From Rhodobacter sp. SY28-1 (lineage in GTDB: Bacteria; Pseudomonadota; Alphaproteobacteria; Rhodobacterales; Rhodobacteraceae), in NCBI RefSeq assembly GCF_005222785.1, contig NZ_STGH01000003.1:186001-250000 (forward strand): DNA of 64,000 nt, read 5' to 3'. The translations under genes and the position numbers were made by a program. The notes under the pieces were generated by a model. That model was not told the origin of the DNA and did no database searches. It was given only the letters and a program-made list of their open reading frames with translations. Below, in pieces: positions 1-64,000 of the stretch. Within the stretch, counting starts at the first letter, position 1; every line of letters starts with the position of its first letter.

Positions 1-56
1 GCGGTGCCCGCCAGAAGCGCGGCCAGCGCGAGGGATTTCAGGGATGATGTCAACAT
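1..56 (-). CDS. TRAP transporter substrate-binding protein, N-terminal fragment (cut by window edge)
   Basis: An ATG at 56-54 opens a frame reading MLTSSLKSLALAALLAG, a typical Sec signal peptide start, and runs off the left edge of the window. It lies 36 bases downstream of the TRAP large permease gene on the same strand, where a periplasmic DctP/TAXI-type binding protein is expected. No mature part of the protein is visible, so the assignment rests on the signal peptide and position only. Confidence 0.5.
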   Translation of the reverse strand, partial: MLTSSLKSLALAALLAGT

Positions 57-92
57 GGTTCCTCCTGTTGGTTTCTTGTCGGTGTTGAAAGG

Positions 93-1382
93 TCAGTCCA
101 CGAACCCCAGAAGTCGGGGCAGGGTCAGGGAAATGGCCGGGACATAGGTGATGAGAAGGATCACCAGGAACTCCACGGCCAGGAATGGCATCACGGCACG
201 GGCGATGGTTTCCACCCTAAGGCCCGAGACGGCCGAGGTGGCGAACAGCACCAGTCCCATCGGCGGCGTCAGCAGGCCCACGGTCAGGTTGACGACCATC
301 ACGATGGCGAAATGCACCGGATCGACGCCAAGCGAGACGAAGATCGGCCCCAGGATCGGCCCCAGGATGATGATCGCGGGACCTGCGTCGAGGAACATGC
401 CGACGATGAAGAGGAGGAGGTTCACGAGCAGGAGCAGCAGCAGCGGGTTCTCGGTGATGCTGAGGAGCGTCGATGCCAGAAGCTCCGGCGTATGCGCAAG
501 GGCCGCGACTGTCTTGAAGGCCATCGCAGCACCAACCAGCAGCATCACGACCGAACTGGTGATCCCCGCCCGGGTCAGCACGCCCGGGATGTCGCGCCAG
601 GTCAGGGTCTTCAGGATGAAGATCGAGATGACAAAGCTGTAGCCCACGGCGACGGCGGCGGCCTCGGTGGGCGTGAAGACCCCCGACAGGATGCCGCCCA
701 TTAGGAGGACCGGGGTCATCAGCGGCCAGAAGGCGGCCCCTGCGGCGCGGCCCGCCTCGGCCCAGCTTGCGCGGGGCAGCGCCTCGGGAAGGCGGTACCG
801 GTTCGCCATCAACTTGATCGTAATCATCAACGCGACCCCGATCAGGATGCCCGGCACGATCCCGGCCAGGAACAGCGCGGCTACGCTTTCGCCCATCACA
901 TAGGCGTAGATGATCATGATGCCCGAGGGCGGGATGATCGGCCCGATGATCGCACTGGCGGCGGTGATCGCGGCGGCGAAGGGTTTTGGATAGCGCTTCT
1001 TTTCCATCTGCGGAATGATGATCGACCCCAGCGCCGAAACATCGGCCACGGCCGAGCCGGAGATCCCCGCGAACAGCATGGAATCGACCACGTTCACCTG
1101 CGCCAGACCGCCGCGGAAATGGCCGACCATCGACTGCGCGAACCCCACGATCCGGGCCGAGATGCCGCCGCGGTTCATCAGCTCTCCGGCCAGCATGAAG
1201 AACGGGATCGCCATGAGGGGGAAGGAGTTCATCCCCTCGTAGACGTTGCGGTAGAGCAGGACGATGTCGCGCTCCTGCCCGTTCAGCCACAAGAGGATGG
1301 CGGGCGCGGCCAGCAGGCCGAAGACCACCGGCAGGCCCAGCATCAGGAAGACGAGGAAGAGAGGCAGGAAGAAGCTGAGCAT
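93..1382 (-). CDS. dctM: TRAP transporter large permease (DctM family)
   Basis: The 429-residue protein is almost entirely hydrophobic, with about a dozen predicted membrane segments. It carries DctM signatures: the early stretch ending in FFMLAGELMNRGGIS near residues 60-75, the GISGSAVADVSALGSI loop near residue 106, and the PPSGIMIIYA segment near residue 151. DctM is the ion-motive channel subunit of tripartite ATP-independent periplasmic transporters for organic acids and related anions. Its start directly abuts the stop of dctQ, and the gene lies downstream of the monooxygenase genes on the same strand, so it probably imports the substrate of that pathway. Length is normal for the family (about 425-430). 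Confidence 0.95.
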   Translation of the reverse strand: MLSFFLPLFLVFLMLGLPVVFGLLAAPAILLWLNGQERDIVLLYRNVYEGMNSFPLMAIPFFMLAGELMNRGGISARIVGFAQSMVGHFRGGLAQVNVVDSMLFAGISGSAVADVSALGSIIIPQMEKKRYPKPFAAAITAASAIIGPIIPPSGIMIIYAYVMGESVAALFLAGIVPGILIGVALMITIKLMANRYRLPEALPRASWAEAGRAAGAAFWPLMTPVLLMGGILSGVFTPTEAAAVAVGYSFVISIFILKTLTWRDIPGVLTRAGITSSVVMLLVGAAMAFKTVAALAHTPELLASTLLSITENPLLLLLLVNLLLFIVGMFLDAGPAIIILGPILGPIFVSLGVDPVHFAIVMVVNLTVGLLTPPMGLVLFATSAVSGLRVETIARAVMPFLAVEFLVILLITYVPAISLTLPRLLGFVD

Positions 1383-1979
1383 CTATTCGGCCCCCGATCC
1401 AAGCATGACGGCGTCGGGAATGTCGCGCAGGCCCTCCGGCCCCCGGATCAGCGCATAGATGTTGCGCAAGGCCAGTTCGATGGCGACCAGCAGCAACAGT
1501 GCCACGCCGACCAGCAGGGATGCCATCATCCAGGACTTCGGGACCTTCATCCAGGTCGTCAGGTCCAGGCTGACCGGGACGCGCAGAGAGTCCGTCTCGA
1601 ATCGGCCACCCAGACCGGTGACCTCGGACCAGCCAATGCCAAGGGCGATCCAGAGGACGAGGATTGTCACCGCCATCAGGAAGACCGAAAGCCCGGTCGC
1701 CACGGCGCGCGGCAGCATGCGGATCACCATGTCGATGGCGACGAACCCGCCCCGGCGAAAGGCGGTCGGGGCCATGAGACCCGTTGACCAGAGCATCAGG
1801 AAGCGCGAGGCCTCCTCGGGCCAGGGCAGCGCGTTGTTCAGGACATAGCGGAAAAAGACCTGCACCAGGATCGCCACCACCATCAGGCCAAGGCAGACAG
1901 CCCCGATCCAGCGGCCAAGCGCCAGAAGCGCGCCGTTAACCAGGGCCAGGCCGTTGCAGATGGCCAGAAGTGCGGTCAC
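1383..1979 (-). CDS. dctQ: TRAP transporter small permease (DctQ family)
   Basis: A 198-residue protein with four hydrophobic segments and the DctQ-type motif around FFRYVLNNALPWPEEASRF near residues 43-61. DctQ is the small integral membrane subunit that bridges the binding protein and DctM. The start is a GTG preceded by a strong ribosome binding site (GGGAGGAG). The stop codon abuts the dctM start, showing translational coupling. The stop of the flavin reductase gene lies 32 bases upstream, so the transporter is probably co-transcribed with the monooxygenase genes. Confidence 0.93.
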   Translation of the reverse strand: MTALLAICNGLALVNGALLALGRWIGAVCLGLMVVAILVQVFFRYVLNNALPWPEEASRFLMLWSTGLMAPTAFRRGGFVAIDMVIRMLPRAVATGLSVFLMAVTILVLWIALGIGWSEVTGLGGRFETDSLRVPVSLDLTTWMKVPKSWMMASLLVGVALLLLVAIELALRNIYALIRGPEGLRDIPDAVMLGSGAE

Positions 1980-2011
1980 GTCTCCTCCCTTTGCCCCCCT
2001 CTCCCCGGGGG

Positions 2012-2521
2012 TCAGCCGTCAAATCTTCCGTACCTGCCTTTCGCGAAGACCAGCGGCTCGCCCTCCTCCAGGGCCAGCCGCAGGACTTGTCCCACGATGA
2101 TCAGATGATCGCCGCCATCATGCGTCGCATGCTGGGCGCAGTCGAACCGCGCCAGCGCCCCGGGCAGGACCGGCACGCCCTCGGCGTTCGGCTGCCAGTT
2201 GAGGCCAGCAAACCCCGCGCCGGTTCTGGAGAACCGGGTCGGCAGGTCCGCGTGATCCTGTGCGAGCACATGGATGGCATAGTGCCGGGCCGCGGCGAAA
2301 AAGTCGTAGCGCCGCGATGAGCGGGCCAGCGACCACAGGACCAGCGCCGGGTCCAGAGAAAGGCTTGCGAAACTGTTGGCGGTAAAGCCCATCGGCCCGT
2401 CCGGACCCTGGATCGTGACCAGTGTCACGCCGGTCGCAAAGCGCCCCAGCGCATCGCGGAAAAGGCGCGCATTGCCCGCGTCCGGCACAATCCCCGTGGA
2501 CTGGAGGCCGCCATCCGCCAT
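2012..2521 (-). CDS. smoA: Flavin reductase, FMN-supplying partner of the LLM monooxygenase (SmoA-like)
   Basis: A 169-residue protein of the flavin reductase/HpaC-type family. It has the characteristic sequence FATGVTLVTIQGPDGPMGFTAN near residues 27-48 and the SLDPALVLWSL strand. Such enzymes reduce FMN with NAD(P)H and hand FMNH2 to a partner oxygenase. The ATG at 2521 overlaps the aldo/keto reductase stop (TGATG); a GTG one codon upstream is an alternative. It lies two genes downstream of the LLM monooxygenase. That order (reductase, aldo/keto reductase, monooxygenase, GntR) is the one I recall for smoA-smoB-smoC-smoD of Agrobacterium. The family is certain; the smo identity is inferred from synteny. 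Confidence 0.82.
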   Translation of the reverse strand: MADGGLQSTGIVPDAGNARLFRDALGRFATGVTLVTIQGPDGPMGFTANSFASLSLDPALVLWSLARSSRRYDFFAAARHYAIHVLAQDHADLPTRFSRTGAGFAGLNWQPNAEGVPVLPGALARFDCAQHATHDGGDHLIIVGQVLRLALEEGEPLVFAKGRYGRFDG

Positions 2522-3411
2522 CACGCGACCTCATGCCCCTGGGCGAGCGTCAGAAGCTCGAACCAGGTCTGGCGGTCCATCGGGACGCGGGCGGCGTCCG
2601 AGATCGCGGCGATGCGGGACGGGGTGTTGGTGCCCAGAACCGGGATGATCTTTGCCGGATGGTGCAAGAGCCAGGCTACCGCCACGGCGGTCCAGTCGGT
2701 GCCAGCGGCCTTGCCGATGGCGTCCATCCGGGCGCTGAGGCCGTCGTTCGCCTCGGCCCGCAGATGGCCGCCGGCCAGCGGGCTCCAGGCCATTGGCGCA
2801 ATCCCGCGTTCCTGGAGGAAGGCAAGGTCGCCGTTGGTGAAGGGCGCGCGGCAGTTCAGCGACAGTTCGATCTGGTTGGTGACAAGCGGCTGCGTCATGG
2901 CCGATTGCAGCAGGGTGAAATCCCAGGGCCGGAAGTTCGACACGCCGACAGCACGGACCTTGCCACTGGCGACAAGGGCGTCCAGCGCGCGGCCCGTCTC
3001 GTGGTGGTCCATCAGCGGGTCGGGGCGGTGGATCAGCAGCAGGTCGATCCGGTCTGTGACCATCTCGCGCAACGAGGCCTCGACCGAGGCGGTGATATGC
3101 GCGGCAGAGGTGTCGTAGTACTTGACCCGCGCCGCCGAGTGGCGACCCACGGGCGCGACGATGTCGCATTTGGTGACGATCTCGATCTTGTCACGCAGGG
3201 CAGGGGCCGCGCGGAGGGCCGCACCCAGCAAAGCCTCAGCTGTGTAGCCGCCATAGATGTCAGCTTGGTCCATCGTGGTGATGCCCTGCGCGAGGCAAGC
3301 CTCGACCTTGGCCTGCACATGGGCGGGAGAGGTGTCGGGGTCATCGCCCAACCGCCACATGCCGTAGACGAGGCGCGACATGGTGATCGGACCAAGGGTG
3401 AGACGTTCCAT
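2521..3411 (-). CDS. smoB: Aldo/keto reductase (SmoB-like)
   Basis: The 296-residue protein keeps the full AKR catalytic tetrad: Asp48 and Tyr53 (DQADIYGGY), Lys81 (VTKCDI) and His128 (LLLIHRPDPL). In the sulfo-SMO pathway SmoB reduces 6-oxo-glucose, left after oxidative desulfonation, to glucose with NADPH; that role is inferred here from context. I took the ATG at 3411 (MERLTLG) rather than an upstream in-frame start. It overlaps the LLM stop by one base (TAATG), and the upstream extension is the proline/arginine-rich read-through of the LLM coding end. Translational overlap on both sides marks a tight operon. Confidence 0.85.
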   Translation of the reverse strand: MERLTLGPITMSRLVYGMWRLGDDPDTSPAHVQAKVEACLAQGITTMDQADIYGGYTAEALLGAALRAAPALRDKIEIVTKCDIVAPVGRHSAARVKYYDTSAAHITASVEASLREMVTDRIDLLLIHRPDPLMDHHETGRALDALVASGKVRAVGVSNFRPWDFTLLQSAMTQPLVTNQIELSLNCRAPFTNGDLAFLQERGIAPMAWSPLAGGHLRAEANDGLSARMDAIGKAAGTDWTAVAVAWLLHHPAKIIPVLGTNTPSRIAAISDAARVPMDRQTWFELLTLAQGHEVA

Positions 3412-4568
3412 TAGCGGCGCACTCCGGTGCCCAGGGGGGTGGCGGGGGTCGTGGCCGGGACCCGGCCGTAGGCGTGGGGCAGTGAGCAGGTCTTCAGCTG
3501 GGGCATCACCTTCGTGCCGAAATGGTCGCATTCGTCCAGATGCGGATAGCCTGAGAAGATGAAGGCCCGGATGCCCATTGCCTGGTATTCCTCAAGCTTG
3601 GACATAACCTGATCGACCGATCCGACAAGCGCCGCGCCGCAGCCCGACCGCGCACGGCCGATCCCGGTCCAGAGGTGGGGTTCGATATAGCCGAATTGGT
3701 CGGCCAGCTCCCGTGCGCGGGCCTGATGCGCGACGCCTAGGCTGATCGAGTCATGCGCCCGGTCGCGAATCAGCTTGCCGTACTCATCATCCAGCTTCGA
3801 CACGATGTAATCGGCGTACTCCCGTGCCTCGGCCTCGGTATCGCGGACGATCATGTGGACGCGCAGACCATAGTCCAGCGTCCGACCATGCGCTTCGGCG
3901 CGGGCGTGGACGTCCCGCATGCGCTTGGCCAGCATCTCCATCGGCTCGGGCCACATCAGATAGACGTCGCACTGCGCGCCGCAGAGTTCGAGCGCATCGG
4001 GGGAATAGCCGCCGAAGTACAGAAGCGGGCCACCGTTCTGCTGGTAGGGGCGCGCGGGATCGGTGGTGATCTTCGAAATCTGGTAGACCTCGCCCGAATA
4101 TTCGATGTGGTCGCGGGTCCAGGCCTGGCGCAGGATCTCCACGACCTCATGACTGCGCTTGTAGCGATAGGCGCTGTCGGCGACTTCACCGGGGAAGTCC
4201 GAGGAAATCACGTTCAGCGTCAGGCGGCCCTGCAGCATGTGGTCCAAAGTGGCGACCGTGCGGGCCAGCATGACGGGCTGCATCTCGCCGCAGCGGATGG
4301 CGGCGAGGAAATTGATGCGGTCGGTGATCGGGGCGCAGCCCGCGACAAAGGAGAGCGTGTCCTGCCCCACCTGATACGACGATGGGCAAAGGATGTTGCG
4401 GAATCCGTGGCTTTCGGCGCGTTTCACGATGTCAGAGCAATGCGCCCAGCTGGACCGCAGGTCGCCGTCCGGCACGCCAAGGAACTGGTAGTCGTCGGAA
4501 CAGAGCGCGGCGAACCAGCTGACCTCGCAGGCATCCAGGTCAGGTGAGGTGATCGGCACGACCGACAT
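3411..4568 (-). CDS. smoC: LLM-class FMNH2-dependent monooxygenase, SsuD-related, probable sulfoquinovose monooxygenase (SmoC-like)
   Basis: The 385-residue protein is a bacterial-luciferase-like TIM barrel of the alkanesulfonate monooxygenase type. Signatures include AIRCGEMQPVMLARTVATLD near residues 90-109 and GGYSPDAL near residue 186. These enzymes use FMNH2 and O2 to cleave C-S bonds, releasing sulfite and an aldehyde. Trp206 and Arg236 fall at the same residue numbers that I recall for the sulfonate-binding residues of Agrobacterium SmoC, and His343 sits in the equivalent C-terminal YPHLDE segment. The ATG at 4568 begins where homology starts. It is the first gene of the leftward operon and is divergent from a GntR regulator. 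The alternative is another SsuD-like alkanesulfonate or dialkyl sulfone monooxygenase. Confidence 0.78.
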   Translation of the reverse strand: MSVVPITSPDLDACEVSWFAALCSDDYQFLGVPDGDLRSSWAHCSDIVKRAESHGFRNILCPSSYQVGQDTLSFVAGCAPITDRINFLAAIRCGEMQPVMLARTVATLDHMLQGRLTLNVISSDFPGEVADSAYRYKRSHEVVEILRQAWTRDHIEYSGEVYQISKITTDPARPYQQNGGPLLYFGGYSPDALELCGAQCDVYLMWPEPMEMLAKRMRDVHARAEAHGRTLDYGLRVHMIVRDTEAEAREYADYIVSKLDDEYGKLIRDRAHDSISLGVAHQARARELADQFGYIEPHLWTGIGRARSGCGAALVGSVDQVMSKLEEYQAMGIRAFIFSGYPHLDECDHFGTKVMPQLKTCSLPHAYGRVPATTPATPLGTGVRR

Positions 4569-4614
4569 GATTCTGTGTCTCCGGCGGTTGCTTTCCTCTT
4601 GCGTAGCACTGGCT

Positions 4615-4628
4615 TTGATGTAGATCAA
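4615..4628. promoter_or_regulatory. Perfect FNR-type palindrome in the divergent monooxygenase/GntR promoter region
   Basis: The sequence TTGATGTAGATCAA is a perfect TTGAT-N4-ATCAA dyad, identical to the FNR/FnrL/Dnr consensus. A further ATCAA follows nine bases later (4636-4640). It lies 47 bases upstream of the LLM gene and 28 bases upstream of the GntR gene. It could be an FnrL site that limits an oxygen-requiring pathway to oxic conditions, or an operator for the adjacent GntR protein; sequence alone does not decide. Confidence 0.55.
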
Positions 4629-4655
4629 TCATGTATCAATTTCGGATGCGACGTA

Positions 4656-5357
4656 ATGGCTCACCCCGGATCGCTGCCGCTGTATCAGCAGATCGCCGAA
4701 CTTCTGATCCGCGACATCGCCGCGGGCCGCCTGATCGATGGGGAACGCCTGCCGCCGGAACGGGACATGGCGTCAAACATGGGAATTGCCGTGGGGACCT
4801 TGCGTCAGGCGCTGAAGTCGCTGACGGAAAAGGGCTTGCTCGACCGGGTGCAGGGGTCGGGCAACTATATCCGTGCCAAGGCCGACGCGGCGTCGGTCTA
4901 TGCCCTCTTCCGGCTGGAGCGGGTGGAAGGCGGCGGCCTGCCCACTGCGCGGGTCCTTTCAGTCGATCGCGGTGCCAAGAACCCCGTCCTTCCGGCCTTT
5001 GGCGCCAGTGCCGAGGGTCATCGCATCCGACGTCTGCGCTTTCTGTCCGGCCAGGTCGCGGCGGTCGAGGAAATCTGGCTGGATGGGGCCGAGGTCGACC
5101 GGATCGCCCCCGGCGACCTGCTGGAGTCCCTCTATCTCTTCTATCGCCAACGCCTGGGCATCTGGATCTCGCGGGCCGAGGACAGCATCGGCCAAGGCCC
5201 GCTGCCGGACTGGGCGCCGTCCGAATTTCCGCACCCGCCCGGCACGCCCTTGCCGCTGATCACCCGCGTCAGCTGGGCGCAGGATGGCCGGTCGGTCGAG
5301 GCCTCGCTGACCTGGTATGACCCTGAAACCGTGCGCTATGTGGCGCGCCTGAAATAG
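4656..5357 (+). CDS. smoD: GntR-family transcriptional regulator, HutC/UTRA type (SmoD-like)
   Basis: A 233-residue regulator. The N-terminal winged helix (about residues 8-75) shows the GntR pattern PLYQQIAELLIRDIAAGRL, then GERLPPERDMA and VGTLRQALKSLTEKGLL. The C-terminal half (about residues 85-230) fits a UTRA ligand-binding domain with RIRRLRFLSG and EIWLDG strands. I chose ATG 4656 because the 27 codons upstream lie in the intergenic region shared with the LLM gene. It is divergent from the monooxygenase operon and nine bases upstream of the Gfo/Idh gene, so it probably controls both units in response to the imported sugar or a derivative. Confidence 0.85.
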   Translation: MAHPGSLPLYQQIAELLIRDIAAGRLIDGERLPPERDMASNMGIAVGTLRQALKSLTEKGLLDRVQGSGNYIRAKADAASVYALFRLERVEGGGLPTARVLSVDRGAKNPVLPAFGASAEGHRIRRLRFLSGQVAAVEEIWLDGAEVDRIAPGDLLESLYLFYRQRLGIWISRAEDSIGQGPLPDWAPSEFPHPPGTPLPLITRVSWAQDGRSVEASLTWYDPETVRYVARLK

Positions 5358-5366
5358 GATTTCAAA

Positions 5367-6476
5367 ATGCTGCGCTACGGGATCATCGGCTGCGGAATGA
5401 TGGGGCAGGAGCATCTGCGCAACATTGCTTTGCTGGAGGCGGCTTCAGTCGCCGCGATCTTCGAACCCGACCCGGGAATGCGCGCCGCGGCTTCGGCATT
5501 GGTGCCGGGGGCACGGATGGTGGGGTCGGTGGCCGACGTCCTGGCCGTGCCCGAGGTGAACTGCTTGCTGATCGCCAGCCCGAACCACCTGCACCTTGGC
5601 CAGTTGGAAGAGATCGCCCGCATCCGCCCGCTGCCGGTGCTGTGCGAGAAGCCGCTGTTCACTGACCCGGCCGATGCGCCGCGTCTGGCGGCCCTGCGCG
5701 CGGCCTACCCGGCCCCGATCTGGGTGGCGATGGAATACCGCTACATGCCGCCCGTGGCCCACCTTTTGCGTGAGGCACAGGCAGCGACGGGTGGTGTGAA
5801 GATGCTGACGATCCGCGAGCACCGCTTTCCCTTCCTGCAGAAGGTCGGCGACTGGAACCGCTTCAACCGCAACTCGGGCGGGACGCTCGTGGAAAAGTGC
5901 TGCCACTTCTTCGACCTGATGCGGCTGGTCGCCGGCTGCAACCCGGTCCGCGTGATGGCCAGTGGCGGGCAGGCGGTGAACCATCTGGACGAGGTCTATG
6001 ACGGACAGCGGTCCGACATCTGGGACCATGCCTATGTCATCGTCGATTTCGCAAACGGCATGCGGGCGATGCTGGAACTGTGCATGTTCGCGGAAGGCAG
6101 CCGCTATCAGGAGGAGATCTCGGCCGTCGGATCGAAGGGCAAGATCGAATGCCTGGTGCCCGGGCCGGGCCGGTTCTGGCCCATGCATCTGGGCGCGCCT
6201 CCCGTGCCCAAGGTCATCGTCAGCCCGCGCAACCCTGCGGGCCCGGTGGAACTGGACATCCCCGTGGATCCTGCCTTGCTGGCGGCGGGTGACCACAACG
6301 GATCGACCTTCTTCCAGCACCAGGGCTTTCAGCGGGCAGCGACCGGCCTGCAGCGACCCGAGGTGTCGCTGGAAGATGGCTGGTGGGCGGTCACGATGGG
6401 TTTGGCAGCCCAGCAAAGCGCCGAGACGGGCGAAGTGGTTGGTCTTGGCAATCTCGACTACGCCCCGGGTGGCTAA
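5367..6476 (+). CDS. Gfo/Idh/MocA-family oxidoreductase, possible NAD-dependent sulfoquinovosidase (GH188-like)
   Basis: A 369-residue protein with a Rossmann domain (GIIGCGMMGQEHL at residues 5-17, EKP at about 92-94) and the C-terminal Gfo/Idh/MocA fold, including the conserved region SGGTLVEKCCHFFDLMRLV near residue 170. Family members oxidise sugars or act as NAD-dependent glycosidases. NAD-dependent sulfoquinovosidases (SqgA, GH188) belong to this fold, and no GH31 sulfoquinovosidase is seen here, so this gene could free sulfoquinovose from its glycosides. That is inference from context: the sequence shows only the fold and the NAD site. It follows the GntR gene by nine bases and probably shares its transcript. 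A sugar dehydrogenase is the main alternative. Confidence 0.75.
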   Translation: MLRYGIIGCGMMGQEHLRNIALLEAASVAAIFEPDPGMRAAASALVPGARMVGSVADVLAVPEVNCLLIASPNHLHLGQLEEIARIRPLPVLCEKPLFTDPADAPRLAALRAAYPAPIWVAMEYRYMPPVAHLLREAQAATGGVKMLTIREHRFPFLQKVGDWNRFNRNSGGTLVEKCCHFFDLMRLVAGCNPVRVMASGGQAVNHLDEVYDGQRSDIWDHAYVIVDFANGMRAMLELCMFAEGSRYQEEISAVGSKGKIECLVPGPGRFWPMHLGAPPVPKVIVSPRNPAGPVELDIPVDPALLAAGDHNGSTFFQHQGFQRAATGLQRPEVSLEDGWWAVTMGLAAQQSAETGEVVGLGNLDYAPGG

Positions 6477-6914
6477 CCTGCCGGTTAAGGCTCTCGGTAA
6501 ACACTCGCACTGGCCGAGGGACGCTGAACATGGTGCTTGTCCGCGACCTGTGCTGTCGTGCGGCCCCAAGCGGTGACCTGTGCGATATCCGCTGTGGGCT
6601 CTTGGCAAACACAGGCAGCGCCTCGGTTCATTCACCTTGTTGCCGGACACGCCTGCATTTGTCCTCACGACTGGAGCGCACGGTTCAGGCGCAAGCTGCC
6701 CTTCTTCGGGAGAAGAATCCCCGCCTTGTGTGATTTCAATGAGGAGCCGAGGGCGGCGAGCGAATTCAGGTTGTCGTCACGACATCAGGAAGTGATGTCC
6801 GAAATTCAGTCGCCATGGGGCGCAACCAAGCGCAGAACTTTTGGCTGGCCTGTGATGGGTGCTTTGGTTCCAACTGGAAGAAAGCGTGTGTCTTCTGGAG
6901 ATTGAGTGGAACCT
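6477..6914. other. Intergenic stretch without a convincing gene
   Basis: About 440 bases between the Gfo/Idh gene and tRNA-Cys. Open frames occur on both strands (for example 6537-6905 forward), but their composition is cysteine- and arginine-rich, they lack ribosome binding sites and they show no recognisable motif. G+C is somewhat lower than in flanking genes. I see no repeat or clear hairpin. Confidence 0.5.
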
Positions 6915-6988
6915 TGGAGGCGGGTACCGGAATCGAACCGGTCTTCACGGATTTGCAATCCGCTGCGTAACCTCTCCGCCAACCCGCC
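6915..6988 (-). tRNA. tRNA-Cys (GCA)
   Basis: Read on the minus strand it forms a 74-nt cloverleaf. The acceptor GGCGGGT pairs with ACCCGCC, the discriminator is U and CCA is encoded at 6917-6915. The anticodon loop reads TTGCAAA with anticodon GCA, and the T-loop GGTTCGATTCC is canonical. Confidence 0.96.
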
Positions 6989-7002
6989 GCGAAGGTGAGC
7001 GT

Positions 7003-7031
7003 TCCTTAGAGGGTCCTGCCGGGGGGGTCAA
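7003..7031 (-). promoter_or_regulatory. Promoter of tRNA-Cys
   Basis: On the minus strand TTGACC (7031-7026) and TAAGGA (7008-7003) are separated by 17 bases, with the -10 lying 14 bases before the tRNA 5' end. The layout matches the two tRNA-Asp promoters later in the window. Confidence 0.6.
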
Positions 7032-7071
7032 GGCGGTTGTCGTGGCCGTCCGGCGCGTCGCTGCCCGCGTC

Positions 7072-8328
7072 TCACGCTTCGTCGAACAGGCGGCGAAGAT
7101 AGGCGTTGCGGAACTTGCCCTCGGGGTCGAAGCTTTGCGCCAGATCACGGAAAGCCGCCAGCCGCGGCGTGCGCGACCGGATCGTGGCCGGGCTCATCGT
7201 CGTGACCTTGCCCCAATGCGGCACCGCGCCAAGGGACCCCAGATCGGCCTCGATGGGCGGCAGCACCGTCCTCACGGCGGCGCTGTCCCGTCGGAAGGTG
7301 AAGTGAAGCCCGACATAAGGCCCCCGGTTGCCGGGGCTCAGCCACAGATCGTCGGCTGCCACACTGCGCAGTTCCGATGTCATCAGGATGGGTGCCAGCC
7401 GGTCGCCATGCCTGCGCATGATGGCCACGGCCTCGGGCGCAGCGGCGCGTGGGACAAAGTATTCCGTCTGGATCTCTGCTCCGTTGCTTGGGGTAAAGCC
7501 CATGCGGAAATGCGGCAGACGCTCATGCCATGGGCCGGGGATGCCCATCTGATCCGTGCAATCCGCGCCGTCGACACCAAGAAGCGGGTGCATCTTGCGC
7601 GTCGCCGGGAGCGCTCCATGGAAGTCAGGTCTGGACGCAGCTTCGTGGTCCGCAACCCGGTCCTTCACCCAGACTGAATGTGCCGCTGCTCCGCGCCAGT
7701 CGGTGAAGACGCTGACGCTGGTGCCCGCGTCAAAGACCGCGTCGAAATCGCCCTCGATCACGGCGAAGGGCAGGCTGGTGTAGACATTCTGGCGCACCTG
7801 GTAGGTCGGCTCGATCTCCAGCGTCAGGGCCGTGACCACGCCAAGCGCGCCAAGGCTGACCACGGCACCGGCAAAGCGGTCGCCGTCCTGGTCGCGCGAC
7901 AGGCTGGCGACTTCGCCCCCGGCCGTCACGATCTCCAGCCCCGTGACCGCCGTCGCCAGGTTCCCGATGCGCGAGCCCGACCCATGCGTCGCCGTTGCCA
8001 CCGCCCCTGCGACCGAGATATGTGGCAGCGAGGCGAGGTTCTTCAGCGCCCAGCCTTCCGCATGCAGGACGGGCGCAAGCTCGCCATAGCGGATCCCGCC
8101 CTGAACCGTGACGCGCCGCCGGTCAGGGTCGATCGACAGGACCCGGTTCATGCCCTGCAGCGACAATTGCACCGCCGCGCTGTCGGCAAGGTCGTTGAAG
8201 CTGTGCCCCGACCCCAGCACCCGGACCTGACGCGCCGCCGCCACGATGGACTGGACCTCGGCCACCGTCCCCGCTGTCCGCGGGTCAGGGGCCGTGAAGA
8301 TGACGTTGCCCGCCCAGTTCGTGCGCAA
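7072..8328 (-). CDS. FAD-dependent sugar/alditol oxidase (VAO family, alditol oxidase-like)
   Basis: The 418-residue protein has the VAO/PCMH FAD-binding half with VRVLGSGHSFNDLA (residues about 35-48) and the ATATHGSGSRIGNL loop (about 110-123). The C-terminal half matches the D-arabinono-1,4-lactone oxidase domain and ends in FRNAYLRRLF. Length and the opening NWAGNVIFTA resemble Streptomyces alditol oxidase (AldO), which oxidises xylitol or sorbitol at C1 and makes H2O2. The start is a TTG with GAGG seven bases upstream; no ATG is available. It stands alone beside tRNA-Cys, so the substrate is not indicated. Gulono- or xylitol-type oxidases are alternatives. Confidence 0.82.
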   Translation of the reverse strand: MRTNWAGNVIFTAPDPRTAGTVAEVQSIVAAARQVRVLGSGHSFNDLADSAAVQLSLQGMNRVLSIDPDRRRVTVQGGIRYGELAPVLHAEGWALKNLASLPHISVAGAVATATHGSGSRIGNLATAVTGLEIVTAGGEVASLSRDQDGDRFAGAVVSLGALGVVTALTLEIEPTYQVRQNVYTSLPFAVIEGDFDAVFDAGTSVSVFTDWRGAAAHSVWVKDRVADHEAASRPDFHGALPATRKMHPLLGVDGADCTDQMGIPGPWHERLPHFRMGFTPSNGAEIQTEYFVPRAAAPEAVAIMRRHGDRLAPILMTSELRSVAADDLWLSPGNRGPYVGLHFTFRRDSAAVRTVLPPIEADLGSLGAVPHWGKVTTMSPATIRSRTPRLAAFRDLAQSFDPEGKFRNAYLRRLFDEA

Positions 8329-8493
8329 GATGGGACCTCTGGTTCCGATTCACTTGTGCCGATCTTGCATGTTCCGCGCCGGACCCGCCATCGCCATCCC
8401 CAGCCCATGGGGCTGAGGCGGTGGCGCGGGCAGGGTTGACTTGACCGGGGGGCGCGGGGATTGTCCGCTGCAGGCGCGGAAGGTTGGGCTTTG

Positions 8494-9507
8494 GTGCAGA
8501 AGATCCTCATCACCGGAACGGCCGGGTTCATCGGCTTCCACCTTGCGCAGACTCTGCTGGCTGCGGGGCACAAGGTGCACGGCTATGACGGGATGACGCC
8601 CTATTACGACGTGTCCCTGAAGCGCAAACGCCATGCGAAGCTGGCCGACCTGCCCGGCTTCACCGCCACCGAGGCGATGCTGGAGGACATGGCGACGCTG
8701 TCCCGCGTGGCCGCCGATTTCGCACCCGACGCAATCATCCACCTGGCTGCCCAGGCCGGGGTCCGCTACAGCCTGACACATCCCCGATCCTACATCGAGA
8801 TGAATTTCACTGGCAGTTTCAACGTGTTGGAGGTCGCAAAGGCGCAAGGCGTGCGTCACCTGATGATCGCCTCCACCTCATCGGTCTACGGCGCCAACCC
8901 GAAGATGCCGTTCCAGGAGACCGATCAAACCGACCACCCCCTGACCGTCTATGCAGCGACGAAGAAAGCGGTCGAGGGCTTGGCCCATTCCTACGCCCAT
9001 CTCTGGGGCCTGCCGGTTACGCTCTTCCGCTTCTTCACCGTCTACGGCTCCTGGGGCCGCCCCGACCTTGCCTATTTCAAGTTCACCAAGGCGATCCTGG
9101 AAGGCCAGCCCATCGACGTCTACAACCACGGCGAGATGTGGCGCGACTTCACCGCGGTCGAGGATCTGGTCGAAGGCGTAAGCCGTCTTCTCCCGCTTGC
9201 CCCGCCACTCCCCGGCGCGCGGGGGACCCCGGTCGAGGGCGACAGCCTGTCCCCCGTCGCGCCGCACCGGATCGTCAACGTCGGGAACACCAACAAGGTC
9301 CACCTGATGGATTTCATCCACACGCTGGAAGGCCTCCTGGGCCGCAAGGCCACTCTCAACATGATGCCGATGCAGCCTGGCGACGTGCCCGCAACCTGGG
9401 CGGATTGCTCGCTTTTGCAGCAGCTTACCGGGTTCCAGCCGCGCACCGACCTTGCCACCGGCCTCAAGCCCTTTGTCGACTGGTATCGCGACTACTACCG
9501 GGTGTAG
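8494..9507 (+). CDS. NAD-dependent epimerase, UDP-glucuronate 4-epimerase-like
   Basis: A 337-residue short-chain dehydrogenase/epimerase. It shows the NAD motif ILITGTAGFIGFHLA at the N-terminus, TSSVYGANPKMPF near residue 128 and the catalytic pair in YAATKKAVE near residue 152. The RFFTVYGSWGRPDLAYFKF region is typical of UDP-glucuronate 4-epimerases that supply UDP-galacturonate for surface polysaccharides. GTG 8494 is preferred because GGAAGG lies 10 bases upstream and the Rossmann strand begins at once; a TTG one codon earlier is possible. It is followed after 92 bases by tpa, with which it has no obvious functional link. Confidence 0.85.
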   Translation: MQKILITGTAGFIGFHLAQTLLAAGHKVHGYDGMTPYYDVSLKRKRHAKLADLPGFTATEAMLEDMATLSRVAADFAPDAIIHLAAQAGVRYSLTHPRSYIEMNFTGSFNVLEVAKAQGVRHLMIASTSSVYGANPKMPFQETDQTDHPLTVYAATKKAVEGLAHSYAHLWGLPVTLFRFFTVYGSWGRPDLAYFKFTKAILEGQPIDVYNHGEMWRDFTAVEDLVEGVSRLLPLAPPLPGARGTPVEGDSLSPVAPHRIVNVGNTNKVHLMDFIHTLEGLLGRKATLNMMPMQPGDVPATWADCSLLQQLTGFQPRTDLATGLKPFVDWYRDYYRV

Positions 9508-9510
9508 AAC

Positions 9511-9549
9511 CTGGCTATAACGGCGGCATGTGTCTGGTCCTAACGGCGA
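9511..9549 (+). promoter_or_regulatory. Direct repeats upstream of tpa, probable TauR operator
   Basis: CTGGCTATAACGGCGG (9511-9526) and CTGGTCCTAACGGCGA (9534-9549) match at 12 of 16 positions and start 23 bases apart, about two helical turns. Their first ten bases fit the direct-repeat consensus CTGGACYTAA that I recall for TauR sites in Rhodobacter capsulatus. They end 50 bases upstream of the tpa start codon, suiting an activator. Confidence 0.65.
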
Positions 9550-9599
9550 CCGGCAATATGCAGGATCATGCCGCGCAAATCGAACCGAAAGGACGAGTC

Positions 9600-10979
9600 A
9601 TGGAAGACTATGCAGGCATGAACGACATCGGCGCCGTGGTCGAGGCCGACCGCGCCCATGTCTGGCACCACCTTTCCCAGCACAAGCAGTACGAAACCGT
9701 CGACCCCCGCGTCATCGTCGAAGGCAAGGGGATGCGGGTCTGGGACGCCAAGGGCAAGGAACACATCGACGCCGTCTCCGGCGGGGTCTGGACCGTCAAC
9801 GTGGGCTATGGTCGCGAAAGCATCGCCAACGCCGTCCGCGACCAGCTGGTCAAGCTGAACTACTTCGCAGGCTCTGCCGGGTCGATCCCGGGTGCCATGT
9901 TTTCCAAGGCGCTGATCGAGAAGATGCCGGGCCTCTCCCGCGTCTACTACAACAACTCCGGGTCCGAGGCGAACGAAAAGGTCTACAAGATGGTGCGCCA
10001 GATCGCGCACCGGCACCACGGCGGGAAGAAGTGGAAGATCCTGTATCGCGACCGCGACTACCACGGCACCACCATTGCCGCGCTTGCCTCCGCCGGGCAG
10101 GACCAGCGCGCCATGCAGTATGGCCCGTTCCCCGACGGCTTCGTCCGCGTGCCGCATTGCCTGGAATATCGCAAGCAGTGGGACGTGGAAAACTACGGCC
10201 AGCGTGCCGCTGACGCCATCGAGGAAGTCATCCTGCGCGAAGGCCCCGACACCGTCGGCTGCCTGATCCTGGAACCCGTCACCGCCGGCGGCGGCGTCAT
10301 CGTCCCGCCCCAGGGCTACTGGGACCGCGTTCAGGAAATCTGCAAGAAATACAACATCCTGCTGGCGATTGACGAGGTCGTCTGCGGCGTGGGCCGCACC
10401 GGCACCTGGTTCGGCTACCAGCACTACGGCATCAAGCCCGACTTCGTGACGATGGCCAAAGGCGTCGCCTCGGGCTATGCCGCGATCTCTTGCACCGTGA
10501 CCACCGAAGCCATCTTCGAGATGTTCAAGGACGACCCCTCGGACCCGATGAGCTACTTCCGCGACATCTCCACCTTCGGCGGCTGCACCTCCGGCCCGGC
10601 GGCGGCCTTGGAGAACATGAAGATCATCGAGGAAGAGGGGCTGCTGCAGAACACCCTCGACATGGGCGACTACTGCCTTGGGAACCTGCAGGCGCTGATG
10701 GACAAGCACAAGATCATCGGCGACGTCCGCGGCAAGGGCCTGTTCCTCGGGGCCGAGCTGGTGAATGACCGCACAACCAAGGAACCCGCGCCCGAGAAGA
10801 TGGTCCAGGCCGTCGTTGCCGACTGCATGGCGCAGGGGGTGATCATCGGGGCCACGAACCGGAGCCTGCCGGGGTTGAACAACACGCTGTGCCTCAGCCC
10901 CGCGCTGATCGCGACGAAGGACGACATCGACGAGATCACCACGGCGATTGATGGCGCGCTGGGAAGGGTGTTCGGGTAG
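9600..10979 (+). CDS. tpa: Taurine--pyruvate aminotransferase
   Basis: The 459-residue protein is a class III (omega) aminotransferase. Evidence includes the PLP pocket GSEAN near residue 121, the aspartate in AIDEVVCGVGRTG (Asp258) and the Schiff-base lysine Lys287 in TMAKGVASGY. Tpa transfers the amino group of taurine to pyruvate, giving sulfoacetaldehyde and alanine. The specific call rests on context: tauR and xsc follow, as in the Rhodobacter taurine locus. ATG 9600 has GAAAGGA seven bases upstream; a longer open frame begins inside the upstream epimerase gene and is not credible. A perfect hairpin lies just after the stop. Expected to be induced by TauR through the repeats at 9511-9549. 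Confidence 0.93.
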   Translation: MEDYAGMNDIGAVVEADRAHVWHHLSQHKQYETVDPRVIVEGKGMRVWDAKGKEHIDAVSGGVWTVNVGYGRESIANAVRDQLVKLNYFAGSAGSIPGAMFSKALIEKMPGLSRVYYNNSGSEANEKVYKMVRQIAHRHHGGKKWKILYRDRDYHGTTIAALASAGQDQRAMQYGPFPDGFVRVPHCLEYRKQWDVENYGQRAADAIEEVILREGPDTVGCLILEPVTAGGGVIVPPQGYWDRVQEICKKYNILLAIDEVVCGVGRTGTWFGYQHYGIKPDFVTMAKGVASGYAAISCTVTTEAIFEMFKDDPSDPMSYFRDISTFGGCTSGPAAALENMKIIEEEGLLQNTLDMGDYCLGNLQALMDKHKIIGDVRGKGLFLGAELVNDRTTKEPAPEKMVQAVVADCMAQGVIIGATNRSLPGLNNTLCLSPALIATKDDIDEITTAIDGALGRVFG

Positions 10980-11001
10980 GCACTGAGGCCCTTTGCCGCT
11001 T

Positions 11002-11033
11002 GGGGAAGATGTGCGGTGGTGCACATCTTCCCC
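11002..11033. terminator. Perfect 13-bp hairpin between convergent tpa and the Hint gene
   Basis: GGGGAAGATGTGC (11002-11014) is perfectly complementary to 11021-11033, with a six-base loop. No T tract follows on either strand. It sits between converging genes, so it probably ends or protects both transcripts. Confidence 0.65.
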
Positions 11034-11053
11034 GTGGGGACTGATATACCGGC

Positions 11054-12085
11054 TCAGCCTTTCCCAGAAGCCAGGCGCAGCTGCTGTCGTGGTGCCTCTG
11101 TCTGATCAGTTGCTGGCTTCTTCCAACCAAACATCCGGTCAATCAAGACTCGGGCTTCGAACTCGCGGAGTAGCATCCTCGCCCGTTCCATTCTCGTGTC
11201 AGAGCGGTTGGCCAGCTCGGGAAAGATCGCCAACACTTCGGCACGGGCCTCCGATCCGATTGATGCAAGTGTCTGTTCGCCCAGATACAGGCTTTCAACC
11301 TCTGCACCTTCTGCCAGAATTATTGCGTGCAGATCCAGCAGGATATGGCAGTAGGTGATTTCGTCACACTCTGCATCAACCCGTACGGTTGTGCCGTTCA
11401 CAAAATGCTTTGCTGCGACAAGCACTTCCGATTCTCCGAACAGCAAGCTGGCAAATCGGTCGCGCAGAAGAATTGCGTGTTGCGGAGATACGGTCAGTGG
11501 CCAACGCGGAACCCCGTCACCCAAAGAGCCGGCGTCAAAGTGAATCGGGCGGAACTTCTCCAGCAAGGGGCTGTCAACGAACCGCAGCTGCTGCTTGCCG
11601 ATCCAGCGCACTGGCTGCAGTCCGGCGCCGCGTGTGACCACAAGGTCGCCCAATTGCAGGTCCCCTGCCTTCACCCACCCCTTGCTGGTTTTGACCCGGG
11701 TGTCGACGGTCAGGCAGACGGGCAGGCCAACCGGATTGGGGAAGATCAGGGGCACTGACACACTGATGACCTCGGCACCGGGTGGCAGGCCCGGATACAC
11801 GATGTACACGTCGTCGAAGAGCCCATCTTCGACGACGATTCTAACTGGCGTAATGCTCAGCTCGACAACAAGGCCACCGACATTTGCAATGATGATCTGC
11901 GGCCCTATTGCGGCCTCAACCGAGTTGATTACGACCGGGCTGCCATTGATCAAGGCGGATTGGCCGCCGGGATTGATATCGGGAACCTCGAAAGTTCCGT
12001 CATTTGTATCGGTCAACGTTAACGTTGCAACGCCAGAGCCAATCGCGATTACCGGAGTAAATAATGCGTATGACTGAGTAGCCAT
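11054..12085 (-). CDS. Hint-domain protein (Hedgehog/intein type)
   Basis: The 343-residue protein has an N-terminal beta-rich region (residues 1-125) and a Hint domain from about residue 130. The Hint domain opens with CLTVDTRVKTSKGWVKAGDLQLGDLVVTRG and contains the block B-like VSPQHAILLR near residue 207. The Cys in LPVCLTVDT is the expected autoprocessing nucleophile. Hint-domain proteins of this layout are common in Rhodobacterales, often on secreted or repeat-rich proteins; their role is mostly unknown. The gene is convergent with tpa and preceded by an A+T-rich stretch, and it separates tpa from tauR. Codon use is less G+C-biased than its neighbours, suggesting later acquisition. Confidence 0.85.
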   Translation of the reverse strand: MATQSYALFTPVIAIGSGVATLTLTDTNDGTFEVPDINPGGQSALINGSPVVINSVEAAIGPQIIIANVGGLVVELSITPVRIVVEDGLFDDVYIVYPGLPPGAEVISVSVPLIFPNPVGLPVCLTVDTRVKTSKGWVKAGDLQLGDLVVTRGAGLQPVRWIGKQQLRFVDSPLLEKFRPIHFDAGSLGDGVPRWPLTVSPQHAILLRDRFASLLFGESEVLVAAKHFVNGTTVRVDAECDEITYCHILLDLHAIILAEGAEVESLYLGEQTLASIGSEARAEVLAIFPELANRSDTRMERARMLLREFEARVLIDRMFGWKKPATDQTEAPRQQLRLASGKG

Positions 12086-12537
12086 AGGCCCTCCTTCAAA
12101 TCATGGTTTCACTGTGTTGATGGAATCACTATACCCGAGGTTGAGTATTATCACAACGAATTGCGCCAAGATAATTGTGATATGATCTGCAAGTATTGGA
12201 AAAATATTAATATTTTTGTCTGCTCGGCAAATGTATGTGAATCGAAGTTGACACAGCCATCTGTCAGCCGATTTTCGGATTTGGGCGAGAGGCGGGCGAT
12301 TCAATTTTGACGAAATCAACAGTGAAACATGTCATTCTAGACGATTGCTTCCGCGTACTGACCGGTTCCATGGGCGAACGGCGCGGGAAAGCCCAAAACT
12401 CAGTGTGTAAATGTAGTCTGACACCAAATTCACATATAAATATAACAATTTGAAACGTGGGGCTCACGCATTGCGTTGCATCATAAGGCGCGCGAAAGCG
12501 CACCTTCTCTCACGACTGACCCGACATGGGTAGCCCC
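12086..12537. other. A+T-rich intergenic region upstream of the Hint gene
   Basis: From about 12100 to 12460 the sequence is clearly richer in A+T than the rest of the window, with runs such as AAAAATATTAATATTTTT near 12200. Short open frames occur but none has a ribosome binding site or familiar sequence. It likely carries the Hint gene promoter and may mark an insertion boundary between tpa and tauR. Confidence 0.5.
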
Positions 12538-12594
12538 CGAACGCCTGACAGAGCGCCCGACGCATGCCAGACGGATGCCAGACGCATTCCAGAC
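12538..12594 (+). repeat. Five tandem 11-12-bp repeats upstream of tauR
   Basis: Three contiguous 11-mers, GCATGCCAGAC, GGATGCCAGAC and GCATTCCAGAC, occupy 12562-12594. Two weaker 12-base units ending GCCTGAC and GCCCGAC lie at 12538-12561. The shared GAC ends fall at 12549, 12561, 12572, 12583 and 12594, so the core recurs once per helical turn. In reverse orientation each strong unit reads GTCTGG, resembling the CTGG of TauR sites. They lie 61 bases upstream of tauR and may be an autoregulatory array. Confidence 0.65.
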
Positions 12595-12655
12595 ACCGCG
12601 AAATCCCGGATTCCGCCCCGTTGATCCAGTGCGCGGAACCCCCTAATCTGGACTC

Positions 12656-14113
12656 ATGGCCACCATCCCCGTCGAAGCTTTCTACCTGACCCCAGGGGCC
12701 ACTGGGTCCCTGCAACAGCAGATCCGCGCGATGGTCACGCAGGGCATCCTCACGGGGCGCTTTCGCCCCGCCGCCAGGATGCCGTCGTCGCGGGGGCTGG
12801 CAGAACACCTCGGGGTCAGCCGGATCACCGTGACGCTCGCCTACGCCGACCTCGTCTCCTCGGACTACCTCACGGCGCAAGGTAGGTCGGGCTACTTCGT
12901 CTCGGACACCGCCCCCCTCGCGCCCGAATTCCCACAGTCCGAACCCCGCGCGGAAGCCATCGATTTCAAGGGCTTGACGCAAGGCCGCTTCACCCTTGTC
13001 CCCAAGGTCGAACGGCCCGAGGATTGGGACCGCTACCCCTATCCCTTCATCTACGGCCAAGCCGACCCGACGCTGTTCGACCACCAGAACTGGCGGCAAT
13101 GCGCCCTCCGCGCGCTCGGCAAGCGGGACTTCGCGGCGCTGACGACCGACTATTACGAACGCGACGACCCCCTGCTGATTCAGGAGCTTCTCCGCACCAT
13201 CCTCCCCCGGCGGGGCATCGCGGCGCGCGAGGATGAGGTGCTGCTGACGATGGGTGCCCAGAACGCCCTCTGGATCGCCGCCAATGCGCTCCTGTCCCCC
13301 GGTCGCCGCGCGGTGGTCGAAAACCCCGGCTACCCCGCCTGGCGCGCCATTGTCGCGGCCACCGGAGCCACCGCCGTCCCGGTAGATGTCGACGCCCAAG
13401 GCCTGCCGCCGCAAGTGCTTGACGCGGATGTGGTTTTCACCACCCCCTCGCACCAGTGCCCCACCAACGCCACCATGCCGGTGGACCGCCGCGTGGCGCT
13501 GCTGGAGGCCGCCGAGGCCAAGCGCTTCGTCATCATCGAGGACGACTACGAATTCGAGATGTCCTTCCTGAAACCCGTCGCCCCCGCACTGAAGTCGCTC
13601 GACCGTGGGGGCAGGGTGATCTACGCCGGAAGCTTCTCGAAATCCGTCTTCCCCGGCCTGCGCCTTGGCTACCTTGTCGGCCCCCCCGGCTTCATCGCCG
13701 AGGCGCGCGCCCTGCGGGGCCTGATGCTGAAGCACCCGCCCGGCCACATCCAGCGGACGATGGCTTATTTCCTGGGCCTCGGCCACTACGACGCGCTGGT
13801 CAACCGGATGAAGAACGCCTACCGCCGCCGCCGCCAGGTCATGGCCGAGGCCATTTCGGCCGAAGGCCTGACCGTGGCCGGGCAGGGCGGCTTTGGCGGA
13901 TCGAGCTTCTGGATGCGCGCGCCCGAAGGGGTGGACGCCGAACAACTGGCGCTAGCCTTGCGCACCGAAGGCGTCCTCATCGAACCCGGCCGCGCCTTCT
14001 TTGCCGGGGACGGACCCCGCAATTTCTACCGCCTCGCCTATTCCTCCATCGCCCCGCAGCGCATCCCCGAGGGTGTGGCGCGGATCGCGAAAGCGCTGGC
14101 CTTAGCGGGCTGA
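12656..14113 (+). CDS. tauR: MocR-type (GntR/aminotransferase) regulator of taurine genes
   Basis: A 485-residue MocR-family protein. An N-terminal winged helix (about residues 15-85, with QQQIRAMVTQGILTGRF and MPSSRGLAEHLGVSRITVTLAYADL) is fused to a fold-type I aminotransferase domain (about 120-485). The PLP lysine is in AGSFSKSVFPGLRLGY. TauR activates taurine utilisation genes, with taurine or a PLP adduct as likely inducer. Its placement directly before xsc, with tpa nearby, reproduces the tpa-tauR-xsc order known from Rhodobacter capsulatus. The xsc gene follows after 87 bases that carry their own CTGG repeats, so xsc may be expressed both with tauR and separately. Confidence 0.93.
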   Translation: MATIPVEAFYLTPGATGSLQQQIRAMVTQGILTGRFRPAARMPSSRGLAEHLGVSRITVTLAYADLVSSDYLTAQGRSGYFVSDTAPLAPEFPQSEPRAEAIDFKGLTQGRFTLVPKVERPEDWDRYPYPFIYGQADPTLFDHQNWRQCALRALGKRDFAALTTDYYERDDPLLIQELLRTILPRRGIAAREDEVLLTMGAQNALWIAANALLSPGRRAVVENPGYPAWRAIVAATGATAVPVDVDAQGLPPQVLDADVVFTTPSHQCPTNATMPVDRRVALLEAAEAKRFVIIEDDYEFEMSFLKPVAPALKSLDRGGRVIYAGSFSKSVFPGLRLGYLVGPPGFIAEARALRGLMLKHPPGHIQRTMAYFLGLGHYDALVNRMKNAYRRRRQVMAEAISAEGLTVAGQGGFGGSSFWMRAPEGVDAEQLALALRTEGVLIEPGRAFFAGDGPRNFYRLAYSSIAPQRIPEGVARIAKALALAG

Positions 14114-14119
14114 TGAAAC

Positions 14120-14172
14120 TGGCCCTAAGGCCGGGCCCGCCGCAGGGATAGGTTGCACGCAACTGGCCTTAT
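14120..14172 (+). promoter_or_regulatory. Direct repeats upstream of xsc, probable TauR sites
   Basis: CTGGCCCTAA at 14120-14129 and CTGGCCTTAT at 14163-14172 match the ten-base motif seen before tpa. Their starts are 43 bases apart, close to four helical turns. They fill the 87-base gap between tauR and xsc, suggesting TauR control of xsc. Confidence 0.6.
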
Positions 14173-14200
14173 CGGGCCGCATGGGACATGGAGTAGCGCG

Positions 14201-15979
14201 ATGAAGATGACCACCGAAGAGGCCTTCGTGAAAGTCCTGCAGATGCACGGCATCGAGCACGCCTTCGGGATCATCGGCTCGGCCTTCATGCCGATTTCGG
14301 ATCTTTTCCCGAAGGCCGGTATCCATTTCTGGGACTGCGCCCATGAAGGCTCTGGCGGGATGATGGCAGACGGGTTCACCCGCGCCAGCGGAAAGATGTC
14401 GATGATGATTGCCCAGAACGGACCGGGGATCACCAACTTCGTCACTGCGGTGAAAACCGCATACTGGAACCATACGCCTTTACTTCTGGTTACCCCACAG
14501 GCCGCCAACAAGACGATCGGGATGGGCGGCTTCCAGGAAGTCGAGCAGATGGCGCTGTTCAAGGACATGGTCTGCTACCAGGAGGAGGTCCGCGATCCCT
14601 CGCGCGTGGCCGAGGTGCTGAACCGCGTCATCCTGCAGGCCAAGCGCCAGTCGGCCCCGGCGCAGATCAACATGCCGCGGGACTATTTCACCCAAGTCAT
14701 CGACGTGCCCCTGCCGGCCGTGGTGGAGTTCGAGCGGCCCTCGGGCGGTGAGGAGGCCATCGCCCAGGCGGCGCAACTGCTGTCGTCGGCCAAGTTCCCG
14801 GTGATCCTGAACGGCGCGGGCGTGGTGATCGGCGGCGCGATCCCGGCCTCGATGGCGCTGGCGGAACGGCTGACGGCGCCGGTGTGCGTCGGCTACCAGC
14901 ACAACGACGCCTTTCCCGGTTCGCATCCGCTGTTCGCGGGGCCGCTGGGCTACAACGGGTCGAAGGCGGGGATGGAGTTGATCGCCCAGGCCGACGTGGT
15001 GCTGGCGCTGGGAACGCGACTCAACCCGTTCTCGACCCTGCCGGGCTATGGGATCGACTACTGGCCGAAGGCGGCCAAGGTGATCCAGGTCGACATCAAC
15101 CCGAACCGGATCGGGCTAACGAAGCCGGTGACTGTGGGCATTGTCGGTGACGCGAAGAAGGTGGCCGAGAGGATCCTGGCGCGGCTGTCGAAGACTGCGG
15201 GCGACGCGGGGCGGGCGGAGCGCAAGGCGCTGATCGCGCAAAAGAAATCCGCCTGGGCGCAGGAACTGTCGTCGATGGATCACGAACAGGATGATCCCGG
15301 CACCACCTGGAACGAACGTGCCCGCAAGGCCAAGCCGGAGTGGATGAGCCCCCGCATGGCCTGGCGCGCGATCCAGGCGGCGCTGCCGAAAGAGGCGATC
15401 ATTTCTTCGGACATCGGCAACAACTGCGCCATCGGCAACGCCTATCCGTCGTTCGAGGCGGGGCGGAAGTATCTGGCACCCGGTCTCTTCGGGCCGTGCG
15501 GCTATGGCCTGCCGTCGATCATCGGTGCCAAGATCGGCTGCCCGGACACCCCTGTCGTCGGTTTCGCTGGAGACGGGGCCTTCGGGATTGCGGTGACGGA
15601 GCTGACGGCGATTGGCCGCAAGGAATGGCCTGCGATCACCATGGTCGTCTTCCGCAACTACCAGTGGGGCGCGGAAAAGCGGAACTCGACCCTCTGGTAT
15701 GACGACAACTTCGTCGGCACCGAGCTTGACACCGACGTCAGCTACGCCGGTATCGCCAAGGCCTGCGGGCTGCAGGGCGTGCAGGCGCGGACGATGGAGG
15801 AGCTGACGGCGGCCTTGCACAAGGCCATCGACGACCAGATGCACCACGGCAAGACCACGCTGATCGAGGCGCTGATCAACCAGGAACTGGGCGAGCCTTT
15901 CCGCCGCGACGCGATGAAGAAGCCGGTCGAGGTCGCGGGGATCTCGAAGGCCGACATGCGGCCGCAGGTGGTGGGGTGA
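14201..15979 (+). CDS. xsc: Sulfoacetaldehyde acetyltransferase
   Basis: The 592-residue protein is a thiamine-diphosphate enzyme. It has the N-terminal pyrimidine-binding domain (MTTEEAFVKVLQMHGIEHAFGIIGSAFMP), the central domain and the C-terminal pyrophosphate domain with GFAGDGAFGIAVTEL near residue 455. Xsc converts sulfoacetaldehyde and phosphate to acetyl phosphate and sulfite, the desulfonation step of taurine dissimilation. Length is normal for Xsc (about 590-600). ATG 14201 starts at MKMTTEEAF, where homology begins, and has GGAG about seven bases upstream; 16 upstream codons lie over the operator repeats and were rejected. A TSUP permease, acetate kinase and soeABC follow. Confidence 0.96.
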   Translation: MKMTTEEAFVKVLQMHGIEHAFGIIGSAFMPISDLFPKAGIHFWDCAHEGSGGMMADGFTRASGKMSMMIAQNGPGITNFVTAVKTAYWNHTPLLLVTPQAANKTIGMGGFQEVEQMALFKDMVCYQEEVRDPSRVAEVLNRVILQAKRQSAPAQINMPRDYFTQVIDVPLPAVVEFERPSGGEEAIAQAAQLLSSAKFPVILNGAGVVIGGAIPASMALAERLTAPVCVGYQHNDAFPGSHPLFAGPLGYNGSKAGMELIAQADVVLALGTRLNPFSTLPGYGIDYWPKAAKVIQVDINPNRIGLTKPVTVGIVGDAKKVAERILARLSKTAGDAGRAERKALIAQKKSAWAQELSSMDHEQDDPGTTWNERARKAKPEWMSPRMAWRAIQAALPKEAIISSDIGNNCAIGNAYPSFEAGRKYLAPGLFGPCGYGLPSIIGAKIGCPDTPVVGFAGDGAFGIAVTELTAIGRKEWPAITMVVFRNYQWGAEKRNSTLWYDDNFVGTELDTDVSYAGIAKACGLQGVQARTMEELTAALHKAIDDQMHHGKTTLIEALINQELGEPFRRDAMKKPVEVAGISKADMRPQVVG

Positions 15980-16015
15980 AGCGCGAATCTTCGTCGAGAA
16001 TTCTGGAGTTGACCG

Positions 16016-16756
16016 GTGCCCTATGACCTTGGCCCCGGCGCGCTGGCCTGGCTCGCCGTGGCCTGCCTCGTCGCCGGGTTCGTCCGGGGCTACTCTGGCT
16101 TTGGCTTCTCGGCCCTGCTGATCGCGGCCTCCAGCTTAGTGACCAATCCACTGAATTTCGTGGCTGTTGTCGTCATTCTTGAAACAGTGATGTCTCTGCA
16201 GCACGCAAAGGGCGCCGGGCCGGACGTCGACTGGCGACGTGTCGGCTGGCTTCTGGGTGGGGCGGCGATCGGACTGCCGTTGGGGTTGTGGGTCCTGACC
16301 GGGGTCAGCGAGGACACGGCGCGGGCGGTCATCTCGGGCTATGTCCTCCTCATGTGCGTCGTCCTGCTCGCGGGGTGGCGGCTTGCGGCGGAAGTCAGGG
16401 GCGCACCGAACGGCGTGGCGGGCGTGATCTCAGGGCTTTCCAACGCGCCCGGAATGGGGGGGCTGCCGGTGGCGGCATTCTTCGCCGCGCAACCGATGTC
16501 GGCGAGCGTCTTTCGGGCGACACTGATCGCCTATTTCCCGCTTCTCGACCTTTACTCCGCGCCGCTTTACTGGCTGGCAGGGCTGGTGAACTGGGACACG
16601 CTCTGGGCCGCGCTCATCGCCCTTCCGGTCACACTTCTGGGCAACTGGCTGGGCGGGCGGCACTTCTTCGGCACCGACCCGCAGGAGTTCCGCCGCTTTG
16701 CGATCGTCCTTCTGGCAGGCCTTGCGGCACTCGGCCTTGGGAAGGCGCTGCTCTGA
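16016..16756 (+). CDS. tauE: TSUP-family permease (TauE/SafE type)
   Basis: The 246-residue protein has about seven to eight membrane segments and the TauE/SafE repeat pattern, with GFVRGYSGFGFSALL near residue 21 and the second repeat GLSNAPGMGGLPVAAFF near residue 142. TSUP proteins move sulfite, sulfonates or related anions. Next to xsc and soeABC the likely role is export of sulfite or sulfoacetate, or uptake of a sulfonate. The start is GTG with a CTGGAG box upstream. Its stop overlaps the ackA start (TGATG), so the two are translationally coupled. Confidence 0.85.
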   Translation: MPYDLGPGALAWLAVACLVAGFVRGYSGFGFSALLIAASSLVTNPLNFVAVVVILETVMSLQHAKGAGPDVDWRRVGWLLGGAAIGLPLGLWVLTGVSEDTARAVISGYVLLMCVVLLAGWRLAAEVRGAPNGVAGVISGLSNAPGMGGLPVAAFFAAQPMSASVFRATLIAYFPLLDLYSAPLYWLAGLVNWDTLWAALIALPVTLLGNWLGGRHFFGTDPQEFRRFAIVLLAGLAALGLGKALL

Positions 16757-17832
16757 TGTGGCTGATTGTGAACGCTGGTTCGTCTTCGCTGAAGCTGAAG
16801 GTGTTTGAAGGCGAACGCGAGGTTGCAAAGGCCAGCATCAGCGAGATCGGTCCGGACGGTCACGCGGCCGCGATGGCAGCGGGGCTCGCTCAGGCCGGGG
16901 TGTCCATTGACCGGCTGACGGCCGCAGCGCATCGGGTGGTGCATGGCGGGGCGGGCTTGACGGCAACCTGTCGGGTGACACCTTCCGTGGTGCAACAGAT
17001 CCAGGACTGTGTGCCGCTGTCTCCTTTGCACAATCCGGCGAATCTGGTGGGAATTCAGTCTGTTGCAGCCCTTGCTCCGGATCTTCCCCAATTTGCGGCC
17101 TTCGACACGGCCTTCCATGCGACGAACCCTGAGGTGGCGGTGACCTATGCCCTGCCAAAGGCGGAACGCGACCGGGGCCTGCGCCGGTATGGCTTTCACG
17201 GGATCAGCTATGCCGCGCTGGTCCGCATCCTGCGGGGCAGGGGGGAACTGCCGCAAAGGATTCTGGCCTGCCATCTGGGCAATGGCTGCTCGCTTGCGGC
17301 GATTGTGAACGGTTGTTCGGTTGCGACGACCATGGGCTATTCTCCGCTGGACGGGCTGACGATGGGCACGCGGACGGGCAGCATCGACGGCAATGCCGTG
17401 CTGCGTCTGGCCGAGGTGCACGGCGTGGAAAGGGCAGGGCGCATCCTGAACCGGCAAAGCGGGCTCCTGGGTCTTGGCGGGGCCAGCGACCTGCGGGCCT
17501 TGCATGCCGCAGGAACCCCTGAGGCCCGCTTCGCGCTGGAACATTTCGCCTACTGGGCGGTGCGCCATGCTGGGTCGATGGTGGCGGCGATGGGCGGCCT
17601 TGACGCCGTGGTCTTCACCGGCGGGATCGGGGAAAACGACGCGTGGATGCGGAACGAAATCCTGACCGGGCTCGCCTATCTGGGAGTTTCTTCCGACCCG
17701 GAGGCGAATGCCCGGAACGAAACCACCCTGCATGATGCGACATCCGGTGTCGCTATCCTTCTTGTGCAAGCTGATGAGGAACGGCAGATTGCCCTTGAAG
17801 CGCAGGCCGTCATGGCCGGGGAGGGCGCGTGA
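16756..17832 (+). CDS. ackA: Acetate kinase
   Basis: The 358-residue protein carries acetokinase signatures: VNAGSSSLKLKVFEG at the N-terminus, GFHGISYAAL near residue 141, GTRTGSIDG near residue 205 and FTGGIGEN near residue 291. It converts acetyl phosphate plus ADP to acetate plus ATP. It is about 40 residues shorter than typical AckA. Placed between the TSUP permease (one-base overlap) and soeA (four-base GTGA overlap), it most likely consumes the acetyl phosphate made by Xsc. In the taurine loci I know, a phosphotransacetylase gene (pta) sits here; none is present in this window. A propionate kinase activity is possible. Confidence 0.9.
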   Translation: MWLIVNAGSSSLKLKVFEGEREVAKASISEIGPDGHAAAMAAGLAQAGVSIDRLTAAAHRVVHGGAGLTATCRVTPSVVQQIQDCVPLSPLHNPANLVGIQSVAALAPDLPQFAAFDTAFHATNPEVAVTYALPKAERDRGLRRYGFHGISYAALVRILRGRGELPQRILACHLGNGCSLAAIVNGCSVATTMGYSPLDGLTMGTRTGSIDGNAVLRLAEVHGVERAGRILNRQSGLLGLGGASDLRALHAAGTPEARFALEHFAYWAVRHAGSMVAAMGGLDAVVFTGGIGENDAWMRNEILTGLAYLGVSSDPEANARNETTLHDATSGVAILLVQADEERQIALEAQAVMAGEGA

Positions 17833-20684
17833 ACCAGCCGAGAGTGGAGACGCAGCGCGAGGTTGGCGACGAAGTTCGCCAGACCACCTGCTACATGTGC
17901 GCCTGCCGCTGCGGGATCAACGTGCATCTGAAGTCCGGCCGCGTCGCCTATATCGAGGGCAACCGGGACCATCCGATCAACAAGGGCGTCTTGTGTGCCA
18001 AAGGGGCCAGCGGGATCATGCAGGTCACCGCGCCCAGCCGCCTGAAGGCACCCCTGCGGCGCGTGGGGCCGCGCGGTTCGGGGGCTTTCGAGGAGATCAC
18101 TTGGGAGGAAGCGCTCTCCACCGCCGTTTCCTGGATGAAGCCGCTGCGCGAAACGGCCCCCGAGAAGCTGGCCTTTTTCACCGGCCGCGACCAGAGCCAA
18201 AGCCTCACCGGCTGGTGGGCGCAAAACTTCGGCACCCCGAACTATGCGGCGCATGGGGGCTTCTGTTCGGTCAACATGGCGGCGGGCGGCATCTACACCA
18301 TCGGTGGGGCGTTCTGGGAATTTGGCCAGCCGGATTGGGACCGGACGAAGCTCTTCGTGATGTTCGGGGTGGCCGAGGATCACGACTCGAACCCGATCAA
18401 GATCGGCCTTGGCAAGCTGAAGGCCCGGGGCGCGCGGGTTATTTCCGTGAACCCTGTGCGCACGGGCTATTCCGCTGTAGCCGACGATTGGATCGGGATC
18501 ACGCCCGGGACCGACGGGCTGCTGATCCTGTCCTTGATCCATTGCCTGCTGGAGGCGGGGAAGATCGACCTCGATTACCTCGCACAATGGACCAATGCGC
18601 CGCTGCTGGTGACCGAGGCGGAGGGGGCGGAGAAAGGCCTTTTCGTCCGCAACGCCGAAAGCCAGCCCTTTGTCATCGATCGCCGCACGGGCCACCCCGC
18701 GCCCTGGGACGGCAAGGGGGTACAACCGGACCTCGGGGCCGAATGGCAGGGCAGCCGCACTGTCTTTCGCCACATGGTCGAGGAATATCTGAAGCCCGAC
18801 TACGCGCCCGAGGCGGTGGCTGCGCGCTGCGGCGTGACGGCAACCCGCATCCGCCAACTGGCCGCCGAACTGGCTGATGTGGCCTTCAATCAGGCGATCA
18901 CCCTCGACCGCCCCTGGACCGACTTCCGCGGCAACGAGCATCCGAACATGCCCGGTCGCCCGGTCAGCTTCCACGCGATGCGCGGGATTTCGGCGCATTC
19001 CAATGGGTTCCAGACGGCCCGCGCGCTGCATCTCCTTCAGATCCTCCTTGGGAGCCTGGAAACCCCCGGCGGCTACCGGCTGAAACCGCCGTATCCGAAA
19101 CCCATCGAGGCGCATCCGACGCCCCACTTCGTCACCACCCCCGGCAAGCCCCTGACTGGCCCGCATCTGGGCTATGTCCGCTCGCCCGACGACTTGTGCC
19201 TTCTGCCCGATGGCCAGCCGGCCCGGATCGACAAGGGGTTCTCTTGGGAAAACCCGTTCTCGGCGCATGGGATGATGCACATGGTCATCCCCAACGCCCA
19301 TGCCGGGGACCCATACCGGATCGACACGCTGTTCCTCTACATGGCGAACATGTCGTGGAACTCATCCATGAACTCCGCCCGCGTGATGGAGATGCTGACG
19401 GAACAGCGCGATGGCGAATACGTCATCCCCCGGATCATCTACTCCGACGCCTATGCCTCCGAAATGGTGGCCTATGCCGACCTGATCCTGCCCGACACGA
19501 CCTACCTCGAACGCCACGACTGCATCAGCCTCTTGGACCGCCCCATCAGCGAGCCCGACGCAGCGGGCGATGCGATCCGCTGGCCGGTGCTGGAACCGGA
19601 CCGCGACGTCCGCTGCTTCCAGTCAGTGCTGTTGGAATTGGGCGCAAGGCTCGGACTTCCGGGCATGGTGAACGAGGATGGGACGGCGAAGTTCAAGGAC
19701 TACGCCGACTACATCGCCAACCACCAACGCCGCCCGGGTGTGGGTCCGCTGATGGGCTTCCGGGGGGATGGCGAGGCGGAAGGGCGGGGTGCCCCAAACC
19801 CCGATCAGTTGGCCCGTTACATCCAGAACGGAGCCTTCTACCAGGCCCATGTCCCCGAGGAAGCGGCCTTCTACAAACCGTGGAACACGGCCTACCAGGA
19901 CTGGGCGGTGAAGCTCGGGCTTTACGAGACTCCGCAGCCCTATCTTTTCAACATCTGGTCCGAACCCATGCGCCGCTTCCAGCTGGCCGCCGAGGGCTTC
20001 GGCCCCCGCCAGCCGCCCGACCACCTGCGCGAGCGCCTGAAACAGGCGATGCACCCGCTGCCGATCTGGTATGCCCCCTTCGGCGACGAGGACGCGGCCT
20101 TCGGCTATCCGGTCCACGCGCTGACGCAAAGGCCGATGGACATGTACCACTCCTGGGGCAGCCAGAACGCCTGGCTGCGGCAGATCAAGGGGCATAACTA
20201 TCTGTATCTGCCGACGAAGATCTGGGAGGCGCAGGGGTTTGAGGACGGCGACTGGGCGCGGGTGTCCTCGCGCGCCGGAACGATCGTGGTGCCCGTTGCC
20301 CATATGGCGGCGCTGAACGAGAACACCGTCTGGACCTGGAACGCCATCGGCAAGCGCAAGGGGGCCTGGGCGCTGGATGCTGATGCGCCAGAGGCGACGA
20401 CGGGGTTCCTTCTGAACCATCTGATCTCGGAGCTTCTGCCCGACCGGCACGGGGTGCGGCTGTCGAACTCTGACCCGGTCACGGGGCAGGCCGCCTGGTT
20501 TGACCAGCGGGTGCGGGTAGAACGCGTTGCGGCCACCGATCACCCGCGCAGCACGGTGGAGCCGATGTTCGAACGCCTTCCCGACCCGCCGCGCGCCGGT
20601 GGCGGCCGAGGCCAAAGTTCTTCGAAGAATTTTGCCAAAAGTTTTCGAAAACTTTTGGTCCCCGGCGGGGAGGCGGAGCGATGA
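17829..20684 (+). CDS. soeA: Molybdopterin sulfite dehydrogenase catalytic subunit (SoeA-type)
   Basis: The 951-residue protein belongs to the DMSO-reductase superfamily of Mo-bis-MGD enzymes. The N-terminus binds a [4Fe-4S] cluster through Cys21, Cys24, Cys28 and Cys56 (CYMCACRCG...VLCAKG). Cys146 in HGGFCSVNM is a likely molybdenum ligand, and the C-terminal molydopterin-binding domain includes YHSWGSQNAWLRQI. No Tat signal is visible, in line with a cytoplasmic SoeA. SoeABC oxidises sulfite to sulfate and reduces quinone. The context of xsc and ackA upstream and FeS and DmsC-like subunits downstream supports this over a thiosulfate or polysulfide reductase. The last 25 residues are encoded by two palindromes and look like an added tail. 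Confidence 0.88.
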   Translation: MNQPRVETQREVGDEVRQTTCYMCACRCGINVHLKSGRVAYIEGNRDHPINKGVLCAKGASGIMQVTAPSRLKAPLRRVGPRGSGAFEEITWEEALSTAVSWMKPLRETAPEKLAFFTGRDQSQSLTGWWAQNFGTPNYAAHGGFCSVNMAAGGIYTIGGAFWEFGQPDWDRTKLFVMFGVAEDHDSNPIKIGLGKLKARGARVISVNPVRTGYSAVADDWIGITPGTDGLLILSLIHCLLEAGKIDLDYLAQWTNAPLLVTEAEGAEKGLFVRNAESQPFVIDRRTGHPAPWDGKGVQPDLGAEWQGSRTVFRHMVEEYLKPDYAPEAVAARCGVTATRIRQLAAELADVAFNQAITLDRPWTDFRGNEHPNMPGRPVSFHAMRGISAHSNGFQTARALHLLQILLGSLETPGGYRLKPPYPKPIEAHPTPHFVTTPGKPLTGPHLGYVRSPDDLCLLPDGQPARIDKGFSWENPFSAHGMMHMVIPNAHAGDPYRIDTLFLYMANMSWNSSMNSARVMEMLTEQRDGEYVIPRIIYSDAYASEMVAYADLILPDTTYLERHDCISLLDRPISEPDAAGDAIRWPVLEPDRDVRCFQSVLLELGARLGLPGMVNEDGTAKFKDYADYIANHQRRPGVGPLMGFRGDGEAEGRGAPNPDQLARYIQNGAFYQAHVPEEAAFYKPWNTAYQDWAVKLGLYETPQPYLFNIWSEPMRRFQLAAEGFGPRQPPDHLRERLKQAMHPLPIWYAPFGDEDAAFGYPVHALTQRPMDMYHSWGSQNAWLRQIKGHNYLYLPTKIWEAQGFEDGDWARVSSRAGTIVVPVAHMAALNENTVWTWNAIGKRKGAWALDADAPEATTGFLLNHLISELLPDRHGVRLSNSDPVTGQAAWFDQRVRVERVAATDHPRSTVEPMFERLPDPPRAGGGRGQSSSKNFAKSFRKLLVPGGEAER
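20618..20658. repeat. Two adjacent palindromes inside the 3' end of soeA
   Basis: TTCTTCGAAGAA (20618-20629) is a perfect palindrome whose pairing extends outward to about 20614-20634 if one G-U pair is allowed. A perfect 24-base palindrome centred on TTTTCGAAAA follows at 20635-20658. Both are read in frame as SSSKNFAKSFRKLLVPGG near the SoeA C-terminus, and they end 22 bases before the soeB start. They could form hairpins that tune soeB expression or mRNA decay. Confidence 0.75.
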
Positions 20685-21409
20685 CGTCCCTCCCGCAGTC
20701 CACCGAAAAACGTCTGGGTCTGGTGATCGACCTCGACACCTGCGTCGGCTGCCAGGCCTGCGTCACCGCCTGCAAGGGCTGGAACGATGGGGGCATCGGC
20801 CTGTCCGACCAGGACCCCTACGGCGCCGATCCCTCGGGCACGTTCCTGAACCGGGTCCACTCCTACCAGGTGGCGATCCCTGATGCCCCCGCCCAGGTGG
20901 TGACCTTCCCGCGGTCCTGCCTCCACTGCGACAACGCGCCCTGCGTCACCGTCTGCCCGACCGGGGCCAGCTACAAACGGGCCGAGGACGGCATCGTGCT
21001 GGTCAACGAGGACGCTTGCATCGGCTGCGGCCTCTGCGCCTGGGCCTGCCCCTATGGCGCGAGGGAGATGGATGCAGCGCAAGGCGTGATGAAGAAATGC
21101 ACGCTCTGCGTCGACCGGATCTACAACGAGACCCTGCCCGAAGAAGATCGTGAGCCCGCCTGCGTCCGCACCTGCCCCACGAACGCGCGGCATTTCGGCG
21201 ACCTGGCGGACCCGGAAAGCGCAGTGTCGCAACTGGTGGCGAGCAGGGGCGGCTATGACCTGATGCCCGACATGGGCACGAAGCCCACCAACAAGTACCT
21301 GCCGCCGCGCAAGAAAGGGCCGGGAACGGCAAGCCCGCTCGCGCCCCTACTCGACATCAAGGCCACCGGGATCGCAGGGTGGCTCGACCGGATGCTGGGG
21401 AAGCTCTGA
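20681..21409 (+). CDS. soeB: Sulfite dehydrogenase iron-sulfur subunit (SoeB-type)
   Basis: The 242-residue ferredoxin-like electron transfer subunit has four cysteine groups for [4Fe-4S] clusters: CVGCQACVTAC near residue 21, CLHCDNAPCVTVC near residue 80, CIGCGLCAWAC near residue 113 and a split CTLC...CVRTC group near residues 141-168. It passes electrons from SoeA to the membrane subunit. The ATG overlaps the soeA stop (ATGA). The C-terminus ends in a basic, proline-rich stretch without a membrane anchor. Confidence 0.92.
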   Translation: MTSLPQSTEKRLGLVIDLDTCVGCQACVTACKGWNDGGIGLSDQDPYGADPSGTFLNRVHSYQVAIPDAPAQVVTFPRSCLHCDNAPCVTVCPTGASYKRAEDGIVLVNEDACIGCGLCAWACPYGAREMDAAQGVMKKCTLCVDRIYNETLPEEDREPACVRTCPTNARHFGDLADPESAVSQLVASRGGYDLMPDMGTKPTNKYLPPRKKGPGTASPLAPLLDIKATGIAGWLDRMLGKL

Positions 21410-21410
21410 G

Positions 21411-22283
21411 ATGCATCCCGCGCCCTCGGTCATCCTGTTTTCCACCCTCTCGGGTCTGGGCTTCGGCTTCCTCGCCTTCCTCGGCTGGGGGGCGCTGCTG
21501 CCTTCGGGCTGGCATGCGTTCTTTCTCTGGGGCCTCGGCTACGGGCTGGCCGTGGCGGGGCTGCTGGCCGCCACCTTCCACCTCGGCAACCCGAAGAACG
21601 CCCTGAAAGCCTTCACGCAATGCCGCACCAGCTGGCTGAGCCGTGAGGCCTGGGCCTCGGTCGCCACCCTCTTGATCCTCGCGCCGGTCGCGCTCTCGGA
21701 CATTTTCACCCTCGGCCTGCCGCGCATCATCGGCCAGATCGGCGGGACGCTCGCGATCCTGACCGTCTTCACCACGGCGATGATCTACACGCAGATCAAG
21801 GCGGTCCCGCGCTGGCATCACTGGCTGACGCCGGTGATGTTCCTGACCTTCGCTGTCGCCGGGGGTGCGATGCTGGCCGGTATGGGGCTTGCGCCTGTGC
21901 TTCTGCTGGCGGTGGGTGCGATCCTCTGGGCGGTCTGGCGGGTCGGCGACAAAGCTTTCGCGCGCGCCGGTCAGACGATGGGGACGGCGACGGGGCTGGA
22001 CCGGCTGGGCGTTCCCTCGGTGCTTGATCCAGCCCATACCGCCGGGAACTACCTGAAACGCGAGATGATCTTCGTCGTGGGGCGCAAGCATGCGGCGAAG
22101 CTGCGGAAGATCGCGCTGGCGCTGGCCTCGGTCCTGCCCGCGTTGGTCCTGCTCATGCCCTTCGGCATCTGGGGGATCGCTCTGGCCGCCATCCTGCACC
22201 TTGCCGGAGCCCTTGCCGCCCGCTGGCTGTTCTTCGCCGAGGCCGAGCACGTCGTGGGGCTTTACTACGGCGCGCGGGGATGA
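21411..22283 (+). CDS. soeC: Sulfite dehydrogenase membrane anchor (SoeC-type, DmsC family)
   Basis: The 290-residue protein has about eight hydrophobic segments and the DmsC-like features SVILFSTLSGLGFGFLAFLGW at the start, FHLGNPKNALKAF near residue 57 and SWLSREAW near residue 72. It anchors SoeAB to the cytoplasmic membrane and passes electrons to quinone. Its start lies one base after the soeB stop. It ends the taurine/sulfite operon; the next gene, 13 bases on, is a sugar phosphomutase with no obvious link but possibly the same transcript. Confidence 0.9.
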   Translation: MHPAPSVILFSTLSGLGFGFLAFLGWGALLPSGWHAFFLWGLGYGLAVAGLLAATFHLGNPKNALKAFTQCRTSWLSREAWASVATLLILAPVALSDIFTLGLPRIIGQIGGTLAILTVFTTAMIYTQIKAVPRWHHWLTPVMFLTFAVAGGAMLAGMGLAPVLLLAVGAILWAVWRVGDKAFARAGQTMGTATGLDRLGVPSVLDPAHTAGNYLKREMIFVVGRKHAAKLRKIALALASVLPALVLLMPFGIWGIALAAILHLAGALAARWLFFAEAEHVVGLYYGARG

Positions 22284-22296
22284 TCCTTTGCGCGCC

Positions 22297-23649
22297 ATGA
22301 GCGCGTTCAAGACCTATGATATCCGCGGCCGTCTCGGGACGGACCTGACCGAAGCCATTGCCCACCGGATCGCCCGCGCCTTCGCCACGGTGACTGGCGC
22401 GGATGCCGTGGTGCTGGCGCGCGACTGCCGGGAAAGCTCACCTTCGCTTACCGATGCGGTGGCGGCGGGGCTGATGGCGCAAGGCGTCCGTGTCCTCGAC
22501 CTTGGGATGGCCGGGACCGAGGAGATGTATTTCGCCACTGCCCATCTTGGGGCAGGGGGTGGGATCTGCGTGACTGCTTCGCACAATCCGCTCGAATACA
22601 ACGGGATGAAGCTGGTCGGCCGCGGTGCGGTGCCGCTGCCAGATGCCGATTTCGCGCGGATCAGGGCGCTGACGGAAGGCAGTTCGGACTTCGCCACGGC
22701 CAAGGGCGGCGCGCGGGAGGATCGCTCGGCCGTCAGGGCGGACTATGTGGCGCATGTGTCTGGGCTGGTCGGGCAGGGGATTGGCCCCTTGCGGCTTTTG
22801 GTCAATGCCGGGAACGGTGCGGCGGGGCCGACGCTGGATGCACTGGCCGAAGGGCTGGCCAGCCGCGGCGCGCGGCTTGATCTTGTCCGGATGCATCACG
22901 ACCCCGATGGCAGCTTTCCGAACGGCATCCCCAATCCCCTTCTACCGGAAAACCGTCCGGCAACGGCCCAGGCGGTGACGGCGGCGGGTGCCGATTTCGG
23001 CGTCGCCTTCGACGGCGATTTCGACCGCTGCTTCCTGTTCGACGGCGCGGGCGGCTTTGTCGATGGCGAGCATGTGGTCGCGCTTCTGGCCGCAGCCCAT
23101 CTGGCGGCGGAACCCGGGGCGACGATCATCCACGACCCGCGTGTCATCTGGGCGGTGCAGGATGCGGTGCGTCGGGGTGGGGGGCGATCTGTCCTGACGC
23201 CCACGGGGCACATCTTCCTCAAGGCCGCGATGCGCCGCGAGGGCGCGGTCTATGGGGGCGAGATGAGCGCCCACCATTACTTCCGCGGCTTCATGGCCTG
23301 CGATTCCGGAATGATCCCCTGGCTTCTGGTGGCGCGGCTGGTGTCGCAGTCCGGGCGCGACCTGACGGATCTTGTGGGGGCAATGCGGCGGGATTTCCCG
23401 TCGTCAGGCGAGATCAACTTCCGCGTCGCCGATGTGCCTGGAACGGTGTCACGGGTCGAGGCAGAGCTGTCTGGACAGGCACGCGGCGTCGACCGCACCG
23501 ATGGCCTCAGCCTTGATTTCGGCGAATGGCGGCTGAACCTGCGGGCCTCGAACACCGAACCGCTTCTCCGGCTGAATGTCGAGGCCCGGGGCGACGCGGG
23601 TCTGGTCGCCGAGGCGGTGACCGGGGTGCGGGCGCTGATCGAGGCTTGA
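22297..23649 (+). CDS. manB: Phosphomannomutase/phosphoglucomutase
   Basis: The 450-residue alpha-D-phosphohexomutase shows the four-domain family signatures: N-terminal FKTYDIRG, the phosphoserine loop VTASHNPLEYNGMK (Ser95), the metal loop FDGDFDRC (Asp239, Asp241, Asp243), the sugar-binding GEMSAHH loop and the phosphate-binding RASNTEPLLRLN near the C-terminus. It interconverts mannose-6-phosphate and mannose-1-phosphate (or the glucose forms) for polysaccharide and lipopolysaccharide synthesis. ATG 22297 begins at MSAFKTYD; longer in-frame starts lie within soeC and were rejected. The AlgC-type dual-specificity enzyme cannot be excluded. Confidence 0.9.
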   Translation: MSAFKTYDIRGRLGTDLTEAIAHRIARAFATVTGADAVVLARDCRESSPSLTDAVAAGLMAQGVRVLDLGMAGTEEMYFATAHLGAGGGICVTASHNPLEYNGMKLVGRGAVPLPDADFARIRALTEGSSDFATAKGGAREDRSAVRADYVAHVSGLVGQGIGPLRLLVNAGNGAAGPTLDALAEGLASRGARLDLVRMHHDPDGSFPNGIPNPLLPENRPATAQAVTAAGADFGVAFDGDFDRCFLFDGAGGFVDGEHVVALLAAAHLAAEPGATIIHDPRVIWAVQDAVRRGGGRSVLTPTGHIFLKAAMRREGAVYGGEMSAHHYFRGFMACDSGMIPWLLVARLVSQSGRDLTDLVGAMRRDFPSSGEINFRVADVPGTVSRVEAELSGQARGVDRTDGLSLDFGEWRLNLRASNTEPLLRLNVEARGDAGLVAEAVTGVRALIEA

Positions 23650-23674
23650 ACCCCGATGCCAGCGCCCGACAGCC

Positions 23675-23854
23675 TTAGGCGTTCACTGCGGACGCGCCGG
23701 TCTTGCGCAGGATCGGCCAGCCGCGCCGGAACACCGGGATCGGCGGCAGATCGTCGGCGAGGGCTTGAAGCGACGCCTCACGCCGCTTGAGCCGCGCAAT
23801 TTCGGCACGGATTTCAACAAGCTCGTCGGCGAGTGTCAGGCGGGAAGCAGCCAT
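23675..23854 (-). CDS. Small conserved-looking protein, 59 residues, unknown function
   Basis: On the minus strand an ATG at 23854 is preceded by a strong AGGAGG five bases upstream. It opens a 59-codon frame starting MAASRLTLADELVEIRAEI and ending TAA. The first 35 residues are predicted helical and charged (possible coiled coil); the rest is proline- and arginine-rich (LPPIPVFRRGWPILRK). The good ribosome binding site and gene-like composition support it. I do not recognise the family. Confidence 0.65.
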   Translation of the reverse strand: MAASRLTLADELVEIRAEIARLKRREASLQALADDLPPIPVFRRGWPILRKTGASAVNA

Positions 23855-24003
23855 TTGGTCCTCCTTTGTTCTTCCCGGTCAGCATCGACTCGAAATCTGA
23901 AGACTTTCCTAAGCGCCAGAGCGTTTGCAGTCTGTTTCCATCCTGATGGCTTGTCTTGGCAGCTTGGCGCGGCCACTCTGGGAAAAAATACTGGACTGCT
24001 TGC

Positions 24004-24930
24004 ATGTGGAATTTCAGCCTTCTGAAGGCCCTGGCTGTCTGGGGCAGGCTTGCGCCGCTTATGGTGGTCCGCCTTGTCATGTTCGGCCTTGTCGCGCTTG
24101 TACTGGGGATCGCGATCGGTCTTGGGGCCTGGATCGGCATCCGCTTTCAGCTCGTGGGCGGGACGGCGGATGCGGTCCTGGGCGGGTCGGCCGCGTTTCT
24201 GCTGGCGGCGGTGGCGCTGGCCATCTGGGGTCGGGCCCGGTTGCAGATGCTGCGGTCACAGCTTCTGGCGCTTGTCGTTGACCTCGTGGACGGGGTGCGG
24301 GTGCCGATGGGGCAGGGGCAGATTGCCCATGCGCGCAGTGCGGTCGCTGCCCGGTTCGGCTCCTCCAGCCAGCTTTGGGCGATCCACCGCTTCGTCCGCG
24401 GTGTCGCGGGCAAGGTCCCCGCAGTGGCCGAGGGTGTCGGACCGCTGATGTCGATGCCGCTTCTGGGGCGGCTGGCAAGCGGGGGGCTGGTGACCCAGGC
24501 CGTGCTGGCCCATGCCTACCGCGCGCGGCCGGAAAACGCATGGGAAGCCGCGCATGACGGTCTGGTCATGTCCACCCAGAACGCCCGCGACCTTCTGGGG
24601 ACGGCGGGGCGGATCAACGGTGTGGGTTGGCTGTTGACGCTGACACTCTTCCTGCTGCTGCTGCCGCCGTTTGTCGGTCTTGCCGCGCTGTGGCCCGCCG
24701 CCGGGCCCACCGCAGGTGCCATCGCCGCCGGTCTTGCCGCGCTGGCCCTGCGTGCCGCGCTGATCCAGCCCCTCACACTCGCCTGTCTGTGGCAGGCCTT
24801 CCTGCGGATCACCGCGGGGCAAGAGCCGCTGGGTGAATGGCGCGGCCGCCTGACGCAGGTTTCGGCGCCGTTTCGCGATCTCGGCGACCAGGCAGTCGGC
24901 TGGTCGCCGGACCTGGCGGCAGTCCCCTGA
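24004..24930 (+). CDS. Integral membrane protein of unknown function
   Basis: A 308-residue protein from ATG 24004 (MWNFSLLKALAVWGRL). The first 100 residues carry two hydrophobic segments, a soluble middle follows (about 110-215), and two further membrane segments lie at about 220-275. An in-frame ATG 16 codons upstream adds a polar, non-conserved-looking stretch and is less likely. No enzymatic motif is visible. It lies between the phosphomutase and an isoaspartyl methyltransferase-like gene. I do not recognise the family. Confidence 0.8.
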   Translation: MWNFSLLKALAVWGRLAPLMVVRLVMFGLVALVLGIAIGLGAWIGIRFQLVGGTADAVLGGSAAFLLAAVALAIWGRARLQMLRSQLLALVVDLVDGVRVPMGQGQIAHARSAVAARFGSSSQLWAIHRFVRGVAGKVPAVAEGVGPLMSMPLLGRLASGGLVTQAVLAHAYRARPENAWEAAHDGLVMSTQNARDLLGTAGRINGVGWLLTLTLFLLLLPPFVGLAALWPAAGPTAGAIAAGLAALALRAALIQPLTLACLWQAFLRITAGQEPLGEWRGRLTQVSAPFRDLGDQAVGWSPDLAAVP

Positions 24931-25046
24931 AAACTGGCCTCTACTGCCGGTTCCAAGCCCATGAAAATGCACCGAAGGCCGGTTGCGGCAACCCGGTAAC
25001 TGTGGCAAGACTCACGGCAACAGCCAATCAGACCGATGAGTTCAGA

Positions 25047-25700
25047 ATGAGCGAATTCGCCACCCGACGCGTGATGATGGTGGATACGCAGGTCCGCCCC
25101 TCGGACGTGACCAAGTTCCCGATCATCGATGCCATGCTGACTGTCCCGCGCGAGACCTTCGTGCCCGAAGACAAGCGCGAGGCCGCCTACATGGGTGAGA
25201 ACCTGCCGCTGGCCCCCGGGCGTGTCGTGCTTGAGGCGCGGACGCTGGCCAAGCTGCTGGACGCGCTGGATATTCAGCCGGGTGAGCTGGTTCTGGATGT
25301 CGGCTGCGGGCTGGGCTATTCGGCCGCCGTCATCGCGCGGTTGGGCGAAACCGTGGTCGCCGTCGAAGAGGACGAGGCCCTTGCCGCCGAGGCGCAGCGG
25401 CTTCTGTCCGAAGAGGGCGTCGACAACGCGGTGGTGATTGCTGGCAAGCTGACCGAAGGCTCGGCCAAATGCGCGCCCTATGACGTGATCACCGTCGAGG
25501 GCGGCGTGGAAACCATGCCCGAGACGATCCTTTCGCAACTGAAGGACGGCGGCCGGATCGGCGCCGTCTTCATGGAAGGCGCCGTTGGAACCGCCCGGAT
25601 CGGCTACAAGACCGAAGGCCGCGTGTCCTGGCGCCCGGTGTTCAACGCCTCGGCGCCGGTCCTGCCGGGCTTTCAGGCCAAGCGCAGTTTCGTGTTGTAA
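25047..25700 (+). CDS. pcm: Protein-L-isoaspartate O-methyltransferase-like protein
   Basis: The 217-residue SAM-dependent methyltransferase has the PCMT pattern. MVDTQVRPSDVTKFPIIDAML is followed by PRETFVPED, then the SAM-binding motif LVLDVGCGLGYSAAVIARL near residue 80, with VVAVEEDEAL as motif post I. PCMT repairs isoaspartate residues in aged proteins. The alphaproteobacterial version upstream of tolC is common in this order. The substrate-binding loop differs from E. coli Pcm, so activity on isoaspartate is inferred. Confidence 0.85.
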   Translation: MSEFATRRVMMVDTQVRPSDVTKFPIIDAMLTVPRETFVPEDKREAAYMGENLPLAPGRVVLEARTLAKLLDALDIQPGELVLDVGCGLGYSAAVIARLGETVVAVEEDEALAAEAQRLLSEEGVDNAVVIAGKLTEGSAKCAPYDVITVEGGVETMPETILSQLKDGGRIGAVFMEGAVGTARIGYKTEGRVSWRPVFNASAPVLPGFQAKRSFVL

Positions 25701-25795
25701 GGCCCGAGTGGGCCCTGTCCGGCCCGGCCCCAAGCCGTCCGGACCCTGTTCGTAACGCCTGCGCCGGATGTGCGGGCCCTTGGAAGGCAATCAAG

Positions 25796-27169
25796 ATGCG
25801 TGCATGGCTTCTGTCGGCAGTCGTGGCTCTGGCGGGCGTGGTGGCCGCGCCGACGGCCCGATCCGAGACCTTGGCGGATGCCCTGATCGCGGCCTACAAG
25901 AACTCGAACCTGCTGGATCAGAACCGCGCGGTGCTGCGCGCCGCTGATGAGGATGTGGCTGTCGCGGTGTCCTCGTTGCGTCCGGTCGTGTCCTATACCT
26001 TGTCGGGCCAATGGCAGCGCGCCGATATCACCACGATTTTCGGCCCCAGCGTGTCCGAGGGCCTGTCGGCCTCGCTGACGCTGAGCGCCGATCTGACGCT
26101 TCTCGACTTTGGCCGCCGTCGCATCGGGATCGAGATCGCGAAGGAAAGCGTGCTTGCCACGCGCCAGGCCCTGATCGATGTCGAACAGAACGTGCTGCTC
26201 GCGGCTGTCGGCGCCTATGTCGACGTGCGCCTGGCGCAAGAGGTCGTGGCGCTTCGGCAAAGCAACCTGCGCCTGATCACCCAGGAACTGCGCGCCGCGC
26301 GGGACCGCTTTGACGTGGGCGAGATCACCCGCACCGACGTGTCCATCGCCGAAGCGCGCCTGGCTGCGTCGCGCGCCGCGCTGGCCTCGGCCGAGGGGCA
26401 GCTGATGATCGCGCGCGAGGCCTACAAGGCTGCGACCGGGGCCTACCCGCATTCCCTGGCCGCGCTGCCGCGCGCTCCGGCCCTGCCGCGCACCCAGGAA
26501 GAGGCGCAATCTGTCGCGCGGGCGACCCATCCGCTGCTGAAGCAGGCCCAGCATCAGGTGACGATTGCCGACCTGCAGGTCGAACTGGCGAACGCGAACC
26601 GCAAGCCGACCTTGGGGCTGGGGGCGACACTGCGCACCGACGACGAAGACCAGCAGGCGCAGTCCTACGGGTTGACGCTGAACCAGACACTTTACGCCGG
26701 GGGTCGGCTGTCAGCCCTGCAACGGCAGGCGTTGGCAGGCAAGGATGCAGCGCGGGCCGGATTGCGGCAGACCGCAGTCGGCATCCTGCAGAACGTGGGC
26801 GTCGCATGGGCGAACCTTGCCGTGGCTGCCGCGTCGATCGAGGCGTCGGACCTGCAGATCCGTGCCGCGCAGGCGGCCTTTGACGGTGTCCGCGAAGAGG
26901 CCGCCGCCGGAACCCGCACCACGCTTGACGTGCTGGACGCCGAACAGGAGCTTCTCGATGCCCGCAACGCCCGGCTTGAGGCCGAAGCGCAGCGCTATGT
27001 GGCGGTCTATCAGGTGCTGGCGACCATGGGTCTTTTGACGGTCGACCACCTGCAACTGGGTATTCCGACCTATGATCCCGAAGCCTATTTCGGCGCCGTC
27101 GAGAAAGCGCCCTCGCACAGTGCACAGGGCAAGAAGCTTGACCGGATTCTGGAAAAGATCGGGAACTGA
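25796..27169 (+). CDS. tolC: TolC-family outer membrane efflux protein
   Basis: A 457-residue protein with a signal peptide (MRAWLLSAVVALAGVVAAPTARS, cleavage near residue 23). Two homologous outer-membrane-factor repeats follow: the first includes ETLADALIAAYKNSN and FDVGEITRTDVSIAEARLA, and the second GVREEAAAGTRTTLDVLDAEQELLDAR. TolC forms the trimeric channel through the outer membrane for type I secretion and RND or ABC drug efflux. Length is normal. It is followed by a PopZ-like gene after 72 bases. Confidence 0.93.
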   Translation: MRAWLLSAVVALAGVVAAPTARSETLADALIAAYKNSNLLDQNRAVLRAADEDVAVAVSSLRPVVSYTLSGQWQRADITTIFGPSVSEGLSASLTLSADLTLLDFGRRRIGIEIAKESVLATRQALIDVEQNVLLAAVGAYVDVRLAQEVVALRQSNLRLITQELRAARDRFDVGEITRTDVSIAEARLAASRAALASAEGQLMIAREAYKAATGAYPHSLAALPRAPALPRTQEEAQSVARATHPLLKQAQHQVTIADLQVELANANRKPTLGLGATLRTDDEDQQAQSYGLTLNQTLYAGGRLSALQRQALAGKDAARAGLRQTAVGILQNVGVAWANLAVAAASIEASDLQIRAAQAAFDGVREEAAAGTRTTLDVLDAEQELLDARNARLEAEAQRYVAVYQVLATMGLLTVDHLQLGIPTYDPEAYFGAVEKAPSHSAQGKKLDRILEKIGN

Positions 27170-27241
27170 AGCCACATCTGTCACGGGAATCCGTGATTAG
27201 TGTTGCTATTCCGGGGTTTGTGGCGCTAAGTTGAGGCCGCA

Positions 27242-28252
27242 ATGCGCGCAGGCGAGCGGATCTTCTCGATGGCCGGACCCCTAAGCTCGGAAGAGATTGA
27301 GGATGTCGTTTCCTCGGTGCGTCGGCTTGTGTCGAACGAACAACGCCCCCGCACGCTGAGCCGCGACCTGAATTCCGAACGGCTGCTCCTGACCCCGGCG
27401 CAGCGGGTGATGCCGGAAACCAGCCCGCTGGCCCCGCTGATGCTTGACGCCTCGCTGCAAGAGGCGCGGGCGTCCGATGTCACGGAAGCGCCTGCGGAGG
27501 CGCCCGTCGAACCTGCCACTGAGGCCGACAGTCTGGCCGAAACGCCGGCCGAGGATGACGAGGGCACGACCCTGCTGTATGTGGCCGCCGACAGCGACCC
27601 GGATGCCGATCCCGACGATGTCGTCCTGCCCGGTGTCGACCCCGAGCTTGCCGCCGATCTGGCCGAGGCCGTTGCCGAAGAGCCGGAAGTGGAATGGGAA
27701 GACGAGATCTGGGTCGAGCCCGCGACCGTGTCTCTGGGCGAGGCAGCCCTTGCCGCCGAAGAGGCCGAGGTGCTGACTGGACCCGCGCCGGATGACGCGA
27801 TGCCCAGCGGGGACGTGATGGACGATCCTGCGGAACCCTGGGCCCAGGCTGGCAGCGACCTTGGCGATGACGAGCCGATCCCCTTTGTGCCCCTGCGCCG
27901 TCGGGCCGAGCATCTTGCCGCGCGGCTGGCGGCGGGCGAGGTGATGGAAACCCCGAAGGCCGACGCCGAGGCCGAGATTGTCTCGCTGACGGTCGACACG
28001 CCGCAGGAACCGGCCGCCACGCCTCATACAGCGGCTTCGGTAGAGGCGTCGGTCGGAACCGTGGCGACCGAGTTTGTCGATGCTGATGGGATGGCCCTGG
28101 CTGTGCTGGACGAAGCCGCCCTGCACGAGATCGTGCGCCAGACCCTGCGCGCCGAACTGCAGGGAGAGTTGGGCGAGCGCATCACCCGCAATGTCCGCAA
28201 GCTGGTCCGGGCCGAGATCAACCGCGCCCTGATGGCCCGCGACCTGGACTAG
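27242..28252 (+). CDS. Acidic, largely disordered protein with PopZ-like ends
   Basis: The 336-residue protein has three parts. The N-terminus holds a short amphipathic helix (SSEEIEDVVSSVRRLVSN, about residues 15-32). The middle (about 70-270) is very acidic and rich in Ala, Pro, Glu and Asp. The C-terminus is a helical block (ALHEIVRQTLRAELQGEL then ITRNVRKLVRAEINRAL, about 293-333). This is the layout of the PopZ/DUF2497 polar organising proteins. Rhodobacterales proteins of this type are poorly described, so the call is tentative. The start could also be the ATG at 27269. Confidence 0.6.
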   Translation: MRAGERIFSMAGPLSSEEIEDVVSSVRRLVSNEQRPRTLSRDLNSERLLLTPAQRVMPETSPLAPLMLDASLQEARASDVTEAPAEAPVEPATEADSLAETPAEDDEGTTLLYVAADSDPDADPDDVVLPGVDPELAADLAEAVAEEPEVEWEDEIWVEPATVSLGEAALAAEEAEVLTGPAPDDAMPSGDVMDDPAEPWAQAGSDLGDDEPIPFVPLRRRAEHLAARLAAGEVMETPKADAEAEIVSLTVDTPQEPAATPHTAASVEASVGTVATEFVDADGMALAVLDEAALHEIVRQTLRAELQGELGERITRNVRKLVRAEINRALMARDLD

Positions 28253-28290
28253 GCCCGGGCGTCCCGCCGCTTGCTTCCTTGATCCCCGGA

Positions 28291-28317
28291 AATGAAAACG
28301 CGCCCCGATGGGGCGCG
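28291..28317 (-). terminator. Rho-independent terminator of the DUF6280-like gene
   Basis: CGCGCCCC (28299-28306) pairs perfectly with 28310-28317 around a three-base loop. Read on the minus strand the stem is followed by TTTTCATT, a usable U tract. It lies 24 bases after the stop of the minus-strand gene and also faces the end of the PopZ-like gene. Confidence 0.75.
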
Positions 28318-28341
28318 CGGTCATTGTGGCTGTCCGCCGGA

Positions 28342-28668
28342 TCAGGCGGCTTCAGCCTGTTCCAGTTCCAGCGCGTGGCGGCGTTCGGATTCCTCGCGCG
28401 ACAGCGCGACCGAGGTCCGCACGCCCTTGGCGACGAATTCCATCAGGCCCTTGACCACCCGCTCGTTCGGGTCGATCCCGGCGCAGGACAGAACCTCGCG
28501 CCCATCGCGCGACCGCGCCCAGCGGGCGATCTGGTCCGGGCCGTTGCCATACTTCTTGTCGTCGGCGATGGCATCGTCCAAAGCCGCCAGAACGACGGCG
28601 GCAAAAAGTTTGCGTGCACGTTGGCCCTGCTCGAAGTTGAAGGCGGTGCTGTCGATGGTGTCACGCAT
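28342..28668 (-). CDS. Small cytoplasmic protein, DUF6280-like
   Basis: A 108-residue protein from ATG 28668 (MRDTIDSTAFNFEQGQRARKL). It matches a strongly conserved Rhodobacterales family of unknown function that I recall as DUF6280, with the hallmark stretch WARSRDGREVLSCAGIDPNERVV. It is helical, acidic at both ends and has no membrane segment. The upstream in-frame extension is low-quality sequence, and GGAA lies at a usable distance before ATG 28668. It stands alone with its own terminator, suggesting independent expression. Confidence 0.8.
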   Translation of the reverse strand: MRDTIDSTAFNFEQGQRARKLFAAVVLAALDDAIADDKKYGNGPDQIARWARSRDGREVLSCAGIDPNERVVKGLMEFVAKGVRTSVALSREESERRHALELEQAEAA

Positions 28669-28902
28669 GATGTTTTCCTTTATTCTTGCTCTTGTCTTTC
28701 CGGGCGTCCGGGGTTTGTAGCGGTTTGAAGACGATTCGGGGGTTACCGGTTTGGAATGACTGCCATGCGCTGCGTGCATGGCTTATGCAGAACAGATCAG
28801 GATATAGTCGGTCGCAGCCGGGGGCAGAGACGAGATTTAGGAGCGGGCGGAAGGATTTCAACCTTTGGTTAAGATATTCTTGGGCATCCGCGCGCTGCGC
28901 GC

Positions 28903-29670
28903 CTAAGCCATCCGAAGCCGGGCGTGACCGGCCTGCAGAACGCCCACAGCCCGCTCGAAACGCAGCTGCGCCAATCCGGTTCCACCGCTTTGCGTAAAAA
29001 GTGTGCCGACGGGCTTGCCCGCGCTGTCCAGAATCTCGGTCCCGACCGGTGCTGCGCCTTCCACCACCACCCGGACCAGCCCCTTGCGCAGTTCGGTCTT
29101 GTGCTTCATCCGCGCCGTGACCTCCTGGCCGACATAGCAGCCCTTGCGGAAGTCGACGCCGTGCAGCCGCTCGAACCCCTGTTCCAGGATATAGCTGTCG
29201 TCCGGGATCAGTTCGACGCCGCTTTCCGGGATCAGGTTCGCGACCCGGATCGCATCCCAGTCGATCGACGGATCGGTGCCGGGTGTCTCGGACCAGGCCC
29301 GCCAGCCAAGCGCGGGATGGCGCGGGTCGGGCAGGGCGCCTTCGGGGGGCTGGCCCAGCCCGCGCAGGACATGCAGGCCGGTCGGGGCGATCTGCACATC
29401 GGCGCGCAGGCGGTACATCGTCAGGCGGCGCAGCGTGTCTCCCGCCAGCCGTGTAGCGATGTCGATCAAGAGCCGGTCGTCCGGCAGCCGGACCACGAAG
29501 AAATCCGCCAGATACTTGCCCTGCGGCGTCAGCAGCGCGGCCCAGACGATGCCGGACGCCGTCTCAAGCGGCCGCAAGTCATTTGACACCAGACCCTGCA
29601 GGAAGGTCAGGGCATCCTTGCCGGTCAGGCCAAGCACGGTGCGGTCGGGGGCGGTCTCTCCGGTCATCAT
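28903..29670 (-). CDS. ygfZ: Folate-binding YgfZ/GcvT-like protein
   Basis: The 255-residue protein carries the YgfZ signature KGCYVGQEVTARMKH near residue 177, whose Cys is needed for activity, and the N-terminal VSNDLRPLETASGIVWAALLTPQGKYLADFF of the GcvT-like fold. YgfZ/IBA57 proteins help assemble or repair [4Fe-4S] enzymes in a folate-dependent way. Length is somewhat shorter than E. coli YgfZ (326) but normal for alphaproteobacteria. Two adjacent ATG codons start the frame. Confidence 0.9.
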   Translation of the reverse strand: MMTGETAPDRTVLGLTGKDALTFLQGLVSNDLRPLETASGIVWAALLTPQGKYLADFFVVRLPDDRLLIDIATRLAGDTLRRLTMYRLRADVQIAPTGLHVLRGLGQPPEGALPDPRHPALGWRAWSETPGTDPSIDWDAIRVANLIPESGVELIPDDSYILEQGFERLHGVDFRKGCYVGQEVTARMKHKTELRKGLVRVVVEGAAPVGTEILDSAGKPVGTLFTQSGGTGLAQLRFERAVGVLQAGHARLRMA

Positions 29671-29709
29671 GCGCGGCAGGATAGGGTGCAGTGCCGAAGG
29701 GGGGAAGGG

Positions 29710-31461
29710 TCAGTCACGCAGTTGTGCCTCTTGCAGCCGGGCATAGGCCCCCTGCAGTGCCATCAGGCTGTCGTGGGTGCCTTCCTCGATCAGGCGGCCG
29801 CGGTCGAGGACGATGATCTTGTCCGCCCCCTTCACCGTCGACAGCCGGTGCGCGATCACCAGCGTCGTCCGGCCCGACTGCGCGCGCGCCAGAGCCTCAG
29901 ACACGGCAGCCTCGGTCCGGGTATCCAGCGCCGAGGTCGCCTCGTCCAGAAGCAGGACCGGCGCATCGGCCAAGAGCGCCCGGGCGATGGCGATCCGCTG
30001 GCGCTGGCCGCCCGACAGGGCCGACCCGCGCGTTCCGGCCGGGGTATCAAGGCCCTGCGGCATCGCCTCGGTGAAGCCGGTGACTTCGGCGTCCGCCAGC
30101 ACCTTGTCCAGCCGGTCGGGGCCGATCCCGGTCCGTCCCAGAAGCAGGTTTTCGCGCAGCGTCTCATCGAACAGGGCCGAATCCTGCGAGACCGAGGCGA
30201 GAAGCGCGCGCTGGTCGAAAAGGCTCATCTCCTGCGCATCAACCCCGCCGATCAGGATGCGGCCCGCCTGCGGCTCGATCAGGGCGGAAATCAGCTGGAA
30301 CACGGTGGTTTTCCCCGCCCCAGAACTGCCCACCAGTGCGGTGACCTTCCCGGCCTCGGCAGTGAAGGTCAGCCCGTCAAGGACGGGGCGGTCGGGGTAG
30401 GTGAAGCTGACGTTCTCGAACCGGATCTCCGGCGCGCCGGGTGAAGGGACAGCACGGCTTTGCGCCGGGCGGGTGCTGGTGCTTTCGGTATCGAACAGCG
30501 TGTAGATGCGCGCCAGACTGGCCTTCGCGACCTGCCAGAGCCCGGCCAGATCGCTCAGCCGCCGTATCGGCTGGAAGGTCAGCGCCATGGCGGTAAAGAA
30601 GGACATGAATTCCCCGATGGTGCGATCCCCGGCGGCCACTTCCGCACCGCCCAGCATCAGGACGGCGAAAAAGCCGATGCCGGTGATCACATCCACCAGC
30701 GCAGGCATTGCCGCGCGCGCCGTGGCGGCCTTCACTTCGGCGCGCACGATGGTGTCGACGATGCGCTGGAACCGCTGGCTCTGGTAGGCCTCCATCCGGT
30801 TCAGCTTGACCGCCTGGATGCCGTGGAAAATCTCGTCCAGCCGCGTGGCCCGCAACCCTGCCTGCTGCCGGCTGAGCATCACCTTGCGATAGAGATAGCG
30901 TCGCAGGACAAAGGCCGGCAGCAACAGAAGCGGTGCCCCGATCAGCGCCGCCGCCGTCCAGACCGGGTCGATCATCAGGGCAACGACGAAGAGGCCGACC
31001 AGCGACACCAGGTCCCGCGCGACCCCGCCGAAGACCGCGATGGTCGCGGTCGCCGCCGAAAGCGTATCGCCCTGGACGCGCTCGATCAGCGTGCCGGGCG
31101 GGTTGGCCTGGAAAAAGCTTGCATCAAGTGTCAGAAGATGCCGCACAAGATCGGACTGCATGCGTCCTGCCGACTGCAGGTTGACCTGCGCCGTGATCCT
31201 GCGCCCGATGATCGAGGTCACCGCGCGGACAAGAAACAGCGCCAGGATCGCGCCGCCGACCCAGACCAGCCCTGCCGATCCGCCCGGCTTGAAGACCTCG
31301 TCGAACAGAGGCTCCAGCATGTAGGACAGAAGCCCCAGCGTCGACCCTTCGATGACCATGACCAGCGTCGCAAGCAGAAGCGCCGGAAGATGCGGCCGCA
31401 GGTAACGGTGCCAGAAGCGACGCAGCAGGTCTTTTGTCGGATAGTCGCGCGTGGGCTGCAA
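29710..31461 (-). CDS. ABC exporter, fused permease and ATPase (MsbA-like)
   Basis: The 583-residue half-transporter has an N-terminal six-helix permease domain (about residues 20-320). The nucleotide-binding domain carries Walker A VGSSGAGKTT near residue 375, the signature LSGGQRQR near residue 480 and Walker B VLLLDEATSALD near residue 500. It resembles MsbA and related lipid or drug exporters that work as homodimers. The only upstream start is a TTG at 31461 (frame MQPTRDYPTKDLL) with AAGG nine bases before it. Substrate cannot be told from sequence. It lies 39 bases upstream of ygfZ on the same strand. Confidence 0.9.
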   Translation of the reverse strand: MQPTRDYPTKDLLRRFWHRYLRPHLPALLLATLVMVIEGSTLGLLSYMLEPLFDEVFKPGGSAGLVWVGGAILALFLVRAVTSIIGRRITAQVNLQSAGRMQSDLVRHLLTLDASFFQANPPGTLIERVQGDTLSAATATIAVFGGVARDLVSLVGLFVVALMIDPVWTAAALIGAPLLLLPAFVLRRYLYRKVMLSRQQAGLRATRLDEIFHGIQAVKLNRMEAYQSQRFQRIVDTIVRAEVKAATARAAMPALVDVITGIGFFAVLMLGGAEVAAGDRTIGEFMSFFTAMALTFQPIRRLSDLAGLWQVAKASLARIYTLFDTESTSTRPAQSRAVPSPGAPEIRFENVSFTYPDRPVLDGLTFTAEAGKVTALVGSSGAGKTTVFQLISALIEPQAGRILIGGVDAQEMSLFDQRALLASVSQDSALFDETLRENLLLGRTGIGPDRLDKVLADAEVTGFTEAMPQGLDTPAGTRGSALSGGQRQRIAIARALLADAPVLLLDEATSALDTRTEAAVSEALARAQSGRTTLVIAHRLSTVKGADKIIVLDRGRLIEEGTHDSLMALQGAYARLQEAQLRD

Positions 31462-31586
31462 AACCGCCTGCCTTGCCTTGGGATCAGGCCCGGGGTTTAT
31501 CCGGAAAGCGCCGCCGTCTCAAGCCGGGCCGGTTGACGCTGACGGCGGGCGGGCCTAGCCATGGCGGACAGCTTTTGGAGAAACAG

Positions 31587-32789
31587 ATGAGCCTTGCCGC
31601 CGGTCGCCCCTATCTGGCCATTCCCGGACCCTCGGTGATCCCCGACCGCGTGCTGCAGGCGATGCACCGCGGATCGCCCAACATCTACGAAGGCCCGCTG
31701 ATCGAGATGGTGGCCAGCCTGATGCCCGACCTTCGGATGGTCGCCGGGACCACGGGGCATGTGGCGCTGTATATCGGCAACGGCCATGCCGGGTGGGAGG
31801 CGGCGAACGCGAACCTATTCAACCGGGGCGACAAGGCTCTGGTGCTGGCCGTGGGGCAATTCGGCCTCTCCTGGGCCAACTCGGCCCGCGCGATGGGGAT
31901 CGAGGTCGAGGTGCTGGATTTCGGCAAGTCATCGCCCGCCGACATGGAAAGGGTCGAGGCCGCGCTGCGCGCCGATACCGGTCACAAGATCAAGGCGGTG
32001 CTGACGACGCATGTCGATACAGCAAGCTCGATCAAGACCGACATCCCGACCCTGCGCAAGGCCATCGACGCGGCAGGCCATCCCGCGCTTCTGGCGGTGG
32101 ACTGCATCGCCTCGCTGGGCTGTGACGAATTCCGCATGGACGACTGGGGCGTCGATGTGATGGTCGCCGCCTGCCAGAAGGGGTTGATGACCCCGCCGGG
32201 CCTCGCCTTTGTCTGGTTCTCGGAAGCCGCCCGCCAGCGCTGCGGCAGGACCGACCTTGCCACACCCTACTGGGCCTGGGGTCCGCGCGCCGAGCCGGAG
32301 GAGTTCTGGCAGATCTGGGACGGCACCGCGCCCACAAGCCACCTCTACGGCCTGCGCGAGGCGCTGGACATGATCCACGAAGAAGGCCTGCCGCAGGTCT
32401 GGAAGCGGCACCAGACGCTTGCCAGCGCGGTCTGGGCGGCGTTCGACGCCTGGGGCGCGGGAAACCCGGCCATTGCGATGAACGTCGCCGACCCCGTGAA
32501 TCGCGGCTGGTCGGTCACCGCCGCCCGTCTGGGTGCCCCCAATGCCACGCGCCTGCGGCAGTGGTGCGAGACGAAGGCGGGCCTTACCCTGGGCATCGGC
32601 CTTGGCATGGCGCCCTCGACCGACCCGGCCTACCACGGCTTCCTGCGGGTGGGCCACATGGGACACGTCAACGCCCACATGACCCTGGGCGCGCTGGCGG
32701 TGATGGAGGCTGGACTGGTCGCGCTGGACATCCCGCATGGGCCGGGCGCACTGGCAAACGCGGCCCGGATCATCGCCGCAAACGCCTGA
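31587..32789 (+). CDS. Class V aminotransferase, serine--glyoxylate aminotransferase-like
   Basis: The 400-residue PLP enzyme has IPGPSVIPDRVLQAMHRGSPNIYEGP at the start, the DxxxS turn in AVDCIASLGCDEFRMDDWGVD near residue 173 and the Schiff-base lysine in AACQKGLMTPPG near residue 200. It matches the SgaA/AGXT family, which transfers the amino group of serine or alanine to glyoxylate. ATG 31587 has TTGGAG six bases upstream; the longer open frame overlaps the divergent ABC exporter start and is rejected. A perfect hairpin follows. Alanine-glyoxylate or another family member remains possible. Confidence 0.88.
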   Translation: MSLAAGRPYLAIPGPSVIPDRVLQAMHRGSPNIYEGPLIEMVASLMPDLRMVAGTTGHVALYIGNGHAGWEAANANLFNRGDKALVLAVGQFGLSWANSARAMGIEVEVLDFGKSSPADMERVEAALRADTGHKIKAVLTTHVDTASSIKTDIPTLRKAIDAAGHPALLAVDCIASLGCDEFRMDDWGVDVMVAACQKGLMTPPGLAFVWFSEAARQRCGRTDLATPYWAWGPRAEPEEFWQIWDGTAPTSHLYGLREALDMIHEEGLPQVWKRHQTLASAVWAAFDAWGAGNPAIAMNVADPVNRGWSVTAARLGAPNATRLRQWCETKAGLTLGIGLGMAPSTDPAYHGFLRVGHMGHVNAHMTLGALAVMEAGLVALDIPHGPGALANAARIIAANA

Positions 32790-32809
32790 CCGCGCACCCT
32801 TGGCAGACC

Positions 32810-32832
32810 CCGGAGGGTTTCACACCCTCCGG
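32810..32832 (+). terminator. Hairpin terminator after the aminotransferase gene
   Basis: CCGGAGGGT (32810-32818) pairs perfectly with ACCCTCCGG (32824-32832) around a five-base loop, followed 14 bases later by a short ATTTT run. The downstream CTCCGGTGGGATATTTTGAG resembles a phrase often seen between Rhodobacterales genes. Confidence 0.65.
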
Positions 32833-32873
32833 ACCTCCGGTGGGATATTTTGAGAAGAGAAAGACAATTTGAC

Positions 32874-33827
32874 TCAGATGCTGCGCGTCGGAAAGTCGTC
32901 TTTCAGATAGACTCCGATGATCTCGTCAAAGCTGGATTCTGCTGCAAAGCCCAAGGCGCGGGCCGTCGTGGCCTCGCAGGCCTCGGCCCAGGGTTCGACG
33001 ATGGCCTGGATCACCGGGTCGGGTTCGCGGCGGATCAGGTCGACCGCCCCTTGTCCGGCGACGCGACGCAGAGCCTCGATCATCTCGGCAATGCTGGCCG
33101 ACAGGCCGGGCATCGACAGCGCGCGGCTAGGGCCAAGTTTGCCGGTGTCCAGCGTAGCCGCGCGCAGGAAGAACCCGGTGGCAGCGCGGGGGCTGGCGAA
33201 CCAGTGGCGCAAGGTATCGCGGACCGGCAGGATGGCGGGCAACCCGTTCAGCGGCTCGCGCAGGATCGAGGAATAGAAGCCCGAGGCCGCCCGGTTCGGC
33301 TTGCCCGGCCGGATGCAGATCGTCGGCAGGCGAAGTGCTACCCCGTCCAGCAGCCCCCGGCGCGAATAGTCGGACAAGAGAAGCTCGGTCATTGCCTTTT
33401 GCGTGCCGTAACTCGTGCGCGGGGTCAGGTGGAAATCATCCGGGATGACCTTCGGGAACGGTGCGCCGAACACCGCCAGCGACGAGGCGAAGACCAGCCG
33501 GGGGCAGTAACCTTGCCGGGCGGCGATGGCGTCGAACAAGGCGCGTGACGCGTCAAGGTTGACCGCATAGCCCTTGGCAAGGTCCGCCTCCGCCTCGCCC
33601 GAGACGATGGCGGCCAGATGGAAGATCAGGTCCGGACGGTCCTGCAGCAGAAGTTCGGCTGCGCCGGGATCGGCAAGATTCACCGCAACTGAGCTGGCAC
33701 CGGGCACATCGGGCGGGGCCACCAAGTCGGCCAGCGTCAGCCGCGAAAAGGGCAGGGCGCCGCCGGTGATCGCCGCCGTCAGTTTGCGGCCCAGCATGCC
33801 CGCCGCGCCCAGGATCAGGATATGCAT
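32874..33827 (-). CDS. denD: NAD-dependent epimerase/dehydratase, D-erythronate dehydrogenase-like (DenD)
   Basis: The 317-residue extended SDR protein has MHILILGAAGMLGRKL (NAD motif, residues 1-16), the HLAAIVSGEAEAD loop near residue 80 and the catalytic YGTQK motif near residue 146. The ILGAAGMLGRKL and TSYGTQKAM phrases are typical of DenD, which oxidises D-erythronate at C2. ATG 33827 is preceded by GGAGGGG; an upstream ATG adds ten non-homologous residues. No other erythronate genes are adjacent, so the substrate is tentative. Confidence 0.8.
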   Translation of the reverse strand: MHILILGAAGMLGRKLTAAITGGALPFSRLTLADLVAPPDVPGASSVAVNLADPGAAELLLQDRPDLIFHLAAIVSGEAEADLAKGYAVNLDASRALFDAIAARQGYCPRLVFASSLAVFGAPFPKVIPDDFHLTPRTSYGTQKAMTELLLSDYSRRGLLDGVALRLPTICIRPGKPNRAASGFYSSILREPLNGLPAILPVRDTLRHWFASPRAATGFFLRAATLDTGKLGPSRALSMPGLSASIAEMIEALRRVAGQGAVDLIRREPDPVIQAIVEPWAEACEATTARALGFAAESSFDEIIGVYLKDDFPTRSI

Positions 33828-33881
33828 GGTCCCCTCCGTTTCCCGGCAGGGGACCATATCAGCCGCCCAAAGCCAAGCGGA

Positions 33882-34250
33882 TCAGCCGCCGTTCTTGGCC
33901 AGCCACTCCTCCATCCATTTGATCTCGGCCTCTTGTGCCGCGATGATCCCCTCGGCCAGCTTGCGGACCTCGGGGTCCGTGCCATGCTCCAGCACGATCT
34001 GCGCCATCTCGACCGCGCCCTGATGGTGCGGGATCATGCCCTTGATGAAGTCGACATCGGCATTGCCGGTGTATTCGATCGCCATCTGTTCATGCATCCG
34101 CGTGTTGGCGTCCATGAAAGCCATCGACGCCGGGCCCATGTCGCCCATCATCGTGTGGCCCTCGTGGCCGGTTGTCGTATCTTGCGCAACGGCGGCAACG
34201 CCAGCGGCGGCGGCAACAAGGGCCAGGGCCAAGGTCATCGGTTTCAGCAT
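33882..34250 (-). CDS. DUF305 periplasmic protein (CopM-like)
   Basis: The 122-residue protein has a signal peptide (MLKPMTLALALVAAAAGVAAVA) and a DUF305 ferritin-like helical domain. That domain includes DVDFIKGMIPHHQGAVEMAQ, with the paired His residues of the family, and a methionine/histidine-rich stretch near residues 28-52 (GHEGHTMMGDM). Such proteins bind copper or silver in the periplasm. It lies 54 bases upstream of the DenD-like gene on the same strand. No copper-resistance genes are adjacent. Confidence 0.88.
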   Translation of the reverse strand: MLKPMTLALALVAAAAGVAAVAQDTTTGHEGHTMMGDMGPASMAFMDANTRMHEQMAIEYTGNADVDFIKGMIPHHQGAVEMAQIVLEHGTDPEVRKLAEGIIAAQEAEIKWMEEWLAKNGG

Positions 34251-34436
34251 GTTGGATCTCCTTCCATTCCTCTTTCGCCTCTTTTCCGACCTTCCCGCAT
34301 GGGAAGGAAACTCATTTCGCCGTGAAGCGCGATTGTGCCGCAGCTGTGCACGACCTCAGGCGATCTGTGCGCCTTGCCCCCCTTTCCGCTGCCCGGGTCA
34401 AAGAGTATCCTTGTCAAAGTGGGAACCAAGGATGCG

Positions 34437-35237
34437 GTGCTTGAGGTGAAGCGCAAGGGGTGCAGGCCTGTCGTCGGGATCATCGGCAACAGCTACATGC
34501 TCAACGGCAGCTATCCGGCGCATTCCGCCGGGACGATGAACACGGCCGCCGTGGCCGAGGTCGCAGGCTGCCTGCCGCTGATCATCCCCTCGGACCCGCG
34601 CTATGTCGGTGTGGGCGAACTCCTGGACCTTTGCGACGGCTTCCTTCTGACCGGGGGCCGCCCGAACGTCCATCCCAGCGAATACGGCGAGGAGGAAACC
34701 CCCGCCCACGGCGCCTTCGACCGGGGCCGCGATGCGATCACGCTGCCCCTGATCCGCGCCTGTGTAGACCGGGGCCAGCCCTTCCTCGGCATCTGCCGCG
34801 GCTTTCAGGAGGTGAACGTGGCCCTCGGCGGCACGCTCCACCCCGAAATCCGCGAGCTTCCGGGCCGGATGAACCACCGTATGCCGCCCGACGGCACGCT
34901 TGAGGAATGCTTTGCCCTGCGCCACACGGTGACCTTCACCGAGGGCGGGGTTTTCCACCGCCTGATGGGCGCGCGCGAGGTGATGACCAACACGCTGCAC
35001 GGGCAGGGCATCGCCCGTCCGGCGGGCAGCATCGTCGTCGATGGTCATGCCCCCGACGGCACGCCCGAGGCGACCTATGTCAAGGACGCGCCAGGTTTTA
35101 CCCTGTCCGTGCAATGGCATCCGGAATGGAACGCAGGCAACGACCCGGTCTCGCGCCCGCTGTTCCAGGCCTTCGGCACTGCGGTCGCCGCCTGGGCCTC
35201 GGGCAAGCGCCCCGCCGCGATGGCGCGGTCGGCCTGA
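34437..35237 (+). CDS. puuD: Class I glutamine amidotransferase, gamma-glutamyl-gamma-aminobutyrate hydrolase-like (peptidase C26)
   Basis: A protein of about 266 residues with the PuuD/C26 fold. The nucleophile elbow is PFLGICRGFQEVNVALGG (catalytic Cys in GICRG), the oxyanion/active-site loop is LTGGRPNVHPSEYGEE, and the His/Glu pair lies in VQWHPEWN near the C-terminus. PuuD frees GABA from gamma-glutamyl-GABA in putrescine breakdown. The start is unsure: GTG 34437 has AAGG five bases upstream, while other GTG codons (34419, 34446) and an ATG at 34335 are in frame. No other puu genes are close. Confidence 0.83.
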   Translation: MLEVKRKGCRPVVGIIGNSYMLNGSYPAHSAGTMNTAAVAEVAGCLPLIIPSDPRYVGVGELLDLCDGFLLTGGRPNVHPSEYGEEETPAHGAFDRGRDAITLPLIRACVDRGQPFLGICRGFQEVNVALGGTLHPEIRELPGRMNHRMPPDGTLEECFALRHTVTFTEGGVFHRLMGAREVMTNTLHGQGIARPAGSIVVDGHAPDGTPEATYVKDAPGFTLSVQWHPEWNAGNDPVSRPLFQAFGTAVAAWASGKRPAAMARSA

Positions 35238-35238
35238 T

Positions 35239-35252
35239 TTGACACGGATCAG
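35239..35252. promoter_or_regulatory. Imperfect FNR-type box upstream of the HemG-like gene
   Basis: TTGACACGGATCAG matches TTGAC-N4-ATCAA with one mismatch at the last base. It lies 53 bases upstream of the HemG-like gene. The strong FnrL box before hemA in this window makes FnrL control of a haem-pathway gene plausible, but a 13-base near-match could arise by chance. Confidence 0.3.
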
Positions 35253-35305
35253 GGCGGGAGGGTCCCGCAAGGTGTAAGAGAGGGCCTTCGCAAAAGGAGG
35301 CCACG

Positions 35306-35869
35306 ATGTATCTGCTCATCGCCTATGCCACGACCGATGGCCAGACCCGCAAGATCGCCCGCTTTGCCGCGGACCGGTTGGCGGGGCAGGGTCACGCGGT
35401 GGAACTTCTGAACGTCGAGGATGCCGAGGGGCTGGACCTGTCGCGCTTCGATGCCGCGATCCTGGCGGGGTCCCTGCACGCCGGGGGTTACCAGAAATCC
35501 CTCGCCCGCTTTGCCACCGCAGCCCGTATCGACCTTGCGCTGATGCCGACGCTGTTCCTGGCCGTCTCGCTGTCGGCCGCCGGGCAGGACCCTGACGACT
35601 GGGCGGGATTGCGCAAATGCCTTGCCGGGTTCGAGGCCGACACCGGCTGGACGCCCGGTCGCGTCGAACATGTCGTCGGCGCCTTCCGTTTTACCGAATA
35701 CGATTTCTTCCGTGCCTGGGCGATGCGCCGGATCGCGGATCAGAAGGGGGAACCGGTCGAGCCCGGCCGCGACAAGGAATACACCGACTGGGCAGCGCTG
35801 GGTCAGACGCTGGACGGTTGGGTCGCAGGCCTCACCCCCAGGGTCAAAGCGGGCGCAGCTTCAGCTTGA
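35306..35869 (+). CDS. hemG: Flavodoxin-fold protein, HemG-type protoporphyrinogen dehydrogenase-like
   Basis: The 187-residue protein opens with MYLLIAYATTDGQTRKIARFAAD, the FMN-binding loop of a long-chain flavodoxin, and has the FDAAILAGSLHAGGYQKSL segment and the EYDFFRAWAMRRIA motif typical of menaquinone-type protoporphyrinogen dehydrogenase HemG. A strong AAAAGGAGG precedes the ATG. Its last 26 bases overlap the end of the convergent CorC-type gene. Some Rhodobacterales use HemJ for this step, so a general flavodoxin role remains possible. Confidence 0.75.
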   Translation: MYLLIAYATTDGQTRKIARFAADRLAGQGHAVELLNVEDAEGLDLSRFDAAILAGSLHAGGYQKSLARFATAARIDLALMPTLFLAVSLSAAGQDPDDWAGLRKCLAGFEADTGWTPGRVEHVVGAFRFTEYDFFRAWAMRRIADQKGEPVEPGRDKEYTDWAALGQTLDGWVAGLTPRVKAGAASA

Positions 35870-37148
35870 CGATGCGGTTCTCGCGCTTGGCGATCACGGT
35901 AAAGCGGAAGCCGTGGAAACTGAACACCTGGCCCTCGTTCGGGATCATCTGCGCCTCGTGGATCACTAGGCCCGCAATGGTGTTCGCCTCGTCGTCCGGC
36001 AGCCGCCAGTCGGTCGCACGGTTCAGGTCGCGGATCGTCATCGCCCCGTCGATCAGATAGGCGCCGTCCTCGGTCATCGTCAGGCCCGAATCCTTCTGCA
36101 CCACGTCGAATTCATCGGTGATGTCGCCGACGATCTCCTCAAGGATGTCCTCCAGCGTGATCAGCCCCTGCAGCGCGCCGTATTCGTCGACGACCAGGGC
36201 AAAGTGTGTCCGCCGCGCCAGGAATTCGCGCATTTGTTCGTCAAGGCTGGTCGTGTCGGGGATGAAATAGGGCTTCATCGCCACCTTGACGATGTCCAGC
36301 GCCTCGATCCCCTGGACCGATCCGTCTTCCCCCCTCACCAGCCGGTCGACCTCACGCAGCAGGTCCTTGGCATGGACAACGCCCAGGATATTGTCGTCGC
36401 TTTCGCGGTAGATCGGCAGACGCGTGTGGGGCGAGGCAAGAACCCGGGTGATGATCTCTCCCGGCGGCAGGTCGGCGTCGATCATCTCGACCTGGCGGCG
36501 GTGGCGCATGATCTCGTCGACCGTGCGATGCGACAGGTCCAGCGCGCCAAGCAGGCGGTCACGGTCCGCTTTCTCCACCGCGCCTTCGGAATGGCCAAGC
36601 GCGATGGCCCCGGCAATCTCCTCGCGCAGCGCCAGCATCGCGCTGCCTTCGTCGGCCTTCAGCCCGAAAAGCCGCAGGATGCCGCGCACCAGCGCCCGCA
36701 CCACGGTCACGATGGGCGAAAACAGAATGATCAGAAACCGGATCAGAGGGGCAACCTTGGTCGCGACCGGCTCCGGGAAGGTGATGGCCACTGTCTTCGG
36801 CATCACCTCACCGAACACCAGCACCAGCGCCGTCATTGCCAGCGTGGCCAGCGCCACCCCGCTGTCGCCGAACAGCCGGGTCAAAAGAGCAGTGGCCAGC
36901 GAGGCCGACAGGATGTTGACGATGTTGTTGCCCAGCAGCAGCGCGCCAATCATCCGCTCCCGGTCCTCGGTCACCTTCATCGCGGCCTTCGCCCCGATCG
37001 ACCCCTTGTCCGCCTGCGCCTTAAGCTTCCCGCGCGACGCCGCCGTCAGCGCTGTCTCGGAACCGGAAAAGAAGGCCGACATCACCAGAAGCGCCACAAT
37101 GGCAGCGCAGGTCAGCCAGAATGCAGTGTCAAGCGAGGCGTCGGGCAT
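35844..37148 (-). CDS. HlyC/CorC (CNNM-type) membrane protein with CBS domains
   Basis: The 434-residue protein has an N-terminal DUF21/CNNM membrane domain (about residues 1-190) with SAFFSGSETALTAASRGKL, then two CBS domains (about 205-335), including VEMIDADLPPGEII and FALVVDEYGALQGLITLEDILEEIVGD, and a C-terminal CorC_HlyC domain (about 345-434). Such proteins are linked to magnesium or cobalt efflux and sometimes to haemolysin phenotypes. Length is normal. It converges on the HemG-like gene with a 26-base overlap and lies 16 bases downstream of xerD, with which it may be co-transcribed. Confidence 0.92.
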   Translation of the reverse strand: MPDASLDTAFWLTCAAIVALLVMSAFFSGSETALTAASRGKLKAQADKGSIGAKAAMKVTEDRERMIGALLLGNNIVNILSASLATALLTRLFGDSGVALATLAMTALVLVFGEVMPKTVAITFPEPVATKVAPLIRFLIILFSPIVTVVRALVRGILRLFGLKADEGSAMLALREEIAGAIALGHSEGAVEKADRDRLLGALDLSHRTVDEIMRHRRQVEMIDADLPPGEIITRVLASPHTRLPIYRESDDNILGVVHAKDLLREVDRLVRGEDGSVQGIEALDIVKVAMKPYFIPDTTSLDEQMREFLARRTHFALVVDEYGALQGLITLEDILEEIVGDITDEFDVVQKDSGLTMTEDGAYLIDGAMTIRDLNRATDWRLPDDEANTIAGLVIHEAQMIPNEGQVFSFHGFRFTVIAKRENRIVKLKLRPL

Positions 37149-37164
37149 GGGGTCCTTATGGTGT

Positions 37165-38109
37165 TCAGGCCTGACCCTTGCGGGCCAGCGGGTGTTTGGT
37201 CAGGACAAGGTCCTTCAAGTGGTCATCCAGCACATGCGTGTAAATCTCGGTCGTGGCAACATCGGCGTGCCCCAAAAGCGTCTGGATCACCCGCAGATCG
37301 GCCCCATGCGCCAGAAGATGGGTCGCAAAGGCGTGGCGCAGGACATGCGGCGTGACCCGCGAAGGTGACAGGCCCGCCAGAACTGCCACGTCCTTGACCA
37401 GGCTGTGGAAATACTGCCGCGTCAGATGCCCCTCGCGCCCGTCGCCGGGAAACAGAAAGCGTGACGGCACCCGCCCCGCCTTGCGCCCGGCCTCCTCGTC
37501 GGCGTCCCGGTGGGCCAGCCAGGAGGCCAACGCCGCGCGCGCCGGGGTGGACAGCGGCACCATCCGCTCCTTGTCGCCCTTGCCGCGCACCAGGATCATC
37601 CGCGGATCGCCCCGCACCGCGGCCACCGGCAGGCCGACCAGTTCGCTGACCCGCAGGCCCGTCGCATAAAGCAGTTCGAACAGCGCCGTGTCCCGCAGCC
37701 GGTCGCCCTGGCTGCGCCCCCGGGTCCGGGCGGCCTCCATCAGCCGGGTGACTTCGGCTTCGCTCAGGGTTTTCGGCAGGCCCTGCGCCTTGCCCGGTCC
37801 GGTCAGCCGCAGCGCCGGATTGTCGCCACGCCAGCCTTCCTCGAACGCAAAGCGGAACAATTGCCGGATCGAGGACAGCCGCCGCGCCCGGGTTGCCTTG
37901 GACAGTCCCTGGGCATCGCAGTGGACCAGATAGTCCTCGACCAATGCGCGGTCCGCCGTCGCCAGGTTGCCCCCGCGCCGCGCCAGCCAGTCGGCGAAAT
38001 CCACAAGGTCGCGCCCATAGGCCAGCTGCGTGTTCCGCGCCGCGCCCAGATCGGCCGCCCTTGCGTCAAGAAAGGTCGAGATCCACCGGCTCGCCTCAGG
38101 CTCGGGCAT
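37165..38109 (-). CDS. xerD: Tyrosine recombinase XerD
   Basis: The 314-residue recombinase has an N-terminal SAM-like core-binding domain (about residues 5-100). The catalytic domain carries all expected residues: Arg in ATGLRVSEL, Lys in GKGDKERMVPL, His-x-x-Arg in TPHVLRHAFATHLL, His in LLGHADVATTEIY, and the Tyr nucleophile in EIYTHV. XerCD resolves chromosome dimers at dif. Location in a core-gene run and normal length argue against a phage integrase. Confidence 0.9.
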   Translation of the reverse strand: MPEPEASRWISTFLDARAADLGAARNTQLAYGRDLVDFADWLARRGGNLATADRALVEDYLVHCDAQGLSKATRARRLSSIRQLFRFAFEEGWRGDNPALRLTGPGKAQGLPKTLSEAEVTRLMEAARTRGRSQGDRLRDTALFELLYATGLRVSELVGLPVAAVRGDPRMILVRGKGDKERMVPLSTPARAALASWLAHRDADEEAGRKAGRVPSRFLFPGDGREGHLTRQYFHSLVKDVAVLAGLSPSRVTPHVLRHAFATHLLAHGADLRVIQTLLGHADVATTEIYTHVLDDHLKDLVLTKHPLARKGQA

Positions 38110-38112
38110 GGG

Positions 38113-39687
38113 CTAGCCCCGCCGTTCCAGGATCATCAGTTCCAGCGCCGTGCGCCGCGCCACGCTTTCCTGACCGGCCAGCCGCAGCAGCGACAGCCCC
38201 TCGGTCACCCCCCGCAGATCGCCCTGCACACCCCGACCGATGTCGTCCATGGCGGCGATGATCGCCTCGCCCTTGCGGTTGCCGTCCAGCAGCGCCTGCG
38301 CCTCGGCCGACACCGCCGGGGCCCGGAACGCGGCAGAAATCGCCCGCGCCAGGCTGTCGGGCGGCAGGGCCGAGGCCGCCTTGCCAAGCGCAATCGCCGT
38401 CAGGAACGCGTCTTCGGCCGAGGCTGGCTGCGCCCGGTTCGCCACGGTTTCGGCATAGGGCGACAGAAGCCCGACGCGGAAGGCGATGTCGGCTGCCTCG
38501 CCCTCCAGCGGCAGCTCGATCAGCGCCTTGCTGAACAGGATGGCGAAGGGCACTTCCAGCTCCACCTCCTGCATCTTTGCCCAGACGGCAGGCAGCGTGG
38601 CCGCCACTCGCGCCGCATCCTTCGCCGTGATCGCCGCCTCGAAGGCCTGGAAGGCCGCTACCCGGTCCCACACCCCGCCCGAGGCCGCAGGGTCATGCTC
38701 GGTATAGAGGCCCAGGATCACGTTCGGCGGGATCGTCCCCGCCCTGGTCAGCCGCTCCGCCGCCTCGATCCGCGCCTTCCAGCCCGACCGGGGGCTGATC
38801 TCGGCATAGGAAAACGCAATCGGCAGGCCCTCGGTCGGCAGGGGTTCGCCAATCGCGGAATAGATCATCCAGTCCAGCGGCGTGACCGGGTTCGGGGCAG
38901 GGGGGACCGGCTCGCCCTCGTACAGGTCGGGGTCCAGAAAGCGCGACAACAGCGCCTCCTGATCCGTGCTGATCTGGCCAAGCGCCTGCGAGGTCCGGAT
39001 CGTCAGCGCCGCCGTGTCCCAGTCGCCCGACCGCGCCAGACAGAAGATGCGCGCGGGCACGGTTGGCGCCAGATGCGGCTCGCTTGCCATCGACTGGCAG
39101 GCCCGTTCCTCGGCCCCCGTCAAAAGCGCCACGTCGAAGGCGCGCCGGAACAGCTCGGGCGACGTCTCCCCTGCCGCCTCGATCAGCGCCGCCGCCTGTT
39201 CCAGCGCCCCCAGCGCCAGAAGCTTGTCGATCCGCACCAGAAGCAACTCACCCCGGCCCCCGGCATCGACCGGAGCCGCGACCTCGGCCAAGAGCACCGT
39301 CAGGAACAGCTGGCGCAGGGCGGGCAGGTCCTCATCGGGATGCTTCACCAACGCCTCGGCGATCTCGCGCGTCAGACCCGCGCCCCACAGATCGCGCGGC
39401 AGGCCCGAGACCGCCACCGGGATCAGCCCCACCCCGTCCGGCGATGGCCCGTCCAGCGATGAGGTCGTGACTGTTGCCGGCAGCGCGCGCCCCGCCTCGG
39501 CAACGGGCGGCTCGTCTATGGCCCGGGACGTGGTGCCTGCCGTCGCCGGGGTGGCAACCGATTGCGACAGCCAGTCGATGGCAGAAAGCGGGCCAGTCCC
39601 CGCGCCCGTCTCTTGCGCTGCGACCGGCAGGGCGGACCCACTGGCGGCCAGGATCAGCGACAGGACACTGGCCTTACTCGCCCGCAT
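38113..39687 (-). CDS. Secreted or periplasmic protein of unknown function
   Basis: The 524-residue protein has a signal peptide (MRASKASVLSLILAASGSALPVAAQE, cleavage near residue 25). It then has a Ser/Thr/Ala/Pro-rich linker to about residue 90 and a long helical, TPR-like region of alanine-rich repeats. No catalytic motif or membrane anchor is visible. The gene ends three bases before xerD and its start overlaps the end of a 45-residue membrane protein gene, so all three probably form one transcript. Confidence 0.85.
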   Translation of the reverse strand: MRASKASVLSLILAASGSALPVAAQETGAGTGPLSAIDWLSQSVATPATAGTTSRAIDEPPVAEAGRALPATVTTSSLDGPSPDGVGLIPVAVSGLPRDLWGAGLTREIAEALVKHPDEDLPALRQLFLTVLLAEVAAPVDAGGRGELLLVRIDKLLALGALEQAAALIEAAGETSPELFRRAFDVALLTGAEERACQSMASEPHLAPTVPARIFCLARSGDWDTAALTIRTSQALGQISTDQEALLSRFLDPDLYEGEPVPPAPNPVTPLDWMIYSAIGEPLPTEGLPIAFSYAEISPRSGWKARIEAAERLTRAGTIPPNVILGLYTEHDPAASGGVWDRVAAFQAFEAAITAKDAARVAATLPAVWAKMQEVELEVPFAILFSKALIELPLEGEAADIAFRVGLLSPYAETVANRAQPASAEDAFLTAIALGKAASALPPDSLARAISAAFRAPAVSAEAQALLDGNRKGEAIIAAMDDIGRGVQGDLRGVTEGLSLLRLAGQESVARRTALELMILERRG

Positions 39688-39811
39688 TCAACACCACTGG
39701 CTTCGTGACCTCGCCCTGCACCGGGGTCAGGTCGCCCAGATAGGCATAGACGGTCAGGCCAACGAAGCCCAGAATCACCAGCAACAGCAAGGCCTTGATG
39801 ATCCGACCCAT
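39674..39811 (-). CDS. Small single-pass membrane protein, 45 residues
   Basis: ATG 39811 opens a 45-codon frame (MGRIIKALLLLVILGFVGLTVYAYLG...) with one membrane segment at residues 5-26 and a short periplasmic tail ending LNAGE. GAAGGG lies upstream. The stop falls 11 bases inside the start of the 524-residue gene, a typical operon overlap. It is divergent from aroK. Length and hydrophobic pattern suggest a real small membrane protein; function is not known. Confidence 0.72.
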   Translation of the reverse strand: MGRIIKALLLLVILGFVGLTVYAYLGDLTPVQGEVTKPVVLNAGE

Positions 39812-39992
39812 GGTATAGCCCTTCCTCGACTTCTGCCGTGTGGCTTCATCCACCCGACGATTCTTGCCGCGTGAAGCCGCCCGATCGGGCGCCCCTGCGG
39901 GTTTCGTTGCGAATGTATATAGCATTCGGCAAGAGTTCACGCCATTGAGGGGGAAAGATTTCCCGTCGGCAAGTCCTTGCCCGGGAAGGGCG

Positions 39993-40559
39993 ATGCGGCG
40001 GGACCGGGGGGTCATGGCGAGGCTGGCGAAGACCGTGGTGCTGGTGGGGATGATGGGGGCGGGCAAGACTGCCGTCGGCACCGCACTTGCCCGGCAGTTG
40101 GGCGTCGAGTTCCGCGACAGCGACGAAGAGATCGTCCGCGCCGCCAACCGCGCGATCGCCGAGATCTTCGAACGCGACGGCGAGCCTTTCTTCCGCGCCC
40201 GCGAGACCGAGGTGATCGGCCGCCTGCTGCGCGGCACCCCGTGCGTGCTGTCCACTGGCGGCGGCGCCTTCCTGTCCGAGACGAATCGCAATCTGATCCA
40301 CGACGTCGGCGTTTCGGTCTGGCTCCGGGCCGACCTTGACCTTCTGTGGCAGCGCGTGCGGCACAAGTCGACGCGGCCGCTTCTGCGCACCGCGAACCCG
40401 CGCGAGACGCTGCGCGAACTCTACGACAAGCGCCAGCCGTTCTATGCGCAAGCCGATATCATCGTCGAAAGCCAGGCGGATCTGTCGGTCGAGGACATGG
40501 CCGCACGGGTCCGCGAAGCGCTGAAGGCGCGGCCCGACGTACTTGGGGGAACAGCGTGA
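39993..40559 (+). CDS. aroK: Shikimate kinase
   Basis: A protein of about 188 residues with the P-loop VGMMGAGKTAVG, the shikimate-binding DSDEEI (Asp-Ser-Asp) motif, the STGGGAF Walker-B-like loop and the LID region RVRHKSTRPLLR. It phosphorylates shikimate in aromatic amino acid synthesis. ATG 39993 is chosen because GGGAAGGG precedes it; ATG 40014 (MARLAKTVV) is also possible. It overlaps aroB by four bases (GTGA), giving the usual aroKB operon. Confidence 0.93.
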   Translation: MRRDRGVMARLAKTVVLVGMMGAGKTAVGTALARQLGVEFRDSDEEIVRAANRAIAEIFERDGEPFFRARETEVIGRLLRGTPCVLSTGGGAFLSETNRNLIHDVGVSVWLRADLDLLWQRVRHKSTRPLLRTANPRETLRELYDKRQPFYAQADIIVESQADLSVEDMAARVREALKARPDVLGGTA

Positions 40560-41671
40560 ACACAGTTGCAGTCGTTCTTGGCGACCGGTCCTACGAAGTC
40601 CGGATCGGCCCCGGCCTGATCGCGCGCGCCGGGGCCGAGATCACCCCGCTTCTGCGCCGCAAGCGTGTGGCGGTGGTGACCGACGAATCCGTGGCCACGC
40701 TGCATCTGCCCGCCCTGACCGCCGCACTTGAGGCTGAGGGGATCGCAGTCTCCTCCCTGGCCCTGCCGCCGGGTGAGGGCACGAAGAACTGGGAGAACCT
40801 CGCCCGCTGCACGGAATGGCTGCTGGAACAGAAGGTCGAACGCCGCGACGTCGTTTTGGCGCTCGGCGGTGGAGTGATCGGCGATCTGGTGGGCTTTTCC
40901 TCGGCCATCCTGCGCCGGGGCGTGCGCTTCGTGCAGCTTCCTACCTCGCTTCTGGCCCAGGTTGACAGCTCGGTCGGCGGCAAGACCGGGATCAACACCG
41001 CGCAGGGCAAGAACCTGGTCGGTGCCTTCCACCAGCCAGCCCTGGTGCTGGCCGATATCGACGTCCTTGCCACCTTGCCCGACCGCGACCTTCTGTCGGG
41101 CTATGGCGAAGTGGTCAAATACGGCCTCCTTGGTGACGCCGCCTTCTTCGACTGGCTGGAGCGCGACGGCCCCGCGCTGCGGGCTGGCGACGCCGCCGCC
41201 CGTCTGCGCGCGGTGACCCGCTCGGTCGAGATGAAGGCCGGGATCGTTTCCCGTGACGAAACAGAGGAAGGCGAACGCGCGCTTCTGAATCTTGGTCACA
41301 CCTTCTGCCATGCGCTTGAAAAGGCGACCGGATATTCCGACCGCCTGTTGCACGGCGAGGGTGTCGCCATCGGCTGCGCTTTGGCTTTTGAACTCTCAGC
41401 CCGGCTTGGGCTGTGCAGTCAGGAAGACCCCAGCCGGGTCCGCGCGCATCTGGCCGACATGGGGATGAAGGTCGATCTTGCCGACATTCCGGGCGACCTG
41501 CCGGGGTCAGACGCGCTGATCGCGCTGATGGGGCAGGACAAGAAGGTGATCGACGGCCGCCTGCGCTTCATCCTTGCGCGCGGGATCGGTCAGGCCTTCG
41601 TGGCAGAGGACGTGCCGGGTGACGCCGTCAAGGCGGTGCTGGACGAGGCCTTCCGCCGCCGTCCGCGCTGA
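40556..41671 (+). CDS. aroB: 3-Dehydroquinate synthase
   Basis: The 371-residue protein has the NAD-binding LPPGEGTKNWE and ALGGGVIGDLVGF motifs, the metal and substrate region QLPTSLLAQVDSSVGGKTGIN, YGEVVKYGLL and the zinc-binding LGHTFCHALE. It makes 3-dehydroquinate from DAHP, the second step of the shikimate pathway. The start is GTG overlapping the aroK stop. It ends with TGATCA, immediately next to the stop of the convergent lipoprotein gene. Confidence 0.95.
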   Translation: MNTVAVVLGDRSYEVRIGPGLIARAGAEITPLLRRKRVAVVTDESVATLHLPALTAALEAEGIAVSSLALPPGEGTKNWENLARCTEWLLEQKVERRDVVLALGGGVIGDLVGFSSAILRRGVRFVQLPTSLLAQVDSSVGGKTGINTAQGKNLVGAFHQPALVLADIDVLATLPDRDLLSGYGEVVKYGLLGDAAFFDWLERDGPALRAGDAAARLRAVTRSVEMKAGIVSRDETEEGERALLNLGHTFCHALEKATGYSDRLLHGEGVAIGCALAFELSARLGLCSQEDPSRVRAHLADMGMKVDLADIPGDLPGSDALIALMGQDKKVIDGRLRFILARGIGQAFVAEDVPGDAVKAVLDEAFRRRPR

Positions 41672-42145
41672 TCAGAACAACAGCTTGTAGACGTTGCCGT
41701 TGGTGTCGGACGCCTGACCCGTGCCGCTGGCCGTGCCCGACCCGATCACGAAGGTGCCCTGCACCCGGGTGCCGTCATCGCAGACCGCGTAGATCTCGCC
41801 GTTGTTGACGCCCGCCACCGTCTCACGCTCGGACCCGACCTCGCCGCCGGTCTTTTTCCAGGTCAGCGCCAGCCCTTGCGAATTCGACACCTTGCGCGGG
41901 GTCAGCGAGCTCCAGGTGCCCGTGCACTTGCCGCGCTTGGGCAGCCGGAACGACAGGGTGCCCGAGGTGCTGTTGGTGTTCTTTGCCACGGCGCGGATCA
42001 CCAGGGTCGGATCGGCATCCGCAATCTCGCCCTGCAGCGGGTAAAGCTGCATCGAACTCGTGCTGGCCGCGCAGGCCGCCAGCGGCAGGATCAACACCAG
42101 CGCCAGGCTGCGGCGTGAAAGGGAAGTGGTCGGTTCGCGGGTCAT
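41672..42145 (-). CDS. Small lipoprotein of unknown function
   Basis: The 157-residue protein has a lipoprotein signal peptide with lipobox LAAC (Cys near residue 25), then a beta-rich domain of polar residues (SGTLSFRLPKRGKCTGTWSSL). Two further Cys (in GKCTG and AVCDDG) could form a disulfide. Lipidated attachment to the outer membrane is likely. It is convergent with aroB, with no spacing between the two stops. No functional family recognised. Confidence 0.8.
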   Translation of the reverse strand: MTREPTTSLSRRSLALVLILPLAACAASTSSMQLYPLQGEIADADPTLVIRAVAKNTNSTSGTLSFRLPKRGKCTGTWSSLTPRKVSNSQGLALTWKKTGGEVGSERETVAGVNNGEIYAVCDDGTRVQGTFVIGSGTASGTGQASDTNGNVYKLLF

Positions 42146-42293
42146 GGGCGGCGGTGTCTCTGCAGGGACGTCACGGGCTCAAGCAGCCGGGCCAGGGCTG
42201 CGTGCCTTGTCCGACGCTGGGTCTATGAAATGAAATCGCCCGCCTGTCCAGCCCAATGCCCCTGACGATTGCGTCACCGGAACCGGAGGCCGC

Positions 42294-43958
42294 CTATTTG
42301 GCCACAGCACATTTCAGCAGCGCCCGGATCGAGGTCAGCGACCGCCCGCCCGCAGATCGCAGCGGGCTTTTCCGGGGATGCCAGCTGCCCCCCGCATGGT
42401 TCAGGATCGACTGCGGCATGTGGCGCAGAAGCCCGACGAAAGTGTCGGCGATGATGTCGCTGGCCACCGGGCCTAGTCTTTCACCCTGTTCGAAATGCCG
42501 CGCCTCGCACAGGAAATACAGCCAGGCCGGGGTCTGCGTCAGCATGTCCATCTGTTCGGCGATCTCGCGCAGCGACTTCTCCCCGGGTCGCGCCGGGTTC
42601 ACGTCGGGCAGGGCCGCGCGCACTTCCTCTGGTTTCATCGCATCCAGCCCGCAAGCCTTGGCAAGCTCCTGCCCGAAGGCGATCCGGCGCTGGAAACCGC
42701 GCATCAGGTTGCGGAACAGGATCGACCCGTGCACCGCGATATCCGAGCTTCCCATCACATTCAGCATGTCCGGCGCAAAGGTCAGGTCGATCCGTTCCGC
42801 CCCGCCCGGCCCCGGCGTGGGGCGCGGCGCGCGGGTTATCCGCTCCCAGTCGATCACCCAGTGGTCCGGCAGTTGCAGCGTCGGCTTGTCCGGATGGCCC
42901 ATGTTGCGGTGCGTGGTGAAGGTGAACAGCTCGATCAGGCTGGCGCCGTCCCGTTCGACCCGCCCGCCACGCCCGAAATTCGCGTTGAAATCGTAGGCCG
43001 CGCCGACCATCGAATGGCCAAAGCGGAAGGCCGCCGTGGTGAACTCCAGCGGCACCGTCCGCGCCGCGGGCAGCTTTTGTGGACGCTGGGCCAGGGGTGT
43101 CTGCAGCGCCTTGGGCGACAGAAGCTTGGGCAGGAAGTCGTTCAGGATCAGCCAGTGATAGTGCAACGTCACCAGATGCCGCGCCTCGGCAAAGCATTTC
43201 GCCGCGTCAGGGAACTTCGGCTCCAGCGCCGCTACGGCCTTGTTGTGAAACAGCATCAGCGCCAGATGCAGCTGGCTGATGATCAGGTTCTCATCGTTGC
43301 GGTGATCGGCGATCAGCGGCTTGCCATCCTTTCGCAGGATGTCCGGCGCGCCAGTCGCATGGATGACGCGCGCGGGGTTTTTCCTTTTGTTGACAAAGAC
43401 CTGCGGGTCCTCGACCCGGGTCAAGCCCAGCCTGAACCGCTTGCGGTCCGGGGCATACAGCGCCCGGATATCCGGGTCCGTGCTGTCCGGCCCCCCATCG
43501 CCGTACAGGCTGTCCAGCGCCAGCGGATTCGCCTGTTCGTTCAGGAAACTGCCAAGGATCACCTCGGGCGCCGCCCGGTCTGACCGATCCAGCCCCGGAG
43601 GCGAAGTGTCGGTGATGACCCCCACCCCCTCGGGCGGCGAGGCCGGCGTCACCACATCCCCCACCGGGGCCGAGATATCGTGGTTCACGAACTGGCCGAA
43701 GTAGGTATAGACCGCCGGCAGCCGCATCGGCAGGACCTGCGGCGCGCTCAGCGGCCCGCGGCTGGCCGCTTCGAATGCCTGCAGGTGCTTGAAGCTGAGC
43801 GCAGCCGGACGCCCCGTGAAGCAGCCGACATCCTCGCGCTGCGCCAGGTCGGGGTAAAGAAAGCAATAGCCCGACTGCGATTCCCCTGCGCTCTCGGCCA
43901 GGGGTGCGGCGGTCGGATCGGCGCCGAAAAGGCTGTGCGGGCTGGTGATCGGCGGCAT
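42294..43958 (-). CDS. Animal-type haem peroxidase
   Basis: The 554-residue protein belongs to the peroxidase-cyclooxygenase (animal haem peroxidase) superfamily. The distal His93 is in FGQFVNHDIS, the catalytic Arg220 and Glu223 are in DHRNDENLI, and the proximal His315 is in FRFGHSMVGA. It lacks a signal peptide, so it may act in the cytoplasm, need a partner or be released by another route. Such enzymes oxidise halides, tyrosines or other aromatic groups with H2O2. The YcaO gene lies 10 bases upstream on the same strand, which suggests a joint role in modifying a peptide or small molecule. Confidence 0.88.
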   Translation of the reverse strand: MPPITSPHSLFGADPTAAPLAESAGESQSGYCFLYPDLAQREDVGCFTGRPAALSFKHLQAFEAASRGPLSAPQVLPMRLPAVYTYFGQFVNHDISAPVGDVVTPASPPEGVGVITDTSPPGLDRSDRAAPEVILGSFLNEQANPLALDSLYGDGGPDSTDPDIRALYAPDRKRFRLGLTRVEDPQVFVNKRKNPARVIHATGAPDILRKDGKPLIADHRNDENLIISQLHLALMLFHNKAVAALEPKFPDAAKCFAEARHLVTLHYHWLILNDFLPKLLSPKALQTPLAQRPQKLPAARTVPLEFTTAAFRFGHSMVGAAYDFNANFGRGGRVERDGASLIELFTFTTHRNMGHPDKPTLQLPDHWVIDWERITRAPRPTPGPGGAERIDLTFAPDMLNVMGSSDIAVHGSILFRNLMRGFQRRIAFGQELAKACGLDAMKPEEVRAALPDVNPARPGEKSLREIAEQMDMLTQTPAWLYFLCEARHFEQGERLGPVASDIIADTFVGLLRHMPQSILNHAGGSWHPRKSPLRSAGGRSLTSIRALLKCAVAK

Positions 43959-43968
43959 GGCGGCCTCG

Positions 43969-45027
43969 CTAGAAGGGTTCGGGCAGGTTCAACCTGGGCT
44001 GCCCCGGGCAGAGACGCGCGAAGCGCGGGAAGTCGGTGCGCTCCCGCATCCCGCAAAGACCGGGGACCAGAACCCGCATTGTGGGCAAGGGATCGTTCGG
44101 CAATGTCAGGTCCACCGCCAGCGCCCGGTGCCCCAGATCGGCCAACCGGGCCAGAAGTGCGGGCAGGGCCATCGGGTCGGCAAAGCGGGGCGGCCCCGGC
44201 TGGAACTGCGACTGCGTCAGCAGCGACGCCTCGGCGAGCCATGCCGCCGCTTCCGGGTCCTCTGCCGCGCGGGCATGGTCGAGGCTGACTTCGGTCTGCA
44301 CCATCTCGGTCACCGCAGCCAGCGCCGCATCTGCCAGCACCGGCCGCGCGGCCGAGCCCACCGCGACCTGCCGCCCATCCGGATCGGCCGCCACCGCCAC
44401 CACAACCGGCAGCCCGATGTCCGTGGTGATCTCGATCAGCCGCGTCACGCGGCTTCGCTGGTGCAGCCACCAGAACAGCCGTGGCTGATGCGCGTCGATG
44501 ATCTCGGTCTGAACCGCGCCACCCTGCCGGTTGCCATGCCACCACAGCGCTACCGCATCGCGTTCGACACATTCCCACAGCGCCCGCAGCATCGCGGTGT
44601 CCCGGTCCGGGCCAACCGCACAGCCGGTCGAATTGGCATCCTCCTGCAGCGGCTCGCCCAGAACCGCCGCACAGTCGAGATAGACGCTTTGTGCCGGGAC
44701 CTCGACAACCTCGGCGCTTGCCATGTCGGTCGCCCGCACCATGGCCAGCCCGTCCGCGCGCGGCCTGTCTGCCAGTTCCGCCATATGCTGCTGCGCCAGA
44801 CTTGCCCGCAACTCCAGCGCCTCTGCCCCCGCCGACAGCTTTGCCTGAGCCAGAGTCATGCCCCGCCCGGCCGGCAGCCGCGGCTTCAGACCGGTCACGC
44901 CTTCGTCCAGTGGAACGGCCACCGCCAGGAACAGCGGCGCATCCGGTTCATCCAGCGGCAGAATCCGGAAATCCTGATCCAGCGCACGCGACAGCCGCGA
45001 AATCGTTTCACCCGGGTTTTGCTTCAT
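43969..45027 (-). CDS. YcaO-domain ATP-dependent cyclodehydratase/thioamidase-like protein
   Basis: The 352-residue protein has the YcaO ATP-binding pattern: GRGMTLAQAKLSAGAEALELRAS (Glu69, Glu72) and NSTGCAVGPDRDTAMLRALWECVERDA (Glu152, Glu155, Arg156, Asp157). YcaO proteins activate peptide amides with ATP to make azolines, amidines or thioamides. The C-terminus ends NLPEPF, proline-containing as in azoline-forming members. ATG 45027 is favoured over an in-frame TTG four codons upstream; its ribosome binding site is weak. No TfuA, E1-like or dehydrogenase gene is present, so it is either stand-alone or works with the peroxidase. Divergent from a 125-residue gene. Confidence 0.85.
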   Translation of the reverse strand: MKQNPGETISRLSRALDQDFRILPLDEPDAPLFLAVAVPLDEGVTGLKPRLPAGRGMTLAQAKLSAGAEALELRASLAQQHMAELADRPRADGLAMVRATDMASAEVVEVPAQSVYLDCAAVLGEPLQEDANSTGCAVGPDRDTAMLRALWECVERDAVALWWHGNRQGGAVQTEIIDAHQPRLFWWLHQRSRVTRLIEITTDIGLPVVVAVAADPDGRQVAVGSAARPVLADAALAAVTEMVQTEVSLDHARAAEDPEAAAWLAEASLLTQSQFQPGPPRFADPMALPALLARLADLGHRALAVDLTLPNDPLPTMRVLVPGLCGMRERTDFPRFARLCPGQPRLNLPEPF

Positions 45028-45170
45028 GCCCACATTCAAGGCAGGATGGCCTTCGGGTTCAAGCGCGGAATCAGAGCCGGCCCACGCATTTCACGCTGGC
45101 ATCACGAACCGGCGGAATAGTCGGACAAGGCAACATCTTACACAGCCCAGCAAGGTGGAGGGAGACAGGA

Positions 45171-45548
45171 ATGGTAGGGTTCTTCAAGCTGAAGAGCGAT
45201 GCATTGGCAGACCAGGAGGCAACTGGTGAGGCGATCACCCGGGTCGCCAAAAGCGCCTTCCGGGACACGCCGAATTCCGAATGGAAGAAGTTCAACGACA
45301 ACACCAGGCAGTGGCTGTTCGACAATGGCTACCGCTATGACGGCCCGGGTGCAGGCCCGAATGGCGAGATCCCGGACAGCATCGAGATCGTGCCGGTCTA
45401 CGACACCCCGAACCGCATGCATGTGAAAGTGCCGTGGGCGGGCGATCTGAAGACCCATCCGGTCAAGGACGAAGAACCCTACGGCACCACGAACAAGGTG
45501 CGCTCCAAGGTCATCCTCGCGCGGTATTTCATGCGCAAATGCCGCTAG
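45171..45548 (+). CDS. Uncharacterised 125-residue protein next to YcaO
   Basis: ATG 45171 has a strong GGAGGGAG upstream. The protein starts MVGFFKLKSDALADQEATGEA and ends RSKVILARYFMRKCR. It is charged, with six tyrosines and one cysteine third from the last codon, and has no signal peptide or membrane segment. The middle (GYRYDGPGAGPNGEIPDSIEIVPVYD) looks beta-rich. It is divergent from YcaO across 143 bases and convergent with the SARP regulator. It could be the substrate of YcaO and the peroxidase, or an unrelated small protein. No family recognised. Confidence 0.75.
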   Translation: MVGFFKLKSDALADQEATGEAITRVAKSAFRDTPNSEWKKFNDNTRQWLFDNGYRYDGPGAGPNGEIPDSIEIVPVYDTPNRMHVKVPWAGDLKTHPVKDEEPYGTTNKVRSKVILARYFMRKCR

Positions 45549-45560
45549 GGTCCGGCTGCG

Positions 45561-47576
45561 TCAGGCTTGCTCGGCCATCTGGCGGGCAAGCCGCAGGCCT
45601 TTCAGCAGGGTCTGCTGGCCCTTGGGCCAGTGGATCGGCAGCACTTCCATGATCCAGCGTTCCAGGTCGACGTCTTCCGCGCGCCCCGGCCCTTCCCATT
45701 TCGACGACGTCAACGTGGTGAAATACTGGTAGGTGGCTTCGGCCTTCTCGATATGGCCCTGCAGCGCCCAGGCGGCCGCGGCAAGCGCCGCGCGATCGGG
45801 AAAGCCCTCGTAGCACTTCTCGACCGTCTCGATCGTGGCCTCGTAATCGCCGTCCAGAAACTGGATGGCCGACAGGTAGTCGGTGTAATACTCGGGATAG
45901 ACCGGGTTCATCTGGACGGCCTTTTCCGCTAGACCCTTGGCATCTTGGATATGCCCAAGGAAGGCCAGGCCGCAGGCCGCGGCGATCAGCGCCTCGGCAT
46001 CGTTCGGGTTCAGGTCGACCGCCATCCGGAAATGCGTGTTCGCACGCTCGGGCGATTTAGCGATCAGCCAGTTCCAGGCCATGCTGATGTGGCAGCGCGG
46101 ATCATAGGGGTCCAGCGCGATGGCTTCCCGCGCGTGGCGGAACGCCGCCGCGCAATCGGCCTTGCGATTCGGGTAGCCCGGGCGGACAAGGCTGCGGCTG
46201 CACAGGACCTGCGCCAGGCTTGCATGACTGCCCGCAAGGCCGGGGTCCAGCTCGATCGCCTTCAGGAACATGGCCTCCGCCTCGGCATCGGCCTCGGCCG
46301 TCCACAGCCGCGACAACTGGTGCCCCTTCAGCCACAGATCATAGGCCACCGGGTTGCCGGGCGTGCTGCGGGCATGGCGCAACAAGGTGATGTGGTTGAC
46401 CTGACTGGCAAGGTTCGCCGCCACCGCACCTGCGACCGAGGAGCTGACTTCCTGCAATTCGTTCTCGCCCACGGGATACAGCGCGGACCACACCTCGCTG
46501 CCGTCGCGGCAGTCGATGAGGGTGACGAACAGCTTGCCGTCCCCCGTGCGCCAGTCCAGCACGCAGTCCACCGCGAAATCGGCGTCGATCACTTGGCCCA
46601 CGGCGGTGAAGTCCACCGCCGTCGCCGACTCGAACCCGCTGGACGGCCAGGGGATCACGATCCAGCAGCGAAAGCGCGACAGGCAGGACTTGGCCAGGAA
46701 GGCAAAGCCCTCGCCCAGATAGTCCTTGCTGCCGTCGACATAGCGGGTCAGCGGCGGGCGGATGGTGATCCGTGGCGGCCCGTTGCGCGACCGGGCCGGG
46801 GCAGGGGACACGGGCATCGCGGGCGCGCGCTGCAACGACACCTCGCCGCTCTTGATCGCGACCAAGAGCTCGTTCGAGGCCTCGCTCGGCTCGCTGTCCA
46901 GTTCCTCGGCCAGCGCCTGTTCCAACAGCCCATATTGCCGCAACGCTGCCGACTGGTCACCCCGCTGGGCGTGGAACCGCATGATGAACTGATGCGCCAG
47001 TTCGTGGCTCGGCTCGATGCGCACCAGTTCCTCGGCGATGCGCGTGTCGGCATAGGTGCCCAGGGCGATCAGCTTCTCCAGCTGGTCGGTCAGCGCCGTG
47101 GTCAGCACCGATCGCAACTGCGACCGTTCGATCTGCAGCCAGGCCTCGAACACCGGCGCGCTGGGCTGGGCCGGGCCGAACAACTCTCCCTGCCACAGGT
47201 TTGCCGCGGCGATCAGCGCGGCCTGGTCATGCGACCCGGTCACCAGCAGCTCCTTGAACCGCCGCACGTCCAGATCGAAGGCCGCGGCCTTCAGGCCCAC
47301 CGTGAACCGGTCCGCATCGATGACATCCTCGCCCTCGGGGCCCAGCACGTCCTTCAACTCGCGCAGGGCCTGCCGCAGGCTTGACCGGGCCAGCGTCTCC
47401 GGCGCCGGGTCCCACAGCAGCGAGGCCAGCTGTTCCCGGTTCATCCGGCTGCCGGGGCTGAGGAGAAGCAGCCCCAGAAGAAGCCGCGTCTTGCGGGTCC
47501 GGAAGGCGACCTCGTCCCCGGTCGCACAGCGTGCAACCCGGCAGGAGCCAAGGAGATCGACTTGAAACCGGAACAT
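45561..47576 (-). CDS. SARP-type transcriptional regulator with TPR repeats
   Basis: The 671-residue protein has an N-terminal OmpR-like winged helix (about residues 1-95, with TRKTRLLLGLLLLSPGSRMNREQLASLLW). A bacterial transcriptional activation domain (about 100-245) follows. The middle (about 270-400) resembles the adenylate-cyclase-associated domain of CadC-like proteins, with ADFAVDCVLDW, and the rest is TPR-like repeats (about 410-640). SARPs activate secondary metabolite clusters in actinomycetes and are less usual here. It converges on the 125-residue gene, so the two end 12 bases apart. Its likely targets are YcaO/peroxidase or the transporter operon. Confidence 0.85.
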   Translation of the reverse strand: MFRFQVDLLGSCRVARCATGDEVAFRTRKTRLLLGLLLLSPGSRMNREQLASLLWDPAPETLARSSLRQALRELKDVLGPEGEDVIDADRFTVGLKAAAFDLDVRRFKELLVTGSHDQAALIAAANLWQGELFGPAQPSAPVFEAWLQIERSQLRSVLTTALTDQLEKLIALGTYADTRIAEELVRIEPSHELAHQFIMRFHAQRGDQSAALRQYGLLEQALAEELDSEPSEASNELLVAIKSGEVSLQRAPAMPVSPAPARSRNGPPRITIRPPLTRYVDGSKDYLGEGFAFLAKSCLSRFRCWIVIPWPSSGFESATAVDFTAVGQVIDADFAVDCVLDWRTGDGKLFVTLIDCRDGSEVWSALYPVGENELQEVSSSVAGAVAANLASQVNHITLLRHARSTPGNPVAYDLWLKGHQLSRLWTAEADAEAEAMFLKAIELDPGLAGSHASLAQVLCSRSLVRPGYPNRKADCAAAFRHAREAIALDPYDPRCHISMAWNWLIAKSPERANTHFRMAVDLNPNDAEALIAAACGLAFLGHIQDAKGLAEKAVQMNPVYPEYYTDYLSAIQFLDGDYEATIETVEKCYEGFPDRAALAAAAWALQGHIEKAEATYQYFTTLTSSKWEGPGRAEDVDLERWIMEVLPIHWPKGQQTLLKGLRLARQMAEQA

Positions 47577-47708
47577 TCAGCCCTCTGAGCAGATTTCGTT
47601 AACGATGCACATAGACGCGCGGGCTTTCAACAGACGCGGGTAGCGATGTCCACCGTAAATCACCGGTTGTGGCGATCGGATGAGCAGTCAGGGCCGGGAA
47701 CGGGCAGG

Positions 47709-48542
47709 TCAGGCGGTCAGGAACGGGGCCGCCGTCATCGTTGCGGGCAGCGGCACGCCCATCCGGGTCAGGATCGACGGCGCCAGCGCCAGCTGGTCCA
47801 GCACCTGATCCTCGGGCGGCAGGCTGCTGGTGCCGAAGTAGTAGAACGCAAAGTCCCGCTGCTCCTCGCCTGTCCCGCCATGATGCCCCCGCGCGTCCTG
47901 GCCGTGGTCGGCGGTCACGATCACCTCGTAGCCCGCGTTCCGCCAGCGGTGGATGAACGGGGCCAGAATTGCGTCCAGGTGGCCGCAGGCGTGGTCCATT
48001 TCCTCGCAGTCATGGAAGAAGCGGTGCCCCATGCTGTCCAGCGTGCAGGTGTGCAGGATGCCGTAGTCGATCCCCTTCACTTCGCACAGCCGCGTCAGCG
48101 TGCCGAAGAGGTCATAGTCCGACGGCGTCATCTGGTTCGCATGGCCGTAACCGTGCATCGTGTGGAACCGCCCATGGGTGATCGGCCCCCCGGGCTCGTC
48201 ATACTCGATGTCGCGGACCACATCAAAGGGCGCGCGGTTGAAGAACTCGGACCAGTAGCTGTGGGTGACCGCCCCGGTCTTCCGGCCGGCCTTCGTCAAC
48301 TCGCTGAACACGTCCGGAAACTCCAGCCGCCGGATGCCCGCGTTGTCCCAGATATGATGCTGCTGCGGCGGCACGCCCGTGTGGATCGAGGCATAGCAGG
48401 ACGCCGAGGTCGAGGGCAGCACCGACCGCATTCGGCGCACGCGGGCCTCGCCCTGTTCGACCCAGCCTTCGAGGTTGCCGAACAGCCGCCGCCAGTTGCG
48501 GTAGGGCACCCCGTCCAGGATGATTAGCAGCAGCTTGGTCAT
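47709..48542 (-). CDS. Alkaline-phosphatase-superfamily enzyme (NPP/phosphodiesterase type)
   Basis: The 277-residue protein has the two metal-binding signatures of the superfamily. Asp10 is in LIILDGVPY, and the nucleophile region LPSTSASCYASIHTG (residues 42-56) aligns with the NPP motif in which Ser46 takes the place of the catalytic Thr. TADHGQDARGHHGG and TLDSMGHRF supply the other metal ligands. It hydrolyses phosphoesters or related bonds in the cytoplasm (no signal peptide). It is the last gene of the peptide-transporter operon, so it may process the imported compound. Short for the family. Confidence 0.8.
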   Translation of the reverse strand: MTKLLLIILDGVPYRNWRRLFGNLEGWVEQGEARVRRMRSVLPSTSASCYASIHTGVPPQQHHIWDNAGIRRLEFPDVFSELTKAGRKTGAVTHSYWSEFFNRAPFDVVRDIEYDEPGGPITHGRFHTMHGYGHANQMTPSDYDLFGTLTRLCEVKGIDYGILHTCTLDSMGHRFFHDCEEMDHACGHLDAILAPFIHRWRNAGYEVIVTADHGQDARGHHGGTGEEQRDFAFYYFGTSSLPPEDQVLDQLALAPSILTRMGVPLPATMTAAPFLTA

Positions 48543-48553
48543 TTTCCGGTCGC

Positions 48554-48625
48554 GCCTCCTCGTGCGCCTTCGGCTTCTCGTCGGAATGCCCTCGGCGAAG
48601 AGGGACGAAGTCCAACGACAAACGG
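48554..48625. repeat. REP-like hairpin repeat, copy 1
   Basis: About 70 bases that match 55796-55867 in the same orientation, with roughly four in five bases shared, including the run TCGGCTTCTCGTCGG. CTTCTCGTCG can pair with CGGCGAAGAG downstream to form a hairpin. It lies between the ABC ATPase stop and the phosphatase start. Confidence 0.7.
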
Positions 48626-48629
48626 CGGT

Positions 48630-50264
48630 TCAGTTCCCCGCACTCTCCATCTTCCGGTGCGCGATCACCTGCTCCAGCCAGCCCTGCTCCATCTCGGGCA
48701 CCGAGGACAGCAGAAGGTCCGTGTAATCGTCGAAGGGCGGCGTCAGCACGTCCGACTTCTGCCCGTAGCGCACCACCGCGCCCTTGAACATCACCGCGAT
48801 CTTGTCGGAAATCGCCTTCACCGTCGCCAGGTCATGGGTGATGAACAGGTAGGCCACCCCCGCCTCGGCCTGCAGGTTCAGAAGCAGCTTCAGGATGCCG
48901 TCGGCAACCAGGGGATCCAGCGCCGAGGTCACCTCGTCGCAGATGATCAGCTTCGGCTTCGCGGCCAGCGCTCGGGCGATGCAGACCCGCTGCTTCTGGC
49001 CCCCCGACAGTTCCGCCGGATAGCGGGCCGCAAAGCCCTTGCCCATCTCGATCTGGTCCAGCAGTTCCTGCACCCGACGGTCCCGCTCGGCCCCCTTGAG
49101 GCCAAAGTAGAACTCCAGCGGCCGCCCGATGATCGTCCCCACCGTCTGGCGCGGGTTCATCGCCGTGTCGGCCATCTGGTAGATCATCTGGATCTCGCGC
49201 AGGTCGTCCTTGGTGCGGCCCTTAAGGTCCGCCGACAGCGTCCGCCCGGCAAAGGTGATGCGGCCCGATGTGGGCGGCAAAAGCCCGGTGATCGCCCGCG
49301 CCAGCGTCGACTTGCCCGAGCCGCTTTCCCCCACAACGGCAAGCGTCTGGCCCACCGGCAGATCGACCGACACGTTCTTCAGCACGTCGAAGTTTGTTCC
49401 CCGATAGCGCGCGGTCAGGTTCTGCACCTGCAGGACCGGCGGGGCGGGGGGCTTCTCGTGGTGCTCCAGACTGCGGACCGAAACCAGCGCCTTGGTGTAG
49501 TCCTGCGTCGGACGGTGGATGATCTGCCCGGTTTCGCCCAGTTCCACCATCCGGCCATGGCGCAGCACCATGATCTCGTCCGCGACCTGAGCCACCACGG
49601 CCAGGTCATGCGTGATATACAGCGCCGCCACCTGGGTATCCCGGATCGCCTCCTTGATCGCCGCCAGCACGTCGATCTGCGTCGTCACATCCAGCGCGGT
49701 CGTGGGTTCGTCAAAGATCACCAGGTCCGGCTTCGGGCACAAAGCCATAGCCGTCATGCAGCGCTGCAACTGCCCGCCCGACACCTGATGCGGATAGCGC
49801 GAGCCGATCGTCTCGGGGTTCGGCAGGCCCAGCTTCCTGAACAGTGCCACCGCGCGCTTTTCGGCCTCGGACTTGCTGCACAACCCATGGCTCAGGCAGG
49901 TCTCGATCACCTGCTCCATGATCTGCCGGGCCGGGTTGAAACTCGCCGCCGCAGACTGCGAGACATAGGTCACCTCGCGCCCCCGCAAGGCCCGCAGCGC
50001 CTTGGGCGAGGCCAGGCGGATTTCCCGGCCGTTCAGGTGGATCGTCCCGCCCGTCAGCCGCACCCCGCCACGCCCGTAGGACATGGCGGAAAGCCCGATG
50101 GTGGACTTCCCCGCGCCGGATTCCCCGATCAGCCCCAGAACGCGGCCCTTCTGCAGCGTCAGGTCGACGCCATGCACCAGGGTGACCTCTTTTGGCGGCT
50201 CACCGGGCGGGTAGGACGTGGCCTCGATGACCAGGCCCTTGATCAGCAGCATGGGATCAGCCAC
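48630..50264 (-). CDS. Peptide-type ABC transporter, fused tandem ATPases (DppD-DppF type)
   Basis: The 544-residue protein holds two complete ATP-binding cassettes. The first (about residues 5-260) has Walker A GESGAGKST, signature VSGGQLQR and Walker B LVIFDEPTTALD. The second (about 285-530) has GESGSGKST, LSGGQKQR and LIICDEVTSALD. This matches dipeptide/oligopeptide importers in which DppD and DppF are one chain. It starts with GTG and overlaps the permease gene by eight bases. It energises the SBP-DppB-DppC importer encoded upstream. Confidence 0.93.
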   Translation of the reverse strand: MADPMLLIKGLVIEATSYPPGEPPKEVTLVHGVDLTLQKGRVLGLIGESGAGKSTIGLSAMSYGRGGVRLTGGTIHLNGREIRLASPKALRALRGREVTYVSQSAAASFNPARQIMEQVIETCLSHGLCSKSEAEKRAVALFRKLGLPNPETIGSRYPHQVSGGQLQRCMTAMALCPKPDLVIFDEPTTALDVTTQIDVLAAIKEAIRDTQVAALYITHDLAVVAQVADEIMVLRHGRMVELGETGQIIHRPTQDYTKALVSVRSLEHHEKPPAPPVLQVQNLTARYRGTNFDVLKNVSVDLPVGQTLAVVGESGSGKSTLARAITGLLPPTSGRITFAGRTLSADLKGRTKDDLREIQMIYQMADTAMNPRQTVGTIIGRPLEFYFGLKGAERDRRVQELLDQIEMGKGFAARYPAELSGGQKQRVCIARALAAKPKLIICDEVTSALDPLVADGILKLLLNLQAEAGVAYLFITHDLATVKAISDKIAVMFKGAVVRYGQKSDVLTPPFDDYTDLLLSSVPEMEQGWLEQVIAHRKMESAGN

Positions 50265-51072
50265 CGCGGCCTCCTTTCAGGCTGGAGGTCCGGGTCAGGA
50301 TCCAGTCCGCGACCAGGTTGACGCTGATCGCCAGGGCCGCAATCGCGGCGGCAGGCAGCAGGGCAGCAGACTTGCCATAGATCAGGCCATCCTTGTTTTC
50401 CTTGACCATCCCGCCCCAGTCGGCAAGCGGTGGCTGGATGCCAAGGCCCAGGAACGACAGGGTCGAGATGAACAGGACCGCGAAGATGAAGCGCAGTCCG
50501 AACTCGGCCACTAGCGGCGACAGGGCGTTCGGAAGGATTTCCCGGAAGATCACCCAGGTTCCCTTTTCGCCCCGCAGTTTCGCAGCCTCGACATAATCCA
50601 TCACTGCGATGTCGGCGGCGACGGCGCGAGACAGGCGGAAAACGCGGGTGGAATCGAGGAAGCCCATCACCAGGATCAGCACCGTCAGGTTCAGGGGCAG
50701 CACCGACAGCATCACCAGCGCCACGATCAGCGAGGGCACTGCCATCACCATGTCGACCACGCGCGACAGGACCTGGTCGATCCAACCGCCCTTGACCGCC
50801 GCCAGAAAGCCCAGGAAGGCCCCCAGCGAAAAGGCGAGGACCGAGGACGCCAGCGCCACGAAGATCGTGATCTGCGCGCCGTAGATCAGCCGCGAAAGGA
50901 TGTCGCGACCGATGGTGTCGGTCCCCAGCCAGAACTTGGCCGAGGGCGCCTCCCATTGCCCGCCCGAGACATCGGTGATGGCATAGGGCGCGATCCATTG
51001 CGCGAAGATCGCCACGAACAGGAAGATCCCGGTCAGGACAAGGCCGATGAGGGCGGAAATGGGTATTCTCAT
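50257..51072 (-). CDS. dppC: Peptide-type ABC transporter permease (DppC type)
   Basis: The 271-residue membrane protein has six segments and the DppC hallmarks: FWLGTDTIGRDILSRLIYGAQ near residues 47-67 and the EAA loop DYVEAAKLRGEKGTWVIFREILPNALSPL near residues 159-187. It pairs with DppB to form the channel. The ATG overlaps the dppB stop (ATGA). Confidence 0.92.
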   Translation of the reverse strand: MRIPISALIGLVLTGIFLFVAIFAQWIAPYAITDVSGGQWEAPSAKFWLGTDTIGRDILSRLIYGAQITIFVALASSVLAFSLGAFLGFLAAVKGGWIDQVLSRVVDMVMAVPSLIVALVMLSVLPLNLTVLILVMGFLDSTRVFRLSRAVAADIAVMDYVEAAKLRGEKGTWVIFREILPNALSPLVAEFGLRFIFAVLFISTLSFLGLGIQPPLADWGGMVKENKDGLIYGKSAALLPAAAIAALAISVNLVADWILTRTSSLKGGRGG

Positions 51073-52025
51073 TTCGGATGCCTCAGGCGCGGGTTGGCAA
51101 GGATGCCGATGACGTCCGCCAGCATGTTCAGGAAGATATAGACGGCGGCGAAGATCAGCCCCACCGCCTGCACCACCGGCAGGTCACGCTTGGTGACGTG
51201 GTCCACCAAGTACTGGCCAAGGGCGTTGTAGCCGAAGACGACCTCCACGACGACAACACCCACCACCAGATAGGCCAAGTTTAGCATGACTACCGACACG
51301 ACCGGCGCGATGGCGTTGGGGAAGGCATGCTTCCAGATGATAGTCATCGGCGACAGGCCCTTGAGCTCGGCCGTCTCGATGTAGGCCGATTGCATCACGT
51401 TCAGGATCGCGGCCCGCGTCATCCGCATCATGTGGGCAAGCACCACGAGGACCAGCACAACGACGGGCAGGGCGATGGCGTTCAACTTTGCCCAGAAGCT
51501 CATGCCCGGGAAGACCATGGCGACGGGCTGGAAGATCGGGATCAGCTGGGTCAGCAGGTAAATCACGAAATAGGCCGCGACGAACTCGGGCAGGGAAATC
51601 GTGGTCAGCGTGATCCCCGAGATGACCTTGTCCGGCCATTTCCCGGCATAGCGCGCGGCGATCAGGCCAAGCAGGATCGCCAGCGGCACGGCGATCACCG
51701 CCGCACATCCGGCCAGGAACAGCGTATTCCCCAGGCGCTGCCCAATCGAGGTGGCGATGTCCGCGCCATTCGTCAGCGCAGTGCCAAGATCCCCGGTCAG
51801 GACCCCGCCCAGCCACTGGAAATACCGTGTCAGCGGCGGCTCGTTCAGCCCCATCTTCTCGCGCAGGTTTGCCAGCGCCTCGGGCGTCGCCTGCTGGCCC
51901 AGGATCGCCTGCGCCGTATCCCCGGGCAGCGCCTCGACGCCCAGGAAGATCAGCGCCGACACCGCGAGCAACAGGAGGAGGCCCAGCGCAATGCGCTGGA
52001 CCACCAGTTTCAGGATCGGATGCAC
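51069..52025 (-). CDS. dppB: Peptide-type ABC transporter permease (DppB type)
   Basis: The 318-residue membrane protein has six segments and DppB features: an N-terminal LLLLLAVSALIFLGVEALPGD segment and the EAA loop YIETAELKGLSPMTIIWKHAFPNAIAPV near residues 215-242. The start is GTG. It is followed by dppC with a four-base overlap and preceded by the binding protein gene after 10 bases. Confidence 0.92.
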   Translation of the reverse strand: MHPILKLVVQRIALGLLLLLAVSALIFLGVEALPGDTAQAILGQQATPEALANLREKMGLNEPPLTRYFQWLGGVLTGDLGTALTNGADIATSIGQRLGNTLFLAGCAAVIAVPLAILLGLIAARYAGKWPDKVISGITLTTISLPEFVAAYFVIYLLTQLIPIFQPVAMVFPGMSFWAKLNAIALPVVVLVLVVLAHMMRMTRAAILNVMQSAYIETAELKGLSPMTIIWKHAFPNAIAPVVSVVMLNLAYLVVGVVVVEVVFGYNALGQYLVDHVTKRDLPVVQAVGLIFAAVYIFLNMLADVIGILANPRLRHPK

Positions 52026-52035
52026 CGCGGCCGCC

Positions 52036-53634
52036 TCAAGCGTTCAGCCAGCAGCGGACCTGCGCACGGCCGTTCATCAGCTCGCCGTTCGGATCATCCT
52101 CCCAGCCGCCGATCACGTCGCTGACACCCGACACGAAGTCGTTGAACATCGGCAGGATCAGCCCACCTTCGTCGCGCAGGATCTGCGCCATTTCGGTGTA
52201 CATGCCGGACCGCTTGGCCGCGTCGAGTTCACCCCGCGCCGCCAGCAGCAGCTCGTCGAACTTGGCGTTCTTGAACTTGGTGTCGTTCCATTCCGCCGTC
52301 GACAGGTACGCGGTGGTGTACATCTGATCCTGCACCGGACGCCCGCCCCAGTAGGACGCACAGAAGGGTGCCACGTTCCAGACGTTCGACCAGTAGCCGT
52401 CATCGGGCTCCAGCTTCACCTGCAGCGGGATGCCCGCCGCGTTGGCGGATGCCGCAAACAGGTTCGCCGCATCGACCGCCCCCGGGAAGGCGCCCGGAGC
52501 TGTCGCCAGCACGATAGGCGACCCGTCATGGCCCGACTTCGCATAGTATTCCGCCGCCTTCGCCGCGTCATACTCGCGCTGCTCGAACTTGTCCTCGAAC
52601 AACGGATAGGCCGCGTTGATCGGGAAGTCGTTGCCGGGGGTGCCAAGCCCGCCCAGGATCTTCTCGACCATCTCGCCCCGGTTGATCGCGTGTTTCAGCG
52701 CCATCCGCATGTCGTTGTTGTCAAAGGGCGCCTTGTCGCAATGCATGATGAACACATAGTGCCCGCGGCCAGCCACGGACTTGATCTGCACGCCCGGAAC
52801 GCCCTTCAGCAGTTCCACAATCTTCGGATCGACCCGGTTCATCATATGGATCTGGCCCGACTGCAAGGCAGCCGTCCGCGCGGTGTTGTCGTTGATGATC
52901 AGGATCTCGACCTCGTCGGCATGGCCGATGGTGCTGTCGAAGTAGTTCGCGTGCTTCTTGAACGTCAAACGCACGCCGGGCTCATTCACGACCACCGAGT
53001 ACGGCCCCGCGCCGATCCCCGCCGCCGGATTGTCCACGCCGCCGCCGGGCTGGATGATCAGGTGATAGTCGCCCATCAGGAAGGGCAGGTCGGCGTTGGC
53101 CGCGTTCAGCTTCAGCGTGACCATGTCACCTTCAGCTGTCATTTCAGAGATGCCCTGCACGATCCCCAGCGCGCCGGACTGGGCGCTTTCGTCGGTGTGC
53201 CGCTTCAGCGTAGCGACGACATCATCCGCCGTAACCGTGCCGCCACCGTGATACTCCACGCCCTGCCGGATCTTGAACTTCCATTCGGTCGCATCCGCGT
53301 TGGACGAGATCTCTTCAGCGATCCGCAGGTCCAGCGTGCCGTCGGGTTTCACGTCGCACAGCATCTCGCCCCAGGTCATGTTCACCTGGAACGGCACTTC
53401 CGAGGCAGCCAGCGCCGGGTCGAGGCTGTCGGTGGAACTGCCACCCTGCATGCCCAGGCGGATCACGCCGCCCTTCTTGGCCTCTTGCGCCATCGCCGCC
53501 TTGCCGAACAGCGCCGAGGCGAGACCGGCCGAAACGCCCAGTGCCGTCGTGCGGCCGACGAACTCGCGCCGGGTCATCCGCCCGGCCTTCGCCTGCGCCA
53601 CCATCCAGTCAAGCTGCTTGTGCTTGTCGTCCAT
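52036..53634 (-). CDS. Peptide-type ABC transporter substrate-binding protein (family 5)
   Basis: The 532-residue protein has a Tat-like signal (MTRREFVGRTTALGVSAGLASALFGKAAMA, twin Arg near residues 22-23). The family 5 binding fold follows, with SLDPALAASEVPFQVNMTW and KFKIRQGVEYHGGGTVTADDV. It captures peptides or related compounds in the periplasm. The gene starts the transporter part of the operon, 103 bases downstream of the CocE-type hydrolase, and has GGGAG before ATG 53634. Confidence 0.92.
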   Translation of the reverse strand: MDDKHKQLDWMVAQAKAGRMTRREFVGRTTALGVSAGLASALFGKAAMAQEAKKGGVIRLGMQGGSSTDSLDPALAASEVPFQVNMTWGEMLCDVKPDGTLDLRIAEEISSNADATEWKFKIRQGVEYHGGGTVTADDVVATLKRHTDESAQSGALGIVQGISEMTAEGDMVTLKLNAANADLPFLMGDYHLIIQPGGGVDNPAAGIGAGPYSVVVNEPGVRLTFKKHANYFDSTIGHADEVEILIINDNTARTAALQSGQIHMMNRVDPKIVELLKGVPGVQIKSVAGRGHYVFIMHCDKAPFDNNDMRMALKHAINRGEMVEKILGGLGTPGNDFPINAAYPLFEDKFEQREYDAAKAAEYYAKSGHDGSPIVLATAPGAFPGAVDAANLFAASANAAGIPLQVKLEPDDGYWSNVWNVAPFCASYWGGRPVQDQMYTTAYLSTAEWNDTKFKNAKFDELLLAARGELDAAKRSGMYTEMAQILRDEGGLILPMFNDFVSGVSDVIGGWEDDPNGELMNGRAQVRCWLNA

Positions 53635-53737
53635 TGTCGTCTCCCTGTTGTGGTCCCCGTGTCGGGGATTCTTTTGTTGACTACAGAATCAATAAACCGC
53701 GAACTTCCCCGTGCGACAAACGTTTTCTCGCGCGACC

Positions 53738-55729
53738 TCACACAAAGTCTCGTGCGACCTCCTCGTCCCAGTCGCGCTGGAAAACGACCTGTTCTCCCTC
53801 CCATGCGGTCAGAGTTGCCGTCATCCGCAAATGCGTGGCCGTCGCGGTCATCACCGTCTCGGCCCTCGTCCGGACTTGCCAGTCCCCGCGCGACAGCCGC
53901 TGTTCCCAGCTGATCTCGGCCCGGGCGGAAAGCGGGTCGGACCCGATCTCCCACCGCTCGCTGGTATGTTCGCCCGTCACCAACCCATGTGTCAGGTTCT
54001 CCGGGTCGCCCTGATCGTCCTCGACCAGCAGCGCATGACGGCCCGCGATCAGATCGGTCTCGATCCGACGGCTGGCACTTGCGCTCCGCAGCATCCGGTG
54101 CTTCCAGGGCGGCGCGGTCTCGGCCGGCGGCGGGGTCCATTCCGCCTCACCCGTGCCCTTGTGGACCGGGAGGTCCAGGCTGGCCTGCGTGATCTCCAGT
54201 GTCGCGGGTTCGGGGCTGGGCCAGACGAAGGGCCAATAGGTTGTGGACAAGGCAAGCCGCAGCCGGTGGCCCGCTGCGACGCGATAGCCTATCTGGTCCA
54301 GTGTCAGGGTGATGTCCTCGGGCACGCCCGGCAGCATCGGCTCGGGCGCCTCGGCGCTGCGACGGTGGCACAGGTTCAGGATGCCATGCGCGATCCTCAC
54401 CGAGGATCCATCCGGCGCCACATCGCACAGTCGCGCAACCAGAAAGGCCAGGGGCTTGTCCGACGACAGCCGCAAAGTCAGCGTCGCGGCCCCCAGAAGC
54501 TCCAGTGGTTCGGCCAAAGGTGCCGCGTCAAAACAGACCGACAATGCATCGTCCGCCCGCTGGTCGCCCGCCATTTCGGCATTCAACCCCATCGGAAAGA
54601 ACTCGCCCGCCGTCATCCCCAGGTGTTGTGGCGTGCAGACGCTGGCCGACAGCGGCCCCGCTTCGCCAAGACCGACGTCCGACACCAGCATCACCCGTCG
54701 ATTGACGCGCGGCGTCGGCCATTCGTCCTCGGCGATCCAATGCCCGTCCCGATGCGCGGCGCTGGGGTTCGGCGGGGCAGAGTGTAGCATATAGGCGCGG
54801 AAGGCCGGGTCGTCCTCGGCCCCGTTCTCCACCCCTTTCAACCAGCGGTCCCACCAGCGGATTGCCAGTTGCAGAAACCCGATCTTCGGCCCCGGAACCG
54901 CCGTATGCGGATACTGGTGCACCCAAGGCCCGATGATCCCCTTCACCGGCCCGCGCGCATTCTCCATCAGCTTGGCGACCGTGTTCATGTAATTGTCGTT
55001 CCAGCCGCCGATGGACAGGATCGGCACTGTCATCCGGTCCCAATCCTCGCAGATCGACCCGTGCTTCCAATAGGCGTCGCGCGTCTGGTGCGCCGCCCAG
55101 CCGGGGGCGTGGAAAGGCTGGGCGTTCAACCGCTGCAACCAGGTCTCGCGCCAGCCATTGTGCAACAAGGGATCGCCGGGGCGCGACGAATAGCTCAGCA
55201 TGACCGAGCCCCAGCCGAAGTTTTCCCCCAGAAGCGCGCCGCCCTTGAAATGGATGTCATCGGCAAAGCGGTCGGTCGTCGAATAGACCGAGATCACCGC
55301 CTTCAGCGCCGGGGGCTGCAGAAACGCGGTCTGCAGGCAATTGAACCCGCCCCAGCTTTTCCCCATCATCCCCACGGTTCCGCTGCACCAATCCTGCTTG
55401 GCCAGCCAGGCGATCACGTCGCAGGCATCCTGCAACTCTTGCGCCGAATACTCGTCCTCCATCAGCCCGTCGCTGTCGCCGTTGCCCCGGATGTCGACCC
55501 GGACGCAGGCATAGCCATGCCCGGCAACATAAGGGTGCATCAGCTCATCGCGGGGCAGGGTGCCGTCGCGCTTGCGATAGGGGATGTATTCCAGAACGGC
55601 CGGGACGGGCTTTGTGTTGGCGTTCGCAGGCATCCAGACCCGCGCCGAAAGCCTAGTGCCGTCGGGCATCGGAATGGACAGGTCCTCGATCTCGGTGATC
55701 TTTTCGGGAAACTCAGACCGAACTGTCAC
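53738..55729 (-). CDS. CocE/NonD-family hydrolase (X-Pro dipeptidyl peptidase S15 type)
   Basis: The 663-residue protein has an alpha/beta-hydrolase domain with the Ser nucleophile in GMMGKSWGGFN (near residue 125), Asp in SIGGWNDNYMN and His in GPWVHQYPHTA. A C-terminal jelly-roll domain of X-Pro peptidase/cocaine-esterase type follows (about 390-660). It cleaves esters or proline-type amides. It starts with GTG (GAGG six bases upstream) and is followed by the family 5 binding protein, so it probably acts on compounds taken up by the importer. It has no signal peptide. Confidence 0.9.
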   Translation of the reverse strand: MTVRSEFPEKITEIEDLSIPMPDGTRLSARVWMPANANTKPVPAVLEYIPYRKRDGTLPRDELMHPYVAGHGYACVRVDIRGNGDSDGLMEDEYSAQELQDACDVIAWLAKQDWCSGTVGMMGKSWGGFNCLQTAFLQPPALKAVISVYSTTDRFADDIHFKGGALLGENFGWGSVMLSYSSRPGDPLLHNGWRETWLQRLNAQPFHAPGWAAHQTRDAYWKHGSICEDWDRMTVPILSIGGWNDNYMNTVAKLMENARGPVKGIIGPWVHQYPHTAVPGPKIGFLQLAIRWWDRWLKGVENGAEDDPAFRAYMLHSAPPNPSAAHRDGHWIAEDEWPTPRVNRRVMLVSDVGLGEAGPLSASVCTPQHLGMTAGEFFPMGLNAEMAGDQRADDALSVCFDAAPLAEPLELLGAATLTLRLSSDKPLAFLVARLCDVAPDGSSVRIAHGILNLCHRRSAEAPEPMLPGVPEDITLTLDQIGYRVAAGHRLRLALSTTYWPFVWPSPEPATLEITQASLDLPVHKGTGEAEWTPPPAETAPPWKHRMLRSASASRRIETDLIAGRHALLVEDDQGDPENLTHGLVTGEHTSERWEIGSDPLSARAEISWEQRLSRGDWQVRTRAETVMTATATHLRMTATLTAWEGEQVVFQRDWDEEVARDFV

Positions 55730-55781
55730 GCGTCACCTCTCCGATTCTTTGACCCCATCGGATATTATCCGTTCGTGCAAT

Positions 55782-55964
55782 TCAAGCGCCTCTTTGCCTC
55801 CTGGTGCGCCGTCGGCTTCTCGTCGGTTTGGCCCCGGCGAGGAGCGACGAAGTCGACGACGAGCCGCCCGATCTTCCAATCTCCGCAGGTGTAAAGAAAC
55901 CGATAACGCCCGCGACCAACCAATTGATTCCAAACACCATCCAGCGTTTGTCCACCGTGGACAT
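55782..55964 (-). CDS. Small ORF with a hydrophobic N-terminal half
   Basis: ATG 55964 opens a 60-codon frame starting MSTVDKRWMVFGINWLVAG, with one predicted membrane segment at residues 8-25. The last 30 residues (SSSTSSLLAGAKPTRSRRR) come from the repeat at 55796-55867 and look like an acquired tail. A second copy of its first 25 codons, broken by a stop, lies at 57168-57242, supporting a duplicated real gene. It is just upstream of the hydrolase operon on the same strand. The function is unknown. Confidence 0.45.
   Translation of the reverse strand: MSTVDKRWMVFGINWLVAGVIGFFTPAEIGRSGGSSSTSSLLAGAKPTRSRRRTRRQRGA
55796..55867. repeat. REP-like hairpin repeat, copy 2
   Basis: This copy matches 48554-48625 in the same orientation. 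Its inner stem CTTCTCGTCGG/CCGGCGAGGAG pairs over 11 positions (with G-U), better than copy 1, and the C-to-G change restores a pair that is broken there. It lies upstream of the CocE operon and inside the 3' end of the small ORF. Confidence 0.7.
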
Positions 55965-56059
55965 CTCCACCTGTTCACCCCCGCACAGCCCCCGCGCGCG
56001 CAGTCCGGGATGAAATTCCGCTCCCCCGGGTCTACCTTGCCCATCAAAGGAGATCCCCC

Positions 56060-56995
56060 ATGTGGAACCCGCTTCTCGACCCCTCGATCCCGATCGGCAC
56101 CCAGGTCGACGCCATTGAGACCGTCATCGTCCCCCGCGCCCGCGACCTCGGCGGGTTCGAGGTCCGCCGGGCGCTGCCCTCCGCCCAGCGGCAGATGGTC
56201 GGCCCCTTCATCTTCTTCGACCAGATGGGCCCGGCCGAATTCCTGACCGGGGAAGGCATCGACGTCCGTCCCCACCCCCACATCGGCCTCGGGACCGTGA
56301 CCTACCTGATGAAAGGCCGTCTCCATCACCGCGACTCCCTTGGCACCGACGCCTGGATCGAACCCGGCGCGGTGAACTGGATGCTGGCGGGGCAGGGGAT
56401 CACCCATTCGGAACGGACGGATGGGGACGCCCGCAAAGCCCCCCTCTCGATGTTCGGCCTGCAAACCTGGCTCGCGCTTCCCAAGGACCGCGAGGAGGAC
56501 GCCGCAGGTTTCATCCACCTCGGCCGCAACCAACTCCCCGAACTCGAAGGCGAGGGGAAGCAGGTGCGCCTCATCCTCGGGCACGCCTGGGGAGAGACGG
56601 TCGACCTCGCCATGCCCTCCGAGGTCTTCTACGCCGACGCCGTCCTTCAACCCGGCGCCTCCATCCCACTCCCCGACGACCACGAGGACCGCGGGATCTA
56701 CGTCCTGCAAGGCGAGGTCACCTGCGCGGGCCAGACCTTCGAGGCGGGCCGCATGCTCGTCTTCCGCCCCGGCGATCGGGTGTCGGTTCAGGCGGGACCC
56801 GAGGGCGCCCGGGTGATGCTCCTCGGCGGCGCCACGATGGACGGCCCCCGCTTCATCTGGTGGAACTTCGTCGCCTCCTCGCGCGAGAAGATCGAGGCCG
56901 CGAAAGAGGCCTGGCGGGCGGGCGACTGGATGCACGGCCGCTTCAGCCTGCCCCCCGGCGATGACGGTGAGTTCATCCCGGCCCCGGAGCGGTGA
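56060..56995 (+). CDS. Pirin-family cupin protein
   Basis: The 311-residue bicupin has the pirin metal motif HPHIGLGTVTYL (near residue 73) with further ligands in HHRDSLGTD and HSERTDGD, and a C-terminal pirin domain including FWWNFVASSREKI-like FIWWNFVASSREKI near residue 274. Many pirins have quercetin dioxygenase activity or act as redox-linked regulators. The start is ATG 56060 with AGGAGA upstream. It stands alone before the tRNA-Asp gene. Confidence 0.9.
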   Translation: MWNPLLDPSIPIGTQVDAIETVIVPRARDLGGFEVRRALPSAQRQMVGPFIFFDQMGPAEFLTGEGIDVRPHPHIGLGTVTYLMKGRLHHRDSLGTDAWIEPGAVNWMLAGQGITHSERTDGDARKAPLSMFGLQTWLALPKDREEDAAGFIHLGRNQLPELEGEGKQVRLILGHAWGETVDLAMPSEVFYADAVLQPGASIPLPDDHEDRGIYVLQGEVTCAGQTFEAGRMLVFRPGDRVSVQAGPEGARVMLLGGATMDGPRFIWWNFVASSREKIEAAKEAWRAGDWMHGRFSLPPGDDGEFIPAPER

Positions 56996-57014
56996 AAAAC
57001 CCGCGCTTCCCCCA

Positions 57015-57043
57015 TTGACGCCCCCGGGGGAAGCGTCTATCCC
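57015..57043 (+). promoter_or_regulatory. Promoter of tRNA-Asp copy 1
   Basis: TTGACG (57015-57020) and TATCCC (57038-57043) are separated by 17 bases and lie 12 bases before the tRNA 5' end. Confidence 0.6.
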
Positions 57044-57054
57044 GCCCTCCACGC

Positions 57055-57131
57055 GCGGTGGTAGCTCAGTTGGTTAGAGTACCGGCCTGTCACGCCGGGG
57101 GTCGCGGGTTCGAGCCCCGTCCACCGCGCCA
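57055..57131 (+). tRNA. tRNA-Asp (GTC), copy 1
   Basis: A 77-nt cloverleaf with acceptor GCGGTGG pairing with CCACCGC, discriminator G and encoded CCA. The anticodon loop has GTC in CCTGTCACG, and the T-loop GGTTCGAGCC is canonical. It is identical to 59155-59231. Confidence 0.96.
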
Positions 57132-57663
57132 GTTTTCCCCCCAGATGAATCCGTGACAGCCGCAAGGGTGTCCACGGTGGACATTTCCGGATAGTTCATT
57201 GATTACAACGGGTTGGTCGTGGGCGTTAGGGGTTTCTTAGCGTATCATAGCCATGCTTCCGGCCATGTCGCGATGCTGGGTGACGCAGTCGGGTGACGTG
57301 AGGTGGGGAGTGGACGGTTGGTGCGCGCCTGTTAAACGTGTTTGGTGCGTGAATTCACGCACCCTACGGCTTGCAGGTCCTTCCGCTAGGACCTTGGTTG
57401 AGCGTCCCGTACCATAGCGTGAAGCAGTTCTGGCGAGGCGGGCGGTGATGGCACATCTGCATCCTACCCCTTGCTGTGTGTGACTAACAAATAGGTAAAG
57501 AAACCAAAACTGATGCCATGGCCGCGTAACTAACCGAAAGGAGCCTCCGGCAAACCCGGCGCGGTTCAATCGACCCTCAGAGTGAGGGGCGATGCAAAGC
57601 TTGATTCGTCACCCGATTCGGGTACAGACTGCGATATCGACCGTTTTCGATGAGATGCTGCTG
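57132..57663. other. Gap after tRNA-Asp copy 1
   Basis: About 530 bases. The first 110 hold a decayed copy of the small ORF at 55782-55964 (see the entry at 57168). The rest is mixed in composition, and an open frame on the minus strand (57237-57569) has no ribosome binding site or family resemblance. I see no integrase or insertion sequence. Confidence 0.5.
57168..57242 (+). pseudogene. Decayed copy of the small ORF at 55782-55964
   Basis: From GTG 57168 the frame reads VSTVDISG, then a TAG stop, then FIDYNGLVVGVRGFL. It aligns without gaps to MSTVDKRWMVFGINWLVAGVIGFF of the intact copy. The first 15 bases (a palindrome, TGTCCACGGTGGACA) and the GGTTGGTCG...GGGCGTTA and GGTTTCTT stretches are shared. 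Orientation is inverted relative to the intact copy. Confidence 0.6.
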
Positions 57664-58230
57664 ATGAATGTGAGATTCTCAGGTCCAATTTTCGGGATCG
57701 GCATCTTGGTGTTGTCTCCTTGTGTCTCGCTGTCTCAGACGGTTGTAGCCGGCAATTGGACGACATTCCCCGAATTGACTGGTGTCCAGGTCGCCGCTGA
57801 TGCGACTAGCACATTGGCAGGATTTCTGCGGATTCACTGTGCGATAGGCGGTCAGATCGATATCACAATAGCTCTTCCCGATGTCGCACATCCTCCCGAT
57901 CCCGAGCCATTGGGGATGATAATGACTATCGATAGGCAAGCATATTATGCAGATGGTCTTTTCTTGGCACCCTTCGCTTCCGGAGGTGCGCTTGTTTCCT
58001 TGGGAAGCGGTGTAGGTAATTATCTTCTTTCAGACGACCCCAGATCAGAGAATGCTGTTTTGCTGGGTCAAAGCTCAACAGTTGAATTTGAGTTTCATCC
58101 AGTGGTGAGGGATGCTGTATTGGATGAGATGGAGTTGGATATTCCGAGCGAAGTTCTAAGTGGAAAGATTGTGTTTCTGACCGACGGCATGTCAGATGCA
58201 ATAGGATGGGTACTTGAACAATGCCGCTGA
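57664..58230 (+). CDS. Secreted protein A of the tRNA-Asp insert, unknown function
   Basis: The 188-residue protein from ATG 57664 has a signal peptide (MNVRFSGPIFGIGILVLSPCVSLS) and a beta-rich mature part with two Cys (FLRIHCAIGG and the third-last codons, EQC). In-frame ATGs at 57592 and 57655 also exist. The gene is much more A+T-rich than its surroundings, with codon use unlike the core genes. Its stop overlaps the next gene by 10 bases. It shares layout with protein B: W near the mature N-terminus, a Cys about 35 residues later and a C-terminal Cys. Family not recognised. Confidence 0.75.
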   Translation: MNVRFSGPIFGIGILVLSPCVSLSQTVVAGNWTTFPELTGVQVAADATSTLAGFLRIHCAIGGQIDITIALPDVAHPPDPEPLGMIMTIDRQAYYADGLFLAPFASGGALVSLGSGVGNYLLSDDPRSENAVLLGQSSTVEFEFHPVVRDAVLDEMELDIPSEVLSGKIVFLTDGMSDAIGWVLEQCR

Positions 58231-58877
58231 ATGCAGGTCCTTTAGCTGTTGCAGTTTCTGTAGCCCTTTCATTCGGCGCATTCGCTGACCCTTGGATCAC
58301 GGAATATGAAGGCCAACAGGCTACTGTGATGTATTCAGTGGCGGATTCTGCCTCCCCGTTCAATGTTGGTGCCTTGGTTCACTGCGATTTTGATCCGCAG
58401 TACTTCATTAGCTTTGTAGTGCTTGATGGAAAGAATGGCGATGACGTTTCGAGGTATCTGAGCGAGGCATCGAGCAATGAAAATGTACGTTATGGGTCAA
58501 AGTCGAAGCCTGTCTACTCTGCGACCGTCTTCAAGAACGAGCGGAATGAGACCTTGGTGGCCAATGGTATTGAGCCACAAACAGAGTGGAATGCCGCTAT
58601 CTGGGGAGTGCAAATTCCGTTTGACCTTCAGTTCGATTTTGGAATTCCTGAGTTGATCGTGAGTATTCCAATTACACACGGAACCTACGAAGATGAATTT
58701 TTTCGGTCGAGCAAACTTGTTGAAGTCATGCTTGTACCGCGACTTGCTGAGTATAGTCCTGCCTTCACTGAGTGGTCGAATCGTGGAAATCCTGAGTTGC
58801 CGTCAATTTCATTTCAATTTAGTTGGGGTGCAGCTACGGAAGCTTGGGCACTCGCGGACGATAGATGCAAGTCGTAG
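58221..58877 (+). CDS. Secreted protein B of the tRNA-Asp insert, unknown function
   Basis: The 218-residue protein has a signal peptide (MPLNAGPLAVAVSVALSFGAFA) and a beta-rich mature part with Cys in GALVHCDFDP and a Cys next to the C-terminus (DDRCKS). It follows protein A with a 10-base overlap, so the two are translated together. The shared pattern of tryptophan, cysteine and C-terminal AWALADDRC/GWVLEQC suggests distant paralogues. Like protein A it is A+T-rich, pointing to horizontal acquisition. Function unknown. Confidence 0.75.
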   Translation: MPLNAGPLAVAVSVALSFGAFADPWITEYEGQQATVMYSVADSASPFNVGALVHCDFDPQYFISFVVLDGKNGDDVSRYLSEASSNENVRYGSKSKPVYSATVFKNERNETLVANGIEPQTEWNAAIWGVQIPFDLQFDFGIPELIVSIPITHGTYEDEFFRSSKLVEVMLVPRLAEYSPAFTEWSNRGNPELPSISFQFSWGAATEAWALADDRCKS

Positions 58878-59113
58878 GAATTGAAATGAGCGATAAGCTC
58901 CCTCGGTTATTTGACGGCGCCACTCGAGCGATGCGTGCGCGAATTCCAGATTTGATTCGTGAAGTGATCCTGTTCAATTGCATGCGAGCGAGCAAACCAG
59001 ATAGTGTATAGTTACTTGGTTTGTAATTCAATCGACTTGTCAAGCATTTTCCTTGGCTTCGATCTTCGTCCAGCCGTTGACCTTCGCCTTCTTCATTTCC
59101 CATCGTTTCCCGC

Positions 59114-59142
59114 TTGACGCCCCCTGCCGGACCCCTTATCTG
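59114..59142 (+). promoter_or_regulatory. Promoter of tRNA-Asp copy 2
   Basis: TTGACG (59114-59119) and TATCTG (59137-59142) are 17 bases apart and lie 12 bases before the tRNA, matching copy 1 in spacing. Confidence 0.6.
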
Positions 59143-59154
59143 GCCCCTCAGCGC

Positions 59155-59231
59155 GCGGTGGTAGCTCAGTTGGTTAGAGTACCGGCCTGTCACGCCGGGG
59201 GTCGCGGGTTCGAGCCCCGTCCACCGCGCCA
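59155..59231 (+). tRNA. tRNA-Asp (GTC), copy 2
   Basis: A 77-nt sequence identical to 57055-57131, including the encoded CCA, in the same orientation exactly 2,100 bases downstream. It has its own promoter and probably is functional. Confidence 0.96.
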
Positions 59232-59346
59232 GTTTTTCCCCATGTCCTCCAAGTCCCTCAGTCAGGGTGTCGCATGGCGGCCTTGACCGGTTTTGGGGTA
59301 GGCCTGTTGCCGATAGGCTGGGACTGTCCGGCCGAAGGAGCTTCCT

Positions 59347-59568
59347 ATGGCCATTCTGGACCAGATCCCGCTGTCGATCCTTGTCCTGGCGGCGCTGACG
59401 CTTGGTCTTGCGCCGTTCTTCCCCGAGCCGCATATCTGGGAGAAGCTCAAGATGCTGGTCGCGGGCGAACTGGGCAAGCCCGTCGATATCTTCGACCTTC
59501 TGATGCACGCGGCACCTTGGCTGCTCTTGGCTGCCAAGCTGGTGCGGATCGCGGTGCAGCGCAGTTAG
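59347..59568 (+). CDS. Small membrane protein, 73 residues
   Basis: The protein has two hydrophobic segments (about residues 7-25 and 51-66) around a conserved-looking loop PFFPEPHIWEKLKMLVAGELGKPVDIFDLL. AAGGAG precedes the ATG by seven bases. Similar proteins in Rhodobacterales are often labelled RND transporter, without support from this sequence. It stands alone after tRNA-Asp. Confidence 0.8.
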   Translation: MAILDQIPLSILVLAALTLGLAPFFPEPHIWEKLKMLVAGELGKPVDIFDLLMHAAPWLLLAAKLVRIAVQRS

Positions 59569-59589
59569 GGAACCGGACTGAAGCCCGGC

Positions 59590-60033
59590 CTACAGAACCA
59601 TCCGATAGCGGATATGGCCGTCATTGTCGCAGAACTGGTCGTACAGGTGACGGGCCGTGGTGTTGGTGATCTCGGTCAACCAGTAGAGCCGCCGCCAGCC
59701 GTTCCGGCGCGCGATGGCGATCAGGTCCTCGATCAGGGCGCGACCGAGACCCTTGCCTCGGGCTTCAGTCGCGACGAAGAGGTCCTCCAGATAGCCATCG
59801 TCGCCCATCACCCAGGTCGAGGGGTGGTGCTGGTGGATGGCAAAGCCCTGGGGCGTGCCATCGATAACGGCCAGCCGGGCGGTCAGGGGATTCGCCGGGT
59901 CCATCAGCCGGGTCCAGGTGTAGGCGGTCACCTCGTCGGGCAGGGTCATGCCGTAGCCATCGCAGAACCCCTGCCAGAGGCGCAGGAAATGGCTTTCATC
60001 CGAAGGCTTTGCGTCGCGAACTTCAAGTGTCAT
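59590..60033 (-). CDS. GNAT-family N-acetyltransferase
   Basis: The 147-residue protein has the GNAT acetyl-CoA site VATEARGKGLGRALIEDLI near residue 88 and the C-terminal WLTEITNTTARHLYDQF. ATG 60033 overlaps the M20 peptidase stop (ATGA); an upstream in-frame extension lies inside that gene and is rejected. The substrate is not evident. It is the second gene of a two-gene operon. Confidence 0.88.
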   Translation of the reverse strand: MTLEVRDAKPSDESHFLRLWQGFCDGYGMTLPDEVTAYTWTRLMDPANPLTARLAVIDGTPQGFAIHQHHPSTWVMGDDGYLEDLFVATEARGKGLGRALIEDLIAIARRNGWRRLYWLTEITNTTARHLYDQFCDNDGHIRYRMVL

Positions 60034-61403
60034 GCGATGCGGGCCAGGATGCGGGCCCAGGACCGGATGCCCTTGTGGAACGATTCGAGATTGTACTTCT
60101 CGTTCGGGGAATGGATCTGGTCGTCGTCGCGGCCAAAGCCGACCAGCATCGCGTCCATGCCGAGGATCGACTTGAAGTAGCCTGCCACGGGGATCGACCC
60201 ACCGGCGCCCACGAAGGCGGCGGGGCGGCCCCATTCCTCGGTCAGGGCCTGGCGTGCGGCCTCGAACGCGGGGTCAGAGATTTCCATGACCGAAGCGGGT
60301 GCGCCGTCGCTGCCGCCGTGCCAGAGGATCTCGCAATCGGCGGGCATCTGCGCCTCGGCCCAGGCCTTGAAAGCGGCGCTGATCTTGGCGGGGTCCTGGC
60401 GCGAGACGAGGCGGAACGAGACCTTCGCGTGCGCTTCGGAGGGCAGCACGGTCTTGAAGCCCGCGCCGGTGTAGCCGCCCCACATGCCGTTCACTTCCGC
60501 AGTCGGGCGCGACCAGATCTTTTCCAGGGGCGTGCGGTCCTGTTCGCCTGCGGGGACGGACAGGCCCACATCGCCCAGATAGCGCGCATGATCGAAGGAC
60601 AGGTTCTGCCATTGCTGGCGGAGCGTGTCGGGCAGTTCGTCGACGTCGTCGTAGAAGCCGGGGACCTGCACGCGGCCCTGCGCGTCATGCAGGCCGGCCA
60701 GAAGGCGCGACATCAGGTGCAGCGGGTTCTGCGCCAGGCCGCCATACATGCCGGAATGCAGGTCGCGGTTTGCCGCGCGGATGGTGAATTCGACCTTGGC
60801 CATCCCGCGCAGCATGGTGGTGATCGCGGGCGTGGCGCCCTCGAAAAGCCCCGTGTCGCAGATCAGTGCCAGGTCGCCGGACAGTTCCTCAAGGTGCTGT
60901 TCCAGGAAGGGGATGAGAGAGGGAGAGCCCGATTCCTCTTCGCCCTCCAGGAAGATGGTCAGCTTGCCGGGCAGGGTGCCGTGGACATGTTTCCAGGCGC
61001 GGCAGGCCTCGATGAAGGTCATCAGCTGACCCTTGTCATCCGACGCGCCGCGGGCACGGATCACCTTGCCCTTGGGCGTGTCCTGCACTTCCGGGTCGAA
61101 GGGCGGGCGGTCCCAAAGTTCCAGCGGATCAACGGGTTGCACGTCGTAGTGGCCGTAGAACAGGATATGCCGCTTGCCTTCGCCGCCGTGGCCCACGACC
61201 ATCGGGTGGCCCGGGGTCTGCGCTGCCCGGGCCTGAAACCCAAGCGAGGCGAGGTCGGCGGCCAGATGCTCGGCCGTGCGGGCGCAGTCGGCCTTGTAGG
61301 CAGGGTCGGTCGAGATCGAAGGGATGCGCAACAGCTCCATTAGCCGGTCCAGCGCCTGCGGCAGGGTTTCGTCGATGCGGTTAAGGACGGCGTCGAGGGT
61401 CAT
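60030..61403 (-). CDS. M20-family dipeptidase/carboxypeptidase
   Basis: The 457-residue protein keeps the di-zinc residues: His in YGHYDVQP, Asp in RGASDDKGQ and the Glu pair in LEGEEESGSPS. Its lid domain includes HSGMYGGLAQNP, as in CNDP-type dipeptidases. It cleaves dipeptides or removes C-terminal residues. Length is normal for this subgroup (about 450-460). Confidence 0.92.
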   Translation of the reverse strand: MTLDAVLNRIDETLPQALDRLMELLRIPSISTDPAYKADCARTAEHLAADLASLGFQARAAQTPGHPMVVGHGGEGKRHILFYGHYDVQPVDPLELWDRPPFDPEVQDTPKGKVIRARGASDDKGQLMTFIEACRAWKHVHGTLPGKLTIFLEGEEESGSPSLIPFLEQHLEELSGDLALICDTGLFEGATPAITTMLRGMAKVEFTIRAANRDLHSGMYGGLAQNPLHLMSRLLAGLHDAQGRVQVPGFYDDVDELPDTLRQQWQNLSFDHARYLGDVGLSVPAGEQDRTPLEKIWSRPTAEVNGMWGGYTGAGFKTVLPSEAHAKVSFRLVSRQDPAKISAAFKAWAEAQMPADCEILWHGGSDGAPASVMEISDPAFEAARQALTEEWGRPAAFVGAGGSIPVAGYFKSILGMDAMLVGFGRDDDQIHSPNEKYNLESFHKGIRSWARILARIA

Positions 61404-61535
61404 GAAGCTCTCCGGGATTTGATCAAGATCCAGCCTAGCAGCCGGGTTGACGCTGTCCAGAGCGGGCGGTCTGCGCTAAGCAGGCGCTGACGACAGCGGG
61501 GGGTGACAATTCGCCCTCTGGCGGCTAACCGCTGA

Positions 61536-61549
61536 TTGACCGAAATCAA
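61536..61549. promoter_or_regulatory. FnrL-type box upstream of hemA
   Basis: TTGACCGAAATCAA fits TTGAC-N4-ATCAA. It lies 51 bases upstream of the hemA start. FnrL activates hemA in Rhodobacter under low oxygen, so a functional site is likely. Confidence 0.7.
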
Positions 61550-61600
61550 GGCACCACGGCGCGGCGTCTGTGAAGACCGCCGCACAAGGGACCGGGACGC

Positions 61601-62833
61601 ATGACCAGATACACCGACGCCATCGACGCCAGCCTGCAACGCCTGCACGACGAGGGGCGCTATCGCACCTTCATCGACATTGCGCGGGCGCAGGGCCAGT
61701 TTCCCCATGCGGTCTGGACGCGGCCCGACGGGTCGCAGAAGGACATCACCGTCTGGTGCGGCAACGATTACCTGGGCATGGGTCAGCACCCCGAGGTGCT
61801 GGGCGCGATGCACGCGGCGCTGGACGCGACCGGGGCGGGGTCGGGGGGCACGCGGAACATCAGTGGCACGACGGTCTGGCACAAGCGGCTGGAGGCAGAG
61901 CTGGCCGATCTGCACGGGAAAGAGGCGGCGCTGGTCTTCACCTCGGCCTACATCGCCAATGACGCGACGCTGTCGACGCTGCGGACGATCTTCCCGGGCC
62001 TCATCATCTATTCCGATGCGCTGAACCATGCCTCGATGATCGAGGGCGTGCGGCGCGGCGGCGGCGAGAAGCGGATCTTCCGGCACAACGACGTCGCGCA
62101 TCTGCGTGAGCTGTTGGCGGCGGATGATCCGGCGGCGCCGAAGCTGATCGCCTTCGAATCGATCTATTCGATGGACGGCGACTTTGGCCCGATCAGGGAA
62201 ATCTGCAATCTTGCAGAAGAATTCGACGCGCTGACCTACTTGGACGAGGTCCACGCCGTTGGCATGTACGGACCGCGCGGGGCAGGGGTGGCGGAACGCG
62301 ACGGGCAGATGCACCGCGTGGACATCATCAACGGGACACTGGCCAAGGCCTATGGTGTCTTCGGCGGCTACATCGCGGCCTCGCCCCGGATGGTGGACTC
62401 GGTGCGGTCCTATGCGCCGGGGTTCATCTTCACCACCTCGCTGCCCCCTGCCGTTGCGGCGGGGGCAGCGGCTTCGGTCCGGTTCCTGAAGGGCGCGGGC
62501 GGAGCGGAGCTTCGCGAAAAGCACCAGACGCAGGCGCGGATCCTGAAGATGCGGCTCAAGGCGATGGGCCTGCCGATCATCGACCATGGGTCGCATATCG
62601 TGCCGGTCCATGTCGGCAACCCGGTGCACTGCAAGATGCTGTCGGACATGCTCTTGGAAGACCACGGCATCTACGTCCAGCCGATCAACTTCCCGACCGT
62701 TCCGCGTGGTACGGAACGGCTGCGTTTCACGCCCTCGCCGGTGCATGGACCGCAGGAGATCGACCAACTCGTCCGCGCGATGGACAGGCTTTGGGCACAT
62801 TGTGCGCTGAATCGCGCCGAAGCCGTCGCGTGA
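61601..62833 (+). CDS. hemA: 5-Aminolevulinate synthase
   Basis: The 410-residue fold-type I PLP enzyme has the ALAS glycine loop [12 protein letters not shown] near residue 81, [15 protein letters not shown] near residue 214 and the Schiff-base lysine in [13 protein letters not shown] near residue 249. It makes 5-aminolevulinate from glycine and succinyl-CoA (Shemin pathway), feeding haem and bacteriochlorophyll. Length matches Rhodobacter HemA (407). An isozyme HemT cannot be excluded, but the FnrL box favours hemA. Confidence 0.95.
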
Positions 62834-62952
62834 GGGCTTTGGCCTGTGGAAAACCCCTTGCCCTGTGGTAGGGTTTGCCCAATAGAACAAGGCAGTGAGT
62901 CGCTGGGGAAGGCGACCGCGTAGAGTAGTGCACCGAAGGGGACAGCGGGCGG

Positions 62953-64000
62953 ATGATCGGTTGGAGGTCGAAACCTTCGACAACCGAAGAGGACAAGCCA
63001 AAGGGCTTTGACGACTTCGAGTTGCGTCTCGGCGACCTGATGCGCGGCGAGCGGGCCACGCTTGGGAAATCGCTGCTTGACGTCCAGCGCGAGCTGAAGA
63101 TCAAGGCCACCTACATCGCTGCCATCGAAAACGCCGACCTTTCCGCCTTCGAGACCCCCGGTTTCGTGGCAGGTTACGTCCGGTCCTATGCCCGCTACCT
63201 GGCGATGGACCCGGAGTGGGCCTTCGAACGTTTCTGCGCCGAGGCCGGCTATTCCGTGTCGCACGGATTGTCCGCCGCCGCCGCACCGCAGCAGATCGTC
63301 AAGGCGCGTGCGCGTCGTGATTTCTCGGACCCGCTGGGCGATCCGAATGCCAGCTTCATCCCGCGTGGCGAAGCGATCTGGAGCCATGTCGAACCCGGCG
63401 CCGTCGGGTCTATCGCCGTGCTTGTCGCGCTGATCGGGGCCATCGGCTATGGCGGCTGGTCGGTCCTGCAGGAAGTGCAGCGTGTGCAGCTGGCCCCGGT
63501 GGACGAAGCCCCGACCGTGGTGGCGCAGATCGACCCGCTGTCGAACGTCGGCACCGCAACGCCAAACGTTGTCGCAACCCGCCCCGCCGAGCCCGCTGCC
63601 GAAGCGGTGGCAAGCGCCGAAGGCACGGCATCGGTGGACGTGTTGGATCGCCTTTACCGTCCGCAGGCGCTGGACGTGCCGGTCCTGACCTCGCGCGATG
63701 GCCCGATTGCCGCGATCAACCCGCGGGAAACCGGGGTTCTGGCCGAGGTGGCCGAGGCAGACGCCGTCGACGCCGCGATGGACGAGGCGCTTGGCAGCGA
63801 AGTCCAGGTCATCGCTGATGCCAAGGAAGGCGTCGAAGTGCTGGCCGTCCGCCCCTCCTGGGTGCGGGTGAATGCCGCCGATGGGACAATTCTGTTCGAA
63901 AAGATTCTCGACGCCGGTGAACGCTATTCCGTCCCGCCGCTGGAAACCGCCGCCGTGTTCCGCACCGGCAACTCCGGGTCGATCTACTTTGTGGTGGATG
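62953..64000 (+). CDS. RodZ-like helix-turn-helix membrane protein, N-terminal part (cut by window edge)
   Basis: ATG 62953 opens a frame that runs to the end of the window without a stop (349 codons seen). The N-terminus holds an HTH_25 domain (about residues 26-95, with LRLGDLMRGERATLGKSLLDVQRELKI and TPGFVAGYVRSYARYLAMD). One membrane segment follows near residues 151-167 (SIAVLVALIGAIGYGGW). The C-terminal part includes the DUF4115 signature VLAVRPSWVRVNAADG and KILDAGERYSVPP. RodZ links the cytoskeleton to cell-shape control; alphaproteobacterial members are less well studied. It lies 119 bases downstream of hemA. Confidence 0.85.
   Translation, partial: MIGWRSKPSTTEEDKPKGFDDFELRLGDLMRGERATLGKSLLDVQRELKIKATYIAAIENADLSAFETPGFVAGYVRSYARYLAMDPEWAFERFCAEAGYSVSHGLSAAAAPQQIVKARARRDFSDPLGDPNASFIPRGEAIWSHVEPGAVGSIAVLVALIGAIGYGGWSVLQEVQRVQLAPVDEAPTVVAQIDPLSNVGTATPNVVATRPAEPAAEAVASAEGTASVDVLDRLYRPQALDVPVLTSRDGPIAAINPRETGVLAEVAEADAVDAAMDEALGSEVQVIADAKEGVEVLAVRPSWVRVNAADGTILFEKILDAGERYSVPPLETAAVFRTGNSGSIYFVVD

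Follow-up and report, generated by a model that had tools for sequence, protein, structure and literature searches.

A sulfoquinovose monooxygenase-type locus of Rhodobacter sp. SY28-1 pairs a predicted GH188 sulfoquinovosidase with a probable TRAP importer

What does the TRAP transporter encoded beside a set of sulfoquinovose (SQ) monooxygenase-type genes in Rhodobacter sp. SY28-1 import, and what becomes of its cargo? Production of SQ, a plant sulfosugar, amounts to some ten billion tons per year according to the available text of PMC10755693. Where the accessible parts of the literature that we searched describe an importer for SQ, it is an ABC system. We hold it very probable that one regulon at this locus, probably controlled by SmoD, imports and fully desulfonates SQ. 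A first-pass annotation of the window (the whole 64,000-nucleotide stretch analysed) had described a tightly spaced gene set with dctQ-dctM and the start of a TRAP binding protein, and all of the genes that it named were located by ORF calls and family models within positions 1 to 6476, together with candidate sulfite-handling genes further along:

1..56, minus strand: dctP, TRAP substrate-binding protein, first codons (353 aa in full, the remainder left of the window, L007:6995-8056)
93..1382, minus strand: dctM, TRAP large permease (TIGR00786, 429.5 bits; PF06808)
1383..1979, minus strand: dctQ, TRAP small permease (PF04290, 76.4 bits)
2012..2524, minus strand: smoA, flavin reductase (PF01613, 132 bits)
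2521..3411, minus strand: smoB, predicted 6-dehydroglucose reductase of the aldo/keto reductase (AKR) type (474.5 bits to 7BBZ/7BC1)
3411..4568, minus strand: smoC, predicted FMNH2-dependent sulfoquinovose monooxygenase of the LLM type (748/733 bits to 7OLF/7OH2)
4615..4641, minus strand: operator-like element AATTGATACANNATTGATNTACATCAA between smoC and smoD, conserved across loci
4656..5357, plus strand: smoD, GntR/UTRA regulator (PF00392, PF07702; named by position)
5367..6476, plus strand: sqgA-like gene for a predicted GH188 NAD-dependent sulfoquinovosidase of the Gfo/Idh/MocA type (structure matches and residues)
16016..16756, plus strand: TauE/SafE-family probable sulfite exporter (PF01925, 78.8 bits)
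17829..20684, plus strand: SoeA-like molybdopterin subunit, probable sulfite dehydrogenase (PF00384, PF04879)
20681..21409, plus strand: SoeB-like iron-sulfur subunit (PF13247)
21411..22283, plus strand: SoeC-like membrane anchor (PF04976 DmsC, 46 bits)

The genes dctQ-dctM-dctP follow immediately 3' of smoCBA, with smoD and the GH188 gene divergent on the opposite side. A single base is shared by smoC and smoB (TAATG; the smoB ORF extends to 3531 and its homology starts at the ATG at 3411), and the gaps downstream of smoA measure 0-36 bp (dctQ and dctM abut, smoA-dctQ 32 bp, dctM-dctP 36 bp). It is likely that smoC-smoB-smoA-dctQ-dctM-dctP form a single operon, divergent from smoD-sqgA. Among named SmoC loci, taken as the best 80 of 204 relatives, the GH188 gene lies divergently beside smoC in all 80 (a contig end cuts L066 and L067), which argues that the arrangement is not due to chance.

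The LLM protein aligns without gaps over 375 residues to 7OLF (748 bits) and scores 733 bits to 7OH2, both of which we take to be SmoC (the entry titles read sulfonatase and alkanesulfonate monooxygenase), as against 203 bits for the nearest SsuD-like enzyme and 94 bits for SfnG. These values bear out the earlier proposal of a SmoC-type rather than SsuD- or SfnG-type enzyme, and by homology the protein is SmoC. The Trp/Arg/His set put forward as a test for SmoC, however, fails to discriminate: W197, R227 and H229 of the protein (P0001), presumably the SQ-binding set by the SmoC numbering that we assumed, are matched by the same three residue types in 7JV3, an alkanesulfonate monooxygenase. The AKR scores 474.5 bits to 7BBZ/7BC1 and 213 bits to the next family, contains the motifs DIYGGYT, TKC and LLIHRPD, which we take to carry the catalytic tetrad, and is SmoB as judged from these alignments. 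The flavin reductase matches PF01613 and reaches 232 bits for NCBIfam FerA, under its cut-off of 260; 70 of the best 80 of 204 SmoC loci encode a relative. SmoC, SmoB and SmoA are thus all present by sequence, as in the sulfo-SMO (sulfo-ASMO) pathway of Agrobacterium and Novosphingobium, an O2-dependent route that releases sulfite and forms glucose (PMC9594981, PMC12890257, both as partly available). That pathway is defined by SmoB and SmoC rather than by its importer (PMC13372026).

The Gfo/Idh protein scores 366-368 bits to 8QC2/8QC3, the former a GH188 enzyme according to PMC11465081, and 529 bits to 8ZN9, the next structure reaching 56 bits; its best NCBIfam match, inositol 2-dehydrogenase at 97.9 bits, lies far under the cut-off of 355. 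The title of 8ZN9 reads just 'Oxidoreductase, putative'. The ArSqgA active-site residues K107, Y136, E189, H193 and H321 and sulfonate triad R166, L170 and K172, as given in the available text of PMC10755693, correspond here to K95, Y124, E176, H180 and H310 and to R153, L157 and K159, each kept in 95 of 95 aligned sequences. Glu163 of ArSqgA, as published there, aligns to Val by the numbering used, the adjacent Glu (E151 here) being invariant in 95/95. Structure scores and retained sugar and sulfonate contacts together uphold the initial assignment of this protein to GH188, of which it is, on this evidence, a predicted sulfoquinovosidase. Kaur et al. 2023 report GH188 as near-universal in Roseobacter sulfo-SMO clusters, and in catalytic residues, sulfonate residues and sulfo-SMO pairing we see no essential difference from those SqgA clusters in the available text (PMC10755693). 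The first-pass annotation had left open whether a TRAP/Gfo version of the pathway had been described: the combination of sulfo-SMO with GH188 is already published in that text, while for the TRAP part we found no report.

Could the operon serve another sulfonated compound altogether? LLM sulfonatases vary in substrate, and the PDB calls the 7OLF molecule methanesulfonate sulfonatase; we nevertheless regard this as highly improbable in view of the gapless 375-residue SmoC match at 748 bits, the 474-bit SmoB match, the full retention of GH188 sugar and sulfonate contacts and the SQ-isomerase relative found near the same TRAP genes in other clusters (below).

With SQ as the probable substrate, the locus differs from Agrobacterium sulfo-SMO, as far as the partly available sources describe it, in having TRAP in place of the ABC importer and a GH188 instead of a GH31 sulfoquinovosidase. 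A search for GH31 (PF01055) gave no matches in the host genome (98.9% complete), and a control search matched 6 of 14 genomes. We take SmoI to be the GH31 enzyme and SmoEFGH the ABC importer of Agrobacterium; an ABC importer with a SmoF binding protein is not found in this locus, where TRAP genes stand instead. The ABC genes that lie to the left of the window were rejected as a SmoF system, their binding protein, 4.4 kb away from it, scoring 23.8 bits to SmoF, and at L076 an ABC binding protein beside smoC gave no SmoF match at 1e-3.

DctP (PF03480, 181.6 bits) is encoded together with DctQ and DctM. Of the best 80 of 204 SmoC loci, 53 have TRAP genes downstream of smoC, and in other loci ABC or other genes fill the same position. 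Across 120 same-family genomes (cut-offs DctP E <=1e-80, SmoC E <=1e-120), DctP was found in 42, SmoC in 47 and both in 31, an association with a Fisher probability of 1.4e-8 when kinship is ignored. In 30 of those 31 genomes the two genes share contig and strand at a distance of 2.1-3.8 kb, so that 30 of the 42 DctP genomes carry DctP less than 4 kb from smoC. DctP is not required for the pathway, since 16 of 47 SmoC genomes lack it, and among genomes with uncut TRAP-less smo loci (16 of 22 searched) none encoded DctP elsewhere at 1e-80; that search lacked its own positive control, and its query matched 9 of 289 genomes in another. MFS genes adjoin GH188 in seven TRAP-less loci as candidate importer substitutes; L023 has both MFS genes and TRAP, and L026 one MFS gene and TRAP. 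The isethionate-binding DctP 8T9T is alike in joining TRAP to a sulfonate cargo but scores only 96 bits to this DctP, and the cargo proposed here differs from that of small-sulfonate TRAP importers in being a six-carbon sugar or its glycoside. The 120 best listed of 3659 DctP relatives (E <=1e-60) bear generic TRAP labels, one hypothetical protein label or none. A pocket argument for DctP was dropped because the AlphaFold model is too weak (mean pLDDT 71, below 50 at residues 153-161, 171-184 and 208-238).

The same DctP also occurs beside a probable second SQ pathway. Of the 11 genomes with DctP but no SmoC, 8 carry DctP in the vicinity of GH188, an SQ-isomerase-like gene and a PfkB kinase, seven of the eight also encoding an aldolase. 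Among class-level DctP matches, 3 of 9 show the same TRAP system with GH188, isomerase-like and kinase genes nearby, and across both sets most such neighbourhoods include an aldolase. A family-model scan of L088 suggests that such loci are sulfo-EMP-like clusters: the isomerase there reaches 279 bits for the SQ isomerase model, under the curated 700, and matched none of the solved structures, and PfkB and DeoC/LacD enzymes stand where sulfo-EMP2 has the SqiK and SqiA families. Relatives therefore place GH188 and an orthologous TRAP system near genes resembling those of sulfo-EMP/sulfo-EMP2 clusters (SqvD-type SQ isomerase), whose isomerase, kinase and aldolase chemistry differs from sulfo-SMO. 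GH188 was not found at two DctP loci with ample flanks, L090 and L093, the latter having only a smoA-like gene near DctP. A MauG-like gene is common to some loci of both pathway types.

As two pathways without common degradation enzymes share GH188 and TRAP, SQ or its glycoside is the best-supported TRAP cargo inferred from gene context; operon position, 120-genome co-occurrence and the second pathway all favour the importer role first suggested for TRAP. Import of free SQ only, GH188 glycosides entering otherwise, is a possible but rather doubtful reading: it accords with a pre-GH188 proposal that Roseobacters use free SQ only (PMC10755693, available text) and with L105 and L106, where GH188 is not beside smoC (two of 16 genomes in the family that have SmoC and lack this DctP), so that SMO clusters can lack GH188, yet TRAP is the sole importer in the operon and co-occurs with GH188 in both cluster types. 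Moreover, as GH188 is NAD-dependent and lacks a signal peptide as judged by eye, its glycoside must reach the cytoplasm. For glycoside import we lean, by a modest margin of belief, towards a TRAP family of Alphaproteobacteria that is specialised in intact sulfoquinovosyl glycosides, forming with GH188 a portable entry module for sulfo-SMO and sulfo-EMP-like routes that was repeatedly swapped for ABC or other importers.

If true, this would be the first TRAP system for a sulfosugar glycoside known to us; naming the DctP family would give a genome marker for SQ uptake independent of degradation pathway, and an ion-driven high-affinity importer would fit a dilute substrate. The enzymes are of known type and the importer is the less-known part, its novelty being provisional. 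No TRAP importer for SQ or sulfoquinovosyl glycerol appeared, by title or abstract start, among the literature matches listed, the words transporter, importer and TRAP are absent from the main text of PMC10755693, and TRAP-term matches in the accessible parts of PMC12421959 and PMC6278857 were trap column, trapping and ion trap.

In the mechanism that we propose, periplasmic DctP would bind SQ or, more likely, an SQ glycoside (sulfoquinovosyl glycerol, for instance), and DctQM would import this cargo along an ion gradient. Cytoplasmic GH188 would cleave the glycoside through transient NAD-dependent C3 oxidation, a mechanism published for the family and consistent with the residues here. From family knowledge, SmoA would supply reduced FMN, with which SmoC and O2 would cut the C-S bond to give sulfite and 6-dehydroglucose, the latter presumably reduced to glucose by SmoB. 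The core of the operator-like element matches with at most 2 mismatches within 260 bp upstream of smoC in 79 of the best 80 of 204 loci, and a scan of the whole genome (4.28 Mb) at up to 3 mismatches gives a single site (reversed control 0). SmoD probably controls the regulon and may repress both promoters at this one operator.

Sulfite would leave through the TauE-like exporter or be oxidised by the SoeABC-like complex; these genes, 11-18 kb away, probably dispose of it. The SoeA name comes from gene order and, in part, from what we take to be the family's known form, all curated models being under cut-off. The SoeABC-like and TauE genes lie within a likely taurine cluster, and taurine may be their first use: at 5-13 kb from smoC the window carries likely taurine genes for an aminotransferase, Xsc (942.9 bits against a curated cut-off of 676.4), TauE and acetate kinase. 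Taurine TRAP importers are known in Rhodobacter, and this DctP is the sole one of six DctP-family genes in the genome to reach into the window. Hence the sulfo-SMO enzymes might stand beside a TRAP system for another sulfonate such as taurine, which we consider very unlikely: within the best 80 of 204 SmoC loci the aminotransferase occurs in one (L012) and Xsc in none (70 of the 80 have at least 6.5 kb on that side, and the flank fetched would only just reach Xsc), both are absent from 17 further DctP loci, and TRAP genes, which here begin 32 bp after smoA, accompany smoC in 53 of the 80 and also occur in sulfo-EMP-like clusters. For sulfite released from SQ, a search for molybdopterin sulfite oxidase gave two further oxidation candidates, PF00174 genes at other places in the genome.

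At its left end the window, whose first base is C3:186001 in a 98.9% complete genome of 4.28 Mb, carries the sulfoquinovose (SQ) gene set described in the first-pass annotation, and all members could be placed by coordinates on two divergent strands:

4568-3411, minus strand, smoC, FMNH2-dependent SQ monooxygenase
3411-2521, minus strand, smoB, aldo/keto reductase
2524-2012, minus strand, smoA, flavin reductase
1979-1383, minus strand, dctQ, TRAP gene
1382-93, minus strand, dctM, TRAP gene
leftwards from 56, minus strand, dctP, TRAP gene
4656-5357, plus strand, smoD, GntR/UTRA regulator
5367-6476, plus strand, GH188 gene, Gfo/Idh/MocA fold

The monooxygenase, whose nearest named relatives are from Tabrizicola, is of SmoC rather than SsuD type, with 748 bits to 7OLF and 733 bits to 7OH2, which we take to be SmoC structures; the closest SsuD-like enzyme reaches 203 bits and a dimethylsulfone monooxygenase 94. 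SmoB scores 474.5 bits against 7BBZ (next family, 213). The Gfo/Idh protein likewise belongs with GH188, NAD-dependent sulfoquinovosidases, matching 8ZN9 (529 bits), 8QC3 (368 bits) and 8QC2 (366 bits; a GH188 structure according to excerpts of PMC11465081) versus 56 bits for the next Gfo/Idh structure. The key residues named in excerpts of PMC10755693 (K107, Y136, E189, H193 and H321) map by alignment to K95, Y124, E176, H180 and H310, and the sulfonate contacts given there (R166, L170 and K172) to R153, L157 and K159; all eight are invariant in 95/95 aligned sequences, comprising the window, those SmoC loci whose match spans nearly the full length, and matches from loci L088-L107, less one distant Gfo/Idh match in L105. 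As the genome has no match to GH31 (PF01055), the GH188 gene is, judged from sequence, its best sulfoquinovosidase candidate. The pairing of sulfo-SMO, the oxygen-dependent SQ pathway, with GH188 is already known, since the same excerpts report GH188 as near-universal in Roseobacter clusters. The pathway to which the enzymes belong has been described before, as has this alternative type of sulfoquinovosidase.

The importer differs from that of Agrobacterium, for which PMC9594981 mentions an ABC system. Among the best 80 of 204 SmoC relatives kept from named genomes, GH188 lies divergently beside SmoC in 80/80 loci (cut by a contig end in L066 and L067) and TRAP genes lie downstream of smoC in 53/80, which supports the proposed TRAP-fed SQ operon with GH188 and SmoC; the others have an ABC set nearby (11), an MFS gene (7), none of the three (4) or a contig cut (5). 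Across 120 same-family genomes, DctP (E <=1e-80; a single match in each genome, always with 64% identity or more) occurs in 42 and SmoC (E <=1e-120) in 47, with both in 31, DctP only in 11, SmoC only in 16 and neither in 62 (Fisher 1.4e-8, counting genomes as independent despite kinship). In 30 of the 31 genomes with both, the two genes are separated by 2.1-3.8 kb on a single contig and have the same orientation; the remaining genome has them on two contigs, that of DctP being just 4 kb long. A search run without its own positive control found DctP elsewhere in 0/16 genomes, out of the 22 among the 80 whose TRAP-less loci are uncut. In a quickly built SmoC tree of 101 rows, with labels on 95 that were assigned in part by eye and with 45/98 inner branches weak, TRAP presence needs 12 changes, at least 7 forced by well-supported branches. 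Two same-family loci (L119 and L122) show ABC genes collinear with smoC. While the core stayed constant, the importer seems to have undergone repeated gain, loss or replacement. Sulfo-SMO is defined by SmoB and SmoC in PMC13372026, in whose main text the word transporter does not appear, and among the papers listed in literature searches none linked TRAP to SQ. Overall, the observation in the first-pass annotation is confirmed and its interpretation supported; the TRAP importer is a widespread variant with good support, for which these searches gave no earlier description.

Loci that have DctP and no SmoC bear on the cargo. GH188 (44-55% identical to the window's) lies within 7 kb of dctP in 8 of all 11 fetched DctP-only loci, together with genes similar to the PfkB kinase and isomerase of one of these loci, L088, and in 7 of the 8 an aldolase (absent from L095). 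In L088, to which family models were applied, the genes are those for DeoR, TRAP, a MauG-like protein, PfkB, a DeoC/LacD aldolase, an isomerase-like protein, GH188 and a 2-hydroxyacid dehydrogenase. The isomerase-like protein matches no solved structure, and in NCBIfam it hits the model for sulfoquinovose isomerase SftI and no other, at 279 bits where the curated cut-off is 700; on gene content we call this cluster sulfo-EMP-like. L092 combines smoA, smoB, smoD and GH188 with TRAP at L092:7371-10839, smoC being absent from the locus and without a match in that genome; L093 has a smoA-like gene and TRAP; and similarity searches of L090 found neither SmoA/B/C, GH188 nor sulfo-EMP-like enzymes. 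At class level DctP occurs in 9/289 genomes, two of them (G000 and G055) already in the family count; in three of the others it neighbours smo genes, in three the sulfo-EMP-like set, and in one it sits on a 3 kb contig. Because the two pathways have no degradation enzyme in common yet share GH188, the same TRAP and, at some loci, the MauG-like gene, the common cargo would most simply be SQ or an SQ glycoside. An imported glycoside appears the more economical reading, since GH188 depends on NAD and inspection by eye showed no signal peptide in it. A PhyH-family dioxygenase lies near the same TRAP at L090:3633-4379 (PF05721) and, by similarity, at L095:7913-8605 and near 11725 in L098; it could be another desulfonating enzyme.

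As an unlikely alternative, the TRAP would carry taurine, given the likely taurine cluster near the SQ genes (9597-22283), which makes the region a small organosulfonate island. These right-hand genes encode a class-III aminotransferase, a MocR-type regulator, Xsc (943 bits, above cut-off), a TauE-family exporter, acetate kinase and a SoeABC-like molybdoenzyme. Against this, the 80 SmoC loci contain the aminotransferase once and Xsc never, and neither was found in 17 other DctP loci, although at its distance Xsc would fall close to the limit of the flanking sequence retrieved; SQ or its glycoside remains our preferred cargo. The TauE-family exporter and SoeABC-like complex may export or oxidise sulfite from SmoC; they probably belong to taurine use. 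Between the aminotransferase and MocR genes, 11054-12085 (minus strand) encodes a protein with a Hint-like motif, noted by eye.

The smoC-smoD gap carries the element AATTGATACANNATTGATNTACATCAA, found at 1 site genome-wide at <=3 mismatches (reversed control, 0). In 79/80 loci its core AATTGATACNNNATTG occurs, at <=2 mismatches, in the 260 bp preceding the smoC match; the exception, L083, has no smoD there. As background, 3/13 other DctP loci (<=19 kb each) match it somewhere at the same tolerance. L092, which has smoD, matches the core in the expected gap. We regard this element as the leading candidate for an operator bound by SmoD.

Directly after dctP, 19/69 TRAP loci of other genomes have a gene related to the one at 15796 in L048, presumably a YeiH/PF03601 exporter; no PF03601 gene is present in the window's genome. 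A relative of a MauG-like di-haem cytochrome c peroxidase (PF03150, shown on L088 alone) is found no more than 3.5 kb downstream of dctP in 19/69 TRAP loci, and less than 400 bp downstream in 10, occurring in both sulfo-SMO and sulfo-EMP-like clusters (L088:11046-12893, L127:10875, L128:10082 and others); the single PF03150 gene in the genome of the window lies elsewhere. Neorhizobium and Rhizobium-type loci (L062, L063, L073, L075, L078 and L080) show GH188-smoD-smoC with no smoB or smoA alongside, so their reductase partners would be elsewhere or different. At L074:13203-14771 and in several other Yoonia/Loktanella-type loci, DctM matches are two-piece or have extra mid-sequence (522 aa in L074 versus 429 in the window), which implies that these permeases carry an insertion.
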